A stretch of 64,000 nt of DNA from Capitulum mitella (lineage: Eukaryota > Arthropoda > Thecostraca > Pollicipedomorpha > Pollicipedidae). Location: the NCBI GenBank assembly GCA_030062745.1, contig CP099847.1, forward strand, positions 25,468,923 through 25,532,922, in the 5' to 3' direction. Of the stretch, positions 1 through 64,000 are shown piece by piece; the stretch's first letter is position 1; each line of letters opens with the position of its first letter. The translations under genes and the position numbers were made by a program. A model generated the notes under the pieces. The model saw only the letters and a program-made list of their open reading frames with translations, searched no databases and was not told where the DNA came from.

Positions 1-1319
1 CCCCCCCCCCTCATTCAGCTGCTGCAGGTCGCGTCATTCAGAGGCTCCTGTTGCCGGGTGGACAGTGGGCTGCAGACGGCGGCCGCCCGTGCGGTCGGCA
101 CGAGCGTGGCGCGGCCGGACCGCTGGAGCTCACCGTGTCCGCCGCCTGCTGGGGGCGGTGACGTCACGCCGGCCAGGCTCGAGGGCAGCCCGCTGGGCCG
201 TGCTGCTCCGGTGATCAGGTGGCAATCAAACCGGCGGCAGGCCCCGTGGGAGCGGCGACTGCAGGCTGTCGGTGAATTCCGTCACAGCGGTGCTCGACCC
301 GCCGACCTGTGCGTCAGTCCTCCCGGCGGAGAACGCTGTCGGCACCTGACGGGGAGTACCCGAGTCGGCCTGCACGTCATTCCAGGCGGAGCTCGTGTCT
401 GGCTGACCCCAGATCGTAGTCTGTGGCTGTCTGGTCTGTTGGCGACTCCCAGCCGGACTGGCCCAGCCGTGCGCCCGGTGTCACGTGCCCCCGGCTCGGC
501 GACCTTCTGTTCCACCCCTCTCCTCTCCCGCCCGCGGGGGGGGGGGCGTTCTGCAACGTCTGCGGCACACTAGCGTGGCGAGTGAATTCCACAGCGGAGC
601 CTGAAATCGTTCACGAGGTGAACTGCGGGATGCAGGAGAGAAATATATTGTCTCTGGGGTGTCCGACCTAGATGGCCACATTTGTGAAACAGCACGAGAT
701 CGTGGTAATACGTGAAACGGGATCCATTGCGTCAGACATATCCGGCCGTAAAAGGAGAAGAAAATAACAGCACAATGACAGACAGATCTCGCGCTGTTAG
801 CCCAAACCAGATGAAGGAAGCATGTTCATTAGTCTGCGCTGAATAGGCCAACGCGAACATCTCCATCCTGTGCGCAGTCAATTGAGATCGTGTTAATGAC
901 ATCGTCTACTTCAAAGGTTACACCGCCGTTTGTGACCGCGCACAATGCAGTCCACCACTACAGAAGGGGTGAGCGGCTCCTCACTAGCGGGTAACCTACT
1001 TCCGTCCTTACGCTGAGGAATTCTCTCCCAAATCCACAACGCACCTATCGTCGGTCCACTACGCCATCGAGAACGGAACACAGGTACAAAACAATGGCAC
1101 CCACCTCCCGGTTAACGCGTTATCAGTCATCCTGAGCACAGAGAAGACTCGGAGCACACAAAACACTTGGGCGGTCGCCTCCGCACCGCCGCCGTGCCAG
1201 GAGCGGCCATCGTTCATTCTGCTGTCGCCATTCTGCCAGACCCGGCCAGGGATGGCCGCGGCCCGCGGCCAGTCTGCACCGATCCGGCCGTCTTCCGTAC
1301 CCCTCCGCCGCGTCCGCCG
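1..1319. other. Intergenic DNA downstream of PRPF39, no gene recognised
   Basis: The stretch beyond the PRPF39 stop codon is CpG-rich and of mixed composition. It has several short overlapping open frames on both strands, but none shows a recognisable domain or convincing codon pattern. It begins with a run of C and has a G-run near 535-547. The PRPF39 3' UTR must lie in the right-hand part; I could not place a clear polyadenylation signal. Confidence 0.5.
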
Positions 1320-4300
1320 CTAGTGATACGGGTACTGGTAGCCCTGGCCGTACTGGTTGTAGTTGTACTGGCCCGGGTAGCCCCAGCCGGCCGGCCCGGC
1401 CGGCGGGTACTGATAGCCGGGGTAGTACTGCTGCTGTTGCTGCGGCGGGGGCGGCGGCGGCGGCGGGGGCGGCTGCTGCGGCGGCGGCTGGCCGTAGCCG
1501 CCGAAACCGTGCACCGGCGCCGGCGGCGGCGGCTGGCTGTACGGCGCGACGGCGGCGGCGACGGCCGCGGCAGCGGGGGGCACGGCCGCCGGCTGGTAGC
1601 CGGACTTGGCCGGCCGTGCCTGCGCCGGGCTGATGGTCGGGATGGTGAGCCCGGCGGTCGCCGGCTGGGCCGGCTCCTGGCGCGCCTTCTTCTCCGTCCT
1701 GCCGGCGGCGGCGGCGCCGGTCAGTCCGCCGCCCGCCGTCACACCGGGCGACCAGCCGTCACGTCACGCGTGCCCTCATGACGACGCGAGGGCCACGAGT
1801 CGACGGGGTGAAGAATCGCCATTGCTCAAGAGCACATAGGACGACCGTGGCCGCGAGGTGCTGGGAGTGATCGCCAACGGTCATCGGCGCAGCAATATCC
1901 GAACGTTTCGTATTTATGTGAGCCTGCGAGTATCCAGAGCGATTCTGTGAATCTCACAAGAGTATTGCCTTTCCATTATGTCGTCTAAAAATATCCTCAA
2001 GGCGTCAGCTGCTGACAAACCTCGCCTCCCGTTCAATCTCAATACTGACCCGTTCTGGGCGACTGAAGTTGCCGGCGCCGGCCGCTTGGCGGCGCTGACG
2101 ACAGCCGCGCCCCCGGCTGTCTTGGTCTCCTCCGCCTCCTCCGTCTCCTGTTTCCGCCGCTTGGCCTCGGCCTTGGCCGTGCGCGCCAGCGAGTAGTACT
2201 CCTCCTGAGCCTCCTGCAGGCTGCAGGCGACGAGGACGTACAGGCACCGGGCCAATCTTCCGCCCGTACCGAGCGAGCCGCGGCAGAGGGTGCCCGCGGG
2301 CCAGATGCCACTGTCACACTGTCACCTATTTCATGACGCGCCAATGGTGCGAACGTGCCGGGCGAACCACCGCAGAGGACCTCTGGGCACCAGATACCAC
2401 TGTCACACTGTCATCTCCTGCTTCAGAGCAATGTTCTGATCCATGTTGGGTGGTGGCTTGCTCGAGTTCGCTGAGCAACAAAAGATGAAAGTAGCGCACC
2501 ATTAAGAATAAGGTCTAATTGTCCGCATGTCCGTGTCAACCCTAATGTCTGATGCGTGCTAACTGGTCCCACTGCACGGTACCCACTCACCTCTGAATAT
2601 CCTCGCCGAACTCCTCCAGAAACTCGACGCGCCGGTGGGCGAACAGCAGCCGGTCTCGCAGCTCCAGCGGCGACGCCAGCGCCATCCGGAACGCCTCCTG
2701 CACCAGGCTGACATCTACCGGCCGGCTCTGGAAGCCCAAGTCCACCAGCTGCAGGTAGAGGCGCTGGTTGGCCGGGTCCTGGCGGATGGCCTCCCGCAGC
2801 ACCTCTTCGGCCTTGGTCCGGTCGCCTCGCACCTGAGGAGCGGCCAGAGGTGACGAGACGGGGCGACACCAGACGGTAGCACGGACCTCACTATACGACA
2901 TGCCATAGAAAAGCTAACAGTATAGTGTCCTCGGGGTCCCTGCAGTGTGTCTTCACCTTATGATAACATGCTAAACTGCAGTACTGAGAGGTGAGCTTGC
3001 CTGATACCATGCCAGTAACGAAGAACTGACACAAAAACACCAGTAACGGCCAATATAGATGGCCACGCACAAACCAAATACAACACAGCCATTCAAAGAG
3101 GAGACAAGTACGCCTTCGCCCCGTACTTCCTTGAATTGCGATCCACCACTCCACGCCCACACAGTGCCACCCGATGATACGACAGACAAGGCACACCTTG
3201 TAGAGGAAGCGGACGAACTTGATGGCCATGATGACGGCCTGCTGGCGGTGGGTGCAGGCCTTCAGCGTGTCGGCGTACAGCCGCTCGGCCAGGTCCAGGT
3301 GGCCGCGCCGGCGCGCCAGGTTCACCCGGCGCTGGGTCACCTCCAGCAGGTTGACGTGGTCGCAGAGACGCTCCACCACCTCGTACGCCCGCTCCAGGTC
3401 ACCTGCCGGGGGGTCACGAGTCGTCCTCCGCCAGGCCAGGTCATGCATGGAGGAGACCTTGAAGCCGCCCGGGTAGTGCGGAGGCGTCGCAGAGAAATGA
3501 CTGTCTTTTATACTGCTTTGTCATCAACAGACATCGGAAAATTTCCGGTTTTCGTAGACACCCACCCAAAAACGCAGCAAACTACAACACGAAATCTACG
3601 AGGATATTGATGAGCCACAGAGGGAGGCGGCATCCGTCCGAGTCCGGCAAGGCAACCCACCGTGTTTCTCCTCGAAGGTGGCCCAGAGCATGTGGATGGA
3701 GGGTTTGTCGGGCAGGTGGATCCAGCAGGCGCGCTGGTAGACGGCCCGCACCCGGTCCGGGTCGGCCGGCTCCTCCGACTCCAGGTACCGGATATACTGC
3801 CGGCGGCAAACACCGGCTCAACCAGGCGACAACACAATCACGCCAAATCAGGAAACCATCCCATGTTATAACGCATACACCAGTATACTTCTAGTATTGA
3901 CTGAATCATTCTACCCTTTTTATGGAGGCATTCAGCTGCAACTTTCAGAAACGCAGATATTTCGTTCAATGATATCTTTGGGCGCATCTCACGGCTGTTC
4001 CACAAGTGAAATGTTTCACAGTACATTCTGGCCGAAACAAGACCACACTTAGACAAGCATATTATGAGCATTCATCTTCCATCGCACATTTGACTCATGA
4101 GCAGCATTTGAATTTTAAGAACGATACGAGAGACATGGGACTTTTTATAAAGCAAATCATGTCATTAATCCATGATCTGCACACCTTCATCCAGTACTCT
4201 TCATAGAGGGCACAGGCGATTAGGCAGCGCTCGAACAGCACGCGGATTCTCTCCTTGTCGCCTTGCTCTATCTCAAAGTCCAAATAGGCCTTCCAGTTCT

Positions 4301-7300
4301 TCAGCTGGGCACGCTCCAGGGGTTTCACGTGGAAATACGGACGCTTTATCTGAAAACGCCAACAAAGAAAGCGTTGCATTCACACCAAAGTGGCCGGCAC
4401 TGGAATCAATGTGTCGAAAAAACAAGCAATTTCTCACTAAAACTGTTCCATTATCATCTGACACATAACACGGCATTTTTTGCATCTGCAACAGAACATT
4501 TCTCGGTCAACCAGTACGCTTATTGGAAGACATTGTTCTCCAGTATCACTAGCACCACAAAACAACGGCGGAAACACGGCACAAGGACAGCTCGGCCACA
4601 GCCCCGGAAGGACGAAGAGTGCGGCGCCCCCGGTCCGCCCGAACGCACCGCCTCCTCGAACGTCCAGCGGAGCGCCACCTGCTTCTCGTTCTCCTTGTGG
4701 CGCTCCCGGAGCGGCGTCAGGATCCTGGCGCGCAGCCGCACCCCCTCGTCGTCAGAGCTCTGCTGGCACCGAGCACAGCGACCGTCAACGACCTGTCCGA
4801 CACGTGCTGGGAACGGCCCGAGCTGGCAACGGTCTGCTGCTTCGTGACGCTTCTAGTGTGCAAATGAGATGAGACGATCTGCCACATTATGTTTCAAAAT
4901 ATCACGAATCGGTCTTTCTTTCCAGGCATGAATCATGACGGCGGGCACAGCATGATGCAAAAGCAAAACTGCACTGTTACACGCGAGACATGATATTTTA
5001 ACATACCCTGTTGTGGTTAATCACACAAACTGTCGGCCTGACTGTCTGACAGACCAGGCCGGTGGGCCGGGTCCAACACTGTCTGGATGACTACCTGACC
5101 AGTCCGGGGGACCGGGACCGACAATGTATGACTGGATGACTGACTGACTGCCGGACTGACTGCTGGACTGACTGACTGACCAGTCCGGCGGGCTGGGCGG
5201 GCACGCCGGGCGGCGCCTCGTCACAGCCAGGCGGCAGCAGGTCGGAGGTGGGCTCGACCGGCGCCGGCTCCGAGCCCTTCAGCTCGGCCAGCACGGCGCG
5301 GCGCGCCTCCAGAAACTCGCCCACCGTCAGCAGCTCCTGCGGCGGCGTCTCGCCCACAAACTGCTCCAGACTGTCGGCAACAGACGCACACCGCACGCGG
5401 CGTCACCCACCGCCAGCGGCGTCTCGCCAGTGAACTACTCCGGGACATTACAGATATTCTCCAGTAACGCGCCACAGAACCCTGACCGAATATGACTCAA
5501 ACCATGACAGCCATTGGTCGCATCTTCATATCTTGAAACATACAACTACAACGATGATGCATGAACATGACAATAATCTTGAGTCATGCGCCCACTGTGA
5601 ACAACCTTGTCAGACACTTTTCTGCAGCGCTGATTTTTACTGGACAGCCCGCTGCACCGAACGGACGGCGACGAGAGTCCACCTACTTCTCGAAGTGGGT
5701 GCGGTAGGAGAGCGTGGGCACGCCGATGGCGCGTCGGTAGACGGCCAGCGCCCGGGTCGGCTCCTTGTTGAGCGTCTCCCAGCTGGCGTACTGCTCCCAG
5801 AGCCGGTCAGACCTGCGGCGCGTCAACACGGTCAGGGGTGTCCCACCGCGGGCAGGGGCTCTGATGTACCACAAATCACGGACAGGTCAGAACAGCGCCC
5901 GGCACGAACGAGGCCGGCACGGCGGCTGCCTGCTCACAGTCGTCACGGAATCGCCTGAACCCGAGCCGGCAGGCGGTCCCGGCAGCAGCAGCACTCGCCT
6001 GAACTCGAGCCCGCAGGCGGCCACGGCCCTCTCGAAGGCGGCGCGGATTTTCGCCGGCTGCGCCTCGCAGGTGGCGCGCACGTGGCCGACGTAGTGCAGC
6101 CAGAAGTCGACGCTCAGCGGCACCGCCCGCAGGCCGCGCTCCAGCACCTGCGCCGGAGCGGGGCCGCGTCACACAGGGCGCCGCCTCCGCCGCGCGGCAG
6201 GCATTTCTTCGATAGTATTGCGAGGCATGCGGCGGGCGCCGGACGAGGCAGAAATCGTTCGGAACGGCGGCCCGGAGGGCGCTTACCACGGCGGCTGCGC
6301 CCGGTTCGCAACACACACCGGACGGCTTCGTCTGAGAGGCAGCGAGACCCGGTACCGACAGTACCGCGCGCTGGAGGTACCGGCTGTGGGTGGGGTAGCA
6401 CGGTAAGTCACGGGCACACCACACCGCCATCGGAAGAAAATGAATGTCACCATCCCCAGTTAGAAATCAGTCGGGAGCTCGGACGCCCCGGTTTTCTCTT
6501 GCTTACTTGTTCGCATCTCTCCGGGGTGCCCTTCTTCTTTTCGAGGTCCGAGTATTTCTTCCAGTACCCATAGCAATACGAATAACGACCCAGGAACGCA
6601 TCCAGAACTTTTCGGACGTCTTCCATGAGACACTGAAATTTAGGAGTCATTTACGTCGACATGGCTTCCAACCAACCGTATCTTTGGAAAAATCAACACC
6701 ACAATGTGCATAAACCAGGGTAAATATAAATATTGCTAGTAAACAAAGTTAACCACTGAAATAGGCTAGTCACAGCAGTCAACATCCAAATGCAGACCAC
6801 AATAAAGTCAAACTACCAATAGGCCATTTCCATGACCCCGCAATAATCAGAACATAAAAGCAATGACTAAAACCAGTTTTTCAAAACTTCCGCAATCTTT
6901 TGTTCCTTTTTTGCTGTGACGTTTGCAATGTTTAACTGTATGTTAGCAGACAGTGGCCAAACCCCTGTAATTTCACGTAAAAAACAATACACATGAATGA
7001 AAACAAACACGACACAAAAAAAAAAAATGGCAACTAGCATCTGTTCCAGCATCCACGGATCATACCTGGGCCTCAGCGTACTGGATAAGCAGCGTCCAAG
7101 CAGTGAAATCGGCGGGGTTCTCCTTGACCGGCTTCCAGAGCTTCTCCAGCTCCGTCAACGGCGGCTCAGCGGCCTTCGCCGGATCGGCAGCCTTGGCACT
7201 ACCCGCCGGCGCAGCTTTGGCCGCGCCCGCCGACGCAGCTGCGGCAGCGCCCGCCGGCGCCTTGGCAGCGTTCGCCGCCGCCGGCGGGGCGTTCTCCGTG

Positions 7301-7584
7301 CTCGGCGGGACACTGACAAACTCCACGACGGACTCGGCGTCGGAGGGCACGGCTGCGGTCTTGGGCGCCGGCGCGGCAGCGGCTGGGTCCCCCGAAGCCT
7401 GCTCTGGGCCCGCGTCCCCGGCGGTGGCTCTGTTCGCGCCAGTCCCGGACCCGCCCCCGGCCGGGGGAGAACCGCCGGGCTGAGCCGCGCCGGCCGAGTC
7501 GCCGGCGGCCGGGTCGGCCTCCTCCAGGATGTCGGCGAACGAGACGTCGCCGCCGGACGGCTGCTCTGCTACGGCTGAGCTCAT
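1320..7584 (-). CDS. PRPF39: PRPF39, U1 snRNP-associated pre-mRNA splicing factor (12 exons, complete)
   Basis: Nuclear HAT-repeat protein that acts in U1 snRNP assembly and 5' splice-site recognition. Coding exons in transcript order: 7584-7066, 6632-6507, 6147-5999, 5812-5687, 5370-5181, 4759-4649, 4349-4185, 3796-3661, 3402-3197, 2832-2591, 2220-2050, 1698-1320. The phases join without a break into 839 codons. The family match starts at [19 protein letters not shown] (residue about 145) and runs through HAT-type helices, including [30 protein letters not shown] and [20 protein letters not shown], to [14 protein letters not shown]. The first ~140 residues are Ala/Pro/Gly-rich. The C-terminal exon has proline and glutamine runs followed by Tyr/Gly/Asn-rich sequence, as in animal orthologues. 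The start at 7584 is the first ATG before the conserved part; a longer upstream frame (to 7674) is probably 5' UTR. Intron 3 uses a GC donor. Confidence 0.95.
2298..2414. repeat. Direct repeat pair in PRPF39 intron 10
   Basis: Two imperfect copies of about 26 bp (2301-2326 and 2389-2414), both containing CCACTGTCACACTGTCA, lie about 88 bp apart in the intron between exons 10 and 11. They do not overlap a splice site. Confidence 0.6.
5040..5185 (-). repeat. Splice-donor-derived repeats at PRPF39 exon 5
   Basis: On the coding strand exon 5 ends CCGGACTG followed by the donor GTCAGT at 5181/5180. The intron then contains CAGT tetranucleotide expansion and two further copies of the exon-end/donor block: CCGGACTG-GTCAGG with its boundary near 5100, and CCGGCCTG-GTCTGT near 5055. 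Only the first boundary joins in phase to exon 6. Confidence 0.7.
5948..6022 (-). repeat. Duplicated splice donor of PRPF39 exon 3
   Basis: The exon 3 end and its GC donor (coding strand GAGTTCAG-GCGAGT, boundary at 5999) recur 44 bp downstream as GGGTTCAG-GCGATT. The matched block is about 24 bp and includes the last exon bases. Confidence 0.7.
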
Positions 7585-9060
7585 CTCCGCCTCACAGCTG
7601 TCCTGCTTCTGCCATAGGAACAAGGGGATGTGTTCTGTGCAGAAGTGACCACAGCTGATGTGCCATTGTGCCAATTATTTTCAAAGCCAGAATAAATCAA
7701 CATCAACAACCAAACTGCAGACAACATACAACCAAAGCAGGTATTGTGGTTGGAATGTTAAGGAATACTGGCAATGATGGTACATTTCATTACAACATTA
7801 ATTGCATACTTAGAATTCCTGTTCACCAAAATAATAGAAGAGCCTAAAAGCTAAAAAGGCAGGTCATACAAGCATAACTGATGACAAAAAGCAGGTATTG
7901 CTTACTAGAAAACCAACAGATTCTTGATGAAGACCACCCAGCTACAGTTATGACACAACTTCCTAGCCCACTCTGTGATGAAATCTGTTATTTTTCCTCC
8001 AGAAGTCACAATCATAACATTATCTTTTAACCCAGTCAAACCGCCTGCAATGACCCACACAATATTTCCCTCTCAGGGACAAAACACAACCAGAAGGCAC
8101 AACTTTAGAACCATACATGCTCATCCTGCTTAGCACATCCAAACACACACACCATGCTCTATGAATAGTGACTAGATGAATCTTTTGAGGAAAATCACTA
8201 GCCATCAATACCACTATGTCTACAGAGGCACCTCATAAAAATGCCCTTATTTTTAACTGCTGTAATTCCACCCAAGACAATAAATTTATATGTGATGTTG
8301 GGCCACAGGTCAACATATCATTTTATCCACATATCATGTTATGTTGGGTCAACAGTTAACACATCATAATGCTACCATAATCAAACATCTAACAACTATG
8401 AGGACTAAGGATTATCATCAACCTATAAATTAACTTAATTTATTTATATACATAACCATATTTTATTACATATTATAACTAAATTAACTTAACAAATTAA
8501 TATCATGAAGCTATTTACAATATTATGGTCATAAACCAAGCAATGATTGGCAAAGTTAAGAGAGGGAGAAATGACATTAATGGCCACTGTCATGATAACA
8601 GCTAAATAACTAAAATGAAAAACATCTTACACATTATGGGAGGTGCAGTACAAAATAACAGACACATATTGTACTGTATGGAAAATACCCATAGTGTCAA
8701 AAACCAAAAAAGTTATCACTCCTAAACAGGGGTAACTATGAAGGTTCATAGTTGTATGTCCCAATATGGCAAGCAAGGAAAATACCATACTGCAGGCCCT
8801 CTGAAAACAACCTAAAATGGTTTTTAGAATAATTTCCCATTGGTGCAGGTTCCAGCCACTGAAAGTTCAATCTGAAATTACACAAACAAATCATACCTTA
8901 TTTAGTATCAATCTAGATGACAGGCAATGTGAAACGTGGGAACACATCCTTGAACAATTCCAACGCCACACAATAAAACCCACCAGCAGTTCTGACCCGA
9001 ATCCCAACTCCAGCAGAAAACCAGACACTGAAAACACAATTTTCCTATTTTGCAGCCAGT
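7585..9060 (-). other. AT-rich, CpG-depleted DNA, probable 5' leader intron of PRPF39
   Basis: Almost no CG dinucleotides but abundant TG and CA, ending sharply near 9065 where CpGs return. No coding exon is visible. The simplest reading is a first intron of PRPF39 within a once-methylated gene body. No cDNA evidence is available here. Confidence 0.4.
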
Positions 9061-9300
9061 AGCAATCCACCAAAAGCGCGCAAGACTCACAAAAGCAGTT
9101 CTCTACGCGATAAAGAAACCCTGTGTCGTAACAGTCGTAACCGTGGAGCATGTGGCCGGGTACGCCGCAGAACTTCACATTTTACAATGCACCGAGTGCG
9201 CCAGTCTCGCCAGCTGGTGTTTCGGAGGTCATACCCAACGTAACAACATCGTATGGTTGTTTTTGACACTGCCCTACGGAAAACCCTACAAGGCTAACTC
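9060..9300 (-). promoter_or_regulatory. Candidate 5' UTR exon and promoter region of PRPF39
   Basis: CpG frequency jumps at about 9065. On the minus strand a donor-like TTTT-GTGAGT (last exon base about 9091) would end a non-coding exon transcribed from within this CpG-rich DNA. The assignment rests on composition, position and one donor motif. Confidence 0.35.
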
Positions 9301-10734
9301 TTCACATGCAATGATTCCTTTAGCCCTCTTTCTCTGGCGCATGTGAAGCATGAGAGGACTTAAGGCGGCATTTCCGACAATGGCATCGGGATTGCTTTTC
9401 TCCCGAGTTTTTTTGTTTTTTTTTTGGGGGGGGGGGGAAGAAGGCCCGCGGGGGAAAATGAGTGAGACTAAAAAATCCACATGCGTTACCCAGCAAATTG
9501 CTCGACGGAACATTCTTGAACCGATTTCGAAACCCTTCAACCTCATATCTAATTTATATAAGGCTCGTGGGAAGGAAGTGGGCAAACACAGTTGATCTGT
9601 GGATAGGTGCGCTTCATAGACTGTTAAGTCAGGATATAAGTTCATTCGCAGACTCGGCTAACCCGCAGAAGTATACAAAACGCTGTTCCTGCGTCGATCA
9701 TCACTGCGGTCCTGCGGCCAGATGGCTTGTTGAAATGTTGGCCATCATTGACGTACGATTCCAAACGCATACGTACCTATAACACAACAGACCGCGGAAG
9801 CCAATGTTTTTCAATGGTGTGAAAGAGCATCTTAAGAAAGAGCATGTTCTTTGCTCGATTTTCTTGGTAGCTTCCGCAGTTACAGCGAGCGAAAAACATT
9901 CGAACTGAGACGAGCAGGTTACAACAGCGCCGACTTCTGATTTACGCAACTGCTGCCTCGCAACATCGTCAGCAGATCGACGTCCATTTCCCAAAGAGCG
10001 AGGGACCGCTTTGACTTTATATCCTACGTCCAGAACACCGCGGTCGAGCGTAACTTGTCCAAGCTATCACATGAGTGAGTGCCACAAGAGCATGGCCAAG
10101 AATGACCAAGGCGAAGTTGTTCGAATCGCCGTTTCTTGAAGCGTGCAACGCCGAAGCGCTGAACCAAGAAAGTAGAAGATCGATGTCATTCTTAAAAGGC
10201 GCACAAGCGAAATAACCAACTGATCTTATTGGGCACTGATGGCGGGTCACATCTCTACGAACACGTCACCGCGCACATATCAAACAATGGTGTTCCAAGA
10301 CACTATCAAATGAAATAAAATGTCGAAATCGTGAAGAACGACACCCAGACTAACTGGATGTGAAATTAACGGCTTCAAAGGGTACAGAGTTCAAACAACA
10401 AAACGCCCACCTATTCAAAACAATGGCAAGACCTGACCTGCTTTCACAGTGGGTCAAGAATACATCAACACTATCACTATCCAAAGTACATCAAGCCAGA
10501 ACTATGGACTAGATAGTTTAACAACAAACAGACCTCTACAACAAAAGCAACCCTACAATTTCATCGAGTTTATCGGGATCTATGCCCAGATCAAAGGTCT
10601 GCCCGTTTTTCCGACACATATCCATCCCTGCCGTAGTCATCCGAAAGACTGAGCGACTCTGCAAGGGCAACATCCCAAAACCGAAAGAAAAACATGGCAA
10701 CATGGCCTGCCCCTCTTGCCTCCTTGTCCCATTT
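9301..10734. other. Intergenic DNA between PRPF39 and EndoG, no gene seen
   Basis: Mixed-composition DNA with ordinary CpG content and only short unrelated open frames. A T-run followed by a G-run lies near 9411-9437. I see no domain, RNA gene or transposon end. Confidence 0.45.
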
Positions 10735-11020
10735 CCCACCACACAAATCGTCCAAACGGTTAATATTTCTCCATAAAGGCCACTGTGAGCAGTAGGGGAC
10801 AACTCGGGCGCCATCTTCTTCTCTCCATTCCCATTCCCCACCACACAAACAGTCCCAACGGGCCGGATTTCTCCACAAAGGCGAGTAATAGGGACGACTT
10901 GAGCGCCCAGGGCGCACCCCTGTCGTCCTCTTCCTCCATTTCTTCTCCACTCCTCCATCACACAAACAGCAAACGGTTCAAACTCTTCCACAAAGGCCGC
11001 TGTGAGCAGCGGGGACGCCT
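10735..11020. repeat. Three-copy tandem repeat, about 100-118 bp unit, 3' of EndoG
   Basis: Each copy contains a CCACACAAA block, then a CTCCA(C/T)AAAGGC block and a GGGAC block; copies begin near 10737, 10836 and 10954. The repeat lies just beyond the EndoG stop and may be within its 3' UTR. Open frames through it are by-products of the repeat. Confidence 0.6.
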
Positions 11021-11092
11021 CGGGCGGCCGTGGCGCGCCCCCGGTCTGGCAGTGGGCCGGTGTGGCCGCTCTAGACTGTCCCGACCGGGGCG

Positions 11093-14000
11093 TCATAGCC
11101 AGGTGGTTTTGCGGCCGTTCACCCGCTTCAGCCGGCTCCGGTCCATCTTGTCGAAGAAGAGGAGGCCGGCGGCGCGCTCTATTACCTCCGGCGGTACCTG
11201 CCGCAGGCCAGCGAGGTCAGGACGGGTCAGGTCACCTGGTCTAGCCCCCACCCCACCCCGCACCTCTGCTGCAGTCAGGTCTTCTGATCTAAACAACGCA
11301 TCCTGCCAAAGGTCCGCAGGGTCAGGTCGGCTGATCTTAACCCCACATCCTGTCGCAGGCCAGCGAGCCAGGTCATCTGATCTATACCAGATGGACTCTG
11401 TTGCATGTCAGCAAGGGCAGGGCGCGTCAGACGATGCAAATACCCCGCATTACGTCACACGTAGACGGGCAAGAGAGTTTAGAGGGTACCATCAAACCGT
11501 CACGTTCCACTACCGGTGTACCGGGGGTGAGGATGGCAGTCATCTAAGTAGACATGAATCACACACAAGCCACAAAAACACGTGACACCTGCCACCGTGA
11601 CTGCGTACCCAGACCAGTCTTTGAAACACAAAACGTACCCCATAAGACGACCCGGTCTAATACATCCCGTCCACGAATCTCCCCCTATTCTTCAGTTCTA
11701 AACATGACCCAACGGGCGGCCCTGACGCTCCGAATTCCCCTGATCCTCAAACGCTGCGCCCGGAGCGGAGCGCACCAGGTAGTTGGTGATGGGCGTCTCG
11801 TTGGGGATCGCCTGGTTCGGCATGACGTACGCCTCCATCTCCAGAGCGCCGGCCGTCGTCTCGCCGACCACGATCTTGTAGAAGTGGGTCGGCACGGCCA
11901 CGTGGTTTTTGCCCAGCACCTCATAGCTGACGCGCAGTCGGCCGTCAGCCTCCCGCCTGCGGCAGCAGCCATGACGTCACGTCATCGCGGCCGACTGACG
12001 CTCGAACGGCGCACGCTGTTCTGGCGCAGTGACGTCGCAGCGAGGAGCACGGGCCGAGGTGAGACGTCAGGGGCAGAGTGGCGGCCAAACGTCACATGGC
12101 CGACTGGCGGACATGGAGAGACTTGACCACGAGCCGAAAGATACTCATATACTACTAATAGCACTATTAGTGGACTACGGAGATATTCTCTAATGCTTTT
12201 GTCAGATCACTACACAGCTTGAGGTGGCAGTCATGAGATCGCGCGGGTCAGTTACCGAGGGCCAACCATCGCACCCCTCGGCCAGAAAAACCCATGACGA
12301 CAAGGCCAGCTATCTTATCATAGCGTGGCCAGCAGTCGACACCAGACGGCAGCACGCCGTTCTCGCTGTTCACCCATTCTCTGCCGTTTACCTCTGCACA
12401 GTGATAGGATGACCGACTCCGGCGGCGCCGCGCCGCCCCGCGGCAACAGACGGCGGGCAGAGCGAACTCCGACCGCACCTACCTGGGCAGGAACAGCGGA
12501 CCCGTGCAACACGTACACGTTGGGATACACCTTGCACAGCTTGCGCACGTGCATCTCCAGATCGTTCCACTTGTCGCGGTTGAAGCCGACGCCGACCTGG
12601 GACCACAACGGGGGCGGCTCAGCATCGACTAAAAATGGCCGCAGGGCCCTGAGGACGGCCGGAAACGTTCACTTCCGCTCACGAAACGCACATTTCGCTG
12701 GCCTTAAAGTACAGCCCGGGAGATTTACCACTTTACTGAATGTCTCAATGCAGAAAACAATGACAGGGGAAAACAAACAAAAACAATCAACAGTACACAA
12801 AATTCTTAGACAACAGTCTCGTTAGCGCGCATTTATCTCATTAATGTTTACTCTCATAGGCGGGACGCGAATTCCGCCGGTCTTAAAGTGCAGCCCAAGA
12901 GGTTTATGGCTTTTCTGAATACCTAACGACAGTTGCCAATGGCTAAGAAAAACAAGAATAGTCAACATGGCAAGCAATATCAAAACACTAGTCTGCGAGC
13001 ATTACGTCCAGATCCGACAATATACCACATAACCAGAATTCACAAGTATCCCACATCGCCGAGTGGCGCCGGCACAGGACGCTCACCTGCGGCGCCATGT
13101 TGGAGAGCAGGAAAGTCTCCTGGTGCTCCTGCTGCGAGCGGCGGTGGTTGGCGGCGGCCGCCATGTGCCCGCGGTCGTACCCGCTCCCCTTGTAGTCGCT
13201 GTTCTCGGCCCTGTTGGCGGGAAGGTCGCCGGAACGTTAGTTCGCTGTTAGTCTCAGTCGGGCGCGAACGGCGCCTGGACGCAGACCATCCGCGCCAACC
13301 ATGTCCCTATCGACTACCGACAGCCGTACCACGAACACGGAAATCAGACTCCGGCCACGGAAACATATATCTCTTGCGATGCACCTGGTATCGGCACTAC
13401 ACATGGGTGCTCTCGGGACTAAGTATGGGAGGACCGCCTCTCATCTGAAGTGCAGGTGTATGGAATAATATCTCTGACCTCCAGTGGGAGGACACGGAAA
13501 ACCATCTCTGATCTGAAGTACAGGTGTACGGAGGACCATCTCTGACCTCCAGTGGGAGGGTACAAAGGACCATCTCTGACCTGAAGTGTGAGTGTGTGGG
13601 AGGACCATCTCTGACCTGAAGTACGGGTGCATGGAGTGTACCCCCTCTGTACCCTCCAGTGGGCGGGTACAGAGGACCATCTCTGACCTGAAGTACGGAT
13701 GTATGGAGGTGTCGGGGGTGAACTCGCAGCCGGCGCGGTCCACCTCTTCGTTGCGCCGCACGCTCTCGGCGGTCAGGTGCTCGAACACCCAGTGCGGCAG
13801 GCGCGCGCGCCGGTCGTACGACAGCACGAAGTCGCTCAGGGAGCGGACGTTGTCCAGGCCGGGGAAGCCAAACTTCATGATCTGCCGGGCGACGGAGGCC
13901 GACTGCTGTCAAATATCGGCCGGCCACGTAGCCGACATGGCCTGGATTTCGTGTATGCCTGCGATAAATGGCTCAAGTAATTTCGCTACATAAAAGGTCT

Positions 14001-17000
14001 CATACAATTCAAACGCGTAAGGCAATGGAACCATTCATTTTGTGTGGAAAGTGGTAGACATTCTGTTTTTCCCGGTCGGATACTGCCTAAAACTAACTTA
14101 GTTACTCTGTTGCGTACGTCCATGCTTCCTATTGAACAGTGGACCTCTTCCCAACAATACAGCGCGCAAAATTTGTCCCTCACGGGCCAAAGGTCAGTCC
14201 TCACTCCTCAAGAAGGCTTCTTCCACTACCCTCGCGGAAAAAACAAAAGTGCAACATTTACATGTACTTGATGAGTCAACAGGCTAACTTTCCACACAGC
14301 CTCCCTGTGTATACCACAGTAACTCGTGCCCTAGGAGCTGGAAGCCCAGAAGGTTAAGTATCATATTTCGTGCTCATATTTTTTGCGGGCGAAAGACCCC
14401 AGTGAAAAGTGATCTCTAAATGTGGACCGAAAATCTGCCATTCCCCACGTTCCGAAGAAAACTAGCTCCACTCCCGCATCAAAAATGGTCCACGTAGTAT
14501 CAGAAACGCAAAAAGGTAACCAATTACCTCATTTTCACTGCCCACAACGACGTAACACAATTTCATCACGTACTTTTTATCTTCCTTTTCCTGTAGTTGT
14601 TTCGCAAAGAAATACTGACGTAATTTCACTCATGATCCTCCTCGAACTGTGCCATGCTTCACAGAAAATCCTCCACTGTGCAGTCGTAATGTGCATCAAG
14701 CAAAGCCTCTTCGACAAAGGACGACACGAAAACGGGATCCTCCCTGGAGGATTGTAGTAGAAGAAAGGGTTGTTCATGAAAAACACTACGTCTCCGCTAC
14801 CATTTCCTGCCACCATATCTCCATAAGAATTTTGCAGACTCACAACACTCAAGATGGCTGAAAAACCATCGAAATCTCCATCGAACGCTGGCTTGAAGCC
14901 GACGCCCATGAAGTTGTTCGCGACATGGGAAGTTGAGAGAACATCCCCGATTTGCATAGCGAGGCAATGCACACTCAAACTTGCTCGCCTCAATGTGGTT
15001 CGGCCATTTAGCTCTGACCTGGGGTCTCTTCTGATTGCTGTCAAGATGCAGAGTGCCAAAAGGACACTGCGGTCAAATGAAATTCCTCTGCAACCGACCG
15101 GGCTTCTGGACACTGAGCTTGATCTGACATTCTCCATGCAGTATCCCGCACTATCTCAAAGGTGAGGGCAACAAGCTGCAAATAATGCTGCAAAGGCGTA
15201 AACGTTACAAAAACAGGACCATCCTGGGCTTCAAAACTCTGGCTGTGGGTGTGATCAATATGTCACAAATATTGCAGAGATCTGTTGACAAGGACTTGAG
15301 GCTGTATTCTGACCCCAAAGAGCGTCAAAACCTTGCCGCCATTCTGACCATGGAATCACTGGTCAGCCAGCCTGTTGAGCAGGAAGACATGCACATACCA
15401 AAGAGCATGGACACACCGTATCGATATGATTCTGAGGAAGAAGAAGAGTACAGCACCAATGATGAAGGCTCAGATTCAGAGCCTGTCCTGGATTCAAGAG
15501 GTAAGCCACCATCCATCAAGCATGTTGGTTCTAACCTCAGGCAGAGAAACCTGAAAGAGAAGTTCATGACAATTTGGAAGAGATTCAAGGTATCAGAAGA
15601 TCTCCAGGGTTTGGATCAAGACCAGGACATTGATCCAAAACTTGCAAATGAAGTTGGCGAGCTGGATGACTTCCTCAATGAGCTTGAGTATGCTTCTGAT
15701 TCTGGACAAGAGATAGATACCATGAGCATCACCTCCATACCAAAGCCATCTCTGCGTCCATTCTTCTCTTCATCACAAAACCTTCTGAGTGATAATACTC
15801 TTGCCAGCAAGGTTCCCCCACATACTTAGGGGCACATGCAAGAACTGTGTAAACAGGCATTTACAAGTAGGCGTGCTTCCAAAAGTGACTGCATTCATAT
15901 TGCAAGTCATCCACCCAAGGTGTTGACAAGAGTATTAGGTTGCATTTGTAATGCTAGCTACCTGTGAAGCATAAAGACATGGTGTGGGTAGGACAAAACC
16001 ATACCAAATTATTTGTAAGTAGGTCACATGACAGGAATGACTGTAGGCTAGCTTGTAACACTGGTGATGTATTTTTCATGAGCAGCAAGATGTTTTCATT
16101 GTCCCAGTTGCTTAAAATGGAGCTTTATTTGTATTGTTTGCAATGGACTTACATGAAAATACACAACAAAATGCACAAAGTTCTTTTTCCTGTTGATGGT
16201 CATGGCATTAACTAAAGTGTAATCACAGCACAAAAGCATGCAACATGGTGAATGCAGTCTGTAAACAATGCTGCAGTGCAGAATTAAGTTCAATGAAGGG
16301 CCCTTGTTTTAGCAATTACTTTGGATGCTGAATACCATTTGCTATATATAAACTTTGATGGGTCAACTTAGTTCAGATTGTCAAAACAGGTGCTGACTCA
16401 GATTCCAAGCCCCATGCTACCAGGCATGTTTGCAGTCAAATGTTATCTGACTTAAATGCCATCACTAAATCTCAACAAAACTGTTTGCATACATCAATTT
16501 TAATTTGTTACCATTAAATACCAGTGAAATCATTTGCATGTATTACTTTTATTTTTCAACTTAAGGCACCACCCTGGGCTTGGTTTAATCCTCTAGCAGA
16601 GTTTGTTAGTGTCATCTCCCTTGTCACCCATTTCAGCAGCTTCACAACATTGTGCAACAATCTGCAATGTTGCAAGTGTTGCCATATATGGTATGTACAC
16701 AGATGCTGCAGACTTGCAAATGCTGGCTGCATGCTTTGAAACACCATGTTTAATTACATATTAACCTTGAGATACCCACATCTTTCAAAGATAATGGCCA
16801 CCAAACTTCTATTCTGGACCCAAATACAGAGGTAACTACATTCAAACAGGACATGACCTTGACAAACTAATCATATTTGAAAAATGGCTTGGCAAAAGAT
16901 GTTTAGATTTCCAGAACTACAGAAGAAATGTGTGAAACTCTCATAATGAAAGCTTTATCAGGACAGCTCTTAAGCAGAACACAATTTATGAACAAAAACC

Positions 17001-17690
17001 TCATAGAACAACTGAGGTCCTTCACTAAGCAATGGCTGAGTATCTCATATGGAATGTGACATAAGCCAACAAGTTTACATTTTGTGTTAGTGTCCAGACC
17101 TCAAGGACAGCCAGCCATGATGACAAAAGGCATAATTTCAACCTGCATGCCCTCAATTCCACTGACCATGCTCTCAATTCCTCCTGCACCAAGTGATGCC
17201 TGATCTGACTTCATCACTGGAACAGCATGGTTCATCTTCCATTTCAGAGTGACTTCCAGTGAAATTTTGTAATACTTTCCATGGCTATGGCGGGCATTTT
17301 TGCTGTGACGAGCACGCACGCTCTTTAGTTTTGGGAAACAAAAGGATGAACACCAAACCATATTTCGTCCAGACAGTGGCAGTGTGGGCCTGTCGGTCCG
17401 TCGTAGTCCGTTCCCGTGTGCTGTTCGCGCTGGACGGGAGAGGAACTCACCTGCGACACCCTGCTGACGTTCTTGGCTGGCGGCTGGTCCGTGCGGACGT
17501 CGGCCACCTCGGCGTCTCTGGGGATGGGCAGCGCGGCCGAGACCGTGCCGAAGAACGGGTGGCCGGGCGGCGGGCGGCCCCGCGGCGGCTCGCCTCTGCT
17601 GGCCAACCAGCCAGCCAGCCAGCCGCCGAGGCCGGCGGAGACGCCCACCGCCAGCCGGCCCAGCGACATTCTGCGGCGACAGCGGGTCAT
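11093..17690 (-). CDS. ENDOG: Endonuclease G, mitochondrial beta-beta-alpha-metal nuclease (6 exons, frameshift in exon 4)
   Basis: Mitochondrial DNA/RNA non-specific nuclease. Exons in transcript order: 17690-17451, 13881-13688, 13210-13087, 12596-12483, 11956-11776, 11197-11093. Exon 1 encodes an Arg-rich, Ala/Gly/Trp N-terminus that fits a mitochondrial leader and membrane segment; a second ATG at 17669 is an alternative start. Exon 2 carries MKFGFPGLDNVRS. Exon 3 carries the catalytic DRGH (about residues 157-160) followed by MAAAANHR. Exon 4 carries the metal-site region FNRDKWNDLE. Exon 5 carries GKNHVAVPTHFYK and exon 6 VIERAAGLLFFDK. All exon phases join except exon 4, which is one base too long: the conserved CTGPLFLP segment sits in the next frame, so an extra base lies near 12508-12511. 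This is either a sequence error or a real disabling mutation. Expected length without it is about 318 residues, normal for the family. Confidence 0.88.
11198..11415 (-). repeat. Acceptor-derived tandem repeat before EndoG exon 6
   Basis: The true acceptor reads CTGGCCTGCGGCAG before exon 6 (boundary 11198/11197). Upstream in intron 5 (higher coordinates) the block recurs about five times at irregular 35-60 bp spacing, for example CTGGCCTGCGACAG near 11360, TTTGGCAG near 11305 and CTGCAGCAG near 11270, interleaved with GATC-rich blocks. Confidence 0.6.
12665..12990. repeat. Two-copy direct repeat in EndoG intron 3
   Basis: A block starting CGCTGGCCTTAAAGTACAGC (about 12698) recurs as CGCCGGTCTTAAAGTGCAGC (about 12876), each followed by similar (C/T)TGAAT and CAAT(G)-containing sequence. 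It lies in the intron between exons 3 and 4, away from the splice sites. Confidence 0.55.
13441..13700 (-). repeat. Splice-donor-derived minisatellite at EndoG exon 2
   Basis: Exon 2 ends TACTTCAG followed by GTCAGAGATGG (boundary 13688/13687). The intron repeats this junction about seven times in alternating half-units of about 35 bp: one reads ACTTCAG-GTCAGAGATGG and the other CACTGGAG-GTCAGAGATGG, with boundaries near 13616 and 13581 and further, more degenerate copies to 13441. Confidence 0.8.
14854..15829 (+). pseudogene. PACS: Processed retrocopy of a PACS (phosphofurin acidic cluster sorting) gene, frameshifted and truncated
   Basis: PACS proteins are cytosolic sorting adaptors whose N-terminal furin-binding region recruits cargo and AP-1. 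Here that region is encoded without introns. PMKLFATWEVERT, LIAVKMQSAKRTLRSNEIPL and LLDTELDLTFSMQYP are read from the ATG at 14854. The homology then continues in another frame as NKLQIMLQRRKRYKNRTILG to a stop at 15829, including the acidic stretch YDSEEEEEYSTNDEG. The frame change falls in a CCC run near 15140-15143, where one C too many gives an early stop at 15163-15165. Only about the first third of a usual PACS protein is present. PACS genes in animals are split by many introns, so an uninterrupted copy implies retroposition. It is less GC-rich than the neighbouring exons and lies antisense inside EndoG intron 1. I see no clear poly(A) tail or flanking duplication. Confidence 0.8.
15830..17450. 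other. AT-rich, CpG-depleted remainder of EndoG intron 1
   Basis: No gene is visible on either strand apart from short chance frames. CpG is rare from about 15.1 to 17.3 kb and returns in EndoG exon 1. Confidence 0.45.
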
Positions 17691-19099
17691 GCACGTGACG
17701 GGCGACTGCACGTCAGTGTGTCTAGGCCTGCAGGCCAGGATAATGGAGCAGGCAGGGATGCATGCCTGACAGATGGTATAGTCTGGTGCCAACAATGACT
17801 CAAAGTTTGTTTCTTTGACAAAGGTACTAAAAGTTGTTTATGATATGGAATCTTGAAAATCATCACATTTGGGCTCACATGGGAGTCTAGGGCATCATTA
17901 TTACTGTAATCAGGTTGCTTAATTTAAATAGTCAAGTTGTGGTATTCAGAAACAAAATGTATTCTTTAGTGAAATTCTGGGGCTGGATGTACCAAAATGG
18001 ACATTTTCAAAGAAACTATTTCATGAAGATACAAATCACATCTGACAAATCTAGTTAATTCACTCAAAATATCCATGACAACAATAAATTATACATTGAG
18101 TCTAAAATGAACTTTAGTGCTACCAAAACAAAAATGGCTGAACCATACACAGTGAATGTAAAATTGGCATCATGAAAGTGTTCATGCTATTCCACACATT
18201 ATTTTTTATACACTGGCCACATATCTGGCTGAGCCTAAACTGGAAATTATTACCTTACATGCACTGATTCATTGTCTGAACAGTAAGCAAAAATGAGACT
18301 TCTAGATTATTGCCAGCTGCCACTTTTCTTCAAAAATGGCTGGCATGAATTCTAATAAATATTGAAGTTACTAACAAGTTTTCCAGGTCAAGAGGAACCA
18401 CATTGGTGACCAATATACAAAACAACTGGACCAGGCCAAAATCATTGATAATTTGCAAAAAATGCAATGCACAATATCAAGTGACATCATAATCAGACAC
18501 AACAATTAAATTCAACTTAACTGCCTGATAAGGAACATCCTTTTCATTTTACTTGGAAACCTCATGCAGTGTCACCAGAGCTCCCAGTAATGGCAAAAGT
18601 AATTTAGTTTAAGCATAGTTTGCCAAATTTTTGCCTAAAAAAATTCCTTTAGAATGAGATTGACATTTGGCCTGCCATAAATTATGCATTGGGCTATGAG
18701 CAAGAGATCTGTGACTGGTGTCACAATGGTTAAAAAATGGTCACTGTATCTAAAAAAAACACTGCAGGGTACAAAATCTGGGAAACATTTCCAGTTCCCA
18801 GCCTGGGAATATGCTAACAAACAACTGCATTGCATCATATCATTAGACTGCTCATGGTTCCATTTTAAATCAATGCATCTGTTGGTGCTTACAGGTATTT
18901 CCCAGAAAAATGCACCCAATGTGATCGGGGACATTGTTCATATCAACAAAATCTTTTTGTGAGATGGAGTGTGGCAGAACATTCCATGTCCCTTTTCAAG
19001 AAAAACAATTTGTTGTTGTTTTTAAGGAAAAAACAGCAAAAAGACAATCACCACATAAACATACAGCAAATAAACATATGCACATTCTGCCACCAATTT
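17691..19099. other. AT-rich, CpG-depleted DNA upstream of the EndoG coding start
   Basis: No coding potential is recognised. It is likely a 5' leader intron of EndoG if transcription starts in the CpG-rich block at 19.1-19.8 kb. Confidence 0.4.
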
Positions 19100-19840
19100 T
19101 TCGCTGTTCCAATTTGCTGTTCGCAGACTAGTTGACAAAACCAGGACAATATCAACGAGGAAAACATTTGAGCGGCCGTAGGGCAAAAGTTACCAAAGCT
19201 GCCCATACTTACTGCGATGAAAAGATAGAATTTTCGTTCGCGCTTACAAGGAAGCCTACAGTCCCCGCCTCGACTTGAAAACCTTGCTTGTTCTAACAGG
19301 TCGCAGGGCCGGAAAGCATGCCGAACATTACCACATTCAGCGAATATAAATTGACATAATTGGCGCAACTGCGACAGTGTCAGAAATGTTAATCCACTTG
19401 CGTAAACAAATGATTTAAGACGGGGAAAAACAAGTTGATTCACCAGTACCTTTCGGTAAGTTGCAATGAAACTTATCAAGTTCGCGCTGGTTGTTGTACC
19501 ATTGGTCCATAACACCAGAGCTACCATATGCACGTCAAAGTTTTCCCTTTTTGGAAAACAGATTCCCGAATGATTCGCTTTCCCTGGTTATCTTGTGGCA
19601 GTGACCGCATTGCTGGGCTGTCTTCCTCTCGGTTCTCCAGGCGGTTTTACGCGTCGTCGAGTCTTGAATGATTCGGGAATACAAGAAATCATATATCTTC
19701 ACGATGGACAATCCCAGCAAGCTGTGAGAGGGAACTCGACCCGTAAGCAGAAATGAAGTCAATGTCAAACCCTGTGGATACTTTCAATGTCTAGACCTGT
19801 TTCTCGTCATGGGTAGATTGAAGGATAGGTTGGTAGCCGT
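19100..19840. promoter_or_regulatory. CpG-rich island, candidate shared promoter of EndoG (-) and the BTB-WD40 gene (+)
   Basis: This block has many CG dinucleotides while both flanks (17.8-19.1 kb and 19.85-22.3 kb) have almost none. It lies between two divergent coding starts at 17690 (minus) and 21485 (plus). A strong donor on the minus strand, GCA-GTAAGTATG with last exon base 19213, could end a 5' UTR exon of EndoG. Plus-strand donors at 19456 (CG-GTAAGT) or 19743 (CCC-GTAAGC) could end a leader exon of the BTB gene. No TATA box was recognised. This is an inference from composition and layout. Confidence 0.45.
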
Positions 19841-21484
19841 GTTTGGTCATCTCAGTTTGCTTGCTTTCTGATTCATATGAATAAACCAGCATTGTCTTCT
19901 CATAGAGCCAGAGGTTGTTGAACAAGCCCATACTACTTCCCATTTGTGATTGTGTGTTAGATGCCAGCACATGTTTAATGATTCTGTTCATGATAGCTGA
20001 CCCAAAACAATTTGCACATCAAGGATGTAATTTTGAGATGGTCAGATCCATTGGTGTACTGTGGAGGGTCCTGAATAAATGTATGTGTTTGGAGATGTTT
20101 TCAGGTGCTGCAAGTGAAGGCAAATTCTAGTTACATATTTTTTTACCAAAAGTGCAAATACTTCTGCCTGTGGCCCAGTCCATTGCCATTTAACATCTGG
20201 GACAGATTGAGTAATACATGTAGTGTAAAAAGTCATTTCAGATGTTTGTCTTCCATTTTTATGCATGCATTTCAATAGCAAAAATGACTCTAGTGTTGTC
20301 AAAGATTGCAGGAAACAGACAGGTTTTGGCCTGTTATATGCTGTCTTTTCTGAAAGAGCAGTGGTTGCTTGATGCCCTTCTGCTGCCCATGCTTTGTGTA
20401 TTGATTATCTTGCAGAGACTGCCCTGTTTCTGACCAGGTACTAAAGAGCATGTAAAGGAAAGGTTGACCTACCAGCTGTTCAGAATGTCATGTGAATTGA
20501 CAGGATACTAAATGTTTTGGGATAAATGTATCTGGTTAAAAGGAGTGGAGCATAACACATTCATCTTTCCCTTCAGCCTAGGGCATCCTTTGTCACTGAA
20601 CTTTGGGGGAGTCTTTGGAATATTTGACTAGTGTAATTGTGACAATATCATTTCTGTCAAAATTCAGCCTTATTTCTAAGACTCTGGATGTGTTTAAGTC
20701 ACAAGGTTATGCAGGCAGAGACCTAATCTTGGGCAATGTACCAAGCCAACCAGCAGGTACATGATTCTGATAGTCATGAACATTGGTTCAGATGCAAAAA
20801 AATTTCCATGAATCCAAAGTTGCATGGTCAGTGTATGTGTGTCAGGAATGGACATACTGTGGTGTGAAATTGTGGCTGTCATGGAAAAGATATGAGCATT
20901 GCACTGTTTTGCAAGGATGGTTCTGACAGTATATCCCTATGCTGCAGTTGTGACTGCATAGTGGACAAAACAGATATGCTATTTCTACAGTCCTGATGTA
21001 TGCCATATCTTTTTTTGCTTGACTGTGATGTGCTTTGGATTGGGATGTTGGATCCAGGGATCTCTTCTAAAACAGCTCTTTGGAAGCAGGTCTTTGGAAA
21101 CCTGCTTATTCACTGACCAGTGCAAGAAGTCAGACCATTGTCATATTTTTGTATCAGCAATACAAAGCATAAGGAATTTAAGTCATAAGTTCTTTGCCAG
21201 AGAGCATAGCATTTAGTGTGATGTGCAAAACTGTGGAACACCCTTGATGTGTGAGTGGACCCTTTTGGTGTTTGGTCTATGCATGGTGCCATTAATCATG
21301 GATTCATTAACAGTTCAGTTTTTCAGGTTTAGAAATAGATTGCTTTGAAATTGAGTGATCCAGGTTGCTTGATTTATTGAGTTTTGGTGAAATGCCTTGT
21401 GGAAATGGCAATTTAACCTATTTCATCTTCTAGGACTGGAACTGGTGGTCATTTCAAGATTTTGAAACTGAGAGAACCTTGAAA
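19841..21484. other. CpG-depleted DNA before the BTB-WD40 coding start
   Basis: TG/CA-rich, CG-poor sequence with no coding exon recognised. Probable leader intron of the plus-strand gene. Confidence 0.4.
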
Positions 21485-24400
21485 ATGGCAAACCTTTCAG
21501 AAATTGTGAATTTGAATGTTGGTGGAGTCAGGTGAGTAAAATTCCATGTTTATATTATTTGATTGAGAGCAAAGGCAGGATCCAGAAACAAACTGCTATT
21601 TGAGAGCCTTCAGTTATGACAAAATACTGCAACATGAACCAACAACATGGTTTGACAACTCATGCTCCTTATCTTAATGGCATCTGCATCCCATGGGTGT
21701 ATTTTAATCACAGTTTTGATCAGAAATTATCCATAATATTGGTGTCTCTGGTTTTCTGTGAGGAATATCTATGATGCTCATCCAGCTTCAGGAATATTCA
21801 GTTTTCCTCACAGAAATGAGAAACACTAAACATTGGCCACCTTGATGTACTTGTCCTGACTTATCCCTTATGCTGGTTGGCAAAAGCCCTTTTGTAAAAG
21901 TTGTTTCCCCCTGTATCTTGTTTAAGTCAAGTCTGCAGATCCCCTGTAGTGTAGACACTATTAATAGATCCGTCTTTTTCACAGTCATGCAAATATATAG
22001 CAACAGATGCTGCTCAGCTCTCTGTATAGGCTCAAGTCCAGCATCATGCTTGTATTTTCAGAGCTAAAGAACCAAATGATAAATGCTAACTCTGAATGCT
22101 GTCATGACTGTTAGAAACATATTAGTGCTAAAGGAAGATAATAAAAGTACATTATCAGCATTTGGGTGGTCTTCTTTGCTCTGAGGAAGACTGCTACTTG
22201 TCATTGGTCAGTACATCTGCTGGGCTCCTTTGAGTGGTAACTCTTGCATATAGGGCGCTCCAGGACAGTAATGCCAGCTTGCAGTTTGACTTTGCCTTGA
22301 TGGTTTGGGGGCTTTTTTTAGGACGAAATGTCGGCATGTTTCCATCCAGCTGCGTGGCACATCAGTGGCGTGATTCGGTCCCGGGATGTTTTGACTGACG
22401 GCAGAGCCGGGCGTCTCGGTGACGCCGGGCCGCCCGGTCCGCCCGGCGGACGCCCTGGTGACGCGCGGCCCGGCCCGGCCCGGCAGGTTCTCCACCTCCA
22501 GGCAGACGCTCACCTGGATCCAGGACACGTTCTTCACGGCCATGCTGAGCGGGCGCATCTCCAGCATGCGGGACGAGACGGGCGCCATCTTCATCGACCG
22601 CGACCCCAAGCTGTTCCGCGTCATCCTCAACTACCTGCGCACCAGGGACATCGACCTCAGGTGGGGAACCGGACTGCTTTGGCCGGGGCCGAATCGGTAA
22701 ACAACTGCGTTTCCGTCATTGGAATCGTCTTGTATGTCGGAACTGTTTCTGTTGCTTTGAATCACTGTGCATCTGAGCAATCCTCGAAGTACTAGACGTT
22801 CATGCGTCTGTCATTTTCGAGTAACTGTTACGGATTGGTCCTTCCCAGACCAAAATACATCAAAAGAGAGAAGCAAGTCCTGCAGGCTGTATTAATAATG
22901 TTAAGCTTCGTGGTCATTGTATCGATTGTCCGTGATAGTGAAATAGTTTATCTTCGTGATGATCGTAACCGAGCTTGGTGATGTCGGCTGCGGCTCCTCG
23001 AGTTTTCATGGTTGACCAACACCCCCGCGTTTCGTGCCCATCTGTAACCCCGTCCCGATTCAGGCCCATACCGCCGTTCTTGGTGCGCTGACCTGTACCA
23101 CGACCCGCGGTCATGGTCTGTACTGTCGTCTCCCAGTACCGTCCCCTGCGCTGACCCGACCTGCCGCCGCCTGCTGCTGACCCTTGCCACCGTCCCGCCG
23201 TCAGCTGTCTGGAGCTGGACGCCCTGCGACACGAGGCCGAGTTTTACGGCCTGCAGCCGCTGGTGGGCCGTCTGACGCTGTGTCAGGACCTGGCGGCGCC
23301 CACCTGCGGCGGCGTGCTCTTCCACGGCCTACTGCCGCCCGCCGGTCAGTACAGGGGGACCCGGCCGCTGGTCAGTACAGAGGGACCCGGCCACTGGTCA
23401 GTACAGAGGGACCCGGTCACCATTCAGTACAGGGGGACCGGTCGCCGGTCAGTACAGGGGGACCGGTCGCCGGTCAGTACAGAGGGACCTGGCCGTCGGC
23501 CAGTACAGGGGGACCCGGTCACCATTCAGTACAGGGGGACCGGCCGCGGGTCAGTACAGAGGGACCCGGCCGCCGGTCAGTACAGAGGGACCCGGCCGCC
23601 GGTCAGTGCAGGGGGACCCGGCCACTGGTCAGTACAGAGGGACCTGGCCGTCGGCCAGTGCAGGGGGACCCGGCCACTGGTCAGTAAAGGGGGACCCGGC
23701 CTCCGGTCAGTACAGGGGGACCCGGCCTCCGGTCAGTACAGAGGGACCCGGCCGCCGGTCAGTGCAGGGGGACCCGGCCACTGGTCAGTACAGAGGGACC
23801 CGGCCACTGGTCAGTACAGGGGGACCCGGCCTCCAGTTAGTACGGGGACTCCGTAATGACCGGAGAGTGCCGAGGAGACCGAGGTTAGGTGGGGACGCTG
23901 TGTCGTGGGAAATCGAACAGGGGATCTGCCTCCGTTGGGAGTGTGTGAGACCTGCGTTAAATATTTGAGATGATTTGGGTAGCGTGGTCAGACATTGTCG
24001 TGCTTTGTCGTCAGACGTTGTGTTTCCGCGATGTGAACACAAACATGAAAGTTACTGCTGCAAATAATTGACTCGGCAACCAAAATCGGCAGTTGTAATT
24101 TGTTATGTGTGGCACTCGCCTTACGTTCGGGCCGCCGTCATTGCGGTTACGACGGCAGTCGTCGCTACCCTGGTAACTTCGTGTTTTTCTGTCCTTCCGA
24201 CAGTACCTCCGCCGTCGCCGCACCAGCCGGAGCAGCCGGAGGCGGCAGCCAGGCCCGGCTCCATCATGCGTCTTCCAGAAACACCGCGGGGACACTCCAG
24301 GCAGTCGTCCGCCGACCTCAGGTCAGTAACTCGGGTCAGATCCCGCGGGGCCATTCCCAGCAGTCGTCTGCCGACCTCAGGTCAGTAACTCGGGTCAGAT

Positions 24401-27050
24401 CCCGCGGGGCCATTCCCAGCAGTCGTCTGCCGACCTCAGGTCAGTAACTCAGGTCAGACTCCGGGGACACCCCAGCTGGTATCCGTTGACCCCAGGTCAG
24501 TAACTCAGGTCAGACTCCGGGGACACTCCAGCTGGTATCCGTTGACCCCAGGTCAGTAACTCAGGTCAGGTCCCCGGGGATTCTCCAGCTGGTGTCCGCC
24601 GACCTCAGGTCAGTACCTTAGGCGAGGTTCCGCGGAGCCACTCTCGACAGTCTTCCGCCGACCTCAGGTCAGTACCTCAGGACAGGTGCGCAGGGCACAG
24701 CATGATGTCGAGTCTTTCTGGAAAGTCGCTGATTTCAAAGTCACGTCATTTCATGGAGCGACTGAACCGTGGCAGGGTGCTCGCTTAACGCGGGCTTGAC
24801 TGCTGCCCATGAAGCCATTGTCTTCCCCGCCGGCCGTCACCCGCACGCCGTCTGGGAATGACAAGAAGTCTAGTAACGGCCGCCGCTGCGCCAGGTTCGG
24901 GTGCGGCCTGGCGGCGACATTACCTTGTGTACCCCTCCACTGACTGTCGCCGCTGCGCCAGGTTCGTGTCCGGCCTGACGGCGACATTACCTTATGTACC
25001 CTTCCACTGACTGCCGCCGCTGCGCCAGGTTCGTGTCCGGCCTGGCGGCGCGGCCGGCGGCGGCGCTGCCGCGGCCCGGCCACTCCCGGGGCGGCTCGCT
25101 CGACCTGCGCCACTCGCACTCGCGCAGCTCGTCGGCCGACCTGAACCGGCTGCTGCGCGCCGAGCTGGGGCCGCTGCTGGCGCCGCCCGTCAGCGGCTGG
25201 CCCGAGCCGGCCGGCGTCCGGATCGTGCGCGGCCACCACAACTGGCTGGTGGCCGCCTACGCCCACCACGTCTCCTGCTACAGGTAACCGGTCTACAGGG
25301 CGGTCACGGCGAGGGGTCGCCCCCCAGAGTACTTGCTTCGGCCGGCTGGGTTCGGCATGGAATCGGTGATTGGGTGGCTGCTGAGGACGGAGCGTTTTTA
25401 ATTTGTCATGTGTGTGAGAAAGACTTTCGTATGGTGGGTATTCTTGTGTGATTTGTTTTGCGTCATTACTTCGGAAAGCGTTGTGCGCACTTTCATGTGG
25501 GCACTTAGGTCTCGCATAACCACGTCTCGCAGAACCGCACATCACGGCGAATTGTACTTGTCTTTGGAAAATATTCCGGGAAGTCACGCTACCGTCCGCA
25601 CACTTTTTCACGTCCACCACTGACTCATGATTATCACGTCTGTTGGTGCCAATTGTAGGTCAGGCCCTCCCCTAAGCTCGTGTGTTGTCCGGCTGTTGGC
25701 GTGCCGGGCGACGTGCTGACCAGTCCAGACTTAGACCCGCCTCCGTCGTCTCCCGCGCCGTTAACGCCGCGCCTGTGCCGGCCGCGCAGGATGAAGGACT
25801 CGACCGGGTGGCACCTGTTTTACACGTCGCCGCACGTGGCGGCCACCATCGACCGGGTGGCCATCAACGCCAAGGTGGGGCCGAGCGGCTCCGTGGCGGA
25901 CGTCAGCACCAAGATGCTGGGCATCAGCTGCGGGCCGACCGTCCACCTCTGGGGCATCTCCGAGGACGGCTCGAAGTCGGACGTCGGTCAGTCCGGTCAC
26001 CAGGGGGCGGGCTGTCGACCGGGCTGAAGTGGGGCTTGGCAGCAGTGGAGTGTTTTGCTGATGCTTGTCTGTAGGAGTCGGATATTGGCTGGATAGTGGG
26101 AGCAGGGCGCCTCGCTCGCTCACTTTGGAGGCTTTTTGGTGGTCGACGTTAACGGGTGCTGATAGTCGGCAAACACGTGTTGGAAATATTTCCGACCTTA
26201 GCTCTGTAACCCAAAGTAACCTTTTTGGTTCCCATCGAAAGACGTGCCTCTGCGATCGGTATGACTCGCGTCCTCCATTTCTGCACGTCTCTGCCGTCCT
26301 ATCGTGTGCGCCGCAGTCGGCCGCCGGCGGGCTCCCACAGCTCGGGCGTGCCCTCTGCGCCGCCGTCCGCCCTGACACGGCCGCCGCCCGTCCCCAGGCC
26401 AGTTCAACCTGGGCGTGCCGGTGGAGCACCTGTTCTTCATCGGGCCGCAGCTGGTCGGCCTGTCGTCGGTGGGCAGGATCGGCGTCTGGCACGCCATGTC
26501 GCACCACTGGCAGACGCAGGAGGTCGGCCACATCTCCAGCTTCGACCGCGCCGGCAGCTTCCTCCTGCTGGGCGGCACCAACGGCTCCATCTACTACATC
26601 GGTCAGTGCGGCGCCGCGCCACCCGGCCTTCGTCCCAGCCGGCGCACGGCCCGCCCTGTAGCCTGCTCTGGCTCGCATTTCTCATTGTTAAAAAGGTTCG
26701 AACGTTAAGTGTCAGATTCAAGAGCTTTTGTCGTCGAAAAAGGATGATTGTAACTGCGTGTCGTGAAATCATAGGAACGACTAAGAAATACGCAACATAT
26801 TGTAGTCCCGTTGCAGCTGTCGGTCGGAAGACGATGTCCTATGGTTATTTTACCTTTTTATCTCCAGGAGAGGTTACTGCAGCATTGAGTATCCGCTTGT
26901 GCTAAATATTTATGTAATCCTTTTCACCGACAGATATGCAAAAGTTCCCGTTGCGAATGAAAGATAACGACCTTCTGGTGACCGAACTTTACCACGATGC
27001 CAGTAACGACCCGATCACGGCCATCAGTGTGTACCTGACCCCCAAAACAA
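21485..27050 (+). CDS. SHKBP1/KCTD3: KCTD3/SHKBP1-type BTB-WD40 protein, N-terminal eight exons only
   Basis: BTB/T1 plus WD40 protein. In vertebrates SHKBP1 affects EGFR/Cbl-CIN85 turnover and KCTD3 regulates HCN3 channels. Exons: 21485-21531, 22487-22660, 23205-23344, 24204-24321, 25029-25283, 25790-25986, 26398-26601, 26934-27050. Phases join throughout to about 417 residues, ending in an open phase-1 donor (A-GTAAGT). The T1 fold starts at [17 protein letters not shown], followed by [20 protein letters not shown] and [10 protein letters not shown] Ser/Arg-rich linker follows. The WD40 part includes [50 protein letters not shown] and [18 protein letters not shown], and ends at VYLTPKT. Family members have roughly 300 more residues, starting with a GNWxEIAYGTSSG block. 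No such exon is seen up to the array at 29.2 kb or within it. The start is the only ATG in frame just before the T1 motif. Confidence 0.9.
23340..23845 (+). repeat. 26-bp minisatellite seeded on the exon 3 splice donor
   Basis: Exon 3 ends CCGCCG followed by GTCAGTACAG (boundary 23344/23345). The intron then has about 20 tandem units of 25-27 bp, each with a (G/T)TCAGTACAG(A/G)GGGACC core and most preceded by CCG or CTG, so most units re-create a GGTCAGT donor. CAGT positions run from about 23346 to 23836. As 26 is not a multiple of 3, the two long frames through it are artefacts. The repeats are too short, with no spacers, to be CRISPR. Confidence 0.85.
24290..24690 (+). repeat. 56-59-bp tandem repeat of the exon 4 exon/intron boundary
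   Basis: Exon 4 ends GTCGTCCGCCGACCTCAG followed by GTCAGTAAC (boundary 24321/24322). The same junction recurs with boundaries near 24380, 24439, 24495, 24551, 24608 and 24667, giving seven copies at 56-59 bp spacing. Each unit contains the last ~25 bases of the exon and ~30 bases of intron. Only the first is preceded by the rest of the exon. Confidence 0.85.
24850..25050 (+). repeat. 67-bp tandem repeat of the exon 5 acceptor
   Basis: The acceptor of exon 5 reads CGCCGCTGCGCCAG-GTTCGTGTC (boundary 25028/25029). The same boundary occurs 67 and 134 bp upstream (AG at 24960-24961 and 24893-24894), including about 25 bp of exon sequence (CCGGCCTGxCGGCG). The third copy is used, because it alone continues into the open WD40 exon. 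Confidence 0.8.
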
Positions 27051-29159
27051 GTAAGTCGGACATTCCATTTTTTATTATTAACCTGTCACTGATTGAGGGG
27101 CAGATGTTGCCCGGTGCAAGATATTCGAGATGACGAAGCCAACGATGGCACGAAGTTAAAACTCACTACGTTTGTTACATCAGCTCGTCATTCATTGGTA
27201 TGATAATTTTCAATAACGTCATTCAAGCTCATGTCATAATGGCGTCACAAAGATGACTATGTTTACGATTATTCCCCATTTTACTTCAATTCGTACGTTC
27301 TTTGCTTACGCACATGAACTGCAAAACGGATAGCATGGTGCGATACGTGTCAGTATGTCACGAGAGGTCAGCATATAACACCGTTGACCTCATCCCAGAT
27401 TGTCATAGGTCAGACATTTATCTTAGCGACTTTTCAAACATACCGTCAATGGACGCGAGAATACGTCGAGTCTGTTACGTTATTCACAGGCATTTGAGAG
27501 TGGTGTGGTAGTTGTTCGAGTGTGCATAATATAGGGCTTTCGATTGACGTTCGATATCATTCCAATAGTCCCTGAGATAAGCACTGTATGTGTAGATCTC
27601 ATTTGACCTTGTCATGTAGCCTGAGTCTAAAGTCGATATTGTCATTGTTAATGTGCATAGTATGTTTGAAGTATCCGAAATGTTTTTGGTAAGGTATGAA
27701 TAACATGTCACGGCATGTTACCCCGGCGGTCATTAAAAAAAAAATGTCCGACCTTAAATTCTTATGCTTCCTGATGTAGCGTGATACAGGCTAGCGGTTG
27801 GCGTCTGAGTCATTCAGAGCCGTCCAGTAGATCAAGAGATAGCGGGAAGGAGTGAATGTTTGAGGCGGGAGGGAGGAGGGTGCACTCATCATTGCCGGAA
27901 GTGAGAAATCTGGAGTGGGAGTTGTGGACTTTCGAAGTAATACGCGCACGATCTCCGTGCTTGTATTGAACAGTGTTGAATTATCGCATCATTAAGTGAG
28001 AAATGCTGCTTTGTCGATTGTCATGTAACCATAACGATTGTAAGGTGTAAGAAAAGGAGACATATCTCCATAGTTTCGCATGTTGAAGGATTCACTTTTA
28101 TCGTGTCATCTGGGCGCAGTTGACATGAATGGGCACTAAATGGATGCACATTTAGGAAGGAAGAATGGATCGACGCTTAAGGTAAAGTGGCAGTGAAGTG
28201 GATATCCGACGGATAGATTCGCATTGGCCTCTGAGAACACGACTGAGTCATATTCGCACGGCTTGTCTTTGCTCAAAGGAAATGCTCCTTAAACAGCGTT
28301 GGTTTTGAACTGAGGCATACAAGTAGTCTTAGGTCTTTCTTCTTATATGCATGATGTCTTAAAGCTCTATACCGGATTTTAACGTCATTGCCGCGGATTT
28401 TCCGCGTGTCCAGTTCACCTCTGCACTATTGTCAGCTGTTACGTGACGCCGTGGGTAGGCGCAAGCCAGTGCACATATGCAGAAGACTCGTGATGCGTGA
28501 TATCAACCGAGGGCGGTAAATGTAGTTTTCGATGGGTTGCATTTTTGCGCTTATGCGCATCTCTGAAAAATGATTGGTGAAAAGATGATCAGCGACATAG
28601 TTTAGATCGGGCGGATCCATTTACCAAAATGCAGCAAAAATGTAAGATTCTCTTTAAATGTTACGAATGAATGGAGTAAACAGACAGACATCGCCAGATA
28701 TTATACACTCAGAAGCCTTTGCAATGCGTATTGGCTACACAAAGATGACTTGGGTAGGATCACCAACCACGTGCATAGGTGGAATACCCCCACCCCCCAC
28801 ACACATTTGCGTAGTGCCTGTCAGCACCCAAAGTAGCTTGTTCTGGTTTACCTTAATATGAGTACCAATGGACCTCTCTGGATAGTGGCCCGTTCGTGCT
28901 GTGTGCCGCGTGGTCTGAAACACGGCTTCACTACTGCGGTCCGTCTACGGTGGGAAAACAAGCGTCTTTCGTGGGGAGGAGGGCGACCAGCAGTGCGCTA
29001 CCGGCACCCGGAACGTTGTCACGAACTATTTCAAAACAGCGACCCTGTTAGTGGTACGTCCAGTTACATTTATAACACATCCCATTCGCGCATATTTCCA
29101 TACAGAGGCACGCTTAACAGCTTACAGATACTGGAATTCTTGGTTAACGTAGAAAGACC
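27051..29159. other. No exon recognised between the BTB-WD40 gene and the cuticle array
   Basis: Moderately AT-rich DNA following the exon 8 donor. No further WD40 exon of the plus-strand gene and no homology to the array units were found. Short frames on both strands look accidental. Confidence 0.5.
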
Positions 29160-29253
29160 TAACAAGAGTATACGCACCCACGTGTGCGCGCGTGCCATAC
29201 ACAGCCAAATGTACGGCACGATATACGAGCATAACGGATTAATTCGTATCCCT

Positions 29254-29302
<49 letters not shown>
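29254..29302. repeat. (TA)n microsatellite
   Basis: About 48 bp of nearly pure TA dinucleotides in the partial first spacer. In other units the same place holds a shorter TATATA followed by a T-run. The plus-strand frame that crosses it is chance. Confidence 0.85.
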
Positions 29303-29304
<2 letters not shown>

Positions 29305-29370
29305 GTATGTATAAAGCCTAAACCGAGCTTGTTACCAGCCCCTAACCGCGCCACGCCCGAGGCGCCAAAG

Positions 29371-29381
29371 CAGATGGCGCT
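29371..29381 (+). promoter_or_regulatory. CTCF-core-like site, spacer 0
   Basis: CAGATGGCGCT, the first of eight copies, one per array spacer. It resembles the animal CTCF core. Sequence similarity only. Confidence 0.3.
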
Positions 29382-30313
29382 GGAGAAGCTTTATGTGACG
29401 TGTAACGCTAAGACACGGTCGCCCCGTAACTGGCCGGCCGTTGGGATCTTGTGCGTAGATGTAGCCGTTCTGAGGCGGTTGATATGTGTGTATTTGGAAA
29501 ATAAGGATAACAGGACGCGAATAATTACATGGTTTGCAGGGTTTACAAACAAGTATGACAGGGAGTCTAAGAAAAATGCATTCGCTGAGTCTGTTAATTT
29601 GAAAGTTTTGGCTGCATAGCCCTTTGGAATAGGCCAGGAGTTTTGCAGTCGAAAGAAAACCTTATTATCCGGACCTCGTTTAATTTCACTGCTTAGACAG
29701 CAGTAATTCAGAGAGTGAAAAGTCACGTAGTCACAATCAGTTCAAACAAACAAGAGAAGATATGTCGTCCTTCGATTAGTACCCAATCCTACCGTTAATT
29801 CTCATGTTCCAACAAGAGTTCTTGATTCATGGATTTTGCTCATTGACAGTTAAATCTTAGGGGTATTCTCTCATCTGAATTGAGCGTTTTCCAAACACGT
29901 TCATTTACGGAGCCCGTAATATGTTTTGAACCCCCTGATTCCGCTGTCTCAAAGCAATCTTGCGAGTATTTTCTGTGAACCGTATTTAGCTGTCGAATTA
30001 CTGTGGAACTATAACCACGTTTTCATTTTGACAGAAAGCCGTTCTAAAGATCAAGGAGAGCATTATGGTCATACGGTTTTCTTTTCCATTGATGAGTTTA
30101 TTGTTTACAGGGGCAAAAGAGCAGTTGCTAACCTTGTATTTTGTTGAACTGAGGGACATCGCACGATAAATACTGCTGACATTGTCAGTCTTGACTCGCA
30201 CGTAATAAATACACGTCGCATGGCCTCGTACACGGTCTGGTCTGCGAGGGAGTCTCCGTTGGTCAGGTGTCAGCGCAGCCTGCTCCCGGTCAGTCCCCAG
30301 ATGAGAAGGTTTA

Positions 30314-31202
30314 CTACTGGACGGGCCGGTAGGCGTAGACGGGCTCGTAGTCGACAGTGGCCTCCTGGGCGCGCGCCGGCGCGGCGTACGCCGACTGCGT
30401 CTCGACCCGCACCTCCTGCTCGGGCGCCGCCTCGGTGGCCGGCACGTCCGGCGTCGGGTACTCGGTGGGCACGGGCGTCGGCAGCGCGTCGCTCTCGGCG
30501 CGGAAGCCCTGCGCGTCGGCCACGTAGCGCACGCTGACGGGCACGCCCTCGGGCGAGACGTAGCTGAAGGAGCCGACCACGGCGCCGCCGGCGCTCTCCT
30601 CCTGGCGCTCGATGTCGTCCTCGGAGAGGAAGCGGAACGCGAAGCCGCCCTGGTCGTCGCTCTGGCTGGTGTGCTCCAGGATGCGCACGAGTGGCAGCGG
30701 CGTGGCGACGCGCACCTCGGCCGGCGCGCCGTAGCCGTACGTGGCGCGGGGCGCCGAGTCGGCCGCCACGGCCGCCGCCAGCGTGAGCAAGACAAACTAC
30801 GGCAGAACAGGCGGCGTAGATTAGGGGAACACCGGGACTTGGGTCCTTTCTCCGTCGTTTTTAGTTTCGGAGTTTGAGGGAACAAACAGATTAGTAAGTT
30901 TAATAATTATAATAAAGGGTGTTTTTAAAATTCGGTAGTCGTAGCCTTGCAGTAAAATTCTAAATAGCCGCTTGGAATTTTTTTAGAGAACAGTGAAGTA
31001 GAAGTTTAAGGCTTTGCAGGTTGTACCGTCGGAAATGCTCGCGTTCTGTTAACATATTTTTTTATATAAATTGTGTAATGTCCACAGGTCTATCTTTGTC
31101 ATGAGACCCAAAAAACTGAACCAATTTGGAAAGGTGTTTGCCCCTGAGAGGAGTCTGTTCCCCTGCACATCTGTGAATGGCGGAGAGACTTACTATCTTC
31201 AT
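30314..31202 (-). CDS. RR-1-like cuticular protein, copy 1
   Basis: Secreted structural protein of the exoskeleton that binds chitin through a Rebers-Riddiford domain. Exon 1 (31202-31194) encodes only Met-Lys-Ile; exon 2 (30796-30314) encodes the rest, 163 residues in total. Residues 1-15 (MKI then FVLLTLAAAVAA) form the signal peptide, probably cleaved before Asp16. The chitin-binding region spans about 53-111: GGFAFRFLSEDD, GSFSYVSPEGVPVSVRYVAD and the GFRAESDALPTP tail, with the usual aromatic residues F55, F57, F59, F80, Y82, Y94 and F101. The C-terminus is Pro/Glu/Ala-rich and ends near YEPVYAYRPVQ. It is the most divergent intact copy: Ile3, Thr35, Leu39, Gln99 and a TAG acceptor. A TATA box lies about 85 bp upstream of the ATG. 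An AATAAA signal (minus strand, about 30090) lies about 220 bp past the stop. Confidence 0.93.
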
Positions 31203-31343
31203 GGTGTTGGTGCGGTGCGTTTCAGGGGCGGTGCTCGCTGTACGGCTGTGCGGCTGATGTGATGCCCCATCCGTGCCGGCGCCGCGTTATATAGCGGGTA
31301 CCGGGCGCCGGTGACCCTGGACAGGACACGTTTTGGGGTCACC
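31203..31343 (-). promoter_or_regulatory. Promoter of cuticle copy 1 (variant A)
   Basis: TATATAAC at 31293-31286. An inverted pair GGTGACCC / GGGGTCACC lies at 31310-31343, with a variant A spacer that has lost two bases (AGGACACG). Confidence 0.75.
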
Positions 31344-32539
31344 CTGCCTTCCCCAACCGGTGCCGACACTGACCATCACAGCCGGGCCTTGTCCACCTCC
31401 GACACGCCAAGGTCCGCCGCATCTTTGGCCGGGCACCGCACGTGGCACTGCGGAGCTCAGGAGGGCGTCGTAAGATGCTGTGCAGGCACCCTGGGCCAGT
31501 GATTAGTACGAACACTGAGGTGTAGCTGGCATGGAGATCACGGTAATGGCGGATGGTGTAGAATACAGAGCAGGGACAGCACCCCGTGATTAAACAGGCC
31601 ACGTATTTTGGGGGCCGTGGCACTTGCCAAGGTTACGGCGACGGAAATGGCCGAGGGTCACCCTATCCATTATCGTTTCCAGAAAACTATGAAATATTGC
31701 TTTAGGATTCACGGAAGGTTTCTCGACGTTCGTTTGCGACCCCTAGTACCGCTGCACGAATGACGTTTGGCTGCTTTCAGCCCGCAACTTGCTGGTTGGT
31801 AGTGTCAGATTTTTCTCGGCATCAAAATTCCGGAGCCAAATAGTGCAACGCCTAAAATTTTCATTTCGTATCGTAATGTCAGGAAAGGTCAAGGAAGATC
31901 ACGCACCGCCCCATGTAAGATCATCATAGCATTGAAGTAACGGAAATGTTGTGGCAAGTTTTGTCGCAAAGCAAATTTTGAGAGTCCTTTCAGTTTGTAT
32001 AATTGGAAACGAGAGTATTTAGAGACCTTCGTTGAAGGTCTGTGATGTGGATGTGGTTTTATGCGCCATGCTAGGCATGCTTAAAGCTTTTGTGCAATTG
32101 ACGTCTGTGTCCTTTGTACGGCTTTTTTATAGCTTGCATCGTAGAAGGGTAGAGGGCAGTGAAAGGGCTGTAAGCACTGTGACTGTTTGCGGCTAGAGGC
32201 GACTCTAAACTTGTATTGCCATCCAGATTGATGGCATGCTCTGCCCTTTATTGGAGTGATCAGGATGTTTCAGGTCCGTGTGGCCTTATTTCCCCTTTCC
32301 GTTTTACCGAGATCCTTAAACATACAAATGGCATAAAAAAGGGCAAGGGCATACACGTCCACATGTGTGCGCGACATGCGAAGGGAAGTGTACGACACGA
32401 TGTACTTATTCGTCCTTTATATATATTTTTTTAAGAAATTTGGTCCAGTTGTGTTGATGCGGTTACCGTCGGGAGTCGACTTCATGTTAAACTGAGTTTA
32501 TTGCCGGATTCTAAACACGCGACGTCCCGGGCGCAGAAG

Positions 32540-32550
32540 CAGATGGCGCT
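32540..32550 (+). promoter_or_regulatory. CTCF-core-like site, spacer 1
   Basis: CAGATGGCGCT, identical to the copy at 29371, in a well-conserved block about 890 bp downstream of the gene 2 stop codon. Confidence 0.3.
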
Positions 32551-33439
32551 GGAGGACCTTTGTCGTGCCGTGCAACTCCACAACACCGCCGGTGACCGGC
32601 TGACCCTTTCGGTCTCGTGCGTACATGTGTCCCTTCTGGGATATTGGGCTTGTATCTGCATGAAAAAGGCAAAAAAAAGAGCACCAATAATTAGATCGTT
32701 CGCAACACATAACGGCAAGTACGCAACAGAGAACGCAGAAATGCGTTCGCTAGGTCTGCTAATTTGAAGTTTTTGTGGTGCGTAGCCCTTAGGGGTAGGT
32801 CAAGAATTTGGAACTGGAAAGTAATTCAGTGATTCGGAACTCGTTTAATTGCCTTGGTGAGGCATCAGAACTACAGAGAGAAAACTCATACAGACATAAT
32901 CAGATTAAAAAAACGATTCCCGTGCTGTTAATATTGCGCCTAATCCCATCCATGATTCTGGTGCTTCTACAAAGAAGACTTGGCTGGTTTGTACGCACCT
33001 CGACCAAGCTTCTTGCAAACACTTTCTTCCTCGGAGCCCTGACCATCTTTTAAGCAGGAGTATCCCTCTATTTCAACAAACTTTTCCAATTTTTTTTGTA
33101 GAACTTATTTGGTTGCTAATTTGTGCGAAAGCCACACTGCGTTTTTCTTGTGACAGAAAGCTGTTCAAAAAATCGCGGAAAACACGATAATGAAAGGGTC
33201 TTATTTTTTGTATTCTTGAGTGTCTTGTTGACAAAGACGAAAGAATAATTGTTGAACTTGTATTTTGTTGAACTCAGGAACAGCACACGATAAATACACT
33301 GCTGACAATGTCAGTCTTGACTCACACGTAATAACTACACGTCGCATGGCCTTATACCCAGTCCTGGTCTGCGAGGGCGTTTTTCCGTTAATCAGGTGTC
33401 AGCGCAGCCTGCTCTCGGTCAGTCCCCAGGTGAGGTTTA

Positions 33440-34326
33440 CTACTGGACGGGCCGGTAGGCGTAGACGGGCTCGTAGTCGACGGTGGCCTCCTGGGCGCGC
33501 GCCGGCGCGGCGTACGCCGACTGCGTCTCGACCCGCACCTCCTGCTCGGGCGCCGCCTCGGTGGCCGGCACGTCCGGCGTCGGGTACTCGGTGGGCACGG
33601 GCGTCGGCAGCGCGTCGCTCTCGGCGCGGAAACCCAGCGCGTCGGCCACGTAGCGCACGCTGACGGGCACGCCCTCGGGCGAGACGTAGCTGAAGGAGCC
33701 GACCACGGCGCCGCCGGCGCTCTCCTCCTGGCGCTCGATGTCGTCCTCGGAGAGGAAGCGGAAGGCGAAGCCGCCCTGGTCGTCGCTCTGGCTGGTGTGC
33801 TCCAGGATGCGCACGATTGGCAGCGGCGCGGCGACGCGCACCTCGGCCGGCGCTCCGTAGCCGTACGTGGCGCGGGGCGCCGAGTCGGCCGCCACGGCCG
33901 CCGCCAGCGTGAGCAGGACAAACTGCGGCAGAACAGGCGGCGTAGATTAGGGGAACACCGGGACTTGGGTCCTTTCTCCGTCGTTTTAAGTTTCGGAGTT
34001 TGAGGGAACAAACTGATTAGTAAGTTTAATAATTATAATAAAGGGTGTTTTTAAAATTCGGTAGTCGTAGCCTTGCAGTAAAATTCTAAATAGCCGCTTG
34101 GAATTTTTTTAGAGAACAGTGAAGTAGAAGTTTAAGGCTTTCCAGGTTGTTCCGTCGGAAATGCTCGCGTTCTGTTAACATATTTTTTGTATAAATTGTG
34201 TAATGTCCACAGGTCAATCTTTGTCATGAGACCTAAAAACGGAACCAATTTGGAAAGGTGTTTGCCCCTGAGAGGAGTCTGTTCCCCTGCACATCTGTGA
34301 ATGACGGAGAGACTTACCATCTTCAT
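33440..34326 (-). CDS. RR-1-like cuticular protein, copy 2
   Basis: Exon 1 34326-34318 (Met-Lys-Met), intron of 395 bp with GTAAGT donor and CCGCAG acceptor, exon 2 33922-33440; 163 residues. Its protein is identical to copy 3 and serves as the array reference (Ala35, Ile39, Leu99, Thr136, Glu148). Same signal peptide, Chitin_bind_4 core and acidic Pro-rich tail as copy 1. The 3.1-kb unit is almost identical to that of copy 1, including intron and downstream spacer, so this duplication looks the youngest; the promoter, however, is variant B. Likely pulsed by moulting hormone like other cuticle genes, which is inference. Confidence 0.93.
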
Positions 34327-34469
34327 GGTGTTGGTGCGGTGCGTTTGAGGGGCGGTGCTCGCTGTGCGGCTGTGCAGTTGATGTGATGCCCCCTCCGTGC
34401 TGGTGCCGCGTTATATAGCGGGTACCGGGCGCCGGTGACCCTGGACAGGTTACAGGTTTTGGGGGTCAC
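34327..34469 (-). promoter_or_regulatory. Promoter of cuticle copy 2 (variant B)
   Basis: TATATAAC at 34417-34410 and the GGTGACCC / GGGGTCAC inverted pair separated by the AGGTTACAGG spacer. Confidence 0.75.
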
Positions 34470-35657
34470 TCTGCCGTCCCCAGCCGGTGCCGACACTGAC
34501 CGTCACAGTCGGGCCTTGTCCACCTCCGACACGCCAAGGTCCGCCGCATCTTTGGCCGGGCACCGCACGTGGTACTGCGGAGCTCAGGAGGGTGTCGTAA
34601 GAGGCTGTGCAGGCACCCTGGGCCAGTCATTAATACGAACACTGAGGCATATCTGGCATGGAGATCACGGTAATGGCGGATGGTGTAGAATACAGAGCAG
34701 GGACAGCACCCGGTGATTAAACCGGCCACGTATTTTGGGGGCCGTGGCACTTGCCAAGGTTACGGCGACGGAAATGGCCGAGGGTCACCCTATCCATTAT
34801 CGTTTCCAGAAAACTATGAAATATTGCTTGAGGATTCACGGAAGGTTTCTCGACGTTCGTTTGCCACCCCTAGTACCGCTGCACGAATGACGTTTGGCTG
34901 CTTTCAGCCCGCGACTTGCTGGTTGGTAGTGTCAGATTTTTCTCGGCATCAAAATTCCGGAGCCAAATAGTGCAACGCCTAAAATTTTCATTTCGTATCG
35001 TAATGTCAAGAAAGGTCAAGGAAGATCACGCACCGCCCCATGTAAGATCATCATAGCATTGAAGTAACGGAAATGTTGTGGCAAGTTTTGTCGCAAAGCA
35101 AATTTTGGGAGTCCTTTCAGTTTGTATAATTGGAAACGAGAGTATTTAGAGACCTTCGTTGAAGGTCTGTGATGTGGATGAGGTTTTATGCGCCATGCTA
35201 GGCATGCTTAAAGCTTTTGTGCAATTGACGTCTGTGTCCTTTGTACGGCTTTTTTATAGCTTGCATCGTAGAAGGGTAGAGGGCAGTGAAAGGGCTGTAA
35301 GCACTGTGACTGTTTGCGGCTAGAGGCGACTCTAAACTTGTATTGCCATCCAGATTGATGGCATGCTCTGCCCTTTATTGGAGTGATCAGAATGTTTCAG
35401 GTCCGTGTGGCCTTATTTCCCCTTTCCGTTTTACCGAGATCCTTAAAGATACAAATCAGAGCAAGGGCATACACGTCCACATGTGTGCGCGACATGCGAA
35501 GGGAAGTGTACGACACGATGTACTTATTCGTCCTTTATATATATTTTTTTAAGAAATTTGGTCCAGTTGTGTTGATGCGGTTACCGTCGGGAGTCGACTT
35601 CATGTTAAACTGAGTTTATTGCCGGATTCTAAACACGCGACGTCCCGGGCGCAGAAG

Positions 35658-35668
35658 CAGATGGCGCT
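35658..35668 (+). promoter_or_regulatory. CTCF-core-like site, spacer 2
   Basis: CAGATGGCGCT, same context as the spacer 1 copy. Confidence 0.3.
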
Positions 35669-36556
35669 GGAGGACCTTTGTCGTGCCGTGCAACTCCACA
35701 ACACCGCCGGTGACCGGCTGACCCTTTCGGTCTCGTGCGTACATGTGTCCCTTCTGGGATATTGGGCTTGTATCTGCGTGAAAAAGGCAAAGAAAAGAGC
35801 ACCAATAATTAGATCGTTCGCAACACATAACGGCAAGTACGCAACAGAGAACGCAGGAATGCGTTCGCTAGGTCTGCTAATTTGAAGTTTTTGTGGTGCT
35901 TAGCCCTTAGGGGTAGGTCAAGAATTTGGAACTGGAAAGTAATTCAGTGATTCGGAACTCGTTTAATTGCCTTGGTGAGGCATCAGAACTACAGAGAGAA
36001 AACTCATACAGACATAATCAGATTAAAAAAACGATTCCCGTGCTGTTAATATTGCGCCTAATCCCATCCATGATTCTGGTGCTTCTACAAAGAAGACTTG
36101 GCTGGTTTGCACGCACCTCGACCAAGCTTCTTGCAAGCACTTTCTTCCTCGGAGCCCTGACCATCTTTTAAGCAGGAGTATTCCTCTATTTCAACAAACT
36201 TTTCCATGTTTTTTGTAGAACTTATTTGGTTGTTAATTTGTGCGAAAGCCACACTGCGTTTTTCTTGTGACAGAAAGCTGTTCAACAAATCGCGGAAAAC
36301 ACGATAATGAAAGGGTCTTATTTTCTGTATTCTTGAGTGTCTTGTTGACAAAGACGAAAGAATAATTGTTGAACTTGTATTTCATTGAACTCAGGAACAG
36401 CACACGATAAATACACTGCTGACAATGTCAGTCTTGACTCACACGTAATAAATACACGTCGCATGGCCTTATACCCAGTCCTGGTCTGCGAGGGCGTTTT
36501 TCCGTTAATCAGGTGTCAGCGCAGCCTGCTCTCGGTCAGTCCCCAGGTGAGGTTTA

Positions 36557-37447
36557 CTACTGGACGGGCCGGTAGGCGTAGACGGGCTCGTAGTCGACGG
36601 TGGCCTCCTGGGCGCGCGCCGGCGCGGCGTACGCCGACTGCGTCTCGACCCGCACCTCCTGCTCGGGCGCCGCCTCGGTGGCCGGCACGTCCGGCGTCGG
36701 GTACTCGGTGGGCACGGGCGTCGGCAGCGCGTCGCTCTCGGCGCGGAAACCCAGCGCGTCGGCCACGTAGCGCACGCTGACGGGCACGCCCTCGGGCGAG
36801 ACGTAGCTGAAGGAGCCGACCACGGCGCCGCCGGCGCTCTCCTCCTGGCGCTCGATGTCGTCCTCGGAGAGGAAGCGGAAGGCGAAGCCGCCCTGGTCGT
36901 CGCTCTGGCTGGTGTGCTCCAGGATGCGCACGATTGGCAGCGGCGCGGCGACGCGCACCTCGGCCGGCGCTCCGTAGCCGTACGTGGCGCGGGGCGCCGA
37001 GTCGGCCGCCACGGCCGCCGCCAGCGTGAGCAGTACAAACTGGGGCAGAACAGACGGCGTAGATTAGGGAAACACCGGGACATGGTACCTTCCATCGTAC
37101 TCTTAGTTGTTGGAATTTGGGTGCGCTAAATTACTTCATAACCACAGTAATTGTAATAATAGGTCCTTTTCAATTTCGCTAGTCGCAGCCTTGCTGTAAA
37201 TTCCGGTAAATCCCAAAATGACGTCTTGGGAATATTTTTGGGCAACAGTAAAGTAAGTTATGGCTTTGCATCATCTACCGTTAAAAATGTTTGCTTTTCT
37301 CGGAACTTGTTTAGTAGATATATTTTGTTATACGCAGGGCTGTAATTTTATCACAGCTACCAAAGAAACGAACCAATTTGAAATGGTGCATGGACCTAAG
37401 AGGAGGCCCCTTAATGTCTGTGAATGACAGAGACTTACCATCTTCAT
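36557..37447 (-). CDS. RR-1-like cuticular protein, copy 3
   Basis: Exon 1 37447-37439, intron 399 bp, exon 2 37039-36557; 163 residues, identical in protein to copy 2. The intron, however, is of a different class, shared with copy 4 (ACATGGTACCTTCCATCG after the acceptor side), and the spacer upstream of its promoter is the longer mariner-bearing kind. The combination of an exon identical to copy 2 and an intron like copy 4 marks a mosaic. Confidence 0.93.
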
Positions 37448-37590
37448 GGTGTTGGTGCGGTGCGTTTGAGGGGCGGTGCTCGCTGTGCGGCTGCGCAGAT
37501 GATGTGATGCCTCCTCCGTGCCGGCGCCGCGTTATATAGCGGGTACCGGGCGCCGGTGACCCTGGACAGGATACACGTTTTGGGGTCACC
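37448..37590 (-). promoter_or_regulatory. Promoter of cuticle copy 3 (variant A)
   Basis: TATATAAC at 37538-37531 and the inverted GGTGACCC / GGGGTCACC pair with AGGATACACG between them. Confidence 0.75.
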
Positions 37591-38673
37591 CTGCCGTCGT
37601 CAGCCGGTGCCGACACTGACCGTCAGCGGGCAGTCACAGGCCCTGTCCATCTCCGGCACGGCAAGGCCCGCCGCATCTTTGGTCGGACACTGCATGTGGG
37701 CTCTGCTAAGCTCAGGAGGGCGTCGTAAGATGCTGCACAGGCACCCTGGGCCAATTATTAGTACGAACGCTGAGGTGTAGCTGGCATGAAGATCACGGCA
37801 ATGGCGGATGGTATCGAATACGGAGCAGGGACAGCACCTGGTGATTAAACCGGTCAGGTATTTTGGGGGCCGTGACACTTGCCAAGGTTACGGTGACGGA
37901 AGTGGCGGAGGGTCCTCCTCTTTGTCCTCTTTGTCATTGTTTCCAGAAAACTATGAAATAATGTTTGAGGATTCAAAGAAGCTTTCTCGAAGTTCGTTTA
38001 CGACCTTAGCACAGATGACGTGTGATGTCTGATGGTTTTTAACCGGCGATTTGCTGAGTGGTAGTCTTCGATTTGTCTCTTCAGCATAACACCAGAACCG
38101 AGTAGCGCAACTCTGAAACTTTTCATTTCGTTTCATGATTTTTTGAAGGGTCAAGGTGTACCGCCCATCAACCCTTGTAAGGTGGTCGTAGAATTTATAT
38201 GATATGATATATATCGCGTAGAATTCGTATGATATGAATATTGTGATATGCCAACTGCAGTGCCGGTTTATGTCAGGAAACAAATTCTGAGAGCCATTTC
38301 AGGATTTTCTGGTGCAAACGCCAATGGTTAGAGTCACTTGTGGGAAGTTTATGATGTTGACGAAGTTTTATGCGCCATGTTAGGCATGCTTAACGCTAGC
38401 ATGCAGTTGTCGTCTGAACACTTCGTACACATGCGGGTAGCTTGTATCGTAGGACGGGAGAGGAGAATGAAAGGGCGGTATGCGCTGTGACTGGAGGCGA
38501 CTCTGAACTTACAGTCAGATTAATGGCATGCGTTACGCTTTATTAGAATGATCGGAATGTTTCAGGCCCATATGCCTTTATTGCCTATTTCCGTATTTAC
38601 CGAAGCCTCGAAAGATGGAAATCAGGTCAAGGGCATGTTTATCTTGTACACGATGTAAAGACAGAATGTGATA

Positions 38674-40054
38674 ATGGGTGAGTACTACAAATCAAAATGA
38701 GATAAACTTTGCATGAGTATATTGCCAATTATTTTAAAGGCATTTCATGAAAAGGATCACAGATGTTGCCTGCCTCAATGGACATTGTAACAACATGAGT
38801 GGACTGTCGCATAGAGGCCGTATCTGCCGGAGCGTCGCACCTTTCTGCGCAGCTGGTGCATCTTAGTCTGTTCGGCTGCTCTGTTTTCATCAGTGTCTTT
38901 TCTTACGGCCCATTTGATACGTTGCTTGAACAATCGCTCCGACTTGGCTCCCCACCCATTCCCATAGACCGCTTGCTTCACGATACCGCACAGGTCTTTA
39001 TTGGGTCTGATCTGAGGTGCGTTGGGTGTTTTCATCTCGCCTAGGCATTGTACAGTTTGTTCAGCAACTGCATGATGCTTCGGGCATAGTGGGCGAATGC
39101 CAGATCTACCAAAAGAAAAATATGCCATGTCCAGCAACTGCATGGTGCGTCGCGAATAATGAGCGGATACCAGATCTGACAAAACAGAAATTAGCCATAT
39201 CCACCGTCCTGTTGATATGCGGTAATGAATGGGACACTGTAGATAGGTTTCGTTTTCCATCGCTGCCGTACTGCAGACGAATATTGGCTCAGAGAGGCCA
39301 TTCTGGCTCACAACCAACCACAACATTACTTTCCGAGGAAACGTCGACTCTGAACGAAGCCCAACATTGTTTGACGTCTTGACAATGTCTGAACTATAGC
39401 ACACAACAATCCCAGGCACTGACGAATGGTCGAAAGTAAAAGGGTATTCGTCATCCGTTATGATTCTGGCATGGTTTTGCAGCTCCCGAAAAGTCCAGAT
39501 GAACTTGTTCACGTGGGATTTGGCTCGCTCGTCTTCCTCTGGAGGTGTTTTTGGGGTCTTTTACATGCTTCGAAATTTTGCACCACGCTGTTTGATGATT
39601 TTAACCGCATATCGCTGACTGATTTTATATTTTTGGCCGCCTTCCGAATGCTGTCCCTGCCTTGCCTACCATGTACCGCACGAACGTTCGTCGTTTAGCA
39701 GGACGCATCTTCACGGGAATTTGACCGCTGCCAACTTTTCGTTTTGTGCCGCCTCGGGTTTCCATATCGTTTGATATACAATAGACGGTATTCGGCTCAC
39801 TCCTCGGAAAATGAAGAACATTGTGTGCCTTACTCATCTTCCCGGATTGCTGGCAGAAAGACTGTAATGGTCTCTGGCGTGTCTCCTTGTTTTGGCCCCT
39901 CCATGACTAGTGGATAAAAATGAAATGTGCTAAATTGTATAGCTGCATCTGTCGTTTTCCATGACGCTTCCGCTGATACCAAAATAAGGACTCCATGCAT
40001 TGATTTAACATAGCAGGATACATATCAACTATGTCTTTTTTAATGTTCATCCGT
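38674..40054 (-). mobile_element. Decayed Tc1/mariner-superfamily transposon, spacer 3
   Basis: About 1.38 kb flanked by TA on each side, with imperfect terminal inverted repeats (left ATGGGTGAGTACTA, right end reading ACGGATGAACATTA on the other strand). On the minus strand, broken frames show an N-terminal helix-turn-helix-like part (KRKVGSGQIPVKMRPAKRR), a WTFRELQNHARIITDDEYPF block with the first acidic residues, a PRKVMLWLVVSQNGLSEPIF block, and a C-terminal PQIRPNKDLCGIVKQAVYGN block resembling the last catalytic motif. A ~65-bp internal duplication interrupts the middle. Stops and frame changes make it inactive. The spacer after gene 6 shows the empty TA site. Confidence 0.75.
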
Positions 40055-40195
40055 TAGGTCATTCCTTCAGTTTTTCTTTTTTTTGTTACAAATTTCATCC
40101 GGTCGTGTTGATGAGGTTAGAGTTGGGATTATGTTGACCATGTTAAGCTGAGTTTATTTCTAGACTCTGACCACATCACGTCCCGGGTGCCGAAC

Positions 40196-40206
40196 CAGAT
40201 AGCGCT
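40196..40206 (+). promoter_or_regulatory. CTCF-core-like site, degenerate, spacer 3
   Basis: CAGATAGCGCT, one base off the core seen in other spacers. Confidence 0.2.
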
Positions 40207-41085
40207 GGAGGACCGTTGTCGTGCCGTGCAACTCCACGAGACCATCCCGTGTCCGGCTCACGATTTCGGTCTTGTGCATAGAAGTGCAAGTTTTAGGATA
40301 CCAGGTGTATATCTGTATGGAAAAGAAGGAGAAAAGGGCACGAATGATTAGATCTTTTGCAAAACTTATGAACAGGTATGAGACACAGAACTGAGGAAAT
40401 GTGTTCGCTAGCTCTGCTAATTTGAAGACTTGCTGATGTTTAGCCCTATGGATGGATGAAGGGTTTTGAAGTGAAAAGCGAACTCAGTCATCAGGATCTC
40501 GTTTAATTGCATCGGTAAGACAGCAGTAGTTCGTAAAGGTGAAACCCTTCAAGAAGCAATCACTTCAAACTAAAAGGATGTTGCCTTGCATTAATTTGCA
40601 TCCGATCCTACTCATAATTTTGATATTTGCACAAAGAAATCATGGGTGGTTTGCCGACATCTTGGCTGACCTTCATTCAAACACTTTTTTCTCCGGAGCT
40701 CGCGAAATCTTTTCAACAGGATTACTCGCACCTTGCGTTTTTTTGTATAACTTATTTGGTTATCAGCGTACGTTGATACTAAAATGTTTTCATTGTGCCA
40801 GAAAGTCGTTTTGAAAATCACGTCATGCATTTTAATTAAACGGGTTTGTTATTTTTCTGTGCAGATTTGTCGTTTAAAAAGACGAAGGGTAATTGCTCAA
40901 GTTGTATTTTGTTGAACTCAGGAACAGCACACGATAAATACACTGCTGACAATGTCAGTCTTGATTCACACGTAATAAATACACGTGACATGGCCTCATA
41001 CACAGTCTGGTCTGCGAGGGCGTTTTTCCGTTGATCAGGTGTCAGCGCAGCCTGCTGTCGGTCAGTCCCCAGGTGAGAAGGTTTA

Positions 41086-41976
41086 CTACTGGACGGGCCG
41101 GTAGGCGTAGACGGGCTCGTAGTCGACGGTGGCCTCCTGGGCGCGCGCCGGCGCGGCGTACGCCGACTGCGCCTCGACCCGCACCTCCTGCTCGGGCGCC
41201 GCCTCGGTGGCCGGCACGTCCGGCGTCGGGTACTCGGTGGGCACGGGCGTCGGCAGCGCGTCGCTCTCGGCGCGGAAACCCAGCGCGTCGGCCACGTAGC
41301 GCACGCTGACGGGCACGCCCTCGGGCGAGACGTAGCTGAAGGAGCCGACCACGGCGCCGCCGGCGCTCTCCTCCTGGCGCTCGATGTCGTCCTCGGAGAG
41401 GAAGCGGAAGGCGAAGCCGCCCTGGTCGTCGCTCTGGCTGGTGTGCTCCAGGATGCGCACGAGCGGCAGCGGCGCGGCGACGCGTACCTCGGCCGGCGCG
41501 CCGTAGCCGTACGTGGCGCGGGGCGCCGAGTCGGCCGCCACGGCCGCCGCCAGCGTGAGCAGGACAAACTGGGGCAGAACAGGCGGCGTAGATTAGGGGA
41601 ATGCCGAGACACGGTACCTTCCATCGTACTTTTAGTTCTTGGAGTTTGGATACGCTAAATTAATTAATAACCATAGTAATTGTAATAATAGGTCCTTTTC
41701 AATTTCGCTAGTCGCAGCCTTGCTGTAAATTCCGGTAAATCCCAAAATGACGTCTTGGAAATATTTTTGGGCAACAGTAAAGTAAGTTATGGCTTTGCAT
41801 CATCTACCGTTGAAAATGTTTGCTTTTCTCGGAACTTGTTTAGTAGATATATTTTGTTATACGCACGGCTGTAATTTTATCACAGCAACCAAAGAAACGA
41901 ACTAATTTGAAATGGCGCATGGACCTAAGAGGAGGCCCCTTAATGTCTGTGAATGACAGAGACTTACCATCTTCAT
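41086..41976 (-). CDS. RR-1-like cuticular protein, copy 4
   Basis: Exon 1 41976-41968, intron 399 bp, exon 2 41568-41086; 163 residues with Leu39 and Ala136 as the only differences from copy 2. Signal peptide, RR core and tail are intact. Its intron is nearly identical to that of copy 3. A minus-strand ATTAAA at 40836-40831 lies about 250 bp beyond the stop. The leader has an extra repeat of the GTGCGGCT block compared with other copies. Confidence 0.93.
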
Positions 41977-42127
41977 GGTGTTGGTGCGGTGCGTTTGACG
42001 GGCAGTGCTCGCTGTGCGGCTGTGCGGCTGTGCGGCTGATGTGATGCCCCCTCCATGCCGGCGCCGCGTTATATAGCGGGTGCCGGGCGCCGGTGACCCT
42101 GGACAGGTTACAGGTTTTGGGGTCACC
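41977..42127 (-). promoter_or_regulatory. Promoter of cuticle copy 4 (variant B)
   Basis: TATATAAC at 42075-42068, then the inverted GGTGACCC / GGGGTCACC pair with AGGTTACAGG between. Confidence 0.75.
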
Positions 42128-43211
42128 CTGCCGTCCCCAGCCGGTGCCGACACTGACCGTCAGCCGGCAGTCACAGACCCTGTTCATCTCCGGCACGGCA
42201 AGGCCCGCCGCATCTTTGGTCGGACACTGCATGTGGGCTCTGCTAAGCTCAGGAGGGCGTCGTAAGATCCCACACAGGCACCCTGGGCCAATTACTAGTA
42301 CGAACGCTGAGGTGTAGCTGGCATGAAGATCACGGCAATGGCGGGTGGTATCGAATGCGGAGCAGGGACAGCACCCGGTGATGAAATCGGTCAGGTATTT
42401 TGGGGGCCGTGACACTTGCCAAGGTGACGGTGACGGAAGTGGCGGAGGGTCCTCCTCTTTGTCCTCTTTGCCATTGTTTCCAGAAAACTATGAAATAATG
42501 TTTGAGGATTCAAAGAAGCTTTCTCGAAGTTCGTTTACGACCTTAGCACAGATTACGAGTGATGTCTGATGGTTTTTAACCCACGATTTGCTGGGTGGTA
42601 GTCTTTGATTTTTCTCTCCAGCATAAGGCCAGAACCGAGTAGCGCAACTCTGAAATTTTTCATTTCGTTTCATGATTTTATGAAGGGTCAAGGTGTACCG
42701 CCCATCAACCCTTGTAAGGTGGTCGTAGAATTTATATGATATGATATATATAACATAGAACTCGTATGATATGAATATTGTGATATGCCAACTACAGTGC
42801 CGGTTTATGTCAGAAAAGAAATTCTGAGAGCCATTTCAGGATTTTCTGGTGCAAACGCCAATGATTAGAGTCACTCGTGGGAGGTTAATGATGTTGACGA
42901 AGTTTTATGCGCCTTGTTAGGCGTGCTTAAAGCTAGCATGCCATTGTCGTCTGAACACTTCGTACACATGCTGATAGCTTGTATCGTAGGACGGGAGAGG
43001 AGAATGAAAGGGTGGTATGCACTGTGACTGGAGGCGACTCTGAACTTACAGTCAGATTGATGGGCATGCTTTTTGCTTTAATAGAGTGATCAGAATGTTT
43101 CAGGCCCATATGCCTTTATTGCCTATTTCCGTATTTACCGAAGCCTCGAAAGATGCAAATCAGGGCAAGGGTATGTTTATCTTGTAAACGATGTAAAGAC
43201 AGAATGTGATA

Positions 43212-44625
43212 ATGGGTGAGTACTGCAGATCAAAAATGAGATAAACTTTGCATGAGTATATTGCCAATTATTTTAAAGGCATTTCATTAAAAGGATCACA
43301 GATGTTGCCCGCCTCAATGAAGATTGTAACAACATCAGTGGACTGTCGCATAGAGGCCGTATCTGCTGGAGCGTCGCACCTTTGTGCGCAGCTCGTGCAT
43401 CTTAGTCTGTTCGGCTTCTCTGTTTTCATCAGTCTTTTCTTACAGCCCATTTGATGCGTTGCTTGAACAATCGCTCCGACTTGGCTCCCCACCCATTCCC
43501 ATAGACCGCTTGCTTCATGATACCCCACAGGTCTTTATTGGGTCTGATCTGAGGTGCGTTGGGTGTTTTCATTTCGCGTAGGCATTGCGCAGTTTGTTCA
43601 GCAACTGCATGGTGCTTCGGGCGTAGTGGGCGAATGCCAGATCTACCAAAACAAAAATTTGCCATGTCCAGCAACTGCATGGTGCGTCGCGAATAATGGG
43701 CGGATACCAGATCTGACCAAAACAGAAATTAGCCATATCCACCGTTTTGTTCATATTCGGTAATGAATGGGACACTGTGGATAGGTTTCGTTGTCCATCG
43801 CTGCCGTACTGCAGACGAATATTGGCTCCGAGAGGCTATCCTGGCTCACAACCAACCACAACATTATTTTCCGAGGAAACGTCGACTCTGAACGAAGCCC
43901 AACATTGTTTGACGTCTTGACAGTGTCTGAACTATAGCACCCAACAATCCCAGGCACTGACGAATGGTCGAAAGAAAAAAAGAGTATTCGTCATCTGTTA
44001 TGATTCTGGCATGGTTTTGCAGCTTCCGAAAAGTCCAGATAAACTTGTTTACGTGGGATTTAGCACGCCTGTCTTCCTCTGCAGGTGTTTTGGGGTGTTT
44101 TACATGTTTCGAAATTTTGCACCACGCTGTGTGATGATTTTAACCGCATATCGCTGACTGATTTTATATTTTTGGCCGCCTTCCGAATGCTGTCCCTGCC
44201 TTGCCTACCATGTACCTGTATGTACATGTATGTACTGTATACCATGTACGCACGAACGTTCGTCGTTTAGCAGGACGCATCTTCGCGGGAATTCGGCCGC
44301 TGCCAACTTTTCGTTTTTTGCCGCCTGGGGTTTCCATATCGTTTGATATACAATAGACGGTACTTCGGCTCACTCCTCGAAGAATGGAGAATATTGTATG
44401 CCTTACTCGTCTTCCGGCATTGCTGACAGCAAGACTAATGGTCTCTGGCGCGTCTCCTTGTTTGGGCCCCTCCATGACTAGTGGATAAAAGCGGAATGTG
44501 CTAAATTATATAGCTACACCTGCTGTTTTCCATGACGCTTCCGCTGATACCAACATAAAGACTCCATGTATTGATTCAACATAGCAGCATACATATCAAG
44601 CATGTCTTTTTTAATGTTCACCCGT
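43212..44625 (-). mobile_element. Decayed Tc1/mariner-superfamily transposon, spacer 4
   Basis: Same insertion point, TA flanks and terminal repeats as the spacer 3 element, so it was copied with the unit rather than inserted anew. Minus-strand relics match that copy block by block. It differs by a TGTA-rich expansion near 44212-44245 that interrupts the helix-turn-helix region. Confidence 0.75.
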
Positions 44626-44775
44626 TACGTCATTCGTTCAATTTTTCTTTTTTTTACTATAAATTTCATCCGGTCGTGTTCATGAGGCTAGGGTTAGCAT
44701 TATGGTGACCATGTTAAGCTGAGTTTACTTCTCTAATTTTATTACTCTGACCGCGTCACGTCCCGGGTGCCGAAC

Positions 44776-44786
44776 CAGATGGCGCT
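44776..44786 (+). promoter_or_regulatory. CTCF-core-like site, spacer 4
   Basis: CAGATGGCGCT in the same conserved block. Confidence 0.3.
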
Positions 44787-45664
44787 GGAGGGCCGTTGTC
44801 GTGCCGTGCAACTCCACGAGACCATCCCGTGTCTGGCTGACCATTTCGGTCTCGTGCATAGAAGTGCAAGTTTTAGGATACCAGGTGTATATCTGTATGG
44901 AAAAGGAGGAGAAAAGGGCACGAATGATAAGATCGTTTGCAAAACGTATGAACAGGTATGAGACACAGAACTGAGGAAATGTGTTCGCTAGCTCTGCTAA
45001 TTTGAAGACTTGCTGGTGGTTAACCCAATGGATGGATGAAGGGTTTTGAAGTGAAAAGCGAACTCAGTCATCAGGATCTCGTTTAATTGCCTTGGTAAGA
45101 CAGCAGTAGTTCGTAAAGGTGAAACCCTTCAAGAAGCAATCACTTCAAACTAAAAAGGATGTTGCCTTAGATTAATTTTGCATCCGATCCTACTCATAAT
45201 TTTGATATTTGCTCAAAGAAATCATGGGTGATTTGCCGACGTCTTGACTAACCTTCTTTCAAACACTTTTTCCGGAGCTCGCGATGTCTTTTCAACAGGA
45301 TTACTCGCACCTTGCGTTTTTTTTTGTATAACTTATTTGGTTATTAGCGTATGTTGATACTAAAATGTTTTCATTGTGCCAAAAAGTTGTTCTGAAGATC
45401 ACGTCAATCATTTTAATTAAACGGTTTTGTTTTTTCTGTGTGAATTTGTCGTTTAAAAAGACGAAAAGGTAATTGTTCAAGTTGTATTTTGTTGATCTCA
45501 GGAACAGCACACGATAAATACACTGCTGACTATGTCAGTCTTGATTCACACGTCATAAATACTTGTTGCATGGCCTCATACCACGTTCCTGGTCTGCGAG
45601 GGCGTTTTTCCGTTGATCAGGTGTCAGCGCAGCCTGCTGTCGGTCAGTCCCCAGGTGAGGTTTA

Positions 45665-46471
45665 CTACTGGACGGGCCGGTAGGCGTAGACGGGCTCGTA
45701 GTCGACGGTGGCCTGCTGGGCGCGCGCCGGCGCCGCGTACGCCGACTGCGTCTCGACCCGCACCTCCTGCTCGGGCGCCGCCTCGGTGGCCGGCACGTCC
45801 GGCGTCGGGTACTCGGTGGGCACGGGCGTCGGCAGCGCGTCGCTCTCGGCGCGGAAACCCAGCGCGTCGGCCACGTAGCGCACGCTGACGGGCACGCCCT
45901 CGGGCGAGACGTAGCTGAAGGAGCCGACCACGGCGCCGCCGGCGCTCTCCTCCTGGCGCTCGATGTCGTCCTCGGAGAGGAAGCGGAACGCGAAGCCGCC
46001 CTGGTCGTCGCTCTGGCTGGTGTGCTCCAGGATGCGCACGATTGGCAGCGGCGCGGCGACGCGCACCTCGGCCGGCGCGCCGTAGCCGTACGTGGCGCGG
46101 GGCGCCGAGTCGGCCGCCACGGCCGCCGCCAGCGTGAGCAGGATAAACTGGGGCAGAGCAGACGGCGTAGGTTAGGGGAATACGGGGACGTTGATCAGAT
46201 TCCGCAAGGCGTGGTCTTCTGCTTAACTTCTAAAAAGCGTACTGGAAATACTTTTTGAAGCGGGAAAAATGTATATCTTGGCATTGTAGACTCTACCGAA
46301 AGAAATGTTTTCATTTCCACCAGGTAGATTTTTTAGATTGTAGCACTGAAGAATGCTAGAAACGGAAAACGCTTAAAAACGAAAACGAACCAATTTGAAA
46401 TGGCGTATGGGCCTCAGAGGGGGCTCTTGGCCTGAATGTGTATCAATGACGGAGAGACTTACCATCTTCAT
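45665..46471 (-). CDS. RR-1-like cuticular protein, copy 5
   Basis: Exon 1 46471-46463, a short 315-bp intron, exon 2 46147-45665; 163 residues. Differences from copy 2 are Ile5 in the signal peptide and Gln148 in the tail. The intron belongs to a third class shared only with copy 6 (it carries a GTTGATCAGATTCCG block near the acceptor). A minus-strand ATTAAA lies downstream in the 45.4-kb region. All domain features are intact. Confidence 0.93.
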
Positions 46472-46614
46472 GGTGTTGGTGCGGTGCGTTTAACGGGCGG
46501 TGCTCGCTGTGCGGCTGTGCGGCTGATGTGATGCCCCCTCCGTGTCGGCGCCGCGTTATATAGCGGGTACCGGGCGCCGGTGACCCTGGACAGGATACAC
46601 GTTTTGGGGTCACC
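46472..46614 (-). promoter_or_regulatory. Promoter of cuticle copy 5 (variant A)
   Basis: TATATAAC at 46562-46555 and the inverted pair with AGGATACACG. Confidence 0.75.
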
Positions 46615-47417
46615 CTGCCGTCCCCAGCCGGTGCCGACACTGACCGTCAGCGGGCAGTCACAGGCCCTGTCCACCTCCGACACGGCAAGGCCCGCCGCAT
46701 CTTTGGCCGGGCACTGCATGTGGGCTCTGCTAAGCTCAGGAGGGTGTCGTGAGGTGCTACGCAGGCACCCTGGGCCAGTCATTAGTACGAACACTGAGAC
46801 ATATCTGGCATGGAGATCACGGTAATGGCGGATGGTGTAGAATACAGAGCAGGGACAGCACCCCGTGATTAAACAGGCCACGTATTTTGGGAGCTGTGGC
46901 CTTTGCTAAGGTTACGGCGACGGAGGTGGCGGAGGGTCATCCTGCCCGTTACCGTTTAATGCTTCAGGATTCAGAGAAGCTTTCTCGACGTTCCTTTTCT
47001 ACTCCTAGTACAGGTGCACGTATCATATCTGACGACTTTTAGCCCTCGGTAGTTTCCGATTTTTTCTTTCCAGCATAACTCCAGAATGGAGCAACGCAAT
47101 GCTGGAATTTCTCATTTCGTATCATGATGTTATGAAGAGTCAAGGTATACAAGCAATCAACCCTTGTAAGGTCATCGTAGAATTTATATCATTGTGATAT
47201 GTCTCTGTGTCTGTCTGTATGTGATTGTAGTGCCAGTTGCTGTCACAAAACAAATTCTGAGAGCCATTTCAGGATTTGGTAGTGCAAACGCATATGTTTA
47301 AAGTCACTTCTTGGAGGCTTATGATGTGGATGAAGTCTTGTGCACCATTTTGGGCATCCTTAAATGCAGAATGCAATTGGCGTCTGAATGCTTCGTTCAT
47401 CTTATTGATAGTTTGGA

Positions 47418-48666
47418 ATGTGCAGTTTGTCTAGCAACTGCATGGTGCTTCGGATATAGTGGGCGAATAGATCTGACCATCATAGAAATTTGCCATGTCC
47501 AGGAAGCAGGCACGTTGCCAGGATTTTCCCCCGGGGGGGGGGGCAAATGTCAAATTTTGTCACATGCCACAGTCATGTGACGAAATTTACAAGAAAAGGC
47601 AGCAATTTTAGGCAATTTATCTCATATTTAATGCACAGCAAAACGTATGCTTGTTTTCGCAACATATATATGATCAGTATCACGTATTCATGCGAAATCT
47701 CCATGTATCTGGTGTAGACCGGTTGGCTCAGGGGGACCATGGCCCCATGCCCCCCCCCCCTGGTTACGTCCCTGCCAGGAAGTGCGGGGCGCTTGGGCAT
47801 AATGGGAAGATGGGATGCCACATGTGGTCAAAAGAGAAATTTCTCGCCAGTTTTATATTTTGCGACGAATGAGTCCCTTACTGCGGGCGAATATTGGCTC
47901 TGACAGACCATCCTGGCTCATAGCTAACCAAACCATTATTTTCCGAGCAAACGTAGATTCTGAGTGAAACTTAACATTCTCTGGCGTCTTTGCAATGTCT
48001 GAACTATCGCACCCAACATTCTTAGGCACTGACGAATGGTCGAAAGTAAAGTAACTTCCGTCATCTGTTATGGTTCTGGCATCCTCTTTCAGCTCCCGAA
48101 AAGTCCAGATGAACTTGTTCATCCGGGATTGGGCACGCCTGTCGACGTCTGGAGGTGTTTTTGGGACCTTTTGCCTGTTTGGAAAATTTGCGTCACACTG
48201 ATGATTTTAACGACATATCGCTGGCTGATTTTATATTTTTTAGCCGCCTTGCGAGTGCTGACCCCCACCCTGCCTACCATGTACCGCACGAACGCTCGTC
48301 GCTTGCCAGAGGGTATCTTAACGGGAATTCGGCTGCTGCCAACTTTTCGTTTTGTCCCGTCTCGGATTTCCATACCATATGGTATACGACAGACGGCACT
48401 TCGGCTCACTCCTCGAAAAACAGAGAACGTTGTATGCCTTACTCATCTTCCCGCATTGCTGGCAGAAAGACTGTAATGGTCTCTGGTGTGTCTGCTTCTT
48501 TCGGCCCCTCCATGACTAGTAGATAAAAAGGCAATGTAGCAAATTATATAGTTTCACGTGCCGTTTTCCATGACGCGTCCAATGATATCACAATAAAGGC
48601 TTTATGCCTTGATTTCAGCATAGCAGCATACATATCAGCTATGTCTCTTTTTTAATGTTCATCCGT
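47418..48666 (-). mobile_element. Deleted Tc1/mariner relic, spacer 5, interrupted by a MITE
   Basis: The right end (TA at 48667-48668) and the helix-turn-helix part are present, the latter the best preserved of the four copies (VGVSTRKAAKKYKISQRYV). The left end and C-terminal transposase part are deleted: spacer sequence runs straight into mid-element at about 47418. A hAT-type MITE sits inside it at 47507-47774. Confidence 0.65.
47507..47774. mobile_element. hAT-type MITE with perfect 8-bp target duplication
   Basis: A 268-bp insertion with ends CAGGCACGTTGCCAGG and, on the other strand, CAGGGACGTAACCAGG, each followed inward by a G/C homopolymer. The 8 bases CCAGGAAG occur immediately on both sides (47499-47506 and 47775-47782). 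CAGG-starting termini with an 8-bp duplication fit hAT elements. There is no coding capacity. Confidence 0.88.
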
Positions 48667-48817
48667 TAATTCATTCCTTCCGTATTTTTTTATTTGTTTT
48701 TTTTTTATTTACAAAACTTCATCTGATTGTGTTAATGCGGTTAGGGTTGGGATTAGAATCCATGTGAAGCTAAGTTTGTTGCCGAACTCTGACCACGTCA
48801 CATCCCGGGCGCCGAAC

Positions 48818-48828
48818 CAGATGGCGCT
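48818..48828 (+). promoter_or_regulatory. CTCF-core-like site, spacer 5
   Basis: CAGATGGCGCT in the same conserved block. Confidence 0.3.
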
Positions 48829-49715
48829 GGAGGACCGTTGTCGTGCCGTGCAACGCCACGAGACCGCCCCGTGTCCGGCTGACGATTTCGGTCTCACGTA
48901 TAGAAGCGCAAGTTTCAGGGTACCAGGTTTATATCTGTATGGAAAAGGAGGAGAAAAGTGCAGGAATGATTAGATCGTTTGCAAAATTTATGAAAAAGTG
49001 TGAGACAGAGAAGTCAGGAAATGCGTTGGCCAGCTCTGCTAGTTTGAATACTTGCTGGTGTTTAGCCCTTATGGATGGGTCAAGGGTTTTGAAGTGGAAA
49101 GCGAACTCAATCATCCTGATCTCGTTAAATTGTCTTGGTAAGGCAGCAGTAGTTCATAGAGCGAAAAACCTTGTAGAAACAATCAGTTCAGACTGAAAAG
49201 ATGTAACCTGTGAGTTTTGCACCTGATCCTACTCATAATTCTGATGTTACTACAAACCAGTCGTGGGTGATTTGCCTACATCTTGACTTTGAAACACTTT
49301 TTTTCTGGAGTTCGCTCTATCTTTGGAGCAGTGTTACTATTCTGTCTCAACTTACCCTGCGTTTTTATTTTTTTCTAGAAGTTACTTGACTGTCAGCTTA
49401 CGCTCATCAAAATGTTTTCATTGTGCCAGAAAGTCGTTCTAAAAATCACGGAAAGTGTTTTAATCGATTGGGTTTGTTTTTTGTATTCCTGAGATTGGCG
49501 TTGCAAAAGGCCAAAGTGCAATTGCTTAAGATGTATTTTGATGAACTCAGGAACAGCACACGATAAATACACTGCTGACAATGTCAGTCTTGACTCACAC
49601 GTAATAAATACACGACGCATGGCCTTATACCCAGTCCTGGTCTGCGAGAGCGTTTTTCCGTTAATCAGGTGTCAGCGCAGCGTGCTTTCGGTCAGTACCC
49701 AGGTTAGAAGGTTTA

Positions 49716-50521
49716 CTAGTAGACTGGCCGGTAGGCATAGACGGGCTTGTAATCGGCGGTGGCCTGGGCGCGCGCCGGCGCCGCGTACGCCGACTGCGTC
49801 TCGACCCGCACCTCCTGCTCGGGCGCCGCCTCGGTGGCCGGCACGTCCGGCGTCGGGTACTCGGTGGGCACGGGCGTCGGCAGCGCGTCGCTGTCGGCGC
49901 GGAAACCCTGCGCGTCGGCCACGTAGCGCACGCTGACGGGCACGCCCTCGGGCGAGACGTAGCTGAAGGAGCCGACCACGGCGCCACCGGCGCTCTCCTC
50001 CTGGCGCTCGATGTCGTCCTCGGAGAGGAAGCGGAAGGCGAAGCCGCCCTGGTCGTCGCTCTGGCTGGTATGTTCCAGGATGCGCACGATTGGCAGCGGC
50101 GCGGCGACGCGCACCTTCGGCCGGCGCGCCGTAGCCGTACGTGGCGCGGGGCGCCGAGTCGGCCGCCACGGCCGCCGCCAGCGTGAGCAGGACAAACTGG
50201 GGCCAGAACAGACGGCGTAGATTAGGGGAATACGGGGACGTTGATCAGATTCCGCTAGGCGTGGTCTTCTGGTTAACTTCTAAATAGCGTATTGGAAATA
50301 CTTTTGGGAGCGATAAAAATGTATGTCTTGGCATTGTAGACTCTACCGAAAGAAATGTTTTCATTTCTACCGGGTAGATTTTTTAGATTGTAGCACTGAA
50401 GAATGCTAGAAACTGAAAACGCTTAAAAGCGAAAACGAACCAATTTGAAATGGCGTATGGGCCTGAGTGGAAGCTCTTGGCCTGAATGTGTATCAATGAC
50501 GGAGAGACTTACCATCTTCAT
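49716..50521 (-). pseudogene. RR-1-like cuticular protein, copy 6, frameshifted
   Basis: Exon 1 50521-50513, intron 316 bp (class shared with copy 5), exon 2 50196-49716. An extra T at 50116/50117 shifts the frame just after Glu30, before the chitin-binding core, so the RR domain is lost from the predicted product. Downstream the ancestral frame is still open and carries Gln99, Asp104, loss of Glu148, Ala151, Lys154 and a terminal Tyr instead of Gln. The extra changes in the tail suggest relaxed constraint rather than only a sequencing error. Promoter, start codon and splice sites are intact. Confidence 0.8.
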
Positions 50522-50664
50522 GGTGTTGGTGCGGTGCGTTTGAGGGGCGGTGCTCGCTGTGCGGCTGTGCGGCTGATGTGATGCCCCCTCCGTGTCGGCG
50601 CCGCGTTATATAGCGGGTACCGGGCGCCGGTGACCCTGGACAGGTTACAGGTTTTGGGGTCACC
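50522..50664 (-). promoter_or_regulatory. Promoter of cuticle copy 6 (variant B)
   Basis: TATATAAC at 50612-50605 and the inverted pair with AGGTTACAGG, still intact despite the broken reading frame. Confidence 0.75.
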
Positions 50665-51883
50665 CTGCCGTCGCCAGCCGGTGCCGACACTGACCGTCAC
50701 AGCCGGGCCTTGTCCACCTCCGACACGCCAAGGTCCGCCGCATCTTTGGCCGGACGCCACGCGTGGGCACTGCCGAGCTCGGGAGGGCGTCTTTAGATGC
50801 TGCGCAGGCACCCTGGGCCAGTCATTAGTACGAACACTGAGGTGTAGCTGGCATGAAGATCACGGCAATGGCGGGTGGTATCGAATACGGAGCAGGGACA
50901 GCACCCGGTGATTAAACTGGTCCAGTATTTTGGGGGCCGTGGCACTTGCCAAGGTTACGGCAACGGAAATGGCTGAGGGTCATCCTGTCTGTTATCGTTT
51001 TCAGAAAACTGAAATATTGCTTGAGGATTCAAAGAAGCTTTTCCGGCGTTCGTTTGCTACCCGTGGTACCGCTGCACGAGTGATGTCCGACGGCTTTTAA
51101 CCCGCGATTTGCTGGGTGGTAGTCTCATATTTTTCTCTCCAGCATAAGTCCAGAACCGGGCAGCGCAACGCTGAAATTTTTCGTTTCGTGTCGTGATGCT
51201 ATGAAGGGTCAAGGTATACCAACCATCAACCTTTGTAAGGCGATAGCAGAATTTATTCAGTTGTGATTTGCCAATTGTAGTGCCAGTTTCTGGCACAAAA
51301 CAAATTTTGAGGGCCATTTCAGGGTTTTCCGGGGTAAACGCGAATGTTTAGAGTCATCTGTTGGAGGTTTATAATGTTGAGGTTTTATGCGCTATGTTAG
51401 GCATGCTTAAAGCTAGCATGCAACTCACGCCTGAATAACTCGTATACCTTGTTTATAGCTTGCATCGTAGAGCAGGAAAGGAGAATGAAAGGGCTGTAAG
51501 CACTGTGACTGGTTGCGGCCGGAGGTGACTGTAACTTTGCTCTAATCTTCCAAATTGACGTCATGCTTTGCGCTTTATTGGAGTGATCAGAATGTTTCAG
51601 GTCCGTTTTCAGGTCCGTGTGCCTTCGTTGCCCTTTTCCGTATTTACCGAAGCCTCTAGAGACACAGACCAAGGCAAGGGCATACACACCCACACGTGCG
51701 CGGGACATGCGCAGCGAAGTGTACGACACAATGTACGAACAGAATGCACTTAGTCACTTTTTATGTTTTTTTTTTTAATAAGTTAGGCTCGGATGTGTTC
51801 ATGCGGTTAGCGGGAGGATTATAATCCATGTTAAGCTGAGTTTATTGCCAGACTCCGACCAAGCCTTGTTCCATACGCCGAAG

Positions 51884-51894
51884 CAGATGGCGCT
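51884..51894 (+). promoter_or_regulatory. CTCF-core-like site, spacer 6
   Basis: CAGATGGCGCT in the same conserved block. The following bases differ slightly from other units. Confidence 0.3.
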
Positions 51895-52215
51895 GGCGGA
51901 CCTTTGACGTGTCGTACAACTCCGCCTCGTGACATTTCGGTGTCGTGCATACAGGTGCCGCTGCTGGGATATGAGACTTGTATCTGTATGGAAAAGAAGG
52001 AAAAAAGGCGCGAGTAATTAGATCGTTTGTAAAAATTATGGACAGTATGAGACAAAGAGCCTAGCAGATGCGTTCGGTAGGTGTGCGAATTTGAAGATTT
52101 GTTGGGGCTTAGTCCCTATGGATACGTCAAGAATTTTGAAGTGGAAGGTGAGCTCAGTCATCCGAATGTCGTTTAATTGCCTTTGTGAGACAGCGGAAGT
52201 TCAGAGGCGGAAATG

Positions 52216-54230
52216 CCGTACGGCGAGAAAAAAATGAGACCGGTAGCGGGTCTCGGAGACCAATAGAGATTTTCATTTTCCCTGCTCAGATCAGACCACA
52301 CGCTTTCACTGTCCTGGAAGAACTCGTTTGAGAACAGTTTCACTCGAGACTGGTACCTTGTCTCGTGTAAAACCACCCGATTTCTCGTGGTCTCCAGACT
52401 TGTGCTTGATTTCGCTTGACCGGAATCAGTTCCAGTTTCATACCCAGGCCGATGGCTCTGATTCTGAATCTTATTCCAAGCGACAAATATGACAAGCGGA
52501 ATCTGTTTCGAATCCAATTCCATTGTGGTTAAAAATGTCTGATTCGGAATCTGAATACGATTCCAGTGTAACGATGTCATGATGTTTATACAGTAACTAG
52601 CATTAGGTACTGAAAACCATGCATTTTGCCACACATCACCAGTGCTAAAGTACTGATGAAAATAGATGGGGAATGACATGGTTTTCCGAGTTGCCATGTT
52701 CCATGACATATTTTGTAGCTCATAAAGTTATTCTTGAATAAGGCATTTATACTATAGCCCTATTTCCATGCAAAGTTCTATATTGTTCCACTTAATTGTG
52801 TTCTGCTGTGAATATCGGCCCATCCTGAAAACACATTTTAAGACTTTCAAAGATATATTTTCTGATGGCGCGCATCGAGAAAGGAAGGACTGAAAACAAT
52901 ATTGACATAATGGATTTAAGGCAGGTGGAAAATTATTCAGTTATGAGTTGAACAGGAATCGCAATACTGCGGCGAGGGCTTTACAGCAATCTATGCCCTA
53001 GAAAGGTTTCCATTCGAAAGCACGCCGTGAAAGTATTCGGCTGAATAAGAAAAAAATTATCGTCATATGTCGATTCAGGCTTGATCTTGTGATTTGTGAC
53101 GTATTCATTATCAGAAAGCATTGTCATCACGTGTTGAAGTAAATGAACATTTTTTATTACGGCATGTATTGTGGCCTCGGGGAATACAGTAGCAGCCACA
53201 GGAAGCTCTGCGTCGTCTCTGCATATGGAAAGGCGGCGTAGGAAGGATGAGGATCAGATACAGTATGGAATTTTGAATACAGACCGCTTTCATAAATAGA
53301 TTGATTTGTATCTTTTAATAATATCTGTTTCGTAAAAAATCGAATTAGGAAGGTATGCCGTAAACTGCATCCGTATTATCACGGCGCTTCCCCACTATTT
53401 ACGATGTAGGGTTCTGGCGCTCTTGCAACATGCCTAAAATCAATAGCAATCAACATTCGTCACCAGTAAAATGCGTATAAGGTGGTGGAGGAGGCAATTA
53501 CCTTGTAACACCACCTACTCAGCAGTGTTCCATTAAACTGGTGTAAAAGTGATGTTTGCGCATCCTTTTCTTCCATGTTTATCTCGCCTTGAGTTGGAGA
53601 TCCCCTGACCTGATGATGACTGTTCTAAATCTTGGAACACAACTTCATCCCTCATTACCTACCTACCTACCTAACAGGCAATGTCCGGTCCACGCAACCA
53701 TAAACAAATAGACCATAAGACATGAGACTGCATAAAAACGCTCGCAGAGGGAAGTCTTTAGTGCATATATATGCATAACTAAGCGATTGTAGGCATATTT
53801 CTTCAATGCCAAATTAGTGGTAGGTTCAGCTGTGCCAAGGAGCGGAATCAGGTATTTGGTCTTTAGTGCTACTAATGTATGCTTGCTTTGTGTGCTTTAG
53901 TGCTACTAATGGATTCGCTTCCGATTCCAGTGTTTCCGCACACTAGCTGAATCAATTCGGAATCCGACTCAACACAACTTCCAACTGAATCGATTCCGAA
54001 TCCGGCTCCGGTCCAAAGGGAAGGGAATCTGGATTCGGCTCTGATTCCGCTGGAATCGAGCACAAGTCTGCTGGTCTCACGTTAAGCTTGTTCAGTTTGG
54101 CTTCACGCAAGACCGGGTACCAGCTTCGAGTGAAAACGTGTGGTCTGATTGCAATAGGGAAAAAGACAACTCCAACGGTTTCTGAGAACGGGTCCGGTTC
54201 TCACTTTTTTCTCACTGAGAATGGTCACTG
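52216..54230. mobile_element. Two-kilobase insertion with ~230-bp imperfect inverted repeats
   Basis: Sequence at 52218-52450 recurs inverted at about 54030-54225; for example CAGACCACACGCTTTCACT matches the complement of AGTGAAAACGTGTGGTCTG, and both ends carry a GAGAAAAAA tract next to GAGAC/GAGAAC blocks. The interior is rich in GATTCCGAATC-type short palindromic runs. No transposase is recognised, and no clear target duplication was found. It interrupts array spacer homology, so it is a later insertion. Confidence 0.6.
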
Positions 54231-55120
54231 GTTTCATTGTCCGTTGCCATTCTTGAAATATCCCACCTTCCATCTGTGGCCTCAGAAACAAAACAAAACA
54301 AAAAAGATGACACCTTTAAATGTTTTTGGGCGAAAGAGACTGAATCCAGACGATGCTGAGCCGTCGACAGCCGTCAAATGATGACACCGTTACTACCTTA
54401 CGAACAACTATAAATAATCACAGGAGTGCCCCGATATCATGTCAGGAACGCAGAAATCAGGAATCGCCACCTTGCGTGTTCGCGCTAGTAACAGAACTGT
54501 CGAACCATTCGGCCCCACGTCACAGGTTCAAGAAGCGCGTCACCTTCCGTCCAGCCCGCTTGCATGGTACACTGCGGGCTTCAATTAACGTTGGAGTAAT
54601 GTGAACAGAACCGTCAAGTCACCGTACAATGCTAGTAACAGAACTGTCGAATCACCCTGTATTTCCTGTAATTCTTGCAGTTAGCCACAGGAAAACTCGA
54701 ATATGAGAAACACGTCTCTGAAAAAATATCATCATGCTAAGCACCTTACCATCTACTTTCATGGCTGACAGATCGCACAGCACGCCTGCTTCAAGCTTGG
54801 CACGTCTGACCGCATCCCAGAACCTCCTCAAGCCGACCATCTCACTCAGTCACCTCTCCACAACCGCCAGTGAAAGTCAACTGTTCCTTTAACGCCGCCG
54901 ATTGAAGTTCGCTGCCTCGAGCCGTTGCATTCGTGTCTAAACACGTTGCAGACACGTTATTCCGTTGAGACCAGTGGCGTGTCTCACGGTAAACCAGATG
55001 CGCAACCGTGAGATCAGCAGCCCTCCTCGCCTTGTACCGCCTTTATGGATGATGATGATAGACCATTTGCTGGTTTACAATGAGCCCTGCAATTCCACAC
55101 GGGAAATTGGTATAGCAAGA
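54231..55120. other. Non-array DNA completing the spacer 6 insertion; one possible short exon
   Basis: Array homology resumes only near 55120. On the minus strand, 54840-54750 encodes about 30 residues starting MVGLRRFWDAVRRAKLEAGV and ends in a good donor (ATG-GTAAGG). It could be the first exon of an unrecognised gene or transposon. No partner exon is identified. Confidence 0.3.
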
Positions 55121-55632
55121 GCTTCAGCAGAGGACTCGTGTGAAGCACGGTTTCAGCTCCGTCGTCTTGAATTATTGCCCGTAATCATATCCATAATTCT
55201 GATATTTCTCCAGAGAAGTCTAATGTGGTTTGCCGACATCGTGGCTAAGCTTGTTCCAAAAACGTTCTTTTCCATAGTCCTATCTTTCGAGTAGGATTAT
55301 TGCTCTGTTTCAACTTACTCTTGCTTTTTTTTTTTTGGAGAACTTATTTTGCTGTCTGTTTGTGCCGAAGCTAGAGATATGCTTTGATAGAAAGCTGTTC
55401 CATAGAAATCCTGGAAAAACATTGTTAACATACCGTTTTGTTTTTTGTGTTGAGTTTTTCGTTTAAAAAGACGAAAGCGCAATTGCTAAAGCTATATTTT
55501 GATGGACTCGGGAACAGCACACAATAAATACATTGCTGACAATGTCAGTCTTGACTTACACGTAATAAATACACGTGACATGGCCTCATACACAGTCCTG
55601 GTCTTCGAGGGCGTTTTTCCGTTGATCAGGTG

Positions 55633-56939
55633 TCAGCGCAGCCTGCTCTTGGTCAGTCCCCAGGTGAGAAGGTTTACTACTGGACAGGGCCGGTAGGCGT
55701 AGACGGGCTCGTAGTCGACGGTGGCCTCCTGGGCGCGCGCCGGCGCGGCGTACGCCGACTGCGTCTCGACCCGCACCTCCTGCTCGGGCGCCGCCTCGGT
55801 GGCCGGCACATCCGGCGTCGGGTACTCGGTGGGCACGGGCGTCGGCAGCGCGTCGCTCTCGGCGCGGAAACCCAGCGCGTCGGCCACGTAGCGCACGCTG
55901 ACGGGCACGCCCTCGGGCGAGACGTAGCTGAAGGAGCCGACCACGGCGCCGCCGGCGCTCTCCTCCTGGCGCTCGATGTCGTCCTCGGAGAGGAAGCGGA
56001 AGGCGAAGCCGCCCTGGTCGTCGCTCTGGCTGGTGTGCTCCAGGATGCGCACGATTGGCAGCGGCGCGGCGACGCGCACCTCGGCCGGCGCGCCGTAGCC
56101 GTACGTGGCGCGGGGCGCCGAGTCGGCTGCCACGGCCGCCGCCAGCGTGAGCAGAACAAACTGGGGCAGAACAGACGGCGTACATTAGGGGAACACCGTG
56201 ACTTTGGTCCTTACCCCGTTTTTTTTTTTAATAAATGTGGTAATGGTATAGTACATATCGTTGGTTTTATGTTATTAGTATTACACTATAATACTATTAC
56301 CACAGTCACAGTAAACAGTTGTAACAATAAAGCAAAAATATCCTTTTAAATTTCGCTAGTCAGAGCCTTGTTTTGAATCGCAAAATAACTTGTCTTAATT
56401 CTTTTTTAAGCAGTAGTAAGTCATTAACTAATGGCTCTGCATTGTACCGTCGGAAATGTTCGCCTTTCTCTTAAATTAAAAAAAGTCTCTTAAACGGCCG
56501 CCGCCAGCGTGAGCAAGACAAACTGCGGCAGAACAGGCGGCGTAGATTAGGGGAATACCGAGACATGGTACCTTCCATCGTACTTTTAGTTTTTGGTATT
56601 TGGATTCGCTAAATTAATTAATAACCATAGTAATTATAATAGGTCCGTTTAGATTCCGCTAGTTGCAGCCTTGCTATAAATGCCAGTAAATCTCAAAATG
56701 ACGTCTTGGAAATATTTGTTGGCCAACAGTAAATCAGTAAGTCATGGCTTTGCATCATCTACCGCTAAAAATGTTTGCTTTTCTCTTAGCTTGTTTAGTA
56801 GATATATTTTGTTATAAGCACGGGTGTACTTTTATCATAGCTACTAAAGAAACGAACCAATTTGAAATGGCGCATGGGCCTGAGCAGAGGACTGTTGGCC
56901 TGCACATCTATGAATGACGGTGAGACTTACCATCTTCAT
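55633..56939 (-). CDS. RR-1-like cuticular protein, copy 7, altered C-terminus and chimeric intron
   Basis: Exon 1 56939-56931, exon 2 56160-55633. Residues 1-161 match copy 2. An extra A at about 55686 shifts the frame just before the normal stop, replacing Val-Gln with a 17-residue tail (CPVVNLLTWGLTKSRLR) and giving 178 residues. The chitin-binding core is unaffected, so the product may still work. The 770-bp intron is a fusion: the exon 1 side is of the copy 3/4 class and ends in a relic of exon 2 at 56522-56494, and the exon 2 side is of the copy 8 class. Splicing to the relic would give a short peptide that stops after the signal sequence. Confidence 0.85.
56490..56522 (-). pseudogene. 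Relic of cuticle exon 2 inside the copy 7 intron
   Basis: A CCGCAG acceptor followed by codons for FVLLTLAAAV and then TAA (56492-56490). Homology to exon 2 stops at about 56494, where it meets copy 8-type intron sequence across a short AT-rich filler (AAAAAAAGTCTCTT at about 56479-56492). This is a recombination breakpoint between two array members. Confidence 0.85.
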
Positions 56940-57082
56940 GGTGTTGGTGAGGTGCGTTTCAGGGGCGGTGCTCGCTGTGTGGCTGTGCGGCTGATGTGAT
57001 GCCCCGTCCGTGCCGGCGCCGCGTTATATAGCGGGTACCGGGCGCCGGTGACCCTGGACAGGATACACGTTTTGGGGTCACC
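56940..57082 (-). promoter_or_regulatory. Promoter of cuticle copy 7 (variant A)
   Basis: TATATAAC at 57030-57023 and the inverted pair with AGGATACACG. Confidence 0.75.
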
Positions 57083-58171
57083 CTGCCGTCCCCAGCCGAT
57101 GCCGACACTGACCGTCAGCCGTCAGTCACAGGCCCTGTCCATCTCCGATACGGCAAGGCCCGCCGCATCTTTGGCCGGGCACTGCATGTGGGCTCTGCTA
57201 AGCTCAGGAGGGCGTCGTAAGGTACCCTGCGCAGGCACCCTGTGCCAGTCATTAGTACGAACGTTGAGGTGTAGCTGGCATGAAGATCACGGCAATGTGT
57301 GGCGTCAAATACGGAGCAGGGACAGCACCCGGTGATGAAATCGGTCAGGTATTTTGGGGGCCGTGGCACTTGCCAAGGTTACCGCGACGGAAGTGGCGGA
57401 GGATCCTCCTCTTTGTCCTCTTTTTCATTGCTTCCAGAAAACTATGAAATAATGTTTGAGGATTCAAAGAAGCGTTCTCGACGTTCGTTTGCGACCTTAA
57501 CACAGATGACGATGTGATGTCTGATGGTTTTTAACCCACGATTTGCTGGATGGTAGTCTTCGATTTTTCTCTCCAGCATAACACCAGAACCGAGTAGCGC
57601 AACTCTGAAATTTTTCGTTTCGTTTTATGATTTTATGAAGGGTCAAGGTGTACCGCCCATCACCCTTGTAACGTGGTGGTAGAATTTATATGATATGATA
57701 TATATCACATAGAATTCGTATGATATCAATATTGTGATATGCCAACTGCAGTTCCGGTTTATGTCAGAAAACAAATTCTGAGACCCATTTCAGGATTTTT
57801 TGGTGCAAACGCGAATGATTAGTGTCACTTGTGGGAGGTTTATGATGTTGACGAAGTTTTATGCGCCTTGTTAGGCGTGCTTAAAGCTAGCATGCAATTG
57901 TCGTCTGAACACTCCGTACACATGCTGATAGCGTGCATCGTAGGACAGGAGAGCAGAATGAAAGGGCGGTATGCGCTGTGACTGGAGGCGACTGTGAACT
58001 TACAGTAGTCACCAAGATCGATGGCATGCTTTTTGCTTTAATAGAGTGATCAGAATGTTTCAGGCCCATATGCCTTTATTGCCTATTTCCGTATTTACCG
58101 AAGCCTCGAAAGATGGAAATCAGGGCAAGGGCTTGTTTATCTTGTACACGATGTAAAGACAGAATGTGATA

Positions 58172-59551
58172 ATGGGTGAGTACTACAAATCAAAAATGAG
58201 ATAAACTTTGCATGAGTATATTGCCAATTATTTTAAAGGCATTTCATTAAAAGGATCATAACTGTTGCCTGCCTCAATGGACATTGTAACAACATCAGTG
58301 GACTGTCGCATAGAGGCCGTATCTGCTGGAGCGTTGAACCTTTGTGCGCAGCTGGTGCATCTTAGTCTGTTCGGCTTCTCTGTTTTCATCAGTCTTTTCT
58401 TACGGCTCATTTGATGCGTTGCTTGAGCAATCGCTCCGACTTGGCTCCCCACCCATTCCCATAGACTGCTTGCTTCATGATACCCCACAGGTCTTTATTG
58501 GGTCTGATCTGAGGTGCGTTGGGTGTTTTCATCTCGCGTAGGCATTGTGCGGTTTGTACAGCAACTGCATGGTGCTTCGGGCGTAGTGGGCGAATGCCAG
58601 ATCTACCAGAACAAAACTTTGCCATGTTCAGCAACTGCATGGTGCGTCGCGAATAATGAGCGGATACCAGATCTGACCAAAACAGAAATTAGCCATGTCT
58701 ACCGTCCTGTTTATATGCGGTTGTGAATGGGACACTGGATAGGTTTCGTTGTCCATCGCTGCCGTACTGCAGACGACTATTGGCGCCGAGAGGCCATCCT
58801 GGCTCACAACCAGCCACAACATTACTTTCCGAGGAAACGTCGACTCTGAACGAAGCTCAGCGTTGTTTGACGTTTTGACAATGTCTGAACTATAGCAACC
58901 AACAATCCCAGGCACTGACGAATGGTCGAAAGTAAAAGAGTATTCGTCATCTGTTATGATTCTGGGCTTCGTTTTGCAGCTCCCGAAACGTCCAGATGAA
59001 CTTGTTCACGCGGGATTTGGCACGCTCGTCTTCCTCTGGAGGTGTTTTTGAGTTTTTTTACATGATTCCAAATTTTACACCACACTCGTTGATGATTTTA
59101 ACTGGATATCGCTGACTGATTTTATATTTTTGGCCGCCTTCCGAATGCTGTCCTTGACTTGCCTACCATGTACCGCACGAACGTGCGTCGTTTAGCAGGA
59201 CGCATCTTCACGGGAATTCGGCCGCTGCCAACTTTTCGTTTTGTGCCGCCTCGGGTTTCCATATGGTTTGGTATACAACAGATGGTACTCCGGCTGATTT
59301 CTCGGAAAAATGGAGAACATTGTATGCCTTATCTTCCCGGATTGGTGGCAGAAAGACTGTAATGGTCTCTGGGGCGTGTCTGCTTGTTTGGGCCCCTCCA
59401 TGACTAGTGGATAAAAACCAAATGTGCTTAATTATATAACTACACCTGCCGTTTTCCATGACGCTTCCGCTGATACCAAAATAAGGACTCCATGCATTGA
59501 TTCAACATAGCAGCATACATATCAAGTATGTCTTTTTTGATGTTCACCTGT
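58172..59551 (-). mobile_element. Decayed Tc1/mariner-superfamily transposon, spacer 7
   Basis: Same site, TA flanks and terminal repeats as the elements in spacers 3 and 4. Minus-strand blocks for the central catalytic region and the C-terminal PQIRPNKDLWGIMKQAVYGN motif are readable in separate frames. It is inactive by multiple stops. Confidence 0.72.
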
Positions 59552-59691
59552 TACGTCATTCCTCCAATTTTTCTTTTTTTATTATAAATTTCATCCGGTC
59601 GTGTTGATGAGGTTAGGGTTGGGATTATGGGGACCATGTTAAGCTGAGTTTATTTCTAGACTCTGACCACATGACGTCTCGGGCACCGAAC

Positions 59692-59702
59692 CAGATGGCA
59701 CT
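59692..59702 (+). promoter_or_regulatory. CTCF-core-like site, degenerate, spacer 7
   Basis: CAGATGGCACT, one base off the common core. Confidence 0.2.
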
Positions 59703-60587
59703 GGAGGGCCGTTGTCGTGCCGTGCAACTCCACGAGACCATCCCGTGTCCGGCTGACCATTTCGGTCTCGCGCATAGAAGTGCAAGTTTTAGGATACCAG
59801 GTGTATATCTGTATGGAGAAGGAGGAGAAAAGGGCACGAATGATTAGATCGTTTGCAAAACTTATGAACAGGTATGAGACACAGAACTGAGGAAATGTGT
59901 TCGCTAGCTCTGCTAATTTGAAAACTTGCTGGTGTTTAGCCCCAGGGATGGATGAAGGGTTTTGAAATGAAAAGCAAACTCAGTGATCAGGATCTCGTTT
60001 AATTGCCTTGGTAAGACAGCAATAGTTCGTAAAGGTGAAACCCTTCAAGAAGCAGTCACTTCATACTAAAAGGATGTTGCCTTACATTAATTTTGCATCC
60101 GATCCGACTCATAATTTTGATGTTTGCACAAAGAAATGTTGGGTGATTTGCCGACATCTTGACTAACCTTCTTTCAAACACTTTTTTCTTCGGAGCTCGC
60201 GAAGTCTTTTCAACAGGATTACTCGCACCTTGCGTTTTTTTTTTTGCATAACTTATTTGGTTATTAGCGTACGTCGATACTAAAATGTTTCCATTGTGCC
60301 AGAAAGTCGTTCTGGAAACCACGTCAAGCATTTTAATTAAACGGTTTTGTTTTTTTCTGTGTGGATTTGTCGTTTAAAAAGACGAAAGGGTAATTGCTCA
60401 AGTTGTATTTTGTTGAACGGAGGAACAGCACACGATAAATACACTGCTGACAATGTCAGTCTTGATTCACACGTAATAAATACACGTGGCATGGCCTCAT
60501 ACACAGTCCTGGTCTGTAAGGGCGTTTTTCCGTTGATCAGGTGGCAGCGCAGCCTGCTCTCGTTCAGTCCCCAGGTGAGAAGGTTTA

Positions 60588-61529
60588 CTACTGGACGGGC
60601 CGGTAGGCGTAGACGGGCTCGTAGTCGACGGTGGCCTCCTGGGCGCGCGCTGGCGCCGCGTACGCCGACTGCGTCTCGACCCGCACCTCCTGCTCGGGCG
60701 CCGCCTCGGTGGCCGGCACGTCCGGCGTCGGGTACTCGGTGGGCACGGGCGTCGGCAGCGCGTCGCTCTCGGCGCGGAAACCCAGCGCGTCGGCCACGTA
60801 GCGCACGCTGACGGGCACGCCCTCGGGCGAGACGTAGCTGAAGGAGCCGACCACGGCGCCACCGGCGCTCTCCTCCTGGCGCTCGATGTCGTCCTCGGAG
60901 AGGAAGCGGAAGGCGAAGCCGCCCTGGTCGTCGCTCTGGCTGGTGTGCTCCAGGATGCGCACGAGCGGCAGCGGCGCGGCGACGCGCACCTCGGCCGGCG
61001 CGCCGTAGCCGTACGTGGCGCGGGGCGCCGAGTCGGCCGCCACGGCCGCCGCCAGCGTGAGCAGGACAAACTGGGGCAGAACAGATGGCGTACATTAGGG
61101 GAACACCGGGACTTTGGTCCTTCCCCGTTTTTTTTTAATAATTGTAGTAATGGTATAGTACATATCGTTGGTTTTATGTTATTAGTATTACACTATAATA
61201 CTATTACCACAGTCACAGTAAACAGTTGTAATAATAAAGCAAAAATATCCTGTTAAATTTGGCTAGTCAGAGCCTTGTTTTAAATCGCAAAATGACGTGT
61301 CTTAATTCTTTTTTAGGCAGTAGTAAGTCATTAACTAATGGCTTTGCAGTCTACCGTCGGAAACGTTCGCCTTTCTCTTAAATTGTTTATTAGAGATATT
61401 GCGTCACATGCATGAGTCTGACTTTACCATTGAAGCTAAAGAAATGAACTAGTTTGTAGTGGCGCATGTGCCTGAGCAGAGGACTGCTGGCCTGAATGGC
61501 TGAATGATGGAGAGACTTACCATCTTCAT
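60588..61529 (-). CDS. RR-1-like cuticular protein, copy 8
   Basis: Exon 1 61529-61521, intron 450 bp, exon 2 61070-60588; 163 residues, differing from copy 2 only by Leu39. Signal peptide, RR core and normal Val-Gln end are intact. The intron class is shared with the exon-proximal half of the copy 7 intron (TATAGTACATATCGTTGG block). It is the outermost gene on the 5' side of the array, and its promoter and upstream DNA are the most diverged. Confidence 0.93.
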
Positions 61530-61671
61530 GGTATTGGTGCGGTGCGTTTGAGGGGCGGTGCTCGCTGTGCGGCTGTGCAGCTGATGTGATGCCCCCTCCG
61601 TGCCGGCGTCGCGTTATATAGGGGATATCGGGCGCCGGTGACCCTGGACAGGTTACAGCTTTTGAGGTCAC
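61530..61671 (-). promoter_or_regulatory. Promoter of cuticle copy 8 (variant B, diverged)
   Basis: TATATAAC at 61620-61613. The inverted pair is weakened on one side (GAGGTCAC) with an AGGTTACAGC spacer. Confidence 0.7.
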
Positions 61672-62620
61672 TCTGCCGTCGCCAGCCGGTGCCGACACTT
61701 GATTGTCAGCCTGCGGGCACAAGCCTGTCAGAGCCGGGCCCTGTCCACCTTCGACACGGCAAAGCCCGCCGCATCTTTGGCCGGGTACTGCACGTGGGTA
61801 CTGCTGAGCTCAGGAGGACTCCTAAGGTGTTGGGCAGGCACCCTGGGCCAGTCATTAGCACGAGCACTGGGGTGTAGCTGCCGTGAAGATCACGGCAGTG
61901 ACGGCTACTGTCGAACCCAGAACAGGGACAGCGCCCTGTGACTAAACCGGTCACGATTTTGTGTCCCGAATACATTTTGGGAGCTGTGGCCTTTGCCAAG
62001 GTTACGGCGACGGAAGTGGCGGAAGGTCGTTCTTGTCCATTATCGTTTTCAGAAAACTGAAATAATGTTTCAGGATTGAAGGGAGCTTTATCGGCGTTCG
62101 TTTTCCAGCCCTATTTGCGACTCCCTGTACCGCTGCACGAGTGGCGTTTGACGGCTTTCAGTCAACGACTTGCTTGGTGGAATCTCCGGTTTTCTCTCCT
62201 CTCCAGCACAACTTTGGAACCAAACAGCGCATCGTTGAAGTTTTCGGTTTCGCATCATGTCATGAAAGGTGAAGGTAGAGCATCCATCATCCCGTGGAAG
62301 ATGATCATAGAATTCATAAAGTTTTGATTTGCCAGGTGTGGTACAAATTTATGTGGCAAAAGGAGAGACATTTCATGAGTCTTTGGTGCCTACGCGAGTG
62401 TTTAGAATCACTTTTTGGAGGTTCATGATGTTGATGGGGTTTTGTGTGCCCTGTTAAACATGTTTAATGCCAGCATGTAATTGACGCCTTAGTACTGCTT
62501 ACAGACGGCTTGCTTCGTAGAAGGGAAGAGGAGAATGGAGGGGCTGTAAGCACTGTGACTGGTTGGGGCTGGAGGTGACTGTAAATTTGCTTGACCATCC
62601 AAATGGATGGCATGTTTTAA

Positions 62621-64000
62621 GCTCTTTTTTCACGTTAGACAAAAAAATCATGTGTGTCGTAGTGTTTCGAGCTGTGAAGGCTTGCATGGCACGTAATTTG
62701 TGAGCTGGATACAAACGATAAAAGAAATATTGTGCAACGTTCCTTAATCGTGTTGGGGGCGATGGGGCGATGATTAATAAGTCCTCTTAAAGTTTTTCCT
62801 CTGCCTTTTATCAACGGTTTGAGATAGGGTCATGAAACTTGATGGTTTTTCCTAGCATTTGCTTCCGCATGGACTTTGAAAAATTCGACTTTGTAACTTT
62901 ATTAGGGGTGTGTCCAAGACGAGCTGTTTGGGAGGCATATTCAGCCGTTTTTCTTCATTTTTCCAGACAGCACTCCACGTGGTGTAATCGATGCTATGAA
63001 AATGAGGGGAATTCAAGACATTTGCTTATTTATTTATTTACTGATTTGCTTATTTGTTTACTGTTTATAATGAAAAAGGGCCTGTTGGTAATGGTTAGTC
63101 CTGTGCTCACTATAACACGTTCGCGGACTAGCGAGATGCATTGGAAGGATGCGTTTACCAACCGTAATGCACACCCGCAAAGTTAACCATGTAGCACAAT
63201 TCTTAAAGCTGATTCGACATTGACAACAAGTGTTGCGTGAGTTGGGTGTCGTACGTGGCCGTCGGGTTGCACCTTACATCAAAGGGTAGTTCACTATATC
63301 CGGTGGCCGCACGGTATATGAACCGCCGTCTACCTACCTCAGGGTGGAATCGAGGCAAAGACAGATTATCTTGCCTCGTTTCCCACCCTCGGATACTATG
63401 ATGTCCCACGAATTGTGTACACAGGCCAGTCGGTTCCTCATACGCCATTTTGGGCGTCATTGGACATATGACATGGAACTTGGCAAGGTTAAGCGTCCTA
63501 ATAATCATTCGAACTGGTGCAAAACATCACCTCTTTTGCGGCGTCCCGATATAATCCGTCCACAAAAATTGAGCAATTTCTGCACACACCGCATGTGATG
63601 GACAGAGGAGCTGCCGCACACTGATATGCAGTGTTTGTCAACAGATACCACCAAATCACTAACAACAATCCGAATCATATTTAATAAATTAACACAAATA
63701 ACAAAATTAAATACGCAAATAAAAAACAATAGGAACAGTGTCGAATATGGCTCACCTCAATGAGCACTCCAGTACACTTTGTTATCATCTCCTTTACATG
63801 CCGTTGGAAGACCATATATCACGACGTCAAGGTTTTTTTACGCGATCTCATTCTTCAGTGACCGCGCTGCGTGTTACATTCATTGTGATGCGGGCGAGAT
63901 CTCGAAGCATTTGTCTAGTGCCTTAGATTGGATTTGGCCTAGTTCAGTTTCGTGTCGTTCTGATTGAGCCACTGATACACGGTGTCAAGCTGCTCCTCCG
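62621..64000. other. DNA beyond the cuticle array, no confident gene
   Basis: Array homology ends near 62620. The remainder is AT-rich with short open frames. A 101-codon minus frame at 63508-63203 has no recognised domain. At the very edge the minus strand reads 19 codons (EEQLDTVYQWLNQNDTKLN) followed by TAG near 63943, which could be the 3' end of a coding exon entering from the right, but this is too short to judge. Confidence 0.35.

Follow-up and report, generated by a model that had tools for sequence, protein, structure and literature searches.

Splice junctions in three unrelated genes of Capitulum mitella are copied in tandem arrays whose repeat unit includes the exon-intron boundary itself, and arrays of the same kind recur in other genes of this genome. 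We interpret these arrays, with a probability of about 0.6, as mirages, that is, as minisatellites founded by a tandem duplication that chanced to cover an exon-intron boundary and tolerated there rather than targeted to it. The three genes lie in a stretch of 64,000 nucleotides (C9:25468923-25532922, hereafter the window) in a genome of 477 Mb in 16 contigs.

The genes and arrays of the window are given in Table 1. The first gene, which we take to be PRPF39 from a reading of its sequence, has one exon with weak TPR matches below the cut-off and none on exon 5 in a Pfam search. EndoG carries Endonuclease_NS matches on exons 2 and 3 (E=2e-9 and 7e-14). The BTB-WD40-type gene, presumably KCTD3/SHKBP1-like, has a BTB_2 match on exon 2 (E=5e-14, Pfam search), and no Pfam match was obtained for its exons 3, 5 and 7. 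The junctions were placed by sequence match, and two uncertain PRPF39 junctions were dropped from 47 to give a window set of 45; the same five clear cases are found in both sets. The window also holds eight RR-type cuticle protein domains (PF00379), clustered on the minus strand at 30473-60932 with a spacing of 3.1-6.0 kb, in tandemly duplicated DNA whose listed self-matches are about 76-96% identical. In the whole genome, 150 scored matches to this domain were obtained among 627 candidates. Expansion of PF00379 cuticle proteins is a mark of arthropods.

Table 1 Genes and junction-associated tandem arrays in the window (positions are those of the window).
Feature	Position	Strand	Remarks
PRPF39 gene	1320..7584	-	exon models; last two junctions uncertain
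PRPF39 exon 5 donor array	5039..5200	-	TRF; exon end 5181; copies at +81 and +126 bp
PRPF39 exon 3 GC-type donor (weak)	5940..6025	-	one extra copy, 44 bp into intron
EndoG gene	11050..17669 (low end approximate)	-	6 exons modelled
EndoG exon 6 acceptor (weak)	11197..11400	-	three degenerate upstream copies; TRF 11273-11384
EndoG exon 2 donor array	13428..13701	-	TRF 13428-13694, periods 34, 68 and 107; exon end 13688
BTB-WD40-type gene	21485..27050	+	first 8 exons modelled, splice sites by sequence match; gene runs on downstream
BTB exon 3 donor array	23335..23847	+	TRF; 26-bp unit, 19.9 copies, GGTCAGTACAG in most
BTB exon 4 donor array	24284..24685	+	TRF; unit about 59 bp, 6.9 copies; exon end 24321
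BTB exon 5 acceptor array	24879..25050	+	TRF; 67-bp unit, 2.6 copies; real exon start 25029

A junction was regarded as clearly copied when the 30-mer centred on it recurred with at least 22/30 matches elsewhere within 300 bp. Clear tandem copies of the junction itself were found at 5 of the 45 window junctions, namely at 4 of 23 donors (EndoG exon 2, PRPF39 exon 5, and exons 3 and 4 of the BTB-WD40-type gene) and 1 of 22 acceptors (exon 5 of the last gene). The first copy of the BTB exon 3 array straddles the exon end at 23344, and 18 sites resemble this donor at 17/27 matches or better, the real one counted, with a spacing of mostly ~26 bp. GC replaces GT in 2 of these 18 sites, GT is lost in 4 of the 20 copies of the array, and most decoys have donor scores of 7.4-8.0, compared with 7.4 for the real site. 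Interior copies are 0.83 identical to each other, compared with 0.79 for the exon copy and 0.73 for the last copy, which is the direction expected from the mirage pattern of a homogenised interior with divergent edges, the difference being small and taken from one array. The exon 4 unit takes in about 38 bp of exon, and its array presents seven donors including the real one, all scoring 9.9. Three acceptors including the real one are present at exon 5, with the copies at -67 and -134. The EndoG exon 2 array consists of copies of ACTTCAG/GTCAGAGATGG, with five further copies of the 30-mer and four donors including the real one. Both main copies at PRPF39 exon 5 are in frame. Of the four clear donor arrays, three include copies whose offset shifts the frame, so that regular use of those copies would disrupt the protein.

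The preliminary description had named seven junctions as seeds of tandem repeats, of which these five are clear and the remaining two are weak, though visible. The extra copy of the PRPF39 exon 3 donor has 19/27 matches and 19/30 by the 30-mer test, and the copies of the EndoG exon 6 acceptor at -105, -152 and -200 bp have 16-19/27 matches and 18/30 by the same test. An apparent GC-AG donor, TTCAG/GCGAGT, was read at PRPF39 exon 3 (window 5998-6009, minus strand) from the frame across the intron. Unit sizes and copy numbers agree with those given before. As the preliminary description held, the arrays are not one dispersed repeat and they recur at junctions of unrelated genes; look-alike splice sites are indeed multiplied, as by the seven donors of the exon 4 array.

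Outside the window, ten arrays of the word AGGTCAGT were followed. The first 100 listed places, all of them on C1, contain 13 clusters with multiple pairs, from which the ten were chosen by hand after viewing the units, so that they form a non-random set. The coding score at the first copy exceeded a threshold of 0.2, which was picked post hoc, in 8/10 of them, compared with 88% of sampled donors and 10.8% of 1,039 non-exonic AGGT sites, suggesting that AGGTCAGT arrays favour donors. The same threshold was passed by 0/3 control arrays of AGGACAGT (Fisher p=0.035) and by 3/10 single AGGTCAGT sites outside arrays (p=0.07). Above 0.5 the shares were 4/10 arrays, 7.1% of controls and 69.5% of true donors. 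Homology was found beside five of the ten arrays, to POLO_box, Kringle (with Fz below the cut-off), SAC3_GANP, cobW and Wnt5a. The SAC3 and Wnt5a matches reach the last residue before the array, whereas those to POLO_box, Kringle and cobW end 6 to 55 residues short of it, so that in those three the exon end is placed by reading frame and splice signal. Nine of the ten arrays passed the coding or the homology test, indicating that junction-spanning arrays are not peculiar to the window. The exception, L093, passed neither (coding score -0.07, no Pfam match); L105 failed by codon score (-0.58), yet matches Wnt5a. The L097 exon has GTGAGT as its own donor, and AGGTCAGT first appears in a later copy. 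The L095 exon is arrayed at both ends, with a 29-bp unit in 14.2 copies up to its acceptor and a 32-bp array from its donor. An array of AGGTGAGT at L102 (C1:5575098-5575417) lies next to an exon with an ERM-like match (E=0.0036, below the cut-off), and its unit seems to join an acceptor to a donor across 15 bases, like a copied micro-exon.

Repeats are dense in this DNA. In the window and the gene loci together, 79 arrays (period at least 12, score at least 50) cover 10,740 of 277,889 bp, and a donor-like motif (score at least 7) is present in 20 of the 79, the window arrays included, compared with 7.9 in random stretches. As tandem repeats the arrays exceed chance, but against this background their overlap with junctions shows no excess of the kind that the splice-site-targeting process proposed in the preliminary description would call for. 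In the window, 5/47 junctions lie in arrays compared with 7.2% of positions (binomial p=0.25), the latter taken over positions 1000-27100 at every third base, with the arrays themselves included. For comparison, exons were anchored by homology to the Pfam families Myosin_head, Kinesin and AMP-binding, starting from 116 places (47/86, 51/129 and 18/18 listed matches, judged inside loci), of which 112 were within loci. Ends close to a domain end were removed, as were low-scoring sites and splice sites more than 30 bases from the end of the homology match, leaving 95 donors and 95 acceptors. A junction-straddling copy with at least 22/30 matches within 150 bp was found at 6/190 of these junctions (3/95 donors and 3/95 acceptors), compared with a share of 4.2% over every position of these loci (p=0.59). 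For this sample, though not for the whole genome, this is the type of outcome that the preliminary description had named as refuting its proposal. At the same threshold, offsets within the sampled exons gave 0-3% and donor-side intron offsets from +20 to +200 gave 4-7%, so that junctions resemble introns more than exons and do not rise above introns. Runs of myosin exons that all match one stretch of the profile (about 377-440) were also seen at C16:5450234-5453643, C15:16425920-16428593 and C14:17197973-17199021, and we take them to resemble the mutually exclusive relay exons of muscle myosin.

The edges of arrays show some clustering near donors. Seven edges fall at -20..+40 bp compared with 1.5 expected (p=0.0009, with bins picked post hoc), and seven compared with 3.0 in the symmetric range of -60..+60 (p=0.03); the acceptor side has six compared with 3.2 (p=0.1). 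Expected counts were taken from the 100-700 bp range. Only two of the seven donor-side edges extend into the exon.

Word frequencies do not single out donor words as a class. A tandem pair was defined as a word occurring twice with 18-48 bases between, and pairs were divided by single occurrences genome-wide; since a few long arrays yield many pairs, these ratios are not counts of events. AGGTCAGT ranked first of six words (1,627/31,843, 5.1%), and its whole-genome count is itself about 2.5x that of AGGACAGT. The latter, which is without the donor GT, gave 359/12,945 (2.8%), AGGTRAGT 355/19,541 (1.8%), and the reversed controls TGACTGGA, TGARTGGA and TGACAGGA gave 314/24,166 (1.3%), 135/32,285 (0.4%) and 255/17,810 (1.4%), respectively. 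Because AGGTRAGT falls below the non-donor AGGACAGT, donor words in general were rejected as array seeds; an apparent fourfold donor effect had come from the reversed-word controls alone. The pattern GTAAGT N10 GTAAGT was discarded as an uninformative indicator, with 114 matches compared with 532 for its control. The core TCAGGTCAG resembles arthropod telomere repeats, and telomere-like seeds were set aside after no telomere repeat turned up in six contig ends of 300 bases each, of which one was all N.

The donors affected are mostly of the GTCAG type, which matches a word common on both strands of the minisatellites of this genome. On either strand, GGTCAG is present in at least two copies in 12/79 arrays (about 3.0 expected) and AGGTCA in 11 (2.2 expected), both being among the commonest six-letter words of arrays. 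In the window, 4/6 GTCAG donors lie in clear arrays compared with 0/17 other donors (Fisher p=0.0017). The link was not significant in the unbiased sample (1/7 and 2/88, p=0.21), and the pooled figures of 5/13 and 2/105 include a window that was chosen for its arrays. The donor-sense strand expected for GGTCAG was contradicted outside the window, where the word is antisense to the gene in 7/9 arrays and cannot act as a donor there; both sense arrays overlap exons with called donors. Single GGTCAG copies outside arrays lean the same way (78 sense, 123 antisense), so that strand is weak evidence.

The mirage reading would account for these observations as follows. The genome appears to form short local tandem duplications readily. 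Where one falls over a junction, the exon-proximal true site would stay in use and the copies would become intron; these intronic copies would carry decoy sites and be free to expand and contract, probably by slippage or unequal exchange, whereas duplications within exons would be purged by selection. Tolerance rather than targeting would then shape the pattern, with the decoys presumably spliced out. That mostly GTCAG donors are affected may stem from word bias: the minisatellite word (A)GGTCAG equals the donor type CAG/GTCAGT, so that such donors would be over-represented among arrays.

The edge concentration and the coding-like starts lean toward a different origin, in which duplication starts at donors through a process coupled to splicing or transcription, such as breaks or R-loops at intron 5' ends, and junctions are truly targeted. 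The contrast in starts between AGGTCAGT and AGGACAGT arrays, the homology beside half of the former and the L095 exon with arrays at both ends also argue for such a process. We nevertheless consider it unlikely, given that sampled junctions are not enriched over background, AGGTRAGT pairs are rarer per occurrence than those of non-donor AGGACAGT, the coding-start contrast weakens against single AGGTCAGT sites, and acceptors are affected as well. The absence of excess in both the window and the sample would fit sheer coincidence, given a genome rich in minisatellites and introns rich in G+C, leaving neither word bias nor edge effect to explain. The edge concentration, the GTCAG association in the window and the 8/10 coding-like starts, each based on small numbers, would then be unexpected, and coincidence alone seems improbable to us.

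That the arrays are kept for a function, with rows of donors, G-runs or acceptors strengthening or tuning exon recognition, is suggested by decoys that score no lower than the real site, all of them at exon 4 and most at exon 3 of the BTB-WD40-type gene, and by GTCAG donors being those affected in the window. Homogenisation of minisatellites by itself keeps copies alike, though, and the loss of GT from copies of the BTB exon 3 array speaks against maintained donors; we give this explanation little credence. Tandem repeats misassemble easily, yet an assembly artefact is very improbable, as the copies differ, unlike doubled reads (interior BTB exon 3 copies are 83% identical on average), and such arrays are also present in genes on other contigs. 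The most likely explanation is ordinary minisatellite formation in a genome rich in repeats, with arrays retained at junctions where splicing passes over the decoys, rather than a process shown to be aimed at junctions.

The preliminary description knew of no precedent, but one has been published. Amphioxus mirages are described as tandem duplications of exon-intron boundaries in Adh3, the globins BflGb6 and BflGb9, troponin C and PGBD5; both boundary types are affected, the mechanism is said to be unclear, and a route to intron gain is proposed (PMC3087553; PMC3902484). They are reported there to occur without interference in regular splicing (PMC3087553). The amphioxus cases and the arrays here share a unit that includes the boundary, donor and acceptor sides, unrelated genes, and AG/GT signals in many copies. 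In C. mitella, the unit spans the boundary at 5/45 window and 6/190 sampled junctions, donors and acceptors are both affected in window and sample, and the repeat sequences differ between unrelated genes. Unlike the amphioxus mirages, the present arrays are from an arthropod, reach 20 copies of a 26-bp unit and feature GTCAG donors prominently. With ordinary intronic minisatellites they share unit size, copy divergence and local tandem growth, but their first copy holds exon sequence and a working splice site. Intron gain by tandem genomic duplication, as in the potato RdRp case (PMC4974935) and in the AG/GT duplication model of Rogers as cited in PMC3087553, likewise involves a duplicated AG/GT junction; in those cases a new intron arises from an exonic duplication, whereas the arrays here copy a junction already present and make its intron longer. 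No arthropod mirage was found among the matches listed for a few choices of words in open-licence full texts, which is weak evidence that the phylum is without a recorded case of this kind.

A broader proposal would be that, in this arthropod lineage, CAG/GTCAG donors act as hotspots for tandem duplication, with a few percent of all junctions in junction-spanning arrays. This would be a general and ongoing source of decoys and of longer introns, and perhaps also of introns gained or shifted, that arose independently in arthropods and amphioxus; we regard this as doubtful. Junction-spanning arrays show a genome coping with many decoys of equal strength, and thereby offer a natural test of exon definition. 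Introns might also lengthen, slide or be gained by this route, which the amphioxus reports discuss for a few genes. Many cases in another animal lineage, far removed from amphioxus, would open this idea of intron change to tests with population and RNA data.
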